This document shows, one piece after another, positions 1 to 42,261 of a DNA stretch of 42,261 nt. Source of the stretch: a bacterium. GTDB taxonomy: Bacteria; Verrucomicrobiota; Verrucomicrobiia; Limisphaerales; UBA11358. Position 1 is the first letter of the stretch, and every line of letters starts with the position of its first letter. The notes below the pieces were generated by a model. The model was not told where the DNA came from, did not search any database, and was given only the letters and a program-made list of their open reading frames with translations. The position numbers and the translations under genes are program-made. The stretch lies in assembly GCA_021813325.1 (NCBI GenBank), contig JAKALA010000033.1, positions 1 through 42,261 of the forward strand. Direction: 5' to 3'.

Positions 1-1219
1 GGCCGGTAAATGTGCTGGTAACGGGGAGCATATCGGCCAGATAACGGTGTTCGGAATACAGTTTACGATGCTCATAACGCCCCCACGTCCAGCCCGGCCA
101 CGTTTGGTAGAATAAATTTTTTGATGTGCTGGGCAGGTTGCTTTCAAAATACTGCGCCGAGTTCATCGCGTTGATGGCATTTTTGATAGCACCCGTTTTG
201 GCGTTCAGCCCGTCTTTCGATTTATCCCAAGCCCGGATCACAAAGAGCGCATTGAACGGAATGGTCTGCCCCTGCATGAGCGCGTGAATCTTCTTCTGCT
301 TTTTCTGCATCACGGTCAGCAGCGAGACTTTCTTTTCGCTGGCATAGTCGCCCGCGATGCGGTCGTGTGCTTTCTCCTCCTTGCTGATTTCCCGGGTGAT
401 AGGCAGCGGGTCAATGTTGACGGTGATGGTGAAGTCAAGCAGCCGCAGATTGGTGAGGCGTTGGATGATGCCCGGATAGGTCGTGCGCGGCCAGCGCGTC
501 AGTGTGATGACAGAATGATAATGGCCATCCAGATAAAACCCGAAATCGCTCTGGCCATTACCTTCGCTGTGCCAGCAATTTTCCTGAATCGAAAGTTCGG
601 GCGAAAAATCCTGGGCGGGATCAAAGTCAAACCGGTCGGCCAGTGACGGATTCAAGAACTGTTTGTAATGCTTGAAATGGTCAACGTCCGTCATAGGCAG
701 GATGCGCGTGCCGGTGCTGGCAAAAATATCCGTGATTTGGCCGTGAACGTGTTCAAACTCGCCTCGCAACTGGTCGAGAATCGTCCGGTAATACTCACGC
801 AACGCCGCGTTGCCGCTCGTCAGCTTGGGGGTGTTTTCCAAAGACCGCGAAATGTAAATGATGACGCGCTGCCGGCGCAGCTTGCGTTCCACCATTGCCT
901 GCCAGTAACGCACGAAGCGTTCATTGCGCGACCGTTTCGTCCAGATATTTTCAAACCGCTCCGTCTCCTGCTGAAACCGAAGCAGCTCGGCTTTGTAATC
1001 CGAATCGGAAAAGTATTGGATTTGCAACCGTTGGTCTTCGTGGAGCGATGCCAGCAGATGGCTCAATTGGTCTTGAAATTCGTTCAAGTCGGCAATCGGA
1101 CTGTTGGTGAGGTCGGGCGCTTCAAAGACAAAGCCTTTGGCGACGTAACCGCCGCGCCGTAGCGAATTGAACAGAATCAAATCGTTCACAAAGAATCCAT
1201 TGGGTGCGCGTTCAAACAT
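1..1219 (-). CDS. VirB4-like conjugation ATPase, N-terminal part (cut by window edge)
   Basis: About 406 residues are visible, starting at the ATG at 1219; the gene runs off the left edge. The protein is soluble and charged. It ends with a segment reading ADMLPVTSTFTG, which resembles the stretch just before the nucleotide-binding half of VirB4/TrbE/TraC ATPases. Walker motifs would lie outside the window and cannot be seen. VirB4 proteins energise assembly of type IV secretion and conjugation channels at the inner membrane. The start codon is three bases after the stop of the preceding small gene, so the genes are translationally close and in one operon with VirB2-like and VirB3-like genes. 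Assignment rests on that order and on the weak family resemblance. Confidence 0.65.
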   Translation of the reverse strand, partial: MFERAPNGFFVNDLILFNSLRRGGYVAKGFVFEAPDLTNSPIADLNEFQDQLSHLLASLHEDQRLQIQYFSDSDYKAELLRFQQETERFENIWTKRSRNERFVRYWQAMVERKLRRQRVIIYISRSLENTPKLTSGNAALREYYRTILDQLRGEFEHVHGQITDIFASTGTRILPMTDVDHFKHYKQFLNPSLADRFDFDPAQDFSPELSIQENCWHSEGNGQSDFGFYLDGHYHSVITLTRWPRTTYPGIIQRLTNLRLLDFTITVNIDPLPITREISKEEKAHDRIAGDYASEKKVSLLTVMQKKQKKIHALMQGQTIPFNALFVIRAWDKSKDGLNAKTGAIKNAINAMNSAQYFESNLPSTSKNLFYQTWPGWTWGRYEHRKLYSEHRYLADMLPVTSTFTG

Positions 1220-1222
1220 AAA

Positions 1223-1501
1223 TCAAATGCGTAGGGATTTGCCCTGCTTGGCCGCGTCCATCACCTGCTGGACACGGATTAAATCGTTCACCAATTGCTC
1301 GACGGTGCGGGCGCGGTTGATTTCGTTGATGGCGATGCAGGCTTCCCGAATGTGCGCCAGCGCCCGTTCCATGTGCGCCGGTGCGGTGTTACCAAAGCCG
1401 TGCGTATGCAGGCCGGTTCGCAATGCGGCTTCGGCGGCGTTGAGTTGGCCCAGCAACGCCTGCCGCTGATTTTCAATGGCTTTGAGATCCTCGGAATTCA
1501 T
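1223..1501 (-). CDS. small helical protein of the conjugation operon, function unknown
   Basis: 92 residues, charged and predicted almost entirely alpha-helical, with no signal peptide or membrane segment. I do not recognise the family. Its ATG overlaps the stop of the upstream VirB3-like gene in an ATGA arrangement (1498-1501), and the VirB4-like gene begins three bases after its stop, so it is very likely a real, co-translated part of the transfer operon. A coiled-coil accessory or chaperone role for the channel is possible but is only a guess from position. Confidence 0.6.
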   Translation of the reverse strand: MNSEDLKAIENQRQALLGQLNAAEAALRTGLHTHGFGNTAPAHMERALAHIREACIAINEINRARTVEQLVNDLIRVQQVMDAAKQGKSLRI

Positions 1502-1833
1502 AGCAGCGGATGAGCGCAGGAACGATGAGCTTCGGGACTAAAGCCGCGCCCTTTCACGGCGTATTCCAAAATGTCGCGGTCGTAACCGGGCGGCTTGCCC
1601 TGCCGCAATCCGAAGATGTAAGCGAGGCAAACCAGCACCGGCACGAGCGCCACAAAGAAGGACACACCCAGCGACGAACCCACGACGACGAGCAACACAA
1701 AGAACAGGGTGATGCCCGCACCGATGCCGCCAATGAGCCACCAAAACAAACCGCCTTCCAAACCCCAGGTGCGTCCCTGGGAGTCGGAGGCCGCATTGGT
1801 GTCGGTCAAGCGAAGTTCACTTTTCGTGCTCAT
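1498..1833 (-). CDS. VirB3-like inner-membrane conjugation protein
   Basis: 111 residues from the ATG at 1833; an upstream TTG at 1854 would add seven residues but is less likely. Residues about 30-75 form two adjacent strongly hydrophobic segments, followed by a polar tail containing GKPPGYDRDILE. Two short membrane spans followed by a conserved polar tail, placed between a VirB2-like pilin gene and a VirB4-like ATPase gene, match the VirB3/TrbD layout of type IV secretion operons. VirB3 sits in the inner membrane and works with VirB4. The stop overlaps the next start by four bases. Confidence 0.6.
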   Translation of the reverse strand: MSTKSELRLTDTNAASDSQGRTWGLEGGLFWWLIGGIGAGITLFFVLLVVVGSSLGVSFFVALVPVLVCLAYIFGLRQGKPPGYDRDILEYAVKGRGFSPEAHRSCAHPLL

Positions 1834-1875
1834 GGTGGTTTTGGCCGAAGACAATTGGGTGCAGGCACCGCCTGC

Positions 1876-2232
1876 TTAGAAGCTGCCAACGCCGACGGCG
1901 CTGTTCGAGTCGAGGCCGAAGATTTTATAGAAGGCAAACACCGCCGCCGGTGCCGCCGCAATAATTGCGCCGCCGATGATGGACATCTTGCCTTGGTCAA
2001 CATCGCCGCGCCGGATGGCGAAGCCACCGTAGATGACGGCGGAGATACCGAGCACAAAGCCGAACATCATAATTACGGCGAGACTGTTGCTGATGCCGGT
2101 CTTGAGATCGGTGGAGTTGAACCCGGTGCCTTGGGCGAAGGCGGGCAGGACGTTGAGCGCGAGCAAGGCCGCGACGGTGAACACGGAGCGCATACGCGCG
2201 CGGACCTTCTTTTGAACGAATAGTTTTTTCAT
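1876..2232 (-). CDS. VirB2/TrbC-like pilin
   Basis: 118 residues from the ATG at 2232. A basic N-terminus is followed by a hydrophobic signal segment ending near LPAFAQG. The mature part has two hydrophobic helices (around residues 50-70 and 82-105) separated by a short basic loop containing RRGDVDQGK. This is the usual plan of VirB2/TrbC pilins, which assemble into the conjugative pilus. It is the first gene of the visible transfer operon. A longer reading frame upstream reaches 2637 but lies over the divergent ATPase gene and lacks a signal-peptide start, so I chose the internal ATG. Confidence 0.7.
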   Translation of the reverse strand: MKKLFVQKKVRARMRSVFTVAALLALNVLPAFAQGTGFNSTDLKTGISNSLAVIMMFGFVLGISAVIYGGFAIRRGDVDQGKMSIIGGAIIAAAPAAVFAFYKIFGLDSNSAVGVGSF

Positions 2233-2254
2233 AGTTTCAGTTATTTTTGTTTCG

Positions 2255-2272
2255 CGGCGGAGACTTCCGCCG
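2255..2272. repeat. perfect 7-bp hairpin in the divergent conjugation promoter region
   Basis: CGGCGGA, four-base loop GACT, TCCGCCG. It lies between the pilin gene and the divergent AAA+ ATPase gene and could be an operator or a 5'-leader hairpin for the pilin transcript. Confidence 0.4.
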
Positions 2273-2308
2273 ATTGACGCGCCCATCATTTCATTTTTCC
2301 CAAGGCGG

Positions 2309-2329
2309 TTTGTTTCATTTTGAAACAAA
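2309..2329. promoter_or_regulatory. perfect inverted repeat before the Clp-like ATPase gene
   Basis: TTTGTTTC, five-base spacer, GAAACAAA: eight-base arms with no mismatch. It ends nine bases before the ATG at 2338 and covers a TTG at 2320 that could otherwise be taken as the start. The symmetry suggests a binding site for a dimeric regulator controlling one or both divergent genes. No regulator is identified. Confidence 0.45.
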
Positions 2330-2361
2330 GTAAAAAAATGTTTTTGGCAGGATTGAAGGCC

Positions 2362-3273
2362 ATGAATGCAACAACTTTTGATGTTCCAAAACTCGAACGC
2401 CTCCGCACAGTGGACGCCGTATTGCGCACGGAAATTCGCGGACAGAATCAAATCCTGCCGCGCGTGGTCTCGGTGGTGCAACGCGGCGAATTGAGCCTCA
2501 CCAAGCCCGCCCGCCCGCGCGGAAGCTTCCTCCTGCTCGGCCCCACGGGCGTGGGAAAAACGGAAACGGTGGTCGTGCTGACGAATCAAATATTCGGCGC
2601 GGAAAAACTTTTTCGTTTCGACATGTCGGAGTTTCAAACGCAGGAATCACTCGGCTTGCTATTAGGCGCGCGGCTCGGTGAAAAGGGCTATCTGGGGGCG
2701 GTGCGCGAACGCGCGGCGGAAGGATCGCTATTGTTCGACGAGGCGGAGAAGGCGCATCCTCGCGTGCTGGACATTTTGTTACAACTGCTCGATGCCGCCC
2801 GCATCACGGTGGCGACGGGACAGACATTGGATTTCAGCGGGTTCTATGTCTGGCTGACATCAAACATCGGCTCGGCGGAACTGATGACGCTGCAACATTC
2901 CAATGACGCGACATTGGAACGCCATGTCCTTTCCCGCGCACAGCAGGCGTTGCGCCCGGAAATTTTCGCCCGCATCACGGAAAAACTCGTGTTCAACCGC
3001 CTGAGCTACGAACACCAGTTGGAGATAGCCGAAAAGTTTTTGGCGCGGGAAATAGAGTTTTTTGCCGCGCGCGGTCACAAGCTGGAATTGGACAAGGCGG
3101 TTTTGCCGTTCCTCGTGCGAAAGGGATTTCACCCCAAACTCGGAGCGCGTCCGATGCGCGATGCGGTGGAAAAACTGGTGGGCGACGCGCTGGCGGTGAA
3201 ATTGCTGGCCGGGCAAGATCGCGGCGGCAGGTTGCAAGTGGACGAATCGCGCGACTGTCTTGTTGTCGGCTGA
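2362..3273 (+). CDS. single-module Clp/HSP100-type AAA+ ATPase
   Basis: 303 residues from the ATG at 2362, which has AGGA nine bases upstream; ATG 2338 and TTG 2320 are alternatives in the same frame. Walker A is GPTGVGKT (about residues 60-67), Walker B LLFDEAEK (about 123-130), sensor 1 is TSNIG (about 166-170), and a GARPMR sensor-2 motif lies in a C-terminal small domain. This corresponds to the second ATPase module of ClpA/ClpB plus the C-terminal D2-small domain. The N-domain, first module and ClpB middle coiled coil are all missing. The protein probably forms a ring that remodels proteins. Being divergent from a transfer operon, it may serve conjugation or element maintenance, but that is inference. 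Confidence 0.75.
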   Translation: MNATTFDVPKLERLRTVDAVLRTEIRGQNQILPRVVSVVQRGELSLTKPARPRGSFLLLGPTGVGKTETVVVLTNQIFGAEKLFRFDMSEFQTQESLGLLLGARLGEKGYLGAVRERAAEGSLLFDEAEKAHPRVLDILLQLLDAARITVATGQTLDFSGFYVWLTSNIGSAELMTLQHSNDATLERHVLSRAQQALRPEIFARITEKLVFNRLSYEHQLEIAEKFLAREIEFFAARGHKLELDKAVLPFLVRKGFHPKLGARPMRDAVEKLVGDALAVKLLAGQDRGGRLQVDESRDCLVVG

Positions 3274-3341
3274 ATATATTCGTTTCGTTTTCAACTCACG
3301 CAGCGACAGGTGTGCGCGATGGAAACCTAAAGGTGGGCCTT

Positions 3342-3430
3342 GGCGGCGGCGGGAATGTCAATCGAGGAACGGAAAGCGGCGAGTCTTGTTTGAGCCGACC
3401 CGTAGTATCGTTGACATTCTCGCCGTCGCC
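3342..3430. repeat. imperfect 20-bp inverted repeat
   Basis: The left arm (3342-3361) and right arm (3411-3430) are complementary over 20 bases with two mismatches, around a 49-base loop. The right arm contains the TTGACA of the putative promoter. It may be a cruciform, a repeat-element end pair or a structured RNA. Confidence 0.5.
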
Positions 3431-3437
3431 ATATAAT
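3411..3437 (+). promoter_or_regulatory. near-consensus sigma-70-type promoter facing non-coding DNA
   Basis: TTGACA at 3411-3416 and TATAAT at 3432-3437 are both perfect hexamers, but the spacer is 15 bases rather than the preferred 17. No credible gene follows on the plus strand, so a small RNA is one possible product. Confidence 0.35.
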
Positions 3438-3774
3438 TGCCCGCCGGTTTCATCGCGCTGCGGATGCGACGTTTATCTGGCTGCATAAGCCGCCATCGCA
3501 CATGGCTGCTTGAGCAATTGCACAACGATGAGGAATTGAATTTGAAGCCCGCTTCGGTCGGCGGTTGGCGGGCGGAGGAAGTGAAGTGCAGGCGCAGCGA
3601 CGATTTTAGGAACGGAGCCGGAACGCAACGCCGCTGCCAACCGCCGACGGAAGCGGACGCGGCTGCGTTTCCAATCTTCCGCCCAAGGGACGAGCGGGCG
3701 GGAAATGACGAAGGCGGGCCGCAGCGACATTAGCGCGGCCGCCGTGTCAGTTCCCGCCCGTTGGTCCCGGCGGC

Positions 3775-4611
3775 TTACTCCAGATTGATAAATAGGTGGC
3801 TTTCGCCGATGTCCTTTTCATCCGGCAAAAATGCCCCGCCTCGTTTGGTGCATAAACCCTGACAGATTTTTCGCAATGCTTTCCGTTTTGCCGACGACTT
3901 CGGCAGTTTGATCAACAGCCGGTCGGCAAATTGTTTCCCACGTCTGCCCGCATAAATGACGGCAGCAATGACGGTTTCCGCACCGGCAGCATATAGCTTT
4001 TCCACAAATTGAAGCGCCGCCTTTGCTGTGCGAAATCTTGCAAGCGAGCGAAGGTCGGGATTTTTGGTCGCGCTCAACCATTGCCGGGCTTCGGCGTGGT
4101 TTTTTTCCAAAAGGGATTCGATAAATAATTCATGCTCTTTGCGTTTCAAAGCCTGCCCTTCACGGGCAACGCGGCCAGCCGGTTGTCCATCGTGTTGCGG
4201 CCAGTCAGGATGCTTCCGGGCGGCTTTCAAATAGTCGGCGCGGGAAACATCCACGTTGCTGATGTAATAGGTTTCTTGAACCAGCGTGCCGTCCCGCAGC
4301 CAAAGCCGCATCCGTCCGAAAAACTTGCCGTTGAACGAATTGATCTCCAGCCGCAATTTTCCGTTTTGATGCCAGTAACGCTGCGTGCCGGTGCCGTGGT
4401 TCATGGTGAAGGAACCGAGCAACCGCCCCTTTTCATTCCATTGGCGGCTGATGCCATGCAAACGACCGTGGCGGTAGCGCAATTCCTCGGCCAGATTGCC
4501 GGTGTAATGCCAAGTGCGGCAAAAGCCGTGAAACAGTCCTTCCACTTCCCGATTTTCCAAGCGGATTTGTCCGTTACGGTAATAAAACCGTTGTATGAGA
4601 CATTTCGGCAT
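3775..4611 (-). CDS. MORN-repeat (YwqK-type) protein with unknown C-terminal domain
   Basis: 278 residues. Residues about 9-120 hold four or five degenerate MORN-2 repeats of the form Y/W..NG.L..E....G..HG, for example YYRNGQIRLENREVEG and YWHQNGKLRLEINSFNGK. This is the repeat found in YwqK-type proteins, one member of which is an immunity-type antitoxin in Bacillus. Residues about 120-278 form a charged helical region ending in a Lys-rich segment and a short acidic tail, which I do not recognise. There is no signal peptide. No toxin partner is recognisable next to it. The upstream TTAAC/GTTAA palindrome (4621-4633) may regulate it. Confidence 0.6.
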   Translation of the reverse strand: MPKCLIQRFYYRNGQIRLENREVEGLFHGFCRTWHYTGNLAEELRYRHGRLHGISRQWNEKGRLLGSFTMNHGTGTQRYWHQNGKLRLEINSFNGKFFGRMRLWLRDGTLVQETYYISNVDVSRADYLKAARKHPDWPQHDGQPAGRVAREGQALKRKEHELFIESLLEKNHAEARQWLSATKNPDLRSLARFRTAKAALQFVEKLYAAGAETVIAAVIYAGRRGKQFADRLLIKLPKSSAKRKALRKICQGLCTKRGGAFLPDEKDIGESHLFINLE

Positions 4612-4971
4612 GTTTTCAAATTAACTGTGTTAATGAGTTGCGCCAGCAGCGTTGACGGCAGGGCCATTTGGACGGCAAAGAAACAGCATAGTGCGCGAAA
4701 GAACAATTTGTGTTTTTAATTTTCATACCTTGATTGGATGGAGGTTTTCTTTCTGCCGTTGAACTGACTGAATAAAGAAAACACACAATCCTTGGCCGTC
4801 CCTTTCGCAAATACCCTCGAAAGGCACGGCAAATCTCTCACAGCGGGCAAATTTGGGTGGTAAATCACAATTGCTGGAGATTGCTTGACCACTCTAATCA
4901 GAACGCCGGGACGCCTGCAAGCCTTTTGATGTGACCTGAATCGAACATTTTCTTCATTAGACATTGCTAAC
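4612..4971. other. divergent intergenic region between MORN gene and XRE regulator
   Basis: About 360 bases without a supportable gene. It contains the palindrome at 4621-4633 next to the MORN gene start, and AT-rich stretches around 4700-4740 that could hold promoters. A long minus-strand frame crossing 4716-5423 runs antisense through the XRE gene and has no domain, so I read it as a shadow. Confidence 0.5.
4621..4633. promoter_or_regulatory. TTAAC-N3-GTTAA palindrome upstream of MORN gene
   Basis: Perfect five-base arms separated by TGT, ten bases before the MORN gene start codon. A plausible operator; the neighbouring XRE regulator is a candidate ligand, by position only. Confidence 0.3.
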
Positions 4972-5283
4972 GTGGCGAGTATCAAAAAAGTCTCTCCACC
5001 GCTAAACCTGATTGGAAAACAAGTCCGTGACTTGCGCGACCGCAAGGGATGGACGCAGGAAGATTTATCCGCAAAATTGCAAGTATTTGGTTGGGATGTC
5101 AGCCGGGAATCACTTGCCAAGCTGGAAACGCAGCAACGGCGTGTTCCTGATGGGGAGCTTTTCATTCTGGCGAAGATTTTTGGAACGAGGACGGACGATC
5201 TATTTCCTGATAACGTGAACATCAAAAAATTGGGTCCCGATTTTCGGATGCGGTTGTCCCGCAATCGCGTCAAAAGCAAATGA
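4972..5283 (+). CDS. XRE-family helix-turn-helix regulator
   Basis: 103 residues, GTG start. Residues about 12-75 match the Cro/CI helix-turn-helix fold: IGKQVRDLRDRKGWTQEDLSAKLQ for helices 1-3 (two parts joined), then SRESLAKLE and a final helix GELFILAKIFG, followed by a DDLFP tail typical of XRE regulators. The C-terminus is a short basic tail. It is probably a DNA-binding transcription regulator of the accessory region or element. It is divergent from the MORN gene. No strong ribosome-binding site is seen, so an alternative start is possible. Confidence 0.75.
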   Translation: MASIKKVSPPLNLIGKQVRDLRDRKGWTQEDLSAKLQVFGWDVSRESLAKLETQQRRVPDGELFILAKIFGTRTDDLFPDNVNIKKLGPDFRMRLSRNRVKSK

Positions 5284-5340
5284 TCATGCCGCCTGTTTGT
5301 CACGCATGGTGGAGTCTTGGTTTGAAATGTGAAGAAAGCT

Positions 5341-5568
5341 TCACAAAAGCGTCTTGCCTTTGCTGGGGTGAATCCTGACCTCTTCCCGGATGACGGCACG
5401 GACTTTCGCTTCGATGCGTTCAACGAAGGTCATGCCAACCCGGCTGAATTTGTTGGCTGGCCGGATCGCAGCGGCTATTTCCAGCGCGGTTTGTTTTACC
5501 TTGCTGCGGCAAAGATGCGGAGTGGTATTGATGCTTTTGAGTGTGCCTGTCATTTCAATTGTTTCCAT
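5341..5568 (-). CDS. small basic protein, function unknown
   Basis: 75 residues. The ATG at 5568 has AAGAGA about seven bases upstream, a good ribosome-binding site by the standards of this window. The protein is basic, helical in its second half, and ends in SKGKTLL. It has no membrane segment. I do not recognise the family; size and charge would suit a nucleic-acid-binding or element-encoded protein. A plus-strand frame over the same DNA begins with GTG and looks less protein-like, so the minus-strand reading is preferred. Confidence 0.4.
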   Translation of the reverse strand: METIEMTGTLKSINTTPHLCRSKVKQTALEIAAAIRPANKFSRVGMTFVERIEAKVRAVIREEVRIHPSKGKTLL

Positions 5569-6182
5569 AATTTTTCTCTTGGTTGCGGCGTTGATTCATT
5601 CAACGACACCACTATTTTATCAGTCGCACTTCTACTAAACCGTAAATGTGGCAACTGTCTCCTTGTAAACATTGAGCAAAACCATCGTAACTGCCGATGC
5701 TTGACACAAAAGGACGCTGATTTTATGCGGGGCAACCAGTCTGATTTTCAAATTTGACTCCATTTCTATTCAGTGTTTTCAATGCGAGAAATAGTTTAAG
5801 AATTTTTTACTGGTGCAAACCGCAGGGGTAATTGCCGGGCGAGTTTGGGTCTGGATTTTGTCATTGTTTCATCTACTGCCTGTGTCCGCCGGATTCGGCG
5901 TCGCGGAACGGAACGAAGCGTAAGCAACCAGTGGCCGGGCAGGGTCGGACGCGGTTGCGAAGCGCAGTGAAGTGAAGCGATCCCGAACCGGACGGACTCA
6001 GGCGCTGAATGGCGGCGGCAGTCTGCGGTTTTCAGCAGGTTTCGGAGAAACCAGCGGCGCAGCCCGGTGCGGAAAACCGCAGTCTGCCGACGCCCTAAGC
6101 AACTTGACTATACTTTCTTGGTCGCCGAAGGGTAGCGAGCTATACGCGAAAGTGTGAATGCACACGGGCGTCCCGCCCAGAT
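5569..6182. other. 600-bp non-coding stretch with a nested inverted repeat
   Basis: No supportable gene. The left part (to about 5880) is AT-richer and may carry the promoter for the minus-strand small gene. The right part is GC-rich and contains words such as GAAGCG and GTGAAGTGAAGCG like those near 3580, then the nested inverted repeat at 6016-6089. Confidence 0.5.
6016..6089. repeat. nested inverted repeat (18-bp arms enclosing a second hairpin)
   Basis: The outer arms (6016-6033 and 6072-6089) match over 18 bases with one mismatch. Inside lies a perfect six-base hairpin GGTTTC-GGA-GAAACC (6038-6052). The pattern resembles a structured interspersed repeat or a folded RNA rather than a simple terminator, as no T-run follows. 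Confidence 0.55.
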
Positions 6183-6482
6183 TTGTCACGCAAATGCCAA
6201 GAAGCGTGGCTTGCAAAAACTGTTGGGGTTGCCGACGATCTGAACAATTCAATGACCATTGTTGACGCTTGGTGCGAGGCGGCGGGATACGCCGACACAC
6301 AAACTGCAAAGTCTTTGAAATACAGATTTATCATGGGGACGCGCCACATGTCTTACGCCTATCGGGAAGACACGCAAGAAGGAAGCTGGCGGACAATCTC
6401 AGATTCAATTTGGAACTGGGGCAGCGACATTAGCCACGACTGGTATGACATCAATTATCAAACCCGGCAGGTTTATCCATAG
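6183..6482 (+). CDS. short unknown protein or C-terminal remnant
   Basis: 99 residues if begun at the TTG at 6183, or 77 from the ATG at 6252; neither start has a clear ribosome-binding site. The composition, rich in Trp, Tyr and Asp with no signal peptide, is protein-like and resembles the tail of a larger protein, so it may be a remnant of a disrupted gene. It overlaps the next gene by 38 bases in another frame. I do not recognise the family. Confidence 0.35.
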   Translation: MSRKCQEAWLAKTVGVADDLNNSMTIVDAWCEAAGYADTQTAKSLKYRFIMGTRHMSYAYREDTQEGSWRTISDSIWNWGSDISHDWYDINYQTRQVYP

Positions 6483-7491
6483 CCGCAGACATTTCAAGAC
6501 GACCATCGGATTGTCCATTCTGCTTCTGGCGTTGGTTTGCCGGGGGCAGGTGGACAACCCTCAAATGGAATTTGCCTCCCGTTTGAACCTTTCGACCAAT
6601 GTTGAAATCATCAACAAAATTCCAAAGTCGCACCTGAAGCGGCTGCCTGAATCGCTTCCGGTTTTCCGCTACTCAGGAAAACCGCGAATGTTTCTGACAA
6701 ACGGCTTGCAAATATTGCTGGAGCAATCGGCATTTGCCGGGACGAATCTCACAGACTTGTTGCATAGCACAAATTGGGATTCGATTGAGAGTGGCTTCTC
6801 CCTCAAGAACAAGAAACGTCCGCCGGATACGTTTTCATTCAATCCATTGAGAGGCGAGATACTTGTCGAGAATATCGAGCGCAAAACCACAATTCCGCAA
6901 TCGGACACCGTCCCAACTTTTGATGAGATCCAGAGACGCTTGTTGAAGCTGACCGAAATGCTCGGCGTGAAAGCGAATGAAATGGAATTGTCGAACGGCG
7001 TCGTCAAAGTCACCTGCGGCGACGCCAAGACCTCTGCGTGGAGCGGCCACGGGATGGAACGCATTCATTTTGTGAACGAACGATGGGCGACTATTCCACG
7101 CGGAGTTAAAGGTTATTCCAGTTGGCTTTTCGAGGATAAAATTGCATTGAACTACCGAGTGGATAACCGCTTGATAAAATTCTCAATTCACTGGCCGGAA
7201 ATCGAAGCAGTCCGCACCAATCGCCTGCTAACGGTTGCCAATATGATTGGCAAAATTGAGCAGAACGACGCCTTGACCGATGCCACTGACATCCCAGGCC
7301 AAGACGTGACTCGAATCACGCTAAAAGACATAGAAATCCAATACTACAACCGCCAGCCTGCTGGTTTTCACGGAATGACACCCCTCAAAACGGACATTTA
7401 TCCCATCGCAGCGATTCTGGCGACATTCAAATCCAAGAGCGGGCAAACAGAAGATGCGGGAATCTATTTTCCTATATTGGAATCGCCATGA
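6445..7491 (+). CDS. secreted protein of unknown function
   Basis: 348 residues. A basic N-terminus (RRHFK) and a hydrophobic stretch at about residues 18-33 ending VCRGQV look like a signal peptide, so the protein is probably periplasmic or outer-membrane-attached. The mature part is mixed alpha/beta with no motif I recognise. Its stop overlaps the CHAP gene start in an ATGA (7488-7491), so the two are translationally coupled and probably act together. The start overlaps the preceding short frame by 38 bases. Confidence 0.6.
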   Translation: MTSIIKPGRFIHSRRHFKTTIGLSILLLALVCRGQVDNPQMEFASRLNLSTNVEIINKIPKSHLKRLPESLPVFRYSGKPRMFLTNGLQILLEQSAFAGTNLTDLLHSTNWDSIESGFSLKNKKRPPDTFSFNPLRGEILVENIERKTTIPQSDTVPTFDEIQRRLLKLTEMLGVKANEMELSNGVVKVTCGDAKTSAWSGHGMERIHFVNERWATIPRGVKGYSSWLFEDKIALNYRVDNRLIKFSIHWPEIEAVRTNRLLTVANMIGKIEQNDALTDATDIPGQDVTRITLKDIEIQYYNRQPAGFHGMTPLKTDIYPIAAILATFKSKSGQTEDAGIYFPILESP

Positions 7492-8126
7492 AAAAACTGA
7501 GTGGCAAATGTTTTGTTGGCATTGCGCTTTCTCTGATGTTTGCATTGGCGATTTTAATTTTCTGGAACTCCCGAAAAGTTGGTCGCGTGCTGGACAGCTA
7601 TAAAGGCGTTCCTGTTTATGACAATGGGCTGATATTCTTCCAAAGTTATGGGAAAAATTACAGCGCGGACGGTTACTGTTTTGGCCAGAAATGGCAGTGC
7701 GTGGAATTCATCAAGCGTTTCTACTTTCAGGCCAAGAACCATAAAATGCCGGATGTGATGGGTCACGCCAAAAGTTTCTTTGATGAAGCCCTGACCGATG
7801 GCGCTCTGAATTCCAGACGCGGACTGGTCCAATTTTGTAATGGTTCAACTAACCAACCCCGTCCCGATGACCTGATCGTATTTACCGACACCAAATTCGG
7901 CCATGTCGCCATCGTCACCACAGTTTCGGATAGTTCGTTGGAAGTCATTCAGCAAAACATTTGGAGCGGTTCGCGCCAGCGGTTTTCGTTAGTTGCCAGC
8001 AATGGACATTATTTTGTGACCAGTCCGCGTCAGCCCGCAGGCTGGTTGCGTCAAAGGCGTGGTGATATGCCAGCCCAAACAGTGAATCCCGCAGAGCCGA
8101 GGATGAAATCGAATCTGGGGTTTTGA
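7488..8126 (+). CDS. membrane-anchored CHAP-domain amidase/peptidase
   Basis: 212 residues. Residues about 8-27 form an N-terminal membrane anchor or uncleaved signal. A CHAP domain follows: the catalytic Cys71 lies in WQCVEFIKR, His139 in KFGHVAIVT, and a polar third residue is likely Asn157 in VIQQN. RPDDLIVF before the His is also typical. CHAP enzymes are NlpC/P60-like and cut amide bonds in peptidoglycan or glutathionylspermidine. Coupled to the upstream secreted protein, it could be a cell-wall enzyme or an exported effector; no immunity gene is evident. The Pro-rich C-terminal tail is probably disordered. Confidence 0.75.
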   Translation: MKKLSGKCFVGIALSLMFALAILIFWNSRKVGRVLDSYKGVPVYDNGLIFFQSYGKNYSADGYCFGQKWQCVEFIKRFYFQAKNHKMPDVMGHAKSFFDEALTDGALNSRRGLVQFCNGSTNQPRPDDLIVFTDTKFGHVAIVTTVSDSSLEVIQQNIWSGSRQRFSLVASNGHYFVTSPRQPAGWLRQRRGDMPAQTVNPAEPRMKSNLGF

Positions 8127-8214
8127 TCGTCGAGCTTTCCAGATAGGATGAAGTTTCACCGCTCGACCGCCGATGGAAGCGATTTTGTCAAATGCCCGTT
8201 AGTGGTGACGATTT

Positions 8215-9330
8215 TTAGCCCAACAGTCCTCGAAAGCCTATCGCCGCGACATACAGCCCAATCAATACCAGGACGGTCGAACTGACATAGGGCGCTTTGC
8301 GGGCAATTTCGCCAAATCCTTTGAAATGTTTGCTGGCGTGCCGCACCGAAAAGGCCGCTACCGAACCGACGGTGACGAGGGTAATTGCCAGTCCCAAGCT
8401 GAACGCCAGCACTATCGCAAATCCCAGAGTGAATTGCTTGAGTTGGAGACAAATCACCAGCACCGCGAACGCCGAGGGACAAGGAAGCAATCCACCCGTC
8501 AGTCCAAACAGGATGAGCTGGCCGGTCGTCACCTGCCGGTTGGCGAAGCGCTTCTCGATTTCTTCGGCGTGCTCCTTCTGGTGCGCGTCCTCAAAATCCT
8601 CACTCGTCGAATCGTGCTCGTGATGGTGGTGATGACTTTCCGCAAACTCGGTTTCAAAAGTGTGGGCGTGGTCGCCATGCGCCAGTTGCAAACACAGACG
8701 AAACTCATGCGGCTCGGGGATGTCGGTCGTGGATTGAAGAATATCTTCCACGCGGCGGAACGCGAAAATTTGCCGCGCGCCATCGGGACGGACAGTCTCG
8801 ATGGAAACTGTTTCTTTATTTGGGCATGGCAATGGTCGTTTGTTCCGGTCAAAGAAGTGGAGCCGGAAATGCGGCGGCACGTTTGTCTCAAACATGCTGA
8901 CCTCCACGAAGCCATGCCCGGTGTCGAGCAAGATTCCTCCGTGTGCGCCGTGGTTATGGCTGTGGTCGTGATGATGATGCCCGGCGGCGTGACCTTCCCG
9001 GCGCGTGCGCGTGAACATCCAAATCGCCATCCCAATCACAAGGACACCGGTTGCAATTTGAAAATAGGGTTCGGTGGTTTCGACATTGAATCTTCCGGCA
9101 TAGTGCAATCCGATCAAGGCCAGAACCCAGATGATGGCCGTATGTGAAATGGTGGCCGACACGCCCAGCAACACCGCCTGTTTGATCGTGCCGCGAATGG
9201 CGACAATGAATGCAGCCATCATCGTCTTGCTATGTCCCGGTTCCAAGCCATGCAGCGCGCCAAGTAGAATTGCGCCGGGAATGAACAACCAGGCGTTGCC
9301 GTGCGCCAAATACTCGTTGAATGAAGTCAT
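8215..9330 (-). CDS. rcnA: RcnA-type nickel/cobalt exporter with an inserted domain
   Basis: 371 residues, about 100 longer than E. coli RcnA as I recall it. N-terminal membrane helices contain GALHGLEPGHSKTMMAAF, the NicO/RcnA signature HxxEPGH. A His-rich loop (about residues 117-132) is followed by roughly 100 residues of beta-rich soluble sequence, a second His-rich stretch (about 232-240), and C-terminal helices with GGLLPCPSAFAVLV. RcnA exports Ni(II) and Co(II) across the inner membrane. The gene is divergent from a CsoR/RcnR-family repressor, with an operator in the 78-base gap. Confidence 0.85.
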   Translation of the reverse strand: MTSFNEYLAHGNAWLFIPGAILLGALHGLEPGHSKTMMAAFIVAIRGTIKQAVLLGVSATISHTAIIWVLALIGLHYAGRFNVETTEPYFQIATGVLVIGMAIWMFTRTRREGHAAGHHHHDHSHNHGAHGGILLDTGHGFVEVSMFETNVPPHFRLHFFDRNKRPLPCPNKETVSIETVRPDGARQIFAFRRVEDILQSTTDIPEPHEFRLCLQLAHGDHAHTFETEFAESHHHHHEHDSTSEDFEDAHQKEHAEEIEKRFANRQVTTGQLILFGLTGGLLPCPSAFAVLVICLQLKQFTLGFAIVLAFSLGLAITLVTVGSVAAFSVRHASKHFKGFGEIARKAPYVSSTVLVLIGLYVAAIGFRGLLG

Positions 9331-9340
9331 GCTTGTGGAC

Positions 9341-9360
9341 TATACCCCCTCCCCCTATAT
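9341..9360. promoter_or_regulatory. CsoR/RcnR-type operator
   Basis: TATACCCCCTCCCCCTATAT: a C-tract flanked by TATA on both sides. This is the form of operators bound by the CsoR/RcnR/InrS family (G/C tract with AT inverted ends). It lies 10-30 bases before the rcnA start and 48 bases before the repressor start, and so could control both. Confidence 0.7.
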
Positions 9361-9408
9361 CAAAGCAAGGGTTGAATGTTTCCAGCCGGGCGGGTATCGT
9401 GACGTTGA

Positions 9409-9690
9409 ATGAAGAAGCACAGTCATTCCCGCAGCGAGCGCGATGCCCAAAAGCTTCGAGTGCGCCGCATTGTCGGCCAGTTGAACGCCATCGAGCGGAT
9501 GCTGGAGGAGGATCGCGACTGTTCGGAGATTTTGATGCAACTGGTTTCAGCGCGCAAGGCGATCAAGTCGCTGTCGGAAAATTTGATCCATTCCCACATG
9601 CAACACTGCATTGAGCACGCCCACTCGCCGGCGGAAGGCAGGAAGCATTTGCAGGAGCTTTTGGTCGTGCTGGAACGCTATGTCGAATGA
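9409..9690 (+). CDS. CsoR/RcnR-family metal-sensing repressor (probable nickel sensor)
   Basis: 93 residues, all-helical DUF156 fold. By alignment to RcnR from memory, the metal-ligand positions are His6, Cys38 (RDCSEIL), His63 and Cys67 (HSHMQHC). That His-Cys-His-Cys set matches the InrS nickel-sensor fingerprint rather than RcnR (His-Cys-His-His) or CsoR (x-Cys-His-Cys). Apo-protein binds DNA and metal releases it. The divergent position from rcnA and the C-tract operator support control of Ni/Co export. Metal identity is inference. Confidence 0.85.
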   Translation: MKKHSHSRSERDAQKLRVRRIVGQLNAIERMLEEDRDCSEILMQLVSARKAIKSLSENLIHSHMQHCIEHAHSPAEGRKHLQELLVVLERYVE

Positions 9691-9744
9691 CGTCCTGGCA
9701 AATTTGACAGCGCACAATAGTTGCAATCAAGATTCCGACGGAAT

Positions 9745-11988
9745 TTACGCTCGTAGCAGTCGGAGGGCGTTGGCAATCACAACGAGCGTTGCGCCGGTAT
9801 CCGCGAGAATCGCCATCCAAAGTGTGGCGTGTCCGGTAATTGCCAGCGCGAGAAACACAGCCTTCACGCCAAGGGCAAAGGCGATGTTGGTCTGAATCAT
9901 GCGGACGGTGCGCCGGCCAAGCTGAACGGCTTCGGCCACTTTGCTCAAATCGTCCTGCATCAAGGCGATGTCCGCCGTTTCAATCGCCGTGTCCGTTCCG
10001 GCTTTGCCCATAGCGATGCCCACGCTGGCTGCGGCCATCGCGGGGGCGTCGTTCACGCCGTCGCCAATCATGCCAACGTGCTTGTATTTCGCGGTCAATT
10101 CCCGGACGCGCGCGATTTTGTCGTCCGGCAGCAGATTTCCGTTTGATTCATCAATGCCAACCTGCTTTGCGATGGCATCCGCCGTGCGCTGGTTATCGCC
10201 GCTCAACATGACTATTTTCTTCACTCCGGCTTGGTGAAGCAACGCAATCGCCGCCCTGGCATTGGCGCGCACGGTGTCGCCAATCGCGAGAATTCCAAAC
10301 ACATCCCCGGTTTCCCCGTCGTGCGGCTGGTGTCCAACGACCACGACTGATTGCGCCTGGGCTTCGATTTCCGAAAGTTGCCTTTCCAATTCCGGCGTGC
10401 AAAGGCCAAGTTCGTGGACGTAGCGGTGATTGCCAACAAAATACAAATGTCCGTCAATGCGCGCCTCCGCTCCGCGTCCGGTTTTCGACTGGTAATTCTC
10501 CCCGCGCGGGAATTGAATTTTCTTTTCCTCCGCATACTTCACGACGGCTTGCGCCAGTGGATGCTGGGAGTGCGTGTCAATGGCGGCGGCAACGCGCAGA
10601 ATCTCCTCCTCGGATTTGTGATTCCACGGAATGACTTGCTGGATTCGGGGTTTCCCTTCGGTGATCGTGCCGGTCTTGTCCACCGCAAGTGCTTTCAGTT
10701 TTCCGATTTGTTCAAGAAACACTCCGCCTTTAATCAGCACGCCGCGCCGCGCCATTGCCGTCAGGCCGGAAACGATTGAAACCGGCGTGGAAATCACCAG
10801 CGCACACGGGCAGGCGATGACGAGCAAAACCAATGCGCGATAAATCCACTCCAGCCATGCGCCATGAAATAACAGCGGGCCGGACAACAAAACCAGAATC
10901 GCCACGACGAAGACCGCCGGCGTATAAATTTTGGCGAACTGGTCAACAAACCGTTGCGACGGCGCTTTCTGTCCCTGCGCCTCGCCGACCAGCCGGATGA
11001 TTCTGGCCAGCGTGGTGTCGGTGAAAGCCCTTGTTACTTTAACTTCAAGCGAACCTTCGCCGTTGATGGTTCCCGCGAACACGACATCACCGGACTTTTT
11101 TTCCACCGGCATGGACTCGCCGGTGATTGGCGCTTGGTTGATCGCCGATTCACCGGAAAGAACCACGCCATCCAACGGCACCCGCGCGGCCGATTTGACG
11201 ACAAGGGTTTCGTCCAAATTGACTTCTTCTACAGGGACTTCCTGAATTTGATCGCCCCGCTTGACCAGTGCCGTTTCCGGCGTGAGTTCAAGCAATGCTT
11301 GGATCGCCCTGCGAGCGCGACCGACGCTGAAGCCTTCGAGCAGTTCCGACAAGGCGAATAGAAACACAACGGCTGCGGCTTCCGTCCATTGACCGATGGC
11401 CGCCGCACCGATTACCGCAACGCTCATCAGCACATTCATGTCGAGTGAGCGTTGGCGCAGGGCGCGGATCGCCTTCGGCAGAATGAGCCAGCCGCTCGCT
11501 AGAATGGCAAGGACGGCGGTGGCCACTTTGCCATAAGGCGCAAAAATATCCTGCCATTCGAGCAAGAGTGAAATGCCGGTGAAGCCGCCGGAGAGAATCA
11601 CGGAAACGAGGCGGAGGCGGCCTGTATCATGGTCATGTTCAACTTCGTTTCCGGGCGCAGCCGCCGAAGCCTTCAACCCCGCCGTGCCGATGGCTTTGAT
11701 GAGTTGTTCGGGCGTGACGTTGCTTTCGTGAGCAATCGTCACCGTGCCCGCTACCAGATTGGCTTTGATTTCGCTGACACCGCCAAGCGGTTTAAGCACG
11801 CGTTCAATCGCGGCAATTTCATCCGGACAATCCATGCCGGCCACACGGAGCGTGGTTAGCTCATCGCCAGCGGCGCGGGGATTCAACGCAATGGTTTCTG
11901 GCGGCGCACTTGTGCTGCAAGAATCGCCGCAGCAACACGAGTGCGGTTCGTTTTGCTCGTCGGTATGCTCCTGTTCATGTGAGGCCAT
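9745..11988 (-). CDS. cadA: Zn/Cd/Pb-exporting P1B-type ATPase (CadA/ZntA family)
   Basis: 747 residues. The N-terminus has HSCCCGDSC (16-24), then one HMA-like domain (about 46-110) whose usual CXXC is CPDE (one Cys, Cys54). Then come TGES (289-292), the transmembrane CPC (393-395), DKTGT with phosphorylated Asp437, HP (476-477) and GDGVNDAP. The last membrane segments carry VKAVFLAL and ADTGATLVV: the Lys and the DxG motif mark the P1B-2 group, which exports Zn(II), Cd(II) and Pb(II) from the cytosol. The gene lies 45 bases after czcA on the same strand, so is likely the last gene of that operon. Confidence 0.9.
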   Translation of the reverse strand: MASHEQEHTDEQNEPHSCCCGDSCSTSAPPETIALNPRAAGDELTTLRVAGMDCPDEIAAIERVLKPLGGVSEIKANLVAGTVTIAHESNVTPEQLIKAIGTAGLKASAAAPGNEVEHDHDTGRLRLVSVILSGGFTGISLLLEWQDIFAPYGKVATAVLAILASGWLILPKAIRALRQRSLDMNVLMSVAVIGAAAIGQWTEAAAVVFLFALSELLEGFSVGRARRAIQALLELTPETALVKRGDQIQEVPVEEVNLDETLVVKSAARVPLDGVVLSGESAINQAPITGESMPVEKKSGDVVFAGTINGEGSLEVKVTRAFTDTTLARIIRLVGEAQGQKAPSQRFVDQFAKIYTPAVFVVAILVLLSGPLLFHGAWLEWIYRALVLLVIACPCALVISTPVSIVSGLTAMARRGVLIKGGVFLEQIGKLKALAVDKTGTITEGKPRIQQVIPWNHKSEEEILRVAAAIDTHSQHPLAQAVVKYAEEKKIQFPRGENYQSKTGRGAEARIDGHLYFVGNHRYVHELGLCTPELERQLSEIEAQAQSVVVVGHQPHDGETGDVFGILAIGDTVRANARAAIALLHQAGVKKIVMLSGDNQRTADAIAKQVGIDESNGNLLPDDKIARVRELTAKYKHVGMIGDGVNDAPAMAAASVGIAMGKAGTDTAIETADIALMQDDLSKVAEAVQLGRRTVRMIQTNIAFALGVKAVFLALAITGHATLWMAILADTGATLVVIANALRLLRA

Positions 11989-12033
11989 TTGAATTTAAGT
12001 TAATTGTTTGCACAGACTTTGACGACAACCATG

Positions 12034-15000
12034 TCACAACTCCTGCGTGGATGGTGGTTCGGGTAAATGAATCATCGTGTCCTTTGCCTTCTCGCGTTCA
12101 AACACTTTGTAAAGTGTTGGCAGCATGAACAACGTCAGCAGCGTGGAACTGATCAGCCCGCCGATAACCACGGCGGCGAGCGGCTTTTGAATCTCGCTCC
12201 CCGGCCCGGTGGCGAACAGCATCGGCACCAGACCCAGCGCCGCCACGCTCGCGGTGATCAGGACCGGGCGCAGCCGCAGCCCCGCGCCTTTGATGACGGC
12301 CATTTCGATGGTGATGCCCTCGCGCCGCAACTCGTTGAAATAGCTCACCATCACGATGCCGTTAAGCACAGCCACGCCAAAGAGCGCAATGAAACCGACG
12401 CTGGCGCTCACGCTCAAATTAAAATCGCCGATGACGAGCGCGAGAATCCCGCCGATGAGCGCAAACGGAATGTTCATGATGATGAGCAACGCCTGCTTGA
12501 CCGAGTTAAACGAACTGAACAGGAGCAGGAAGATCGCGGCGATGGTGATGGGCACAACGATGCTGAACCGCTTCATTGCCCGTTGTTGGTTTTCAAATTG
12601 CCCGCCCCAGGTCATCAGGTAGCCGGGCGGCAGTTTCACAGCGGCATCAATCTTCGCCTGCGCTTCTTTCACAAAACCTCCAATATCGCGGTCGGTCACG
12701 TTGCATTCAATGACGATGCGGCGTTGCGCCATTTCGCGGCTGATTTGCGCCGGGCCTTCCGTCACATAAACGTGCGCGAGCTGACCGAGCGGGATGAGCG
12801 CGCCTTGCGGGGACGCAATCAGGATGTTGCGGATCGGCTCGACATCGTTGCGGGCGGATTCGGGAAAGCGCACGGCGAGGCCAAACACTTTCTGTCCTTC
12901 ATAAACCTTGCTGGCTTCCTTGCCGCCGATGGCCGTTTCCACGACTTCCTGCACGTCGGCGACGTTAATGCCGTAGCGGGCCAGCTTGTCGCGGTCTATT
13001 TCGATTTGCAGATAAGCCAGGCCGCTGACTTTCTCCACGTTCACGTCGGCTGCGCCGCGCACTTTGCCGAGAACACGCGCGACCGCCTCGGCCTTGCTTT
13101 TCAACACGTCCAGATCGTCGCCGAAAATTTTGATGCCGATGGCGGACTTCACGCCGCTGACGAGTTCATCCACCCGCAGCGCAATGGGCTGCGAGAAACT
13201 GGAAACCACACCCGGCAACTCCGCCATGGCCTCGCGCATTTTTTCCACCAGCTCGTCCTTGGTTTTGGCGGTCGTCCATTCTTCGTGCGGCTTGAGCGTG
13301 ACGATCACGTCGCTGATTTCCACGCCCATCGGGTCGGAAGCGATGTCCGCCCGGCCCGTCTTGGAAACCACGTCAATGACTTCGGGGAATTGTTTCAGAA
13401 TCCTTTCCGCCTTCTGCTGCAACTCCAGCGATTGCGGCAGGGAGATGCTGGGGATGCGAAACGTCTGCACCGCAATCGAGCCTTCGTCGAGTGAAGGCAG
13501 GAACTCCGTGCCGATGCGCGGCACGAGCGCGAACGCACCGGCCAAAGCGAGAACCGCCGGGAGAACCACGAGCCACGGCCGGCGCACGCACGGCTTGAGG
13601 AACTTGAGGTAGGTGTTCTTCAGCCAGCGGATGTGAAAGGGATCATGCTCCTGCGGCACTTGCTTCAAAAAGTAGGTGCAGAGCATCGGCACGAACGTGA
13701 GCGAGAGAATCAGCGAGCCGAGCAGGCCGAACGAAATGGTGAAGGCGAGCGGGCTGAACATCTTGCCCTCGAACCCTTGCAGCGTGAACAACGGCAGGAA
13801 AACCACGATGATGATGAAGATGCCGAAGACAATCGGCCGGCCCACTTCTTTGGCGGCGTAAAGCACAGTCTCAACTTTGCCCGCGTGGACGTGCTTTTCC
13901 TGTTCGGGGGTTTTGGTCAGATGGCGATGAATGTTTTCCACCATCACCACCGCGCCATCCACCATCATGCCAAGGCCAATGGCCAGACCGCCAAGCGACA
14001 TTAGATTCGCGCTCAGACCGAACCATTTCATCATGATGAAGGCGAACAATGCGGCCAGTGGCAGAACCAATGTGACGATGATGGCACTGCGAACGTCCGC
14101 CAGCAGTATGATGAGAATGATGAGAACGAAGATCGCCCCCTCTTGCAGGGCTTTCGTGACCGTGTGAATCGCTTTCTTCACGAGGTCGGTGCGGTCATAA
14201 AATGGCACCAATTCAACTCCCGGCGGCAAAGACTTTTGAATCGCAGGCAGCTTTTCCTTCACGGCGTTGACAACATCACGGCCGCTGGCGCCTTTGAGCA
14301 TCAGCACAATGCCGGCGACGACTTCGCCTTCACCGTTGGCTGTCACCGCGCCCTGCCGCAGTTCCGCGCCGATTTGCACGTCGGCCACGTCGCGGACATA
14401 GACCGGCGAGTGTTCGTGCGTGGCGACGATGATGTTGCCAATATCCTTCGTGTCCTTAACCAGACCGAGGCCGCGCACGACGTATTGCTCGGACTTGTGC
14501 TCGATGAAATTGCCGCTGGCGTTGGCGTTGTTCTTCTCCAACGCCGCAAAGACTTGTTGCAGCGTGATGCCGTATGAGGTCAGCCGGTCGGGCTGGACAA
14601 TGACCTGATATTGCTTCACCAGACCGCCGAAAGAATTCACGTCCGTCACTCCCGGCACAGTGCGGAGAATCGGTCGCACGATGTATTGCTGGATGGTGCG
14701 AAGTTCCGTCGCGTCGTATTTCTTGTCCTTGCTGACGAGGGTGTATTGAAAAACCTCGCCCAAACCCGTGGTAATCGGGCCTAGCTGCGCTTCCACTCCA
14801 GCGGGGAGCTTGTCGCGTGCTCCTTGCAATCGCTCAAAGACAAGTTGCCGGGCGAAGTAGTCATTCACTCCGTCCTCGAAGACAACCGTGATGGCGCACA
14901 ATCCAATTTTGGAAACGGAACGCACTTGTTCCAATCGCGGCAGACCGGCGAGTTCGATTTCGATGGGCCGCGTCACCAGCTTTTCCACTTCGGGCGGAGA

Positions 15001-15168
15001 CATACCGCCCGCCGTCGCGAGCACCTGCACCTGCACGTTGGTCACGTCGGGAAAGGCATCTATCGGGATTTGTTTGACGGCGAGCCCGCCGAACCCGGCC
15101 AACATCAGCGTGGCCAGGATGACGAGCAAGCGCTGCCGGACGGAGAAATTGAGAATGGAATTGATCAT
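12034..15168 (-). CDS. czcA: CzcA-type RND heavy-metal efflux pump
   Basis: 1044 residues, normal for HME-RND pumps. It has the N-terminal membrane helix, a large periplasmic loop, a helix group with GLAIGLGMMVDGAVVMVEN, a second loop and a final group of helices. The DGA..MVEN form of the TM4 motif is that of the CzcA side of the family (divalent Co, Zn, Cd or Ni) rather than the DAA/DAV form of CusA. The pump is proton-driven and takes metal from periplasm or cytosol to the CzcC channel through CzcB. Its ATG follows the czcB stop after one base (TAACATG). Confidence 0.9.
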   Translation of the reverse strand: MINSILNFSVRQRLLVILATLMLAGFGGLAVKQIPIDAFPDVTNVQVQVLATAGGMSPPEVEKLVTRPIEIELAGLPRLEQVRSVSKIGLCAITVVFEDGVNDYFARQLVFERLQGARDKLPAGVEAQLGPITTGLGEVFQYTLVSKDKKYDATELRTIQQYIVRPILRTVPGVTDVNSFGGLVKQYQVIVQPDRLTSYGITLQQVFAALEKNNANASGNFIEHKSEQYVVRGLGLVKDTKDIGNIIVATHEHSPVYVRDVADVQIGAELRQGAVTANGEGEVVAGIVLMLKGASGRDVVNAVKEKLPAIQKSLPPGVELVPFYDRTDLVKKAIHTVTKALQEGAIFVLIILIILLADVRSAIIVTLVLPLAALFAFIMMKWFGLSANLMSLGGLAIGLGMMVDGAVVMVENIHRHLTKTPEQEKHVHAGKVETVLYAAKEVGRPIVFGIFIIIVVFLPLFTLQGFEGKMFSPLAFTISFGLLGSLILSLTFVPMLCTYFLKQVPQEHDPFHIRWLKNTYLKFLKPCVRRPWLVVLPAVLALAGAFALVPRIGTEFLPSLDEGSIAVQTFRIPSISLPQSLELQQKAERILKQFPEVIDVVSKTGRADIASDPMGVEISDVIVTLKPHEEWTTAKTKDELVEKMREAMAELPGVVSSFSQPIALRVDELVSGVKSAIGIKIFGDDLDVLKSKAEAVARVLGKVRGAADVNVEKVSGLAYLQIEIDRDKLARYGINVADVQEVVETAIGGKEASKVYEGQKVFGLAVRFPESARNDVEPIRNILIASPQGALIPLGQLAHVYVTEGPAQISREMAQRRIVIECNVTDRDIGGFVKEAQAKIDAAVKLPPGYLMTWGGQFENQQRAMKRFSIVVPITIAAIFLLLFSSFNSVKQALLIIMNIPFALIGGILALVIGDFNLSVSASVGFIALFGVAVLNGIVMVSYFNELRREGITIEMAVIKGAGLRLRPVLITASVAALGLVPMLFATGPGSEIQKPLAAVVIGGLISSTLLTLFMLPTLYKVFEREKAKDTMIHLPEPPSTQEL

Positions 15169-15169
15169 G

Positions 15170-16105
15170 TTATTCCTCTCCGAGTTCGCCTTTGAGCATT
15201 TCCGATTTCAAAATGAAACTGCCTTCCGTCGCGATTTGTTCGCCCGCTTTCAAGCCCGCCAGCACTTGCACGCGGCCTTGTTGTTCTTCGCCGAGTTTCA
15301 CGACACGTTTTTCAAACTTATTCCCGTCGAGCGCCACGAAGACGATTTGGCTGTCACCATCCGTCTGCAAGGCGCTGTCGGGAATGAGCAGCACGTTGTC
15401 GAGAATCGTGGTGACTATCCCCACGTCGGCGAACATGCCCGGCTTCAGGCGTCCATCCGCGTTGTCCACGGCGATGCGGACCTCCAGCGTGCGCGACGCC
15501 GCTTCCACCTGATTGCCAACGAGAATGACTTTGCCGCGAAATAATTCCTGCGGATAGGGCAACACCGTGAACGTCGCTTCCTGTCCGACTTTAACGGCGG
15601 CAATGTCGCGCTCCTTGATTTCCGCAATCGCCCAAAGCCGGGTCGGGTCGCTGATGGTGAAGACTTCCCTGCCTTTGTCCACGAGTTCGCCCACGGTCGC
15701 ATTGCGCTCAATGATGACCCCATCAATCGGCGCTTTGAGTTCAAGCTGTTTGCCGAGCAACTCCGGCGACTCGATGAGGGCCAGGACCTCCCCCGCCTTC
15801 ACGCGGTCGTTCAAGTCGAAATTCAGTTTCACGAGCCGGCCTTCGAGCGTGGGCGTGACTTTGGCGGTCTTGTTCAAATTGGCACTGACCCGGCCAGCGG
15901 CCTTCAACGTCATGCCCAGACTACCCAGCACGACCGAGTCAACCTTCAGCGTCATGTGCTCCAAGTTCGCCTTGGTCAAGGTGACCATGTTTTGCTCATG
16001 TGCGACTTCGGGCGTGGCTTCAACGGCGGCTTCATTTTTGCCGCAACCCGCCAGGGCGACGGCCAGCAGCGGGACAATAAAAATGTGTTTCATGCGAGAA
16101 TTCAT
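15170..16105 (-). CDS. czcB: CzcB-type membrane fusion protein (lipoprotein)
   Basis: 311 residues. The lipobox LAGC at about residues 18-21 predicts an inner-membrane lipoprotein facing the periplasm. The body has the split barrel-sandwich (lipoyl-like) halves GRVSANLNKTAKVTPTLEG and LKAPIDGVIIERNATVGE, then beta-barrel and membrane-proximal domains with LKPGMFADV and an IPDSAL strand. It links CzcA to the outer-membrane channel CzcC. The coiled-coil hairpin looks short. The start overlaps the czcC stop in ATGA (16102-16105); ATG at 16093 is an alternative start. Confidence 0.9.
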   Translation of the reverse strand: MNSRMKHIFIVPLLAVALAGCGKNEAAVEATPEVAHEQNMVTLTKANLEHMTLKVDSVVLGSLGMTLKAAGRVSANLNKTAKVTPTLEGRLVKLNFDLNDRVKAGEVLALIESPELLGKQLELKAPIDGVIIERNATVGELVDKGREVFTISDPTRLWAIAEIKERDIAAVKVGQEATFTVLPYPQELFRGKVILVGNQVEAASRTLEVRIAVDNADGRLKPGMFADVGIVTTILDNVLLIPDSALQTDGDSQIVFVALDGNKFEKRVVKLGEEQQGRVQVLAGLKAGEQIATEGSFILKSEMLKGELGEE

Positions 16106-17400
16106 TTGGATTCGGTTTGGGGTTGGAAAAGCTGGCCGAGCGGAACGCCAATGGCGGATTCCAGTTCCGCCTGCGCTTCAAAAGTTTTTTGCAGGGTGTC
16201 AAAGTAATCAGCCTGGGTGTCAAACCAGGTGCGCTGGGATTCGAGATAGAGCAGCAAGGGCGTGCGGCCTTCCGAATAACTTTGCGCGGCGGCCTCAAGC
16301 GATGCCTTGAGCTTGTTGCGCAATTCGGGTGTGTAGAACGCAAGCGATTCCTCAGCCGACGTGAAATTCTGCGAGGCGGTCGTCACGTCGCGCAGGATTT
16401 CGCGGCGCAGCTTTTCCAATTCGGCCAGGGCTTTTGCCTGATCGGCGGTGGCGCTGGCAATCTCGCCCTTTTTGTTGTCCCACAACGGCAGCGGCAGCGT
16501 GATGCCAAACCCGAAAATCTGTTCGTCGCGGGTGTATTCCAAGTTCGGCCCCGCCTTGAAATCCGGCAGGCGCGATTTGCGGACCGATTGCAGACTTAAC
16601 CCGGTGCGCTCCGCTTCCGCTTCTTGAACTTTGATTGCCGGATTTTGAATCAATGCCCGTTCCAGCAGCAGGGATTGGCTGGGCAATGCCACATTGTCGC
16701 CAAGCCTTCCGGCGATGATCAGCGGCGCATTCGGTTTCTGCCCCATCAAGGCATTTAATGCCACGCTCGCCGCGTCCTTTTGCGCCTGCGCTTCGCGCAA
16801 GGATTTTTGCGCGGTCACAACTTCAACCTCCGCCTTGGTCGCCTCGAATTCCGGAGCGTAGCCGCCTTCAACTCTTTTCTTCGCCGCGTCCACGAATGAC
16901 CGGACGAGATTCAACCGTTGTTCGCGCAGCCCCACGACTTCGCGCGTGGCGAGCAAGGTGAAGTAGGCGCGACGCACCTGGATGGCAAGCTGGGAGCGAA
17001 ATCCGTCCAGCGCCAGTTCACGCACGGCGACATTCTTTTCGGCGACGGCACGGCGCAACGCGCGTTTGCCCGGCCACTCAAAGGTTTGATCCAGTCCAAA
17101 ATTACCGTGGAATTGCGTATCCGAAGCATCCCGGAATGTTTTGAAACCCGGCGCGACCGAGAGATCGGGATTCTGCCACGTCTTCGCGGTCGTCACCCCG
17201 CCACGCGCCGCCGCAATGTCCGCCGCCAGCACGCGGAGGTCGGGATTGTCTTCGAGCGCGAGGCGAATCGCTGCGTCCAGCGTCAGCGCACCCGTGTCGG
17301 GAATGGCATTTGTGTCCTGGCTTTTCGCCGGAAACGCATTTGCGCTTCCGAGCGCCACCGCCAGGAGGAGTGGCAAACTGCAAAAATACAATCGGTTCAT
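16102..17400 (-). CDS. czcC: CzcC-type outer-membrane efflux channel (TolC superfamily)
   Basis: 432 residues from the ATG at 17400; a TTG two codons upstream is unlikely. The signal peptide covers about residues 1-23. Two repeated helical/OEP units follow (LDAAIRLALEDNPDL at the start of the first; LLLERALIQNPAIKVQEAE at the second), with FEWPGKR and LPLPLWDNKKGEIA at the usual strand positions. Trimers span the outer membrane and the periplasm and receive metal from CzcBA. There is no lipobox Cys, unlike CusC further along. It is the first of the czcCBA trio, 92 bases after a small Cys-rich secreted protein gene. Confidence 0.9.
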   Translation of the reverse strand: MNRLYFCSLPLLLAVALGSANAFPAKSQDTNAIPDTGALTLDAAIRLALEDNPDLRVLAADIAAARGGVTTAKTWQNPDLSVAPGFKTFRDASDTQFHGNFGLDQTFEWPGKRALRRAVAEKNVAVRELALDGFRSQLAIQVRRAYFTLLATREVVGLREQRLNLVRSFVDAAKKRVEGGYAPEFEATKAEVEVVTAQKSLREAQAQKDAASVALNALMGQKPNAPLIIAGRLGDNVALPSQSLLLERALIQNPAIKVQEAEAERTGLSLQSVRKSRLPDFKAGPNLEYTRDEQIFGFGITLPLPLWDNKKGEIASATADQAKALAELEKLRREILRDVTTASQNFTSAEESLAFYTPELRNKLKASLEAAAQSYSEGRTPLLLYLESQRTWFDTQADYFDTLQKTFEAQAELESAIGVPLGQLFQPQTESK

Positions 17401-17492
17401 AATCAATCAAACGGACAGGCTAAAATTGGGAAAACAAAAACAGCACGGCGCGAAATCACACCGCGACTAGAGGGAGTCCCGGACGGGACTGA

Positions 17493-17879
17493 TTACGAAA
17501 CGAGGGAAGGAGCGCGGGCAGGAAGCGCCGCGCGGGAAGCAAAATGCCAGGTCTTGAGCAACGGCGGCGGTGCCGCCGTGAGAATTCCCAGGCTGACTTC
17601 GGCAGGCAGACTGTGGGCCGCATTCAATAACGGCTCGAAGTGGATTGATAGTGAATCCAGCACTGGAATCACCACGCGTAGTTGAGTGGTCTGGTATTGA
17701 GACTTTTCCACCGAACAACAGCCATTGTCCGTGCATGGGCTGTGCGAAGATTGGTTGTCTGACGAGCAACGAAGGAAGGCCAGGCTGGGAACAGTTTCAA
17801 GCTGGCAATGTGCGGACGCCGGCAGCCAGAGAAAAGCTGCCAGAGCAAAAATGATGTTCCTGAAATACCGCACAACCAT
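17493..17879 (-). CDS. small Cys-rich secreted leader protein before czcCBA
   Basis: 128 residues. A signal peptide (about 1-24, ending PASAHC) is followed by a Cys/Ser-rich patch SPCTDNGCCSVEK (about 47-59), a hydrophobic beta-like middle and a C-terminal WHFASRAALPARAPSLVS. It is probably periplasmic and may bind metal through the CCxV patch. I know no function. The same position (first small secreted gene before efflux genes) is filled by different proteins at 27356-27784 and 35540-35884. It lies 27 bases after the FTR1 gene and 92 before czcC, so is likely co-transcribed with both. Confidence 0.6.
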   Translation of the reverse strand: MVVRYFRNIIFALAAFLWLPASAHCQLETVPSLAFLRCSSDNQSSHSPCTDNGCCSVEKSQYQTTQLRVVIPVLDSLSIHFEPLLNAAHSLPAEVSLGILTAAPPPLLKTWHFASRAALPARAPSLVS

Positions 17880-17906
17880 TATTGATGGGTTAAACGCAAA
17901 AAATGT

Positions 17907-19022
17907 TCAATCTAATTTTGCGGGTGACCTTCCAGGCTTGACCAGCTTCATGCCGCATTGCGGACACTGGTTTGTTTTGGGCGATCCCGCGTTCGTTGCC
18001 GCCATTGGGCAATCCGCAGCGTGACCTAAAATAACTTCTGTCACATCCTGACACGGCGGAGCCGTCTTGCCCCGTGCAAGAAAGTATGAGCCGACGACGA
18101 TTATGGCCGCGAGCGCTTGAGCGGTCAGCGTCTCCACCGTGGGGAAAATTGAGAACCATAATCCCATCCACGGCGGAATCAAGTTCGTCAGCGCGTGGAT
18201 TGATGTCGTGGGAATCCAATGCGCCAGTTGCATTTCCTGCGCCTGTTCGCCGACCATGACGAGCAGCACCACGCCGAGCATGATGCCAGTGAACACCAGC
18301 ATTTTCCGGTAAGGCAGTTTGCGATGCGCCACAAACGTCAACACGGCCACAATGCCGGTGAAGAAAAGTCCGAGCAATGCGCCGAGCAAGACGGCCATAC
18401 CGCCCATTCGCAAATAATAACTTTGGAGAAAAAGCACGACCTCGAAGCCTTCCCGATAGAGCGAAGTAAAACCGAGCAGCCCCAATCCCCACAGGAGGCT
18501 TGCCTTTGAAATTTCCGGGTCGGATGCACTTTCGATCAAATTCTTCTTGCGGCGATTGTGCATCGTCATCCAGCCGCCCCAATAAATCTTGTGGAAGAAC
18601 CAGTTCATAATCACAAGCAGAACGACGACGGCGAGCAATCCTGTCGCCGCTTGCAAATTGAGCGCGGAAACACTTCCGGTCAGATTGCTCACGATGCCAA
18701 CGGCGATGAACCAGGTGATGATTGTGGCAATGAATCCGATGCCCGCGCCCGCCATCACTGGCCGCCGATGCGCCTGCTTGTTGCCGGTCATGCTTGCGGT
18801 GATGGCCGAAAGCACGAGAATACATTCCAAACCTTCGCGGAACACAAGCACGGCGATGTTGAGCAGCGCGGCGGTCGGGCTGGTGTTCGGCGCGGTGGGA
18901 TCGGGATTGCCTCCCGACGTGATGCCCTGCCAAACCAATACCCCGGCCACAATGAGCGCCGCCAGCAGGAGCAAAATGCGAAACGTAAGCCGTCCGTGAC
19001 GGGTCGCAGGCTTGTCATTCAT
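17907..19022 (-). CDS. FTR1/PbrT-type metal permease with C-terminal metal knuckle
   Basis: 371 residues from the ATG at 19022; a GTG at 19073 would add 17. Seven or so membrane helices contain two copies of the iron-lead transporter motif, REGLE (about 62-66) and REGFE (about 190-194), which bind the ion in FTR1, EfeU and PbrT. The cytosolic or periplasmic C-terminal tail has AADCPMAA and a final CPQCGMKLVKPG resembling the second half of a heavy-metal-binding knuckle, unusual for FTR1. Standing first in a czcCBA-cadA operon, it may import Pb(II) or Fe rather than serve general iron uptake. Confidence 0.75.
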   Translation of the reverse strand: MNDKPATRHGRLTFRILLLLAALIVAGVLVWQGITSGGNPDPTAPNTSPTAALLNIAVLVFREGLECILVLSAITASMTGNKQAHRRPVMAGAGIGFIATIITWFIAVGIVSNLTGSVSALNLQAATGLLAVVVLLVIMNWFFHKIYWGGWMTMHNRRKKNLIESASDPEISKASLLWGLGLLGFTSLYREGFEVVLFLQSYYLRMGGMAVLLGALLGLFFTGIVAVLTFVAHRKLPYRKMLVFTGIMLGVVLLVMVGEQAQEMQLAHWIPTTSIHALTNLIPPWMGLWFSIFPTVETLTAQALAAIIVVGSYFLARGKTAPPCQDVTEVILGHAADCPMAATNAGSPKTNQCPQCGMKLVKPGRSPAKLD

Positions 19023-19164
19023 GCCGGATTGTTCAGACACGATTGATCGGTGTGTTGCTGTTTGTTGGTTCACGACAAGACGGGATGCTAACGGAAATGA
19101 AAAGCGCCGGCTTGTGATTGCTTGCGGAAAATTGACGGTGAATTGCCATCTTGCAAAAGCACGT

Positions 19165-19583
19165 TCATTTAAGTGCCAAAATCACTGCGCCAGTGGCAAT
19201 TAACAGGCCGCCAACCCAGTGATGCCAGGTTAGTTGTTCGTGTAAAAAATGGCAGCAAAGAGAATCACGAATACGACGCTCAATTTGTCCACCGGCGCAA
19301 CCCGTGAGGCTTGGCCAAGTTGCAGCGCACGGAAGTAGCAAAGCCACGACAATCCGGTCGCCAGGCCGGACAGAATCAGAAAAGTCCAGGTGCGCCTTGA
19401 TAAGGTATGGAGCGACGCCGTGCTGGTCGTCGCCAATGCGATGCCCCAGGTAAAAACAAGCACCACCGTCGTGCGAATGGCGGTGGCCAGGTTTGGATTC
19501 ACATCGGCCACGCCAACCTTCGCCAAAATCGCCGTTGCCCCGGCAAAAAAAGCGGACAATAAAGCCCAAACAAACCAATTCAT
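19165..19583 (-). pseudogene. EamA-family transporter, frameshifted
   Basis: From the ATG at 19583 the protein reads as a short EamA/DMT transporter of four membrane helices, but the frame stops after 117 residues at IFYTNN. The expected last helix (LHEQLTWHHWVGGLLIATGAV) continues in another frame to 19165. The break falls in a run of six A on the plus strand (19244-19249); one more base would restore about 139 residues, the normal size of short EamA proteins. It may be a real inactivating deletion or a homopolymer sequencing error. The substrate is unknown; it sits between the divalent-metal and copper modules. Confidence 0.7.
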
Positions 19584-19595
19584 AGATTTAATAAT

Positions 19596-20102
19596 TTATT
19601 TTTTGATTGGCTGAGATTGATCATTTTCCAGCCGTTTTGCTTTTATATATTGGTAATCACGCCAGATGAGAACTATCACGATCAGATCAAGAACGCTTAC
19701 AAAGCCCAGCCCCATCGAATGATTGTGGCTGAACCGATACACCTGATAGCACAAAAAGAGACCGAGGACGCCCAATGCCAAGGGATAAGCCCACAATTTT
19801 CCGCGCAACAAACCGGCGGCCAGTCCTATTTTAGTAATTCCATATACCAAGAGGTAGGCGGAAACGAAATGCTTGGTGCTGAAAGAAAGTTGATGGAAAA
19901 AATCAACCAGATGATTGCCAATAAAATCAGTCGGGTCTTCCTGCAATTCTCCCTGAGTCAACCAGTCAATCAGGTGACGCAGCGATGCCGGGCTAGTGAA
20001 CAAAAGCGCAAAACCCGCAATAGCCTCCAACGCGCCATCAATTCCCTTGCTCCAAACTCCAATTTTGAAAAGGAGGTGAAGTTGTTGGTGGGTCAGTTTC
20101 AT
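19596..20102 (-). CDS. DUF2127 membrane protein
   Basis: 168 residues from the ATG at 20102, which has GAAAGA before it; an ATG at 20132 would add ten. Four hydrophobic helices are visible, with the N-terminal LLFKIGVWSKGIDGALE typical of DUF2127 proteins. The function of this family is unknown. It follows the Cu(I) ATPase gene on the same strand after 67 bases, so may share its transcript. A paired charged/aromatic loop (HLVDFFHQLSFSTKHF) lies between helices 1 and 2. Confidence 0.65.
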   Translation of the reverse strand: MKLTHQQLHLLFKIGVWSKGIDGALEAIAGFALLFTSPASLRHLIDWLTQGELQEDPTDFIGNHLVDFFHQLSFSTKHFVSAYLLVYGITKIGLAAGLLRGKLWAYPLALGVLGLFLCYQVYRFSHNHSMGLGFVSVLDLIVIVLIWRDYQYIKAKRLENDQSQPIKK

Positions 20103-20169
20103 TTCTTTCGATAATAACACCGGCGCGGCCATTATTTGGCCGCTAATCTCTGGCCGTCAAATTCTTGGC

Positions 20170-22722
<2,553 letters not shown>

Positions 22723-22725
22723 AAA

Positions 22726-23271
22726 CTAATTCCTTTCCTTGGAGGTTTCGTCGCAGTGACAATCGAGGCAGCCATGCTTGGCGCATAGGCGGCAGGTCTG
22801 TTCCAGTTGCTGGCGCAACTGCTGTCGGGCACGATGCAGTCGGACGGTCAGATTATTCCTAGTGATGCCGAGGCTTGTGGCGACCGGTTCAGCATCCTCG
22901 CCGTTCAGGTCCACGCGGCGCAAGAGCGCGGCGTATTCGGGCTTCATGGCCGGGATCAGCCGGTCCATGCAGGCGCACAGGACACGTTCTTCTTCCTGCG
23001 TTGGTTGACCTTCCAGTTCCTGACGCAACCGCTCGAACGCCCGCCGGTGAGCGTCATTGCGGCGGTAGAGGTCAACAATCGTCCGCCGCAGGATGCGATA
23101 GAACCACGCCTTTACATTCTCCTCGTTGCGGATTTGACCGGAACTGCGGAGCGCCTTGAGCAGACTTTCCTGCACTGCGTCCGCCGCGAGTTCAGGGTCG
23201 TTCAACCGGCCACGGGCGAACGCCAGAAACTCGTTCAAGCTGCCCAACAATTGTTCTGAAATGTCTTTCAT
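22726..23271 (-). CDS. ECF sigma factor with Cys-rich C-terminal tail (CorE-like)
   Basis: 181 residues from the ATG at 23271 (GTG at 23274 is in frame). Region 2 carries DAVQESLLKAL; region 4 has the HTH VATSLGITRNNLTVRLHRAR. After region 4 comes CRLCAKHGCLDCHC (Cys160, 163, 168, 171, 173), and a CAC (99, 101) lies in the linker. Myxococcus CorE is an ECF sigma factor whose Cys-rich tail senses copper directly; this protein has the same plan, so direct metal control without an anti-sigma factor is plausible. It ends three bases before the Cu(I) ATPase gene. No anti-sigma gene is adjacent. Confidence 0.8.
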   Translation of the reverse strand: MKDISEQLLGSLNEFLAFARGRLNDPELAADAVQESLLKALRSSGQIRNEENVKAWFYRILRRTIVDLYRRNDAHRRAFERLRQELEGQPTQEEERVLCACMDRLIPAMKPEYAALLRRVDLNGEDAEPVATSLGITRNNLTVRLHRARQQLRQQLEQTCRLCAKHGCLDCHCDETSKERN

Positions 23272-23412
23272 CACCCAGGCTGACGCACGAGCTGCGGGAT
23301 TATTACAGTCAGGCGCGGCGGTTCAGAAATGTGGTTGCGCATGGTTTAGGTCCCCGTCCGCCAGCGGCTTTCAGTGAGTGAAGCTGGCAGACGGGCATGA
23401 GGTGAATTGTGG

Positions 23413-23787
23413 TTACTTGGCCTCCTTTTTTGTCTCCTTTTGTTTTTTGACTTCCTCCGCCAGTTTCTTGAGGTATTTCTCCGGGTCTTTTTTGAACTTC
23501 TTCACGCAGTCCTTGCAGCAGAATTTCATCTCCTGCCCCTGGTAGATAAGCGTGACGGGCTTGCCCATCTCGCCAAGTTCCTCGCCGGAGACGACGCAGG
23601 TTTTGAGCGGATACGGTTTTGCCTTGGCGTCGGCCTTCCCAGCCGGGGCATTGGTTTGTCCAGCTTGGTCGCCCATGTTCATGCCGGGCATTTTGCCCAT
23701 GTCGTGGTCTTCGGCTCGGACGCTCAATGCCCCGACCGTCAACCCGGCCAGCACGACCACTGTGATTATGTGTCTTTTTAGTTTCAT
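23413..23787 (-). CDS. secreted YHS/TRASH metal-binding protein
   Basis: 124 residues. A signal peptide (about 1-25) is followed by a Met/His/Asp-rich segment DHDMGKMPGMNMG (28-40), which could bind Cu(I). A YHS/TRASH-like domain follows (about 61-108) with KTCVVSG and FCCKDCVKKF, whose Cys pairs resemble those of the YHS domain at the N-terminus of the Cu(I) ATPase. The tail is Lys-rich and helical. Probably a periplasmic metal carrier or sensor. It lies between the DUF2231 gene and the sigma-factor gene. Confidence 0.75.
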   Translation of the reverse strand: MKLKRHIITVVVLAGLTVGALSVRAEDHDMGKMPGMNMGDQAGQTNAPAGKADAKAKPYPLKTCVVSGEELGEMGKPVTLIYQGQEMKFCCKDCVKKFKKDPEKYLKKLAEEVKKQKETKKEAK

Positions 23788-23853
23788 GTTATTTGTCTTT
23801 TGTTGGTTGGTTTATCGCCGTCAGCGTGACGGCAAACTGTTTGTGGTTTCAAA

Positions 23854-24312
23854 TCACATACCGCTGAACACCTGTTCGCCGCCAAGATGCCCTTGATAGG
23901 CCAGCGCAGCGACAAAGATTGCGGCCACGATAAAATATGCCGTCGTCGGCCACTGGTTTTTGCGGTGCAGGTTGAACCGCCACGCGAACAGCCCGAATAA
24001 AAGCACGGCCAGCCCGGTTCCCAGCCATTTGTGGATGGTCATGCCGGTTACGCCATTGTCATCACCCATCCAGAACAGCCAGCCGGTGATGGCGGTGAAG
24101 GGCGTGACCACCGTGGCGTAGAACAAAGTCCACCAGCCGGTGTTGCGGAGGGATTCAATCTTACAAAGCCGGCCAATGAAATCACTGGCCACCGACACCG
24201 GCACGAGCGCCGCCGTAAAGTTGACCAGAATCGGATGCAGTTTCGTCACCGTGACAAATTGCTGGAGCGCGGAAATAATTCCGGCGGCCAAAATCGGTTC
24301 AATCGTTGTCAT
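23854..24312 (-). CDS. DUF2231 membrane protein
   Basis: 152 residues, four hydrophobic helices. KLHPILVNFTAAL in the first helix matches the HPxxVxFxxAL motif of DUF2231, an integral membrane family whose members are often found near copper and heme proteins; its function is not known. The ATG has a good ribosome-binding site (AAAGGATC). It follows copB after 155 bases and precedes the YHS protein gene by 66, so probably belongs to the same transcript. Confidence 0.7.
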   Translation of the reverse strand: MTTIEPILAAGIISALQQFVTVTKLHPILVNFTAALVPVSVASDFIGRLCKIESLRNTGWWTLFYATVVTPFTAITGWLFWMGDDNGVTGMTIHKWLGTGLAVLLFGLFAWRFNLHRKNQWPTTAYFIVAAIFVAALAYQGHLGGEQVFSGM

Positions 24313-24467
24313 ATAGATCCTTTCAGTTTGCTTGTTGTTTGTTGTTGCATCAGGGCAGACAGATGTGTTTGCCCAAAATTATTTTCCCCGTCCCCGTTTC
24401 AATTTTCAGGTTGTTCTTTCCAGTTTTACGAGCCAGGTGCTTCTGCCCGTGGCGGCTTCGGTTTGGC

Positions 24468-25208
24468 CTAAAACCAGACGCGCAAGCCGACAATGAACCG
24501 GAACCCGCCGATGGATTCGCCTTCTGCGCGGGCAAAATCAGCGGTCTGGCCAAATTTTTCCTGATAGACGACGCCGATGTAGGGGGCGATTTCCCGGCGG
24601 ACCTCATAGCGCAGTCTTAACCCGGTATCGAGGTCGCTCACCCCGCTGCCGATTCCACGGTCCCGTTCACTGGCGGTGTAAAAGTTAACTTCGGCCTGGG
24701 GTTGCAGGACCAGTCGCTGTGTTAAATAAAGGTCGTATTGACCTTCCAGTCGCGCGGAGTAATGACCGCCGTCGCTGATGAAAACGTAGGCACCCGTTTC
24801 AAAAAACAACGGGGCCAGTCCTTCCACGCCGATTGTGCCATAGATGCGCGACGGCGCGGGATTGAAGTCATAACGCACGCCGCTCTGGAGATTGAAGTAT
24901 CGCGAGATCGCCCTTGAATACAGGCCCTGGGCTTCGGCTTCGTCAAACGCACCGCTGCCAAGGTTCAGATTGCCTTCGGCCTTGAACCAGGCGCGATTCA
25001 GATTGCCGCCATACCAGCCTTCCCCATCCCATCGGTAGATGTTTTCACCATTGCCGGTGCGCAGCTCGTTCTGGTCGAGAATTCCGTAACCAAACAGGCG
25101 GTTGTTGTTCATCGGCTGCGGCCAGTCCGGTTCGGTGGGCTGCTGACCGGCGATGGCCGCTACGGGCAGCAGTATTCCCAGCATCAATTCCAAGGTAATT
25201 ATTTTCAT
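24468..25208 (-). CDS. copB: CopB/PcoB outer-membrane copper resistance protein
   Basis: 246 residues. A signal peptide (about 1-20) is followed directly by the CopB domain: GYGILDQNELRTG, IYRWDGEGWYGG, then alternating beta strands of an outer-membrane barrel ending in GLRVWF, with a C-terminal aromatic as for barrel insertion. The Met/His-rich N-terminal region present in many CopB proteins is absent. CopB works with the periplasmic oxidase CopA in copper resistance. Its start lies 15 bases after the copA oxidase stop. Confidence 0.88.
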   Translation of the reverse strand: MKIITLELMLGILLPVAAIAGQQPTEPDWPQPMNNNRLFGYGILDQNELRTGNGENIYRWDGEGWYGGNLNRAWFKAEGNLNLGSGAFDEAEAQGLYSRAISRYFNLQSGVRYDFNPAPSRIYGTIGVEGLAPLFFETGAYVFISDGGHYSARLEGQYDLYLTQRLVLQPQAEVNFYTASERDRGIGSGVSDLDTGLRLRYEVRREIAPYIGVVYQEKFGQTADFARAEGESIGGFRFIVGLRVWF

Positions 25209-25223
25209 ATATGGTTCCTCCGT

Positions 25224-27098
25224 TTAAGCCACCACCGCCGAGGTGAACATGCCCGCTTCCATGTGATACAGCAGATGACAATGATAAGCCCAGCGCCCGC
25301 GTTCGTTGGCGGTGACGTAGTAATGCACCTTCTCGCCCGGTTTGACGCTGACCGTGTGTTTCAACGGACGCAGGCGATCCGGGCGGCTGTCCAGTTCGGT
25401 GAACAGCCCGTGCAGGTGGATGGGATGTTCCATCATCGTGTCGTTGATCAGCGTCACCCAGATGCGCTGGCCATAAGGATACCGCACCGGCTGGCTTTGG
25501 TCGTAGGTCTGCCCGTTGAATCCGAAAATGTAGCGGTCCATGTTGCCGGTCAGATGCAGCAACACCCCGGCATCGGGATCGCTTTCGTTGAAAGGAATGT
25601 TCTGCGGCCCTTCCGCCAAACGAACCAAGTCCGCGTAGCACAGCACCCGGCGACCGTTGTCGTTCAGCCCGTCACCGGGACGGTCGAGCCGCTCGGTGGG
25701 ATGCTGGGCAAGGTTGACCACCGCGGGTCCGAGCCGCAGATGCACGTCTTGCGGTTGCGGATAGGCAATCTGGCCGCTGGCGTTGGCCGTTGCGGGCTGC
25801 GGAATCTTTGGCCGCATGTGTTTCATGTTGCCCATGCCACCCATGCCGCTCATCTCGGAGGGCGCACCGGACATCTTCATTCCCGGCATCCCGGCCATGT
25901 CCATGCCCTTCATGTCTTTCATTCCGCTCATGCTGGACATGGCCATGCCCATGTCGATCATTGTGCGGCTGTAGATCGGGTCCATTGGTGGCACCGGCGC
26001 GGTCAAGCCTTCCCGAACGGCCAGCGTGGCGCGCGTGTAACCGCTGCGATCCATCGCTTGGGCGAAAATTGTGCAGGCGTCATCCTTCGGCTCGACGATC
26101 ACGTCATACGTTTCCGCCACGCCAATGCGGAACTCATCCACCGACACGGGTTCGACGTTACTGCCGTCGGCGGCGACCACCGTCATTTTCAAACCCGGAA
26201 TCCGCACGTCGAAATACGTCATCGCCGAGCCGTTGATAAACCGCAGGCGCAGGCGCTCGCCGCGTTTGAACAAACCAGTCCAATTGGCGGCGGGCGGCTG
26301 GCCGTTAATCAGGTAGGTGTAGGTGCCGCCCGTTTGCCGGCCGCTCACGTCGCTGATGTCGCGCGGACTCATCCGCATCATGCCCCAGGCCCAGCGGTTT
26401 TTGAGCGTGGCCGCCAGCCCCTTGGCCGAAGTGTCGTGGAAGAAATCGCCAATCGTCCGCTTGTGATAGTTGTAATAACCGTCGGTGGCTTTCAGGTGGT
26501 AGTAAACCGCCTCCGGGTCCTCGTCGGTCCAGTCGTTCAACATCACCACATAATCGCGGTCGGCGTGAACCGGGTCGGGCTGGCGCGGCTCGATCACCAG
26601 CGGGCCAGCCAATCCCGTCTGCTCCTGGAACCGGGTATGGCTGTGATACCAAAAGGTGCCGCTCTGACGAACCGGGAACCGGTAAACAAACGTCTCGCCG
26701 GGGGCGATGCCGGGAAAAGTGATGCCGGGCACGCCGTCCATCTGGTTCGGCACCAGAATGCCGTGCCAGTGGATCGAGGTGGAAGTGTTGAGCCGGTTGG
26801 TGACGCGCATCGTGACCGTATCGCCCTCGCGCCAGCGCAGCAGCGGTCCTGGCAGCAATCCGTTGACCAGCGTGGCGATGGTTGGTGTGCCGGTAATGTT
26901 GACCGCCGTCGGTTCAATCGCCAGATCGAACTCGGTGCCGGACAGCTCCGGCACGCCGTAGCGACCGCGTCGCGCGGTGGTTTCCTCCGCCCCGGCCAGC
27001 CAGGGGGCGAACGCGGCGACGACCGCGCCGGCCGCCAGACCTTGAACAAAGCGGCGGCGGGTGAATTGGAGAAGTTGGGGGTTCATGGGCAGTTTCAT
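25224..27098 (-). CDS. copA: CopA/PcoA-type periplasmic multicopper oxidase
   Basis: 624 residues. A twin-arginine signal (RRRFVQG at about 14-20) sends the folded protein to the periplasm. Copper-ligand motifs are HWHG and HSH in the first cupredoxin domain and HPIHLHG with HCHLLYHMEAGM at the end, giving type 1, 2 and 3 centres. A Met-rich insert (about 374-427, MxxM repeats such as GMKDMKGMDMAGM) may store or bind Cu(I). The enzyme oxidises Cu(I) in the periplasm and works with CopB. This copA is unrelated to the P-type ATPase that shares the symbol. ATG at 27086 is an alternative start. Confidence 0.92.
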   Translation of the reverse strand: MKLPMNPQLLQFTRRRFVQGLAAGAVVAAFAPWLAGAEETTARRGRYGVPELSGTEFDLAIEPTAVNITGTPTIATLVNGLLPGPLLRWREGDTVTMRVTNRLNTSTSIHWHGILVPNQMDGVPGITFPGIAPGETFVYRFPVRQSGTFWYHSHTRFQEQTGLAGPLVIEPRQPDPVHADRDYVVMLNDWTDEDPEAVYYHLKATDGYYNYHKRTIGDFFHDTSAKGLAATLKNRWAWGMMRMSPRDISDVSGRQTGGTYTYLINGQPPAANWTGLFKRGERLRLRFINGSAMTYFDVRIPGLKMTVVAADGSNVEPVSVDEFRIGVAETYDVIVEPKDDACTIFAQAMDRSGYTRATLAVREGLTAPVPPMDPIYSRTMIDMGMAMSSMSGMKDMKGMDMAGMPGMKMSGAPSEMSGMGGMGNMKHMRPKIPQPATANASGQIAYPQPQDVHLRLGPAVVNLAQHPTERLDRPGDGLNDNGRRVLCYADLVRLAEGPQNIPFNESDPDAGVLLHLTGNMDRYIFGFNGQTYDQSQPVRYPYGQRIWVTLINDTMMEHPIHLHGLFTELDSRPDRLRPLKHTVSVKPGEKVHYYVTANERGRWAYHCHLLYHMEAGMFTSAVVA

Positions 27099-27355
27099 AA
27101 TTTTTTCAGGTCAAAGGTTTACAGAACCAAAAATTCATAGTCAGTCAGCGATGCTTTAATGGCGGGCAATGGCGGCATTTCATCCGCGCAACGCCAGCCG
27201 GCAATTGCCAACGGCAGCTCTGCGGTTAAAATTGGCGATGGATTCTTCATTTAGTTTAGTTTTGGGTTAATGGATAAAATTCCTCCGTGTCAGGCGAAGG
27301 CACGGAACGGGCTTGAAGGATGAATCGAAAAGCGCAGATGCGCCGCTGATTCAAT

Positions 27356-27784
27356 TTAGGCGATAGCAGGCGGAGCCAGACTGCGGAACGCCGCGCCAAA
27401 ACACACTTCGGGCGTGAACACCCAATCCCGGTCCGGCGGTTGGCGGGAAATGAAGGTTGTCGGTGGGGTAATGGCAACTATTTGCCGGGTTGAAATAAAG
27501 TCCAGCGTGATAGCCGAACCAAAATCCGGCTTGATGAAAGTTGAACTTGCGGTGGCCGGGCAAACGGAATGAAGCGAAACGCAAAGCGAATCATCGTGAC
27601 GGTCGGAATCATGCGACGGGCTGTTCGTCGTCGCAGATTTATCCATGTGAGCCGTTTCAGCGTGAGAATCTTCCCCCAAACATTCGGTGGAGCAAAAGCC
27701 GACCGCCGCCAGCCAAACCACGATCAACGCCGCCGCACAGATGCGAAGCGATGGCTTCAGTTTATGTTGTCGCAAACCGATCAT
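27356..27784 (-). CDS. small His/Cys-rich secreted leader protein before copAB
   Basis: 142 residues. A signal peptide (about 15-35, ending FCSTECLG) is followed by a His/Asp-rich region (HAETAHMDK, HDSDRHDDSLCVSLHSVC at about 40-75), then a beta-like half ending WVFTPEVCFGAAFRSLAPPAIA. It is probably a periplasmic metal-binding protein of unknown role. The C-terminal W.F...AA...AP pattern loosely recalls the leader protein of the czc module at 17493-17879. It is preceded by a TTTGAGGG-N14-GGTGTATTA promoter motif (27879-27909), so is likely the first gene of the copAB operon and part of the ECF regulon. Confidence 0.6.
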   Translation of the reverse strand: MIGLRQHKLKPSLRICAAALIVVWLAAVGFCSTECLGEDSHAETAHMDKSATTNSPSHDSDRHDDSLCVSLHSVCPATASSTFIKPDFGSAITLDFISTRQIVAITPPTTFISRQPPDRDWVFTPEVCFGAAFRSLAPPAIA

Positions 27785-27878
27785 GTCCAGGTTGTCGCCT
27801 TACGGCACACTGCAAAATTCAATATGCGTTGTCAATTGCCGCCTTGCAAACCCGGCCAAAGTGACATTTCCCAATTAC

Positions 27879-27909
27879 TAATACACCTCAATTTGAAAAA
27901 TCCCTCAAA
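27879..27909 (-). promoter_or_regulatory. ECF-type promoter, copy E (copAB operon leader)
   Basis: On the minus strand TTTGAGGG, 14 bases, GGTGTATTA; one base off the -10 of the other copies, same spacing. It ends 94 bases before the start codon at 27784. Confidence 0.6.
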
Positions 27910-28005
27910 AATAATCGTTAGTTCGTCAATAAAGTTCAATAACGACTGATTTTCAAAAGCTTCCACCCTATTTTAACGACGCAAAACAATCCCTTTCAGG
28001 ATGAG

Positions 28006-28836
28006 TCAATCAACCTTGCGTCGGCTTGTGAGAACCAGAATTAGCCCGCCAACAACCAGGAATAGTGAATAAAACGTGCCCCGGCTCAAGCCGAACAACA
28101 GCGAAGCATCCGGTTCACGAAAAACCTCTCCGATGGCTCGAACCACGGCATAGAGGATGAGAAATTCACCGGCCAAATGGCCGGGTCGCTCGCGGGTCAC
28201 CGGACTGCGCCAGAAACGCCATTGGGTGTAGATGGTAAGGAACAATCCTTCGAGCAATGCCTCGTAAAGTTGTGATGGATGACGTGGTGGAATGTCCATC
28301 AAGGGCGTGCCGGCGGACGCACTCTTGGGAAAGATAACCGCCCACGACACATAACTCACCTTGCCCCACAGTTCACCGTTGATGAAGTTGGCAATGCGCC
28401 CCAGAAACAAACCCGGTGGCGCAAGTGTCACCAAAACATCGGCAACTGGTCGCCATGCCAGTTTATGCTTTCTGACCAACCAGAGCAGTGCAAGGCAGAC
28501 GCCAATGAACCCGCCGTGGCTCGACATTCCACCATCCCAAACGCGGAACAAATCCAGTGGCTCGCGGAACAATGTCTGCGGAGAATAAAGCAAAAAGTAG
28601 CCCAGCCGCCCGCCCACCAAGACCCCAATGACCACCGCCAGCATTAAATCCGATTGAGCTTTGGGATTAAGCGAGGAACGTCCGTCCCGCCAATACAGAT
28701 GTAACAACAGTGCCGCAATCAGGAACGCCAGCACATAAGCCAGGCCATAGTAGCGAATGCCAAACGAATCGGAAAACCGCACTAAAAACGGGCTTAAATT
28801 GTCAACCCAATGTAAGGATGCCGAATTAGTCGTCAT
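28006..28836 (-). CDS. lgt: prolipoprotein diacylglyceryl transferase
   Basis: 276 residues from the ATG at 28836; a GTG two codons upstream is possible. About seven membrane helices. Catalytic and signature elements are present: SSHGGFIG, GRIANFINGELWG, RHPSQLYE and a late RAIGEVFREPD. Lgt adds diacylglycerol from phosphatidylglycerol to the lipobox Cys of prolipoproteins, the essential first step of lipoprotein maturation. It follows cusA on the same strand after 70 bases. The island encodes at least three lipoproteins (CzcB, CusB, CusC), so a dedicated extra copy would make sense. Confidence 0.92.
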   Translation of the reverse strand: MTTNSASLHWVDNLSPFLVRFSDSFGIRYYGLAYVLAFLIAALLLHLYWRDGRSSLNPKAQSDLMLAVVIGVLVGGRLGYFLLYSPQTLFREPLDLFRVWDGGMSSHGGFIGVCLALLWLVRKHKLAWRPVADVLVTLAPPGLFLGRIANFINGELWGKVSYVSWAVIFPKSASAGTPLMDIPPRHPSQLYEALLEGLFLTIYTQWRFWRSPVTRERPGHLAGEFLILYAVVRAIGEVFREPDASLLFGLSRGTFYSLFLVVGGLILVLTSRRKVD

Positions 28837-28906
28837 GCTCACATTCCATGCCAGTCATGTTTGATCGTCCAGTTTTGCGTCCGGGGATAAATTGCATATC
28901 CGGTTT

Positions 28907-31900
28907 TCAACTGGTCGGCTGTTCGATTTTCTTGGGTTCAACCGCTGTGAGACGCCGCGAGCGCCACAGGTAAAAGATGGCTGGATAGACCACCAACACG
29001 CAGATGGTGGAGGTAATGATGCCGCCAATCATCGGTGCGGCGATGCGTTTCATCACGTCCGCGCCGGCACCGTGGCTCCACAAGATTGGCGCGAGGCCGG
29101 CGATGATGACACACGCGGTCATGACTTTCGGGCGCAGCCGTTTCACTGCACCGTGATAGATCGCGTCGCGCAAGTCACCCACGGTGCGCATCAAGCCCTT
29201 CTGTTTCCATTCGTCATAAGCGAGGTCGAGATAGAGCAGCATGATGACGCCGGTCTCGGCGTCGAGTCCCGCGAGGGCGATGATGCCGACCCAGACAGCC
29301 ACGCTCAAATTGTAGTCCAGCAGGTATAGCGTCCAGAACGCGCCCACCAGTGAGAACGGCACAGCCAGCAGCACGATGGCGGTCTTGAGCAGCGAGCGCG
29401 TATTCATATAAATGATCAGCGAAATGAGGAGCAACGTGAGCGGCACCACCATCAGCAGGCGTTGTTTGGCGTGCAGCATGTATTCGTATTGGCCGCTCCA
29501 GAAGATGTTATAGCCGGGCGGCAGTTTGATCTGGCCGGTGGCGACGGCTTCGTTCACCGCGTGCATGGCGGCCTGGACGTAGGTGCCCACGTCCACGCCA
29601 TGAATGTCCACATACACCCAGTCGTTGGGCACGGCGCCCTCGGTCTTGATTGACATCGGGCCGTCCACGACTTTGATGCTGGCCAGTTCGCCAAGAGGAA
29701 TTTGAGCACCGGTCGGTGTGGGCACCACGATGTCGCGCTTGAGCGAATCCAGATCGGAGCGGAAATCACGGTCGTAACGGAGATTCACCGTGTAGCGTTC
29801 CAAACCTTCCACGGTGGTCGTCAACGGCATTCCGCCAAGCGCCACGGACAACACATCCTGCACATCGCCAACGGTCAGGCCGTAACGCGCAATGGCGTCC
29901 CGATTGATTTCAAATTCCACATAGCGCCCGCCCATCACGCGCTCAGCAAAGGCGCTGGCGGTGCCGGGCACCTGGCGGACGACGGCTTCGACCTCGGTGC
30001 CGATGCGTTCCAATTCCTTCAAGTCCGGCCCGGCTATCTTGATGCCCACGGGTGTTTTGATTCCGGTGGAAAGCATGTCAATGCGGGTCTTGATCGGCAT
30101 CGTCCACGCGTTGTTAAGCCCCGGTATTTGCACGGCGTCGTTCAACGCGGTCACCAGTTCATCCGGCGTGCGACGGCGGTGGGCGATGACGTTGCCGTTG
30201 TCGTCCTTGATGTCCACGGCTGGCCATTCCGATTCCGGGTTGAGGCGGATGGTGGATTCGATCATGTCCAGTGGCGCGGGATCGGTGGCCGTTTCGGCGC
30301 GGCCGGCCTTGCCAAAAACAGATTTAACTTCGGGAAACGACTTGATGATCCGGTCGGTGACTTGAATCAACTCGCGTGCCTTGGTTGGTGAGATGCCCGG
30401 AAAGGTCGTGGGCATGTAAAGCAGATCGCCCTCGTAAAGCGGCGGCATGAATTCCGAGCCGATGTTTTGATACGGGAAAAGCTTGCCAACCGAAAAGGCC
30501 ATTTCCTGCGCCCGACCCGGTGGCAGCCATCGTGCCACCAGCGAGTTCCACGGAAAAAACACCCACGCCACCAGAATGATGCCACACACCAGCACCAGCC
30601 AGCGGAACCTGATGGCCAGATCCACCACCGGTTTGTAGAGCCAGATCAGAAAGCGGTTGATGGGATTTTTTTCCTCCTTGGGAATTTTGCCGCGAATAAA
30701 CCAGCCCATCAGCACTGGTGCGAGGGTTATGGACAGCAACGCGGCAGCGGCCATCGAATAGGTTTTCGTGAATGCCAGTGGCTTGAACAGCCGGCCTTCC
30801 TGCTCCTGCAAGGTGAACACGGGCAGGAAGGAAACCGTAATGACCAGCAGCGAATAAAACAACGCCGGGCCGACTTCCACGGCTGCGTCGCGAATGATTT
30901 CCCAATGTGGTTTTTTGCCCTGGTCACGCTCCAGATGCTGGTGCGCGTTTTCAATCATGATAATGACCGCGTCCACCATCGCGCCGATGGCGATGGCAAT
31001 GCCGCCCAGCGACATGATATTGGAGCTGAGTCCCTGCCCGAACATGATGAGGAATGAAATCAGCACCGCGACCGGCAGAATGATGATCGCCACCAATGCG
31101 CTGCGCAGGTGCAGCAGGAATGCGAGACAGACAAGCGCGACCACGATGCTTTCTTCCAGCAGCTTTTCCTCCAGCGTTTTGACCGCCCGGTCAATCAACG
31201 CCGTGCGGTCATAGGTGACAGTGACCTTCACATCCGGCGGCAAAGCCTTCATCGACTGGTCCAGCCTGGCTTTCACGTCTTGAATCACCTGGTAGGCATT
31301 CGCGCCGTAGCGCACCACGACGATGCCGCCGACAGTTTCGCCGTCGCCGTTCAAGTCCGCGATGCCGCGACGCATATCGGGTCCGAACTGGATGTTTGCC
31401 ACATCGCGCAGCAAAATCGGCACCCCGTCCTTGCCGACACCGACGGCGACCTTCTTTAGATCGTCCAAATTCTCAATGTAACCCTTGACGCGCAGGATGA
31501 ATTCCCGCTCGGATAGTTCAATTGATCGCCCGCCAACTTCACCGTTGCTGCGCTTGATGGCCATGCTCACGTCCGACAACGAAAGGTTGTAGGCACGCAA
31601 CTTGGTCGGGTCCACCGTTACCTGATATTGTTTTACAAACCCGCCGATGGAGGCCACTTCCGAAACGCCCGGCACGGCGGCGAGTTGATATTTCAGATAC
31701 CAGTCCTGGATGGATCGGAGGTCGGCGAGGTTGCGGTTGGTGGAATTGATGGAATACATGAACGCCCAGCCGACACCTGTGGCGTCCGGGCCGAGTGACG
31801 GGGTGACGCTTTTGGGCAGTTCGCCGCTGATGCTGCTCAGATATTCGAGCACCCGGCTGCGCGCCCAATACGGATCGGTGCCGTCCTGAAAAATAACATA

Positions 31901-32179
31901 AACAAACGAATAGCCGTAGAAGGAGTAGCCGCGCACCACCTTCGCCTTGGGCACGGAAAGCATCTTGGTGGTGATGGGATAAGTGACCTGATCTTCGACG
32001 ATGTTCGGTGCCTGGCCTTCCCACGGCGTGTATATGATCACCTGCGTGTCGGACAGATCGGGAATGGCGTCGAGCGGGATGTGGCGGACGGCATAAACGC
32101 CGCTGAGCACCAGCGCCACCGTCGCCAGCATGACGACGAACTTGTTCTTGAGCGAAAAATCTATGATGCGCGTAAGCAT
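28907..32179 (-). CDS. cusA: CusA-type Cu(I)/Ag(I) RND efflux pump
   Basis: 1090 residues. The TM4 motif GGIAIAIGAMVDAVIIMIEN is that of CusA/SilA. Large periplasmic loops contain GDLLYMPTTFPGISP and TRIDMLSTGIKTP, which hold two of the three Met residues that form the Cu(I) site in E. coli CusA. The third, in the YGMTV context there, is Leu here (codon 29876-29878). It is proton-driven and works with CusB and CusC to expel Cu(I)/Ag(I) across the envelope. The start is 12 bases after the cusB stop; lgt follows. Confidence 0.92.
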   Translation of the reverse strand: MLTRIIDFSLKNKFVVMLATVALVLSGVYAVRHIPLDAIPDLSDTQVIIYTPWEGQAPNIVEDQVTYPITTKMLSVPKAKVVRGYSFYGYSFVYVIFQDGTDPYWARSRVLEYLSSISGELPKSVTPSLGPDATGVGWAFMYSINSTNRNLADLRSIQDWYLKYQLAAVPGVSEVASIGGFVKQYQVTVDPTKLRAYNLSLSDVSMAIKRSNGEVGGRSIELSEREFILRVKGYIENLDDLKKVAVGVGKDGVPILLRDVANIQFGPDMRRGIADLNGDGETVGGIVVVRYGANAYQVIQDVKARLDQSMKALPPDVKVTVTYDRTALIDRAVKTLEEKLLEESIVVALVCLAFLLHLRSALVAIIILPVAVLISFLIMFGQGLSSNIMSLGGIAIAIGAMVDAVIIMIENAHQHLERDQGKKPHWEIIRDAAVEVGPALFYSLLVITVSFLPVFTLQEQEGRLFKPLAFTKTYSMAAAALLSITLAPVLMGWFIRGKIPKEEKNPINRFLIWLYKPVVDLAIRFRWLVLVCGIILVAWVFFPWNSLVARWLPPGRAQEMAFSVGKLFPYQNIGSEFMPPLYEGDLLYMPTTFPGISPTKARELIQVTDRIIKSFPEVKSVFGKAGRAETATDPAPLDMIESTIRLNPESEWPAVDIKDDNGNVIAHRRRTPDELVTALNDAVQIPGLNNAWTMPIKTRIDMLSTGIKTPVGIKIAGPDLKELERIGTEVEAVVRQVPGTASAFAERVMGGRYVEFEINRDAIARYGLTVGDVQDVLSVALGGMPLTTTVEGLERYTVNLRYDRDFRSDLDSLKRDIVVPTPTGAQIPLGELASIKVVDGPMSIKTEGAVPNDWVYVDIHGVDVGTYVQAAMHAVNEAVATGQIKLPPGYNIFWSGQYEYMLHAKQRLLMVVPLTLLLISLIIYMNTRSLLKTAIVLLAVPFSLVGAFWTLYLLDYNLSVAVWVGIIALAGLDAETGVIMLLYLDLAYDEWKQKGLMRTVGDLRDAIYHGAVKRLRPKVMTACVIIAGLAPILWSHGAGADVMKRIAAPMIGGIITSTICVLVVYPAIFYLWRSRRLTAVEPKKIEQPTS

Positions 32180-32191
32180 GGGAATTCCTTG

Positions 32192-34054
32192 TTATCTCAC
32201 GGGGGTTTTCACCGGCACCAAGTTCATTTCACAAATCGGACACTTGCCCGGTTTGTCGGAAATCACTTCAGGGTGCATTGGGCAGGTGTAGAGTTGTTTG
32301 GCCGCCGAGTTTGTGGCGGACGAAGAATTGGTTGCGGGTGGCGCTGGATTGGTGCCTGCATCCGGCGCAGCCATTACCGGAATGAGTGTCATGCCGCAAA
32401 TGGGGCATTTGCCCGGCTTGTCTTCGTGAACGCTGTTGTGTTCCGGCATCGGGCACGTGTAGTAAAGCACCTTGCCGCCGGGCTGTAATTGCTTGAGTTC
32501 GCCGGGAGTCACCGGCACCAGCGCCATGCCGCAAATCGGACAGTTCCCCGGATGGTCATAGGTGATGGAAACGTGCGCCGGCATCGGACAGACATAGACC
32601 ATGCCTTCCTTCACCACGTTGGTGGACGTGGCCGGTTCCATGTTGGTCATGCTCGTAACTGCCGGCACGTTCACGTCGGCACCCGTTGGCCCGCGCATTT
32701 TTTGTATCGCCTCGCGCAACTGGCTTTCTGAATCGAGCATAAACTGGCCGGAAGTGACCACGCGCTCGCCATCCCGCAAACCACTGATGACTTGATACAT
32801 GTCATTTTCCGCCTGGGGACCGAGCACGACTGTGCGCGGATCAAATTTGCCGCCAGGCAGCGCGACGAAGACCGTGTTCTTTTCGCCGCTGCGGAGAATG
32901 GCCGAATCCGGCACCAGCAACGCGGACGGTGCCAGTTCAGAAATGATTTTCACCGAAACAAACATGCCGGGCTTGAGAAAATAACCGGGGTTTTCAAATT
33001 CCAGCCGCACGCGCGCCGTGCGCGTTTTTTCGTCCACGTTCGGATAAACATAGGTCACACGTCCGCGAAATTCGCGGTCCGGCAGCGACGATATTTTGAC
33101 CACCGCCTCCTGCCCAAGCCGGATGTAGGGTAAATCCTGTTCATAAACCTGCGCATAAACCCAGACAATGCCCAAGTCGGCAAGTTGATAGAGTTTCATG
33201 CCGGCATCCACCATCTGGCCTTCCACGACATTTTTCTGAATCACAAAGCCGTCAATCGGCGCGAGAATTTGCAACGTCTTGCGAGGCTTGCCGGTTTTGT
33301 CCAGATCCGCGACCTGCGCTTCGGAAATGTCGTAGAATTTCAACTTGTTCGCCGCCGATTCGCGAAGCACCGCCGCGCCGGGGTCGTTGGTGGAACTTTG
33401 ATTCAGCGTGAGCAGGTATTCAACTTCCGCACTATAAAGATCCGGCGAATAAATGGCGAACAGCGGCTCGCCGCGATGCACCAACTGGCCGGTGGCGTCC
33501 ACGTCCAGCTTCTCGATCCAGCCCTTGAACTTGGTGGTCACGTCCGCGAGCGTCGTTTCATTGTAATCAATCGTGCCGACTGTGCGGATGGTCCGGCGCA
33601 GTGGGCCACGCGCGATTTCCGTTGTCTGAATGTTCATCGTCTGGATGGTCTGGGGATCAACTGCGATGGCGGTAGATTCGGTGTCCCCTCCCGCATAGAC
33701 CGGCACCATGTCCATCCCCATGCTGTCCTTGGCCGGCACCGGGCTGGTTTCGCCCGCCTTCATCGTGGATTTGTAATAAAGAATTTTGTGACCGCCCGAC
33801 GCCGAGTCGGTGGTCGCATTTTTGTGGACCGCCTCCAGTTTCATGCCGCAGATCGGGCAGTTGCCGGGATGATCCTGAATGATCCACGGGTGCATGCCGC
33901 AGGTATAAAGCGTCTTGCTACCCGAGGCGGCGGGGTCGGCGGTTTTATCGGGTGCCTTGGAACAGCCCGCGACGAAAACTCCCGCGCCGACGATGGCCGT
34001 CAGTAAAAGTAACAGTGCTGCAATTTTTAATTTTAGTTTCATGGCATTTATCAT
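32192..34054 (-). CDS. cusB: CusB-type membrane fusion lipoprotein with five metal-binding knuckles
   Basis: 620 residues, far longer than CusB of E. coli (about 400). Lipobox VAGC with Cys31. The N-terminus has a knuckle TCGMHPWI...CPICGM (about 49-72) and a degenerate one KILYYKSTMKAG...SMGMDMVPVY (91-120). The membrane-fusion core follows, with lipoyl, hairpin and barrel domains. The C-terminal 134 residues carry three more knuckles: YVCPMPAHV...CPICGM, YTCPMPEHN...CPICGM and YTCPMHPEV...CPICEM. These heavy-metal-binding domains probably capture Cu(I)/Ag(I) for CusA. The start overlaps the cusC stop in ATGA. Confidence 0.9.
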   Translation of the reverse strand: MINAMKLKLKIAALLLLLTAIVGAGVFVAGCSKAPDKTADPAASGSKTLYTCGMHPWIIQDHPGNCPICGMKLEAVHKNATTDSASGGHKILYYKSTMKAGETSPVPAKDSMGMDMVPVYAGGDTESTAIAVDPQTIQTMNIQTTEIARGPLRRTIRTVGTIDYNETTLADVTTKFKGWIEKLDVDATGQLVHRGEPLFAIYSPDLYSAEVEYLLTLNQSSTNDPGAAVLRESAANKLKFYDISEAQVADLDKTGKPRKTLQILAPIDGFVIQKNVVEGQMVDAGMKLYQLADLGIVWVYAQVYEQDLPYIRLGQEAVVKISSLPDREFRGRVTYVYPNVDEKTRTARVRLEFENPGYFLKPGMFVSVKIISELAPSALLVPDSAILRSGEKNTVFVALPGGKFDPRTVVLGPQAENDMYQVISGLRDGERVVTSGQFMLDSESQLREAIQKMRGPTGADVNVPAVTSMTNMEPATSTNVVKEGMVYVCPMPAHVSITYDHPGNCPICGMALVPVTPGELKQLQPGGKVLYYTCPMPEHNSVHEDKPGKCPICGMTLIPVMAAPDAGTNPAPPATNSSSATNSAAKQLYTCPMHPEVISDKPGKCPICEMNLVPVKTPVR

Positions 34055-35427
34055 TTGAAAGTTTTAGTGGAAGTGGCTTTGTCCTTATCGTTGTCGGTGA
34101 ACAACGAAGTTCCCGCCGGCGGTTCCCCCGCGATCAACAGGGACAGTCTGGAAAGCACAATCTCGCGCTGGGTTCGCGCTTCGACTTCCGAAAGTTCGAA
34201 ATTCAACAGCGTCCGTTCCGTGTCCATCAGGTTGAAGAAATCAATCGTGCCAGAAAGATAACCGGCGCGGGCGATTTCCAGCGATTGTCGCGCTTTCGGA
34301 ATGAGCCGGTTTTCGAGAAGTTGGAGGTTTCGTCCAATTTCGCGGTAGGCGAAAGATTGCTCGGAAAAATCCACCGCCAGCGCAATTTGCGCCGAAGTCA
34401 GACGCGCCTTGGCGGCGAGTTCCTGCGCCTTGGCCTGCGCGATTTCCGCAGCGGTCTTGTCGCGCCAGATCGGCAGGGTCATGCCCCCGAGCGGGCGATA
34501 TACGATCGGATATGCTTTTACGTCCGCCATCAACCCCAGGCTGAAATCCGGCACGCGCGATTTGTAAGCCAGCGCAATGCCGGCTTCCGCCGCGCGCACG
34601 TCGGCTTCCATCGTTTTCAACTGCGGATTGCGGGCGAAGGCGATGCGCAGCAGTTCGTCGGAATCAGGATTGATAGCGGTCGTCTCCAATCGCGCCGGCA
34701 CGGGCGGGTCTGACTGGTCCGGTTTAATTCCGAGAGCGGCTTTGAACGACGCCAGCATCGGCTGGCGCGAGTCTTCCAGGTTGGCGATGTCAGTGCTGAC
34801 GCGTTCGCGCTCGATCTGGGCGCGCAGGACGTCCTGCAAAGTTCCCTTGCCGACTTCATTTTGCGCCCGCGCAATGCGTTCCAGGTCGTTGAGCAGCGAA
34901 AGCGTCTCGCGGTTGATCCGCAGCCGGTCGTCGAGAAAATAGAGTTCGTAGTAGGACTTTTTCAGATCGAACGCGGTTTGCAGCGCGGCAGTTTCAAAGG
35001 CGAAGTATTTGGTCCGGCTTTCAGCGCTGGCCACGGCGGCGCTGGCACGCAGCTTGCCGGGGCCGGGGAATATCTGCATGAATCCCGGCATGACAGTTTT
35101 GACTACGTCGGCGATGTCCGATTGAAAGGTCAGTTGCGGATCGGGCAGTGAACGCGCAACGGTTATGTTTTCCACTGATCCCGACCAGTCGAAATAAGTC
35201 GCCGCCACCTGTGGCTGGTTGAGCAGAGCGAATGCCATGTAGTTGCTTAATCCCGTATCCGGCGTCAGCTCCGGCAAGACCGGCGGCTGATTGTCCGGAC
35301 GATACACTTTTGTGACCGCGCCGAGGTCGCGGCGAGCCTGTTTCTCGCCCGGTGCGGGAATGCCCGTGCAACCAGCGAGCAACAGCACGCCGACGGCACT
35401 TGTAAAAATAATGATAACTGGCTTCAT
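34051..35427 (-). CDS. cusC: CusC-type outer-membrane efflux channel lipoprotein
   Basis: 458 residues from the ATG at 35427; an upstream GTG adds six residues before the signal and is unlikely. The signal ends in the lipobox LAGC (Cys at about 20), so the channel is lipid-anchored, as E. coli CusC is. Two TolC-type repeats follow, with long helices rich in Ala/Glu and IFPGPGK and LTLPIWRDKTAAEIA turns. It is the outer-membrane exit of the CusCBA system. A small Cys-rich secreted protein gene precedes it by 112 bases. Confidence 0.88.
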   Translation of the reverse strand: MKPVIIIFTSAVGVLLLAGCTGIPAPGEKQARRDLGAVTKVYRPDNQPPVLPELTPDTGLSNYMAFALLNQPQVAATYFDWSGSVENITVARSLPDPQLTFQSDIADVVKTVMPGFMQIFPGPGKLRASAAVASAESRTKYFAFETAALQTAFDLKKSYYELYFLDDRLRINRETLSLLNDLERIARAQNEVGKGTLQDVLRAQIERERVSTDIANLEDSRQPMLASFKAALGIKPDQSDPPVPARLETTAINPDSDELLRIAFARNPQLKTMEADVRAAEAGIALAYKSRVPDFSLGLMADVKAYPIVYRPLGGMTLPIWRDKTAAEIAQAKAQELAAKARLTSAQIALAVDFSEQSFAYREIGRNLQLLENRLIPKARQSLEIARAGYLSGTIDFFNLMDTERTLLNFELSEVEARTQREIVLSRLSLLIAGEPPAGTSLFTDNDKDKATSTKTFK

Positions 35428-35539
35428 AAATTCAAATACACACACACCTTACAAATACGATTACAAAAATTCACGGAAACAAAACGGGCGGTAGGACAAC
35501 ACCCACCCTGGAGACACCACGGGCGTGGAAGCGGGAAAA

Positions 35540-35884
35540 TCAGATGAGCCAGGCGCAATTTCGCATGTAAAGCGAAGCCTTGGTTGCTGTCGGCGGATGC
35601 TCAATGGAGGCAAAAACGGCATCCACTTCATTGGCAGGCGCAACCCAGACAGCAACATTGATAGGGGGAAGCGAAAGCTGTGTTTGACCGGCATTTTGAG
35701 CCGGAATCGCCGGCATGGGTTGCGAGTCAGACGGAGGTTTAGCCGAACAACACGCCATTTTAACACCATGCTGGCAACACGCTGGAACCGGCTGATTGGA
35801 ACAATTCGGCGCTGGCGATTGCGCGAACAGGAACGGTGTTCCCGCCAGCACAAAGCTGCAAATGATGGCCAACGCCAGTTTCAT
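35540..35884 (-). CDS. small Cys-rich secreted leader protein before cusCBA
   Basis: 114 residues. A signal peptide (about 1-22, ending FLFAQ) is followed by a Cys-rich part with NCSNQPVPACCQHGVKMACCSAK (two pieces, Cys-Cys pairs at about 36 and 45), a Pro/Gln-rich linker and a short C-terminal half. It probably binds Cu(I)/Ag(I) in the periplasm; the function is not known. Its place, first before an RND operon, is the same as that of the leader proteins at 17493 and 27356. A 5-bp hairpin CCACG-GG-CGTGG (35517-35528) lies between it and cusC. Confidence 0.6.
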   Translation of the reverse strand: MKLALAIICSFVLAGTPFLFAQSPAPNCSNQPVPACCQHGVKMACCSAKPPSDSQPMPAIPAQNAGQTQLSLPPINVAVWVAPANEVDAVFASIEHPPTATKASLYMRNCAWLI

Positions 35885-36032
35885 GTGATTGATTTTTGTT
35901 AACGTAGCAGCTTTTCAGCTAAACCTCTTTTACTCTTACTTTTAGCATGTCAATTGTTGAATTGCCGACTGCCCGCCAGCGACAGCACAACTCTGAGGTC
36001 GCGCATAATCAGGTCAAATCCCATTCGACGAT

Positions 36033-36569
36033 TTATTTTTGAATTTCCCCGCACTTGGACATGGCTTTTCCAAAATAAGGATTGTTCACATTTCCGTCCT
36101 TTTGCAGCCAACTGGCGCGTGCCATCGGGCAATACACCTTTGTGAAGGCGTCTTTGGCATTATGATCGGCGAGGTATTTGATGAGAGAATCACTCAATGG
36201 CTTGAAAGCGGCCCGTGCGGCTTTCAAGTCCGATGCCTTGGCCAGCGTTTCAGCCTGGGTCGCCACCTCTGCGGGCAGCATTTTCATGTCGTCGCCTTGA
36301 ACGGCTTTTGCAATCGCACCGGCGTTTTCTGCCACACCTTTAAGCGTATCGTTTGCCAGATCGGCTTGAACTGTCAGGTAATGGTCATAAACGGATTTCA
36401 CCGGCTCCATCAGAGCGGAATTGCTCGCCATTGCCATTGGTTGAGCCGAGCCACCACAGCATGATGGCATCGCGCAATCAGCCGCCTCGACTTTTGTGGC
36501 CAGCGTTGCAACGCCGATGACAGCCACTGTTCCGGCCAAAACGATCATGTATAAATTTGATTTTTTCAT
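36033..36569 (-). CDS. secreted DUF3347 protein
   Basis: 178 residues from the ATG at 36569. The signal peptide ends near VEAAD; then ADCAMPSCCGG and a Met-rich segment AQPMAMAS. The rest is helical, MEPVKSVYDHYLTVQADLA, with the late motif VYCPMARASWLQ...NPYFGKAMSKCGEI typical of DUF3347, a periplasmic domain found alone or fused to CusB-type proteins. The Cys and Met residues in that motif could bind Cu(I). An ECF-type promoter motif lies 48 bases upstream (36618-36648). It is probably a periplasmic partner of the cus system. Confidence 0.8.
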   Translation of the reverse strand: MKKSNLYMIVLAGTVAVIGVATLATKVEAADCAMPSCCGGSAQPMAMASNSALMEPVKSVYDHYLTVQADLANDTLKGVAENAGAIAKAVQGDDMKMLPAEVATQAETLAKASDLKAARAAFKPLSDSLIKYLADHNAKDAFTKVYCPMARASWLQKDGNVNNPYFGKAMSKCGEIQK

Positions 36570-36617
36570 AGTTAAGTTGATTCTTTTGTTGATGGTCTTC
36601 GGTTGACCGCACAAGGT

Positions 36618-36648
36618 TAATACCCCGACGGAACGGAAACCCCTCAAA
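36618..36648 (-). promoter_or_regulatory. ECF-type promoter, copy A (DUF3347 gene)
   Basis: On the minus strand TTTGAGGG, 14 bases, GGGGTATTA, ending 48 bases before the start codon at 36569. Confidence 0.7.
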
Positions 36649-36726
36649 TTATTTTTAAAATTTCGACACGACTATTTGTTGATTATGTTTCAGTCACGCG
36701 CAGCAAATAATGCTGCCAGGATAGCA

Positions 36727-37200
36727 TTATTTCAGCGGGGCGATTTCAACGGATTTCTCGAAACCGTTGTTTCTTCCTCTCAGTTCCGGGAATTGCTCTT
36801 TCATGCGGGGACTGTTGGCGAGTGCCTGGTTTTGCATCACTCGCGCCAACTCGGTCGTGGACGCATCCGACTTTGAAGCACTGGCGGATGGTGTCTGGCC
36901 GTAGAAAGCCAATTCTGGATACAGCTCGCGCACGCGAGGACTGTTGGCAAATGCAGGATTTTTGACAATTTCAGCCAATTGCGTTGCCTTGGCATCCGGT
37001 TTGGAAGAATCGGCGGTTGACGCCACACTCATACGCGCCAGTTCAGGATATTGTTCAATCATCCGTGGACTGTGAACCAACGCGCTGTTTTGCATTATCT
37101 TAGCCAGTTGGCTGGAGCCGTCAGCCGCCAGTAAATTTTGAGTTGCGGACAAAGTGACTGCGGCGGTCGCGCTCAAGAGAAGGATTTTTGTAGTTTTCAT
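36727..37200 (-). CDS. secreted protein with three 26-residue SPR repeats
   Basis: 157 residues. The signal peptide covers about 1-26. Three repeats spaced 43 residues apart (30-55, 73-98, 116-141) follow the pattern (T/S)(Q/E)LA.(I/V)..N.A..(N/H)SPR...(Q/L)(Y/F)PEL. Ser/Asp/Lys-rich linkers separate them, and the C-terminus is VEIAPLK. I know no such family. The SPR core and the APLK end are shared with the two proteins at 38448 and 38994, though the rest differs. A TTTGAGGG-N14-GGGGTATTT promoter motif (37266-37296) lies 65 bases upstream. Confidence 0.7.
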   Translation of the reverse strand: MKTTKILLLSATAAVTLSATQNLLAADGSSQLAKIMQNSALVHSPRMIEQYPELARMSVASTADSSKPDAKATQLAEIVKNPAFANSPRVRELYPELAFYGQTPSASASKSDASTTELARVMQNQALANSPRMKEQFPELRGRNNGFEKSVEIAPLK

Positions 37201-37265
37201 ATTTAGACTTTCATCGTTGTTGATTGTTTTTAGACGGGCGATTTTCGCCTGTCGTTTCTTTTAAT

Positions 37266-37296
37266 AAATACCCCGGCTGGCGTAAAAACCCTCAAA
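37266..37296 (-). promoter_or_regulatory. ECF-type promoter, copy B (SPR-repeat gene 1)
   Basis: On the minus strand TTTGAGGG, 14 bases, GGGGTATTT, ending 65 bases before the start codon at 37200. The leader between them contains a 9-bp hairpin (37233-37253) with one imperfect pair. Confidence 0.65.
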
Positions 37297-37442
37297 GTTC
37301 ACCGATGATTATCAGTGATCGCTTTTGCCCGCGTAGCGAAAAAATCACCACCAAGAACAAGTGTAGTGAAAGGAAACGCTCGTATTTGATTGAAAACACA
37401 GCGGAATCTGGCTTGGCATGTCAGTTGCGTAATGAGCGAATC

Positions 37443-38288
37443 ATGCGGCGTTTTTGGAGTATTGTTTTGCTATGTTTCGCGTTTATCAGCGGGGCAGAAG
37501 CCGCGTCTCCGTCTCCGGCTGACGCCATCCCCTTTGAATATGCCGAAGGTCTTTTGTGGGTGAAAATCCAGGTTTCGCAGTCAGATCGTCCGTTGAATTT
37601 TCTTTTCGATACCGGAGCGGAAATCAGCGTCATCAATGCCGACACGGCGGCTGCACTGGGTATTTCCGGCGGGAGAAAAATCCAGGTTCAGGGAGTGCAG
37701 GCGATCACGACCGGCCACTGGCCCGTCAGATTGGCGGCGCAGGCGGGCCGTGTTGTATTGCCGAAGAAATACTTGTCGCTGGACTTGAGCCGGCTGGCGG
37801 ATTCATGCAGTCGCCCACTGGATGGATTGCTCGGGGCCGATTTCATTCAAGGCAAGATTGTAGAAATTGATTTTGCGTCTCACCTGATCCGTTTCCACGA
37901 ACAGATTTCCCCCGCCAAATCAGACATTGATTTGCCATTGAAAATTTCAGGCAAATGTTTTTGTGTGCCCGTCCGCATTAACGGCAAGCAACAACAGTGG
38001 GTGAGATTGGATACCGGTTGCGCCACGGCGTTGCAATGGGTGACATCAGACCCAGGCGTTTGCACCAAATCGGAAAAACCGGCCATTGGGCTGGCGGGAC
38101 TTTCCATTCCCCAAACCCAAACCACGATTTCCCTCGGCGCAAAACAATTTGACCAAATTCCAACCGGTGTTCACAGCCGCGCCATTTTCTCCGGTGAAGC
38201 CGGATTGATGGGCAATGATTTATTAAGCCGGTTCAAGACGGTGACGATTGACACGAAATCAAATCGCGTCGTTATGAGACCGATGTAG
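37443..38288 (+). CDS. secreted two-lobed retropepsin-like aspartyl protease
   Basis: 281 residues from the ATG at 37443; the frame is open back to 37224 but the signal peptide (about 1-21, ending SGAEAAS) fixes this start. Two homologous halves: FLFDTGAEISVI (Asp56) with LLGADFIQGKIVEIDF, and VRLDTGCATALQW (Asp190) with LMGNDLLSRFKTVTID. Each half has the DTG active-site loop and the later (L/M)(L/M)G.D(F/L) turn of retropepsins, so one chain could form a full two-lobed protease in the periplasm. It is divergent from SPR-repeat gene 1. Its target is unknown; the neighbouring small secreted proteins are candidates. Confidence 0.75.
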   Translation: MRRFWSIVLLCFAFISGAEAASPSPADAIPFEYAEGLLWVKIQVSQSDRPLNFLFDTGAEISVINADTAAALGISGGRKIQVQGVQAITTGHWPVRLAAQAGRVVLPKKYLSLDLSRLADSCSRPLDGLLGADFIQGKIVEIDFASHLIRFHEQISPAKSDIDLPLKISGKCFCVPVRINGKQQQWVRLDTGCATALQWVTSDPGVCTKSEKPAIGLAGLSIPQTQTTISLGAKQFDQIPTGVHSRAIFSGEAGLMGNDLLSRFKTVTIDTKSNRVVMRPM

Positions 38289-38368
38289 TTTCTGCATTTA
38301 TTACGCAGCCTGTTATTTTTTGGTTAATTTAGCGTTCTATCAGCCTGACTTCATGTGCCTTACTGTTA

Positions 38369-38399
38369 TTTGAGGGTTTTCTAATTTGTCGGGGTATTA
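38369..38399 (+). promoter_or_regulatory. ECF-type promoter, copy C (SPR-repeat gene 2)
   Basis: TTTGAGGG, 14 bases, GGGGTATTA, ending 48 bases before the ATG at 38448. Confidence 0.75.
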
Positions 38400-38447
38400 C
38401 ATGTATCGGCAACGCAATGAAGCGGTGCCTCAACAAAAAAGTTCAAT

Positions 38448-38792
38448 ATGAAAACTAAAATCCTCGTCCTCGGTGCGGTTGTCACCGCGTTTGCCTTCAC
38501 GTCGTTTGCCGCCGAGCCGTTGCTCTCGCCGCGCGCCAAAGACAACCAAGTCAAAATCGTGAAAAGTTCGACGGAGACCCCGACGATCACGGTTGCCAAC
38601 GTTGATTCCGGCTCTGCGCTGCTTTCGCCGCGTGCCAAAGACAACCAAATCAGGGTTGTCAAGGGCATGAACAACGACGTCAATCCGGCGTTGGTATGCC
38701 AAAAAACCATGACCGGCAGCCCGAAAGCCGTGGCTGAATGCACCTCTCACACCACCATGCCAGGCTGCGTGACGGTAGCACCGCTGAAGTAA
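38448..38792 (+). CDS. small secreted SPR-repeat protein (SPR gene 2)
   Basis: 114 residues. The signal peptide is about 1-22 (TSFAAEP). Two exact LLSPRAKDNQ repeats (about 25-34 and 58-67) and a weak third, GSPKAVAEC (about 90-98), follow, then Cys107 and the end VTVAPLK. Cys84, 98 and 107 are absent from the paralogue at 38994. Function unknown; probably periplasmic or outer-membrane-associated. Its own ECF-type promoter and a strong terminator make it a single-gene transcript. Confidence 0.75.
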   Translation: MKTKILVLGAVVTAFAFTSFAAEPLLSPRAKDNQVKIVKSSTETPTITVANVDSGSALLSPRAKDNQIRVVKGMNNDVNPALVCQKTMTGSPKAVAECTSHTTMPGCVTVAPLK

Positions 38793-38825
38793 CCAGCGAA
38801 TAATCAAACGGATTACGGCAGAAAA

Positions 38826-38858
38826 ACGGGCGGCGGATAACATCCGCCGCCGTTCGTT
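38826..38858 (+). terminator. rho-independent terminator after SPR gene 2
   Basis: A 12-base-pair GC-rich stem with one bulged G (38826-38838 with 38842-38853), three-base loop AAC, followed by a T-rich stretch TCGTTTG. Confidence 0.7.
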
Positions 38859-38910
38859 TGCTTCCGCACATAGCCAGCGTATTAACCTGCCTTCGTATGG
38901 TTTGGAAATC

Positions 38911-38941
38911 TTTGAGGGTTTTCTACTTTGCCGGGGTATTA
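38911..38941 (+). promoter_or_regulatory. ECF-type promoter, copy D (SPR-repeat gene 3)
   Basis: TTTGAGGG, 14 bases, GGGGTATTA, ending 52 bases before the ATG at 38994. Confidence 0.75.
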
Positions 38942-38993
38942 CAAGTATCGGCAGCGCAATGAAGCGATGCCTTAACAAAGAAAGAAACTTAAA

Positions 38994-39344
38994 ATGAAAA
39001 CTAAAATCCTCGTCCTCGGTGCAGTCGTTACCGCGTTTGCCTTCACGTCGTTTGCCGCCGAACCGCTGCTTTCGCCGCGTGCCAAGGACAACCAGATCAA
39101 GGTCGTCACCAGTTCCGTTGACACACAAGGCGGCACCGTGACGTTCATTGCCTCGACCGCTCCGTCAACCTCTCCGGTGCTGCTCTCGCCGCGCGCCAAA
39201 GAGAACCAAATCAAGTTTGTCAGCAGTTCGATCAATACCCAGGGTGGCACGGTCACATATTTAACCCCGGCCTCATCCGCACTGCTCTCGCCGCGTGCCA
39301 AAGACAACCAGACCAAGCCGGTGACGGTCGCACCGCTAAAGTAA
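38994..39344 (+). CDS. small secreted SPR-repeat protein (SPR gene 3)
   Basis: 116 residues. The signal peptide is identical to that of SPR gene 2 for 22 residues. Three LLSPRAK(D/E)NQ repeats (about 25-34, 64-73, 98-107) alternate with TQGGTVT beta-like linkers; the end is VTVAPLK. No Cys. It looks like a short repetitive secreted protein, perhaps binding metal, protein or cell wall; I cannot assign a function. It is followed by a weak GGCGG/CCGCC hairpin (39404-39420) before the sigma-control genes. Confidence 0.75.
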   Translation: MKTKILVLGAVVTAFAFTSFAAEPLLSPRAKDNQIKVVTSSVDTQGGTVTFIASTAPSTSPVLLSPRAKENQIKFVSSSINTQGGTVTYLTPASSALLSPRAKDNQTKPVTVAPLK

Positions 39345-39403
39345 CCACTAAATGCTCAACCAGGTTGTCCTGAATTGAGAATCCTGATAATTAAGTAACG
39401 AGC

Positions 39404-39420
39404 GGCGGATTTAACCCGCC
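39404..39420 (+). terminator. possible weak terminator or leader hairpin
   Basis: GGCGG, seven bases, CCGCC, followed by a pyrimidine-rich stretch but no clear T-run. It lies 59 bases after SPR gene 3 and 21 before the anti-sigma gene. Confidence 0.3.
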
Positions 39421-39441
39421 TCCTCTCAACCAATCGAAAAC

Positions 39442-39744
39442 ATGAACTCCAATGATGCCAAATTGAGTAAGCTCCTGCGCCAATCGCGGGTGTCGCCATC
39501 GTTGCCGCCACGCTTTCAGGAAAATGTCTGGCGGCGGATCGAAGATGCCGAAGCCCCGGTTAAATCTGAATCGTGGCTCGATTCGCTGGCGGCTTTGATT
39601 CTGCGTCCAAAATTTGCATTCGCCGCCGCCGCCATATTGCTGTTTGCCGGCGGCTTGCTGGGCACGCACGAAGGATCCCAAATCGCGCGGCACGATGCAC
39701 AGATGCGCTATGTGGCGGCAGTCGCCCCAAATACGCTCCGCTGA
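39442..39744 (+). CDS. CnrY-like membrane anti-sigma factor
   Basis: 100 residues. A cytosolic N-terminal part (about 1-50) has charged helices with LSKLLRQSRVSPSLPPRFQENVWRRIED (two pieces), one membrane helix spans about 57-74, and a short periplasmic tail follows. Size, topology and position, directly before a CnrX-like sensor and an ECF sigma gene, match the CnrY/NccY type of anti-sigma factor that holds the sigma factor at the membrane. Sequence similarity of such short proteins is usually low, so the call depends on gene order. The next gene starts two bases after its stop. Confidence 0.7.
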   Translation: MNSNDAKLSKLLRQSRVSPSLPPRFQENVWRRIEDAEAPVKSESWLDSLAALILRPKFAFAAAAILLFAGGLLGTHEGSQIARHDAQMRYVAAVAPNTLR

Positions 39745-39746
39745 CC

Positions 39747-40238
39747 ATGAACCGTTCGCTTGTCATTCTGTTAAGCACCCTGGTTCTTGGCACAGCGGTT
39801 TTTGCCGGGGCGTATTTTATCAGCCAGCGCACTGCTGTCATGTGCTGTTCAAATCCGACGGATGACTTGAGCTGGTTGCGCAATGAATTTCACCTGAGCG
39901 ACGCGGACATGGCGCATATTCGCCGATTGCACGAAGGCTACATGCCGCAATGCGCTGAAATGTGTGCAAAAATCGCCCAAAAGAAATCTGAACTTGAAGT
40001 CGCGCTGGAAAACAACACAAACATCACGGCCGATGCCAAAACCAAATTGGTTGAACTTGGCGAGTTGCGCGCCCAATGCCAGGCGCAGATGCTTCAACAC
40101 TTCGTTACCGTCAGCCAGGCGATGCCCCCGGAACAAGGGCAGCGCTACCTTGACGAAATGAAACGCATCACGCTCGGCTTTCACGAACAGACCGAGCAGA
40201 CCATGTCGGGCGACATTGGCCATGAGCAGCAGCATTGA
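39747..40238 (+). CDS. CnrX-like periplasmic metal sensor
   Basis: 163 residues. An N-terminal membrane anchor (about 5-25) is followed by a helical periplasmic domain of the heavy-metal-resistance/CnrX type: DLSWLRNEFHLSD, IRRLHEGYMPQCAEMCAKI, then YLDEMKRITLGFHEQ. Possible ligands are His57, His62, Met66, Cys69, Met72, Cys73, Cys111 and His146, plus Cys33/Cys34 just after the anchor. CnrX of Cupriavidus uses His and Met for Co/Ni; the Cys-x3-Cys here suggests a softer metal such as Cu(I) or Ag(I), but this is inference. It overlaps the sigma gene by 17 bases. Confidence 0.8.
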   Translation: MNRSLVILLSTLVLGTAVFAGAYFISQRTAVMCCSNPTDDLSWLRNEFHLSDADMAHIRRLHEGYMPQCAEMCAKIAQKKSELEVALENNTNITADAKTKLVELGELRAQCQAQMLQHFVTVSQAMPPEQGQRYLDEMKRITLGFHEQTEQTMSGDIGHEQQH

Positions 40239-40812
40239 GGCCGACGCCCGCGACCGGGCGGACATGGAAAAACTGCAAGCCGGCCATGACGCCGCCCTCA
40301 ATGATTTGATGGAGCGCCATGCGGAACCGATCTTTCACTTTTTCTGTCGGATGACCGGCGATGTGGAGGACGCGAATGATCTCGCACAGGAAACCTTCGT
40401 TCGCATTTTCAAAGCACGCGACACCTATCGCACCGAACACAGATTCTCGACCTGGCTGTTCACCATTGCCGCGAATCTGGCGCGGAACCAATTCCGCTGG
40501 CGCAGCCGCCATCCAAATGTTTCTTTGGAAACTGAAGATGCAGAAACCGAGCAATCCCTCGGCAGCACCTTGCCGGCAAATTCACCGGCACCAAATGAAG
40601 AAGCTCTCGCGAGTGAACGCGCCAAAGCGGTGCGCGTGGCCGTGAATAATCTGCCGGCAGATTTGCGCGAGGCGATTGTGTTGTGCGAATGGGAGGAACA
40701 CAGCGTTGCCGAGGCCGCGAAGATTTTGGAAACGACGCCAAAAGCGGTGGAATCCAGGCTTTATCGCGCCCGACAGATTTTGCGCGAACGGTTGAAAAGC
40801 TGGTTGAACTAA
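40222..40812 (+). CDS. CnrH-like ECF sigma factor
   Basis: 196 residues from the ATG at 40222; a TTG at 40216 adds two. Region 2 is LNDLMERHAEPIFHFFCRM with DANDLAQETFVRIFKA and FSTWLFTIAANLARNQFR; region 4 is LPADLREAIVLCEWEEHSVAEAA with the HTH ending AVESRLYRARQ. It lacks the Cys tail of the other sigma factor in this window. Last gene of a Y-X-H type operon, it is presumably held by the membrane anti-sigma factor and freed when the CnrX-like sensor binds metal. I propose that it reads the TTTGAGGG-N14-GGGGTATTA promoters nearby; the operon itself shows no clear copy. Confidence 0.88.
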   Translation: MSSSIEADARDRADMEKLQAGHDAALNDLMERHAEPIFHFFCRMTGDVEDANDLAQETFVRIFKARDTYRTEHRFSTWLFTIAANLARNQFRWRSRHPNVSLETEDAETEQSLGSTLPANSPAPNEEALASERAKAVRVAVNNLPADLREAIVLCEWEEHSVAEAAKILETTPKAVESRLYRARQILRERLKSWLN

Positions 40813-40923
40813 ATTGATCCCCGCCATGTTGAGATTCCACAAATTGAAAAACTCATGGCTATCGGTATGAAGCAAATGCGTTCATCACGGGAGACAATTT
40901 TTCCATCCTTACCGATTAAAAGG

Positions 40924-42111
40924 TTATTGCACCCAATAATTGGCCGGCTTCGTGAGAAATTCCGCCAGTTCAATTCCCTGTCCGCCCACAAGCAATTTGC
41001 GCTTCGGTTTGAAGTGCTTGGCAAAAGCTTCCATTCCCGGCAGCGATTCAGCCCGGCGTCCGCTTTTCACTTCGATGGCAACCGTGGTCTTCCCTTGGCG
41101 CAGGATGAAATCCACTTCCTGATTTCGTTCCCGCCAATACGTCAGTTCGATGTTCGTGCCGAAGCTGGTGTTGAGCAGATGCGCGCCAACACAGGATTCA
41201 ACCAACCGCCCCCAATAGTTGCCATCCTGCCGGGCTTCCGCCGCCGTCCGGTTGTCCTGCGCGGTCATCAAGGCCGTGTTGAGCACCTGCAATTTGGGGC
41301 TGGAACCGCGTTGGCGAACGAGTCCGTGGGCATACTTGGAAAGTCCCGCGACCATGCCCGCTCCTTGGAGCAATTCCAAGTAGTGCGCGAGCGTAACCGT
41401 GTTACCCGCGTCCGTAAGCTGGCCGAGCATTTTCTGGTAGGAAAGAATCTGGCCGGAGTAGGCACAGCCAAGATGGAACAGTTGTCTTAACAGTGCGGGT
41501 TTGTCCACGCGGTTCAACAAAAGAATGTCGCGCGAGATCGTGGTTTCAATGAGCGAATCCACGATGTAACGCCGCCAGCGTTCCGGCTCCGTGATCAATT
41601 CGGCAGCGCCGGGATACGCGCCGTAGAAAATATATTGCTCCAAGTTCCAACCAAAGGCTTCCCGCATTTCCGCGAACGACCAGTGCGGCACGGCAATCAT
41701 CTCAAATCGCCCGGCCAGGCTCTCGGTGAGACCGCGCTGGATGAGCAGCGGCGCAGAACCGAGCAGAACGACTTTCAGCGGCAAACCGGCGTGTGTGTCC
41801 GCGTCCCACAGCAATTTTACCACGGTTGACCAGTCAGAAACTTTCTGCACTTCGTCCAGCACCAGCAATGCGCCGGTATTGTTATCGCGCGCCATCAAGC
41901 GGGCGGCATCCCATTGCTGCTCAATCCAGGTGCGGTCACGCATGGACGGTTCATCAGCGGAAGCGTAATGCGCGGGCAGCTTCGACGCCTTGATGACCTG
42001 TCTGACCAAAGTGGTTTTACCGACCTGACGCGGGCCGGCCAACACCTGTAAAAAACGGCGTTTTTCCCTGAGCCGTTTCAGCAGTTCGTCATGGAGCGTT
42101 TGGCGCGTCAT
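40924..42111 (-). CDS. AAA-family ATPase with DUF4143 domain
   Basis: 395 residues. Walker A is GPRQVGKTT (about 26-34), Walker B LLVLDEVQK (about 82-90), then GSAPLLIQRGLTESLAGR as the sensor region. The C-terminal DUF4143 domain contains EVDFIL and VAIEVKSG, which resemble the core of PD-(D/E)xK nucleases. These proteins are common in bacteria and archaea and have no settled function. Direct repeats upstream suggest autoregulation. No link to metal resistance is evident. Confidence 0.88.
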   Translation of the reverse strand: MTRQTLHDELLKRLREKRRFLQVLAGPRQVGKTTLVRQVIKASKLPAHYASADEPSMRDRTWIEQQWDAARLMARDNNTGALLVLDEVQKVSDWSTVVKLLWDADTHAGLPLKVVLLGSAPLLIQRGLTESLAGRFEMIAVPHWSFAEMREAFGWNLEQYIFYGAYPGAAELITEPERWRRYIVDSLIETTISRDILLLNRVDKPALLRQLFHLGCAYSGQILSYQKMLGQLTDAGNTVTLAHYLELLQGAGMVAGLSKYAHGLVRQRGSSPKLQVLNTALMTAQDNRTAAEARQDGNYWGRLVESCVGAHLLNTSFGTNIELTYWRERNQEVDFILRQGKTTVAIEVKSGRRAESLPGMEAFAKHFKPKRKLLVGGQGIELAEFLTKPANYWVQ

Positions 42112-42261
42112 ACAATTTACTCAATACGTTGAGTTAATTTACTCAATACAAAAGCATGGTCAAATCTTTCCTGAATGGCTTCGGTCTGCGGTCGGCGAGC
42201 GGGGAAAGTGGAGCGGAGGGCGAAGAGGAGCGCATAGCGAAACGCAGCCGGAGCGCAACGT
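42112..42261. other. promoter region and GC-rich unassigned end
   Basis: From 42112 the ATPase promoter repeats are seen. From about 42180 the DNA becomes GC-rich with purine-heavy runs, similar in style to 3560-3740 and 5890-6000. I see no gene. Confidence 0.4.
42116..42149 (-). promoter_or_regulatory. direct repeats upstream of the DUF4143 ATPase gene
   Basis: TTTACTCAATAC occurs twice (42116-42127 and 42138-42149), 22 bases apart, about two turns of DNA. CTCAA-TACG-TTGAG (42120-42133) gives an inverted element within it. The first copy starts five bases before the ATG at 42111, so the pair probably acts as an operator. Confidence 0.5.

Follow-up and report, generated by a model that had tools for sequence, protein, structure and literature searches.

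A putative ECF sigma factor promoter motif in a CnrYXH-like metal-sensing system of Verrucomicrobia

A metal-sensing switch in some Verrucomicrobia appears, as judged from sequence, to activate itself, metal pumps and small secreted proteins. The window analysed here, a whole stretch of 42,261 nucleotides (contig JAKALA010000033.1 of assembly GCA_021813325.1), carries a recurrent two-box motif that we consider, with high probability, to be the promoter of the ECF sigma factor H in a CnrYXH-like metal-sensing system (Table 1). The motif, the positions of its sites, its rarity and its conservation beside the YXH genes are direct observations and are described below, followed by the proteins concerned and the circuit they may form.

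Table 1 Coordinates and supporting matches of features in the window
Feature	Position	Strand	Remarks
Promoter site 1	36618..36648	-	Exact match; 48 bases from motif end to P1 ATG; possibly serves whole P1-35540-cusCBA run
Promoter site 2	37266..37296	-	Exact match; 65 bases to P2 ATG
Promoter site 3	38369..38399	+	Exact match; 48 bases to P3 ATG; duplicated with site 4
Promoter site 4	38911..38941	+	Exact match; 52 bases to P4 ATG, 500 to Y; then Y-X-H
Promoter site 5	27879..27909	-	One mismatch; 94 bases to ATG; precedes small gene, copA, copB
P4 leader with conserved hairpin	38942..38991 (stem-loop 38950-38971)	+	
P1, DUF3347 secreted protein	36033..36572	-	PF11827, 33.2 bits (cut-off 25.5)
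P2, secreted repeat protein	36727..37200	-	SPR motifs; APLK ending common to P2, P3 and P4; Pfam, nothing above cut-off
P3, small secreted SPR-repeat protein	38448..38792	+	No Pfam match
P4, P3 paralogue	38994..39344	+	53% identity to P3
Y, putative membrane anti-sigma factor	39442..39744	+	100 aa; weak NF052375 match, E 0.003, far under cut-off
X, metal-sensor-like protein	39747..40238	+	PF13801 Metal_resist, 32.0 bits (cut-off 29.2)
H, ECF sigma factor	40222..40812	+	196 aa; Sigma70_r2 and Sigma70_r4_2 (Pfam); TIGR02937 above cut-off (NCBIfam)
Small secreted Cys-rich protein between P1 and cusC	35540..35884	-	ORF list; no Pfam match
cusC-cusB-cusA type RND efflux genes	28907..35445	-	ORF list; named from translations
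Small protein, secreted or in the membrane, following site 5	27356..27784	-	ORF; no Pfam match
copA-type multicopper oxidase	25224..27098	-	Three Cu-oxidase Pfam matches
copB	24468..25208	-	PF05275, 265.9 bits

Sites in the window and rarity of the motif

A pattern scan of the window returned four exact matches to TTTGAGGG-N14-GGGGTATT (sites 1–4), at the coordinates and on the strands given by an earlier sequence-only reading, and 100 shuffles returned none. The distances to the ATG of the downstream genes agree with the 48–65 bases that this reading had quoted, and the start of Y, 500 bases past the end of site 4, places the YXH operon within the 1.5 kb it had claimed. A fifth site, which it had missed, carries one mismatch; 0.10 such sites would be expected by chance over the whole scan. 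All five sites are intergenic, with genes called from ORF lists, and the degenerate form of the motif reads TTTG[AC]GGG-N14-GG[GT]GTA[AT]TA.

Beyond the boxes, pairs of sites other than 3–4 resemble each other no more than unrelated DNA, with agreement at 12–28 of 70 flanking letters per side and at 3–8 of the 14 spacer letters. Sites 3 and 4 are the exception (30/70 and 43/70 in the flanks, 12/14 in the spacer), as they lie within a tandem duplication with 78.7% identity over 315 bases, and the four copies therefore count as about three independent instances. It is this duplication that would favour a reading in which the sites are not promoters but duplicates of some repetitive or mobile DNA element; considering that the flanks and spacers of all other pairs are unlike, and that a site is kept upstream of YXH in 127 of 133 loci (see below), such an origin is extremely improbable.

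Throughout the 4,283,325-base (4.28 Mb) assembly the motif occurs, at up to one mismatch, in five places, all of them inside the window and none in a gene, whereas the backward-read control gave none; this is the genome-wide search suggested by the sequence-only reading. At three mismatches the same genome yielded 16 matches against 14 in the control, which is noise level, and at two mismatches across the genus the control was likewise well filled. Since these looser scans are noisy, our counts rest on up to one mismatch, on the degenerate pattern or on weight matrices. A matrix built from 27 genus sites, with the window left out, picked out 80 sites at 14 bits or more, a figure that counts the 27, across 52 loci and none in reversed sequence.

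The degenerate motif gave 77 matches in 50 of 320 genomes of the order, compared with 3 in the control, and 60 of the 77 lie within 6 kb of X. X is present in 123 of the 320 genomes, namely in 46 of the 50 with the motif versus 77 of the 270 without it (Fisher 9e-18, with the caveat that the YXH loci share ancestry, so that neither this test nor the matrix counts represent independent trials). In those 77 genomes the degenerate pattern misses the promoters, most of which a refined matrix recovers. Among 15 unlinked matches examined, 6 lie inside open frames and a metal link was not evident, and two good matches (L063 and L067) are without X nearby.

Conservation beside the YXH operon

The link between the sigma factor and the promoters, which was the weakest step of the sequence-only reading, is now strongly supported by the motif's presence upstream of the anti-sigma gene Y in 127 of the 133 YXH loci, all drawn from a single order, against 1/133 in the reversed and 1/133 in the complemented control. 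Sites were scored with a leave-one-out weight matrix at 9 bits or more within 900 bases upstream of Y, a cut-off that doubled as the inclusion cut-off during matrix refinement. The motif is found either immediately ahead of Y or ahead of a small secreted-protein gene that precedes Y, and the site is closer to Y in loci without a P3-type gene. It is therefore probable that the sigma factor drives its own operon. The second YXH locus of the genome (C116) has sites of its own, and its H paralogue could be an alternative reader of the same sites.

Conservation and co-occurrence alone would fit an operator as well as a promoter, i.e., a binding site for a conventional regulator, whether activating or repressing (CsoR, MerR or a response regulator), acting over a cluster that includes YXH and is transcribed by the housekeeping sigma factor. 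The geometry of the sites, however, argues against this. They consist of two boxes with a fixed spacing, like a -35/-10 pair, and when the spacing was freed by -5 to +5 and the boxes were scored apart, the original spacing was best in 46 of 49 loci outside the genus that reached 10 bits and in 33 of 34 such loci within it. Their distance to the ATG of secreted genes is mostly 40–60 bases. They are also directional: within 900 bases upstream of Y, at 8 bits, a forward site is present in 35 of 36 genus loci versus 15 of 36 for the opposite strand, where many sites head divergent cus-side genes. An operator is thus an unlikely explanation.

A different ECF sigma factor might be envisaged as the reader in place of H, and the window does encode a second one within the same metal gene cluster (22726–23274, minus strand). 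At E 1e-30 this protein was found in the window's genome only, among 49 genomes of the genus, whereas the motif spans the genus and the order and tracks YXH; we rejected it as the reader and regard such an assignment as very improbable. H remains our preferred candidate, and variation within the motif may offer a hint of direct reading. In the 27 genus sites used for training, the -10 box is GG[GT]GTA, and in many deeper relatives it is GGCGTA; H residue 89 is N where position 25 is G or T and D or S where it is C (113 of 115 concordant). The independent pairs comprise two that are concordant, none opposed and two without a difference in H (p 0.5), and with just two concordant pairs this covariation is a hint rather than proof. 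An A/C choice at motif position 5 was rejected as a paralogue specificity switch, as both letters occur inside single loci (L072, L116) and at least 16 switches from one state to the other fall on the tree.

The YXH proteins, the metal genes and the leader hairpin

Y precedes X in 133 of 134 X loci and H is nearby in 127. H consists of just sigma-2 (residues 29–96) and sigma-4 (136–185) domains with a short linker, which is the ECF layout; a search for it in a plasmid collection at 1e-30 found none. X displays three conserved cysteines, Cys69, Cys73 and Cys111. Its fold comparison (VIA-align) placed CnrX in all of the best eight positions (Z 9.0–9.9), followed by ZraP (8.8), and its best Foldseek match had an E of 0.07, scores that helical bundles may reach by chance. 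Y is conserved across 13 aligned loci; its profile gave no match to the short and divergent CnrY up to E 10, and an anti-sigma match was not found among solved structures.

The genes around the sites suggest copper or silver, not nickel or cobalt, as the signal. Relatives of cusCBA adjoin YXH in many genus loci, those of the Cys-rich protein ahead of cusC are present in some cus loci, and among the 71 sites scoring 18 bits or more, 28 precede cus-side genes, which they may regulate. The description of the sites as defining a regulon of small secreted proteins is too narrow, because by position the sites also head the sigma operon, the cus-type efflux genes and copA-copB. A better description seems to be that of a copper/silver-type resistance regulon with small secreted proteins at its head.

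Relatives of P3, whose secretion was called by inspecting its N terminus by eye, sit before Y in most genus loci. The mRNA leaders of these SPR-repeat secreted protein genes share a covarying hairpin, which lies in the P4 leader and again 3' of site 3 in the duplicate. It corresponds to no Rfam family, and an Rfam scan of 36000–40900 gave a single match at chance level (E 0.77). A hairpin in every regulon transcript was not supported: 22 cus-type leaders have a mean z of -0.52 (3 below -2), and 54 leaders with a site no more than 330 bases from Y average -0.73. Among the loci fetched for this analysis, the combination of P3 and hairpin is seen in Verrucomicrobia only. It is a tentative and rather doubtful proposal that P3 is a part of the signalling circuit, as a periplasmic metal buffer or an X-Y co-sensor, with the hairpin as a dedicated RNA element setting its amount; if true, the two would add a new layer to the CnrYXH scheme.

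A proposed circuit and its relation to known systems

We propose the following mechanism, in which four elements are inferred: that H itself reads the motif, that transcription continues through the operons, which metal acts as the signal, and how Y and X work. When metal is absent, the membrane anti-sigma factor Y, together with the periplasmic sensor X, would retain H. Binding of metal by X, most likely Cu+ or Ag+ as the neighbouring genes imply, would free H, which could then bring RNA polymerase to TTTG[AC]GGG-N14-GG[GT]GTA[AT]TA sites. Its targets would include its own operon, P4-Y-X-H, via site 4; the small secreted proteins P1–P4; and efflux and oxidation genes, with cusCBA possibly reached via site 1 and copA-copB possibly via site 5.

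We found no description of the system or promoter in Verrucomicrobia in the open-licence literature searched by title and abstract start; the motif may figure in large ECF reclassification papers under some ECF group. The outcome is a promoter code, open to experiment, for an ECF sigma system that spans an order of Verrucomicrobia represented here mainly by metagenome assemblies. We propose that the cus/cop genes belong to one regulon together with two families of secreted proteins that lack a Pfam match. The analysis also offers an example of a putative ECF-type promoter whose -35 box lacks AAC, with -10 states that hint at an association with a sigma residue, and brings to light a conserved leader hairpin.

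Perhaps the closest parallel is CnrYXH/cnrCBA, the nickel-cobalt system of Cupriavidus metallidurans, which has the same order of membrane anti-sigma factor, periplasmic sensor and ECF sigma factor. CnrH drives an RND efflux operon as well as its own, cnrYp and cnrCp being CnrH-dependent (PMC9045368), and sigma-type sites likewise precede the sigma operon and RND efflux genes here, as predicted from sequence. The two systems differ in that H is closer to sigma-E, SigW and sigma-H (79–85 bits) than to CnrH (55 bits, ninth among the 19 matches listed), that the efflux genes are of the CusA/CopA type, that X has its conserved cysteines, and that the operon is often opened by a small secreted protein gene, with more leader proteins behind further sites.

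As with autoregulated ECF sigma factors such as RpoE and SigW, a probable promoter made of two boxes precedes the sigma operon, and a T-rich stretch follows the -35 core, cf. GGAACTT (PMC8103513). The boxes themselves are distinct: the -35 box has G[AC]GGG rather than GAAC, and the -10 box is GG[GT]GTA or GGCGTA. TTTG[AC]GGG thus lacks AAC, and the -10 box of the window lacks CGT, which is seen chiefly in deeper relatives with C at position 25; a -35 AAC and a -10 CGT are early ECF hallmarks that are no longer defining (PMC8103513). Finally, the predicted control of copper genes by an ECF sigma factor is reminiscent of the copper-dependent CorE of Myxococcus xanthus. CorE senses copper by its own Cys-rich domain and is not linked to an anti-sigma factor (PMC3107203), whereas the loci described here almost always place Y before X, with H nearby in most.

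The promoter motif and the genes behind it

The sequence-only reading had described four ECF-type promoters of the form TTTGAGGG-N14-GGGGTATT, each a short distance before a small secreted protein gene, and all four were recovered at their claimed positions, strands and gaps to the ATG (table), with none expected from 100 shuffles. A scan of the window allowing up to three mismatches added a fifth site with one mismatch (0.10 expected). The genome-wide search proposed as a check, run over 4,283,325 bases in 123 contigs at up to one mismatch, returned these five sites only and none in controls, while at three mismatches the motif is noise (16 matches in the whole assembly versus 14 in controls). 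Outside the boxes the site pairs have nothing notable in common except for sites 3 and 4, which lie inside a tandem duplication spanning promoter and gene (78.7% identity over 315 bases).

Features of the window, with the gap from each site to the ATG (bases) and the folding z of its leader
Feature	Position	Strand	Gap	z	Description
Site 1	36618-36648	-	48	-1.3	P1, then a same-strand small Cys-rich gene, then cusCBA-type genes
Site 2	37266-37296	-	65	-5.2	P2
Site 3	38369-38399	+	48	-2.7	P3
Site 4	38911-38941	+	52	-2.1	P4, then Y-X-H 500 bases further
Site 5	27879-27909	-	94	0.0	small gene, copA (three Cu-oxidase domains), copB
Metal genes	8215-23271				NicO transporter, two P-type ATPases, second RND efflux set, FTR1; no site nearby
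Second ECF sigma gene	22726-23274	-			inside the metal cluster
cusCBA-type genes	28907-35445				named from reading of translations
P1	36033-36572	-			DUF3347
P2	36727-37200	-			small secreted protein
Protease	37443-38288				secreted, retropepsin-like aspartic (PF13650); between sites 2 and 3
Leader with hairpin, site 3	38400-38449				leader
P3	38448-38792	+			small secreted protein
Leader with hairpin, site 4	38942-38991				leader
P4	38994-39344	+			small secreted protein
Y	39442-39744	+			putative anti-sigma
X	39747-40238	+			metal-sensor-like
H	40222-40812	+			ECF sigma; residue 89 at 40486-40488

Strand and spacing suggest that each gene run behind a site is one operon. The original observation is right, and its interpretation as a regulon of small secreted proteins is correct in kind but too narrow in scope. 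The N termini of P2, P3 and P4 look like signal peptides by eye, and all three proteins carry two or three SPR motifs and end in APLK; a Pfam scan of P3 gave no match. APLK closes 11 of 31 listed SPR- or TPR-bearing proteins, occurs together with SPR in different secreted proteins of the regulon, and also ends a distant secreted protein without SPR (locus L165). The retropepsin-like protease gene likewise adjoins the P3-YXH operon in loci L058, L059, L060 and L074, and its product is a possible partner in regulated proteolysis. Ahead of many cus genes (loci L059, L062, L065, L072, L109 and others) the same promoter precedes a Cys-rich secreted protein with CPVSGEKLG...LCCxxC, whose weak YHS/TRASH-like match falls below the cut-off.

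Conservation of the motif beside Y-X-H

Domain profile matches class H as an ECF sigma factor and place X in the Metal_resist family, while Y is short, with a single hydrophobic stretch and an anti-sigma match below threshold only. For the X model (mean pLDDT 72.8) every top fold match is a Cupriavidus CnrX (Z as high as 9.9), but with weak Foldseek E values (best 0.07) the resemblance is suggestive. An alignment of 19 X proteins shows no variation at His62, Cys69, Cys73, Cys111 and Met115 and next to none at His118. The nickel and cobalt ligands of CnrX are chiefly His, together with Met and Glu, so the conserved Cys residues of X may indicate another metal. The X profile also matches 46 loci in titled records, which, where a group is given, belong to Verrucomicrobia (subdivision 3, Limisphaerales, Pedosphaera and one Opitutaceae); six are labelled 'bacterium' only and several coincide with order genomes already counted.

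Nine of the 320 genomes of the order carry the exact motif, all from the window's own genus. X lies with Y and H near the motif in 18 of 20 stretches fetched around genus matches (one H being truncated by a contig end), and the other two, L063 and L067, have no X nearby. A good match at L063/L185 (G230:C106:439-469) precedes a transposase-like reading frame near the end of a contig without X. Genus sites stand before the P3-type gene preceding Y, or closer to Y when that gene is absent, with a further site often placed at the head of the cus side.

With a weight matrix derived from 27 genus sites, the window excluded, 80 sites in 52 loci score 14 bits or more (the training sites among them), and the same loci read backward yield none. 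At 18 bits or more there are 71 sites: they precede cus-side genes (28), P3-type genes (26), Y directly (8), P2 (2) or the gene preceding the window copA (2), and five lie elsewhere, two of which (loci L117 and L158) likewise head a YXH operon. The window's genome holds a second YXH-cus locus (G000:C116, L066), with an H 65% identical and its own TTTGCGGG-type sites; the two sigma factors may cross-talk. One site there (L066:11599, minus strand) precedes a 505-aa reading frame.

Across the order, a degenerate motif with up to one mismatch gave 77 matches, against 3 in the control, and these fall in 50 of the 320 genomes. X occurs in 123 of the 320 (profile, E <=1e-12), being present in 46 of the 50 motif genomes versus 77 of the 270 motif-free ones (Fisher 9e-18, a guide only, as the genomes are related), and 60 of the 77 matches fall within 6 kb of it. 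The remaining 17 comprise site 5, one match left unfetched and 15 that were examined. Of these 15, eight stand ahead of cus-type genes or of a small leader gene of that kind (three of the eight are also within a long open frame, and one is 1.2 kb from cusC), one precedes a Y truncated by a contig end, and six, in open frames without an obvious tie to metals, are probably chance matches.

Outside the genus 98 of 101 X places were fetched, excluding three contig-end fragments. Of 134 X loci, 133 have Y and 127 have H. With L263 dropped for overlapping another locus, a leave-one-out matrix at 9 bits or more found a site within 900 bases upstream of Y at 127 of the 133 remaining loci (35/36 genus, 92/97 non-genus), versus one reversed and one complemented. 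The unrefined genus-only matrix at 14 bits found 32 of 36 genus loci, mostly training loci, and 33 of the 97 others (reversed 0). The deep consensus is tG[AC]GGG[AG]TT-N10-cGG[CGT]GTA[TA]TA. These searches had a fixed spacing built in; when the boxes of the genus-only matrix were scored apart at shifts of -5 to +5, the original spacing was best in 46 of 49 non-genus loci reaching 10 bits and in 33 of 34 genus loci, and the two reversed loci reaching the score both did so at other spacings.

A hairpin in the leader

Between promoter and P3-type gene sits a hairpin, both in the window and in genus loci between L058 and L123. The leaders were classed by distance alone: where more than 330 bases separate the site from Y, leaving room for a P3-type gene, the mean folding z is -2.43 (45/73 below -2); it is -0.73 where the site is closer (9/54) and -0.27 in control stretches upstream of the promoter (11/127). 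Of the five window leaders, three fold well (sites 2, 3 and 4) and two do not (sites 1 and 5).

In an alignment of 27 leaders (window site 3 and, after two near-copies were dropped from 28, 26 from the genus) an eight-pair stem is 79.6% paired versus 71.6 in shuffles, and 25 stem cells are changed on both sides versus 9.8, neither value being equalled in 500 shuffles. The count of pairs with two-sided change is weaker, being reached by 20 of 500 shuffles. When the stem is slid, pairing does not exceed 43.1%, although the stem, read from the same sequences, is favoured in this comparison. MAFFT apparently misplaces rows L119 and L123, which both count against the stem. RNAalifold retains five pairs at only -2.9 kcal/mol, and an Rfam search of window 36000-40900 gave no family above chance. 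A DNA operator is less likely, since the hairpin conserves pairing rather than sequence; the plainest reading is a 5' stem that would protect the mRNA.

The sigma factor and known systems

The main argument for H as reader of the motif is the placement of the motif before H's own operon across the order. In addition, the -10 position (G/T versus C) tracks H residue 89 (N versus D/S) in 113 of 115 loci, but on the tree only two independent pairs change together, none goes against the link and two are without an H difference. Residue 89 aligns with the second Asn of NTAKN in region 2 of E. coli sigma-E, and a review section on ECF factors has the -10 base fixed by loop L3 of region 2.3 (PMC8103513). 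The second ECF sigma of the window is not a candidate reader: at E 1e-30 the other 48 genomes of the genus yield no match to it.

The same review treats AAC...CGT as an early ECF promoter hallmark that no longer defines the group (PMC8103513), and the window sites lack it. The proposed circuit works like CnrYXH of Cupriavidus, for which a published account describes a sigma factor driving its own operon and an efflux operon from two promoters (PMC9045368). However, the window H is closer to sigma-E, SigW and sigma-H type factors than to CnrH and is not classed as CnrH. What may be new here is the promoter code, the set of secreted proteins and the hairpin in the leader, not the kind of circuit.
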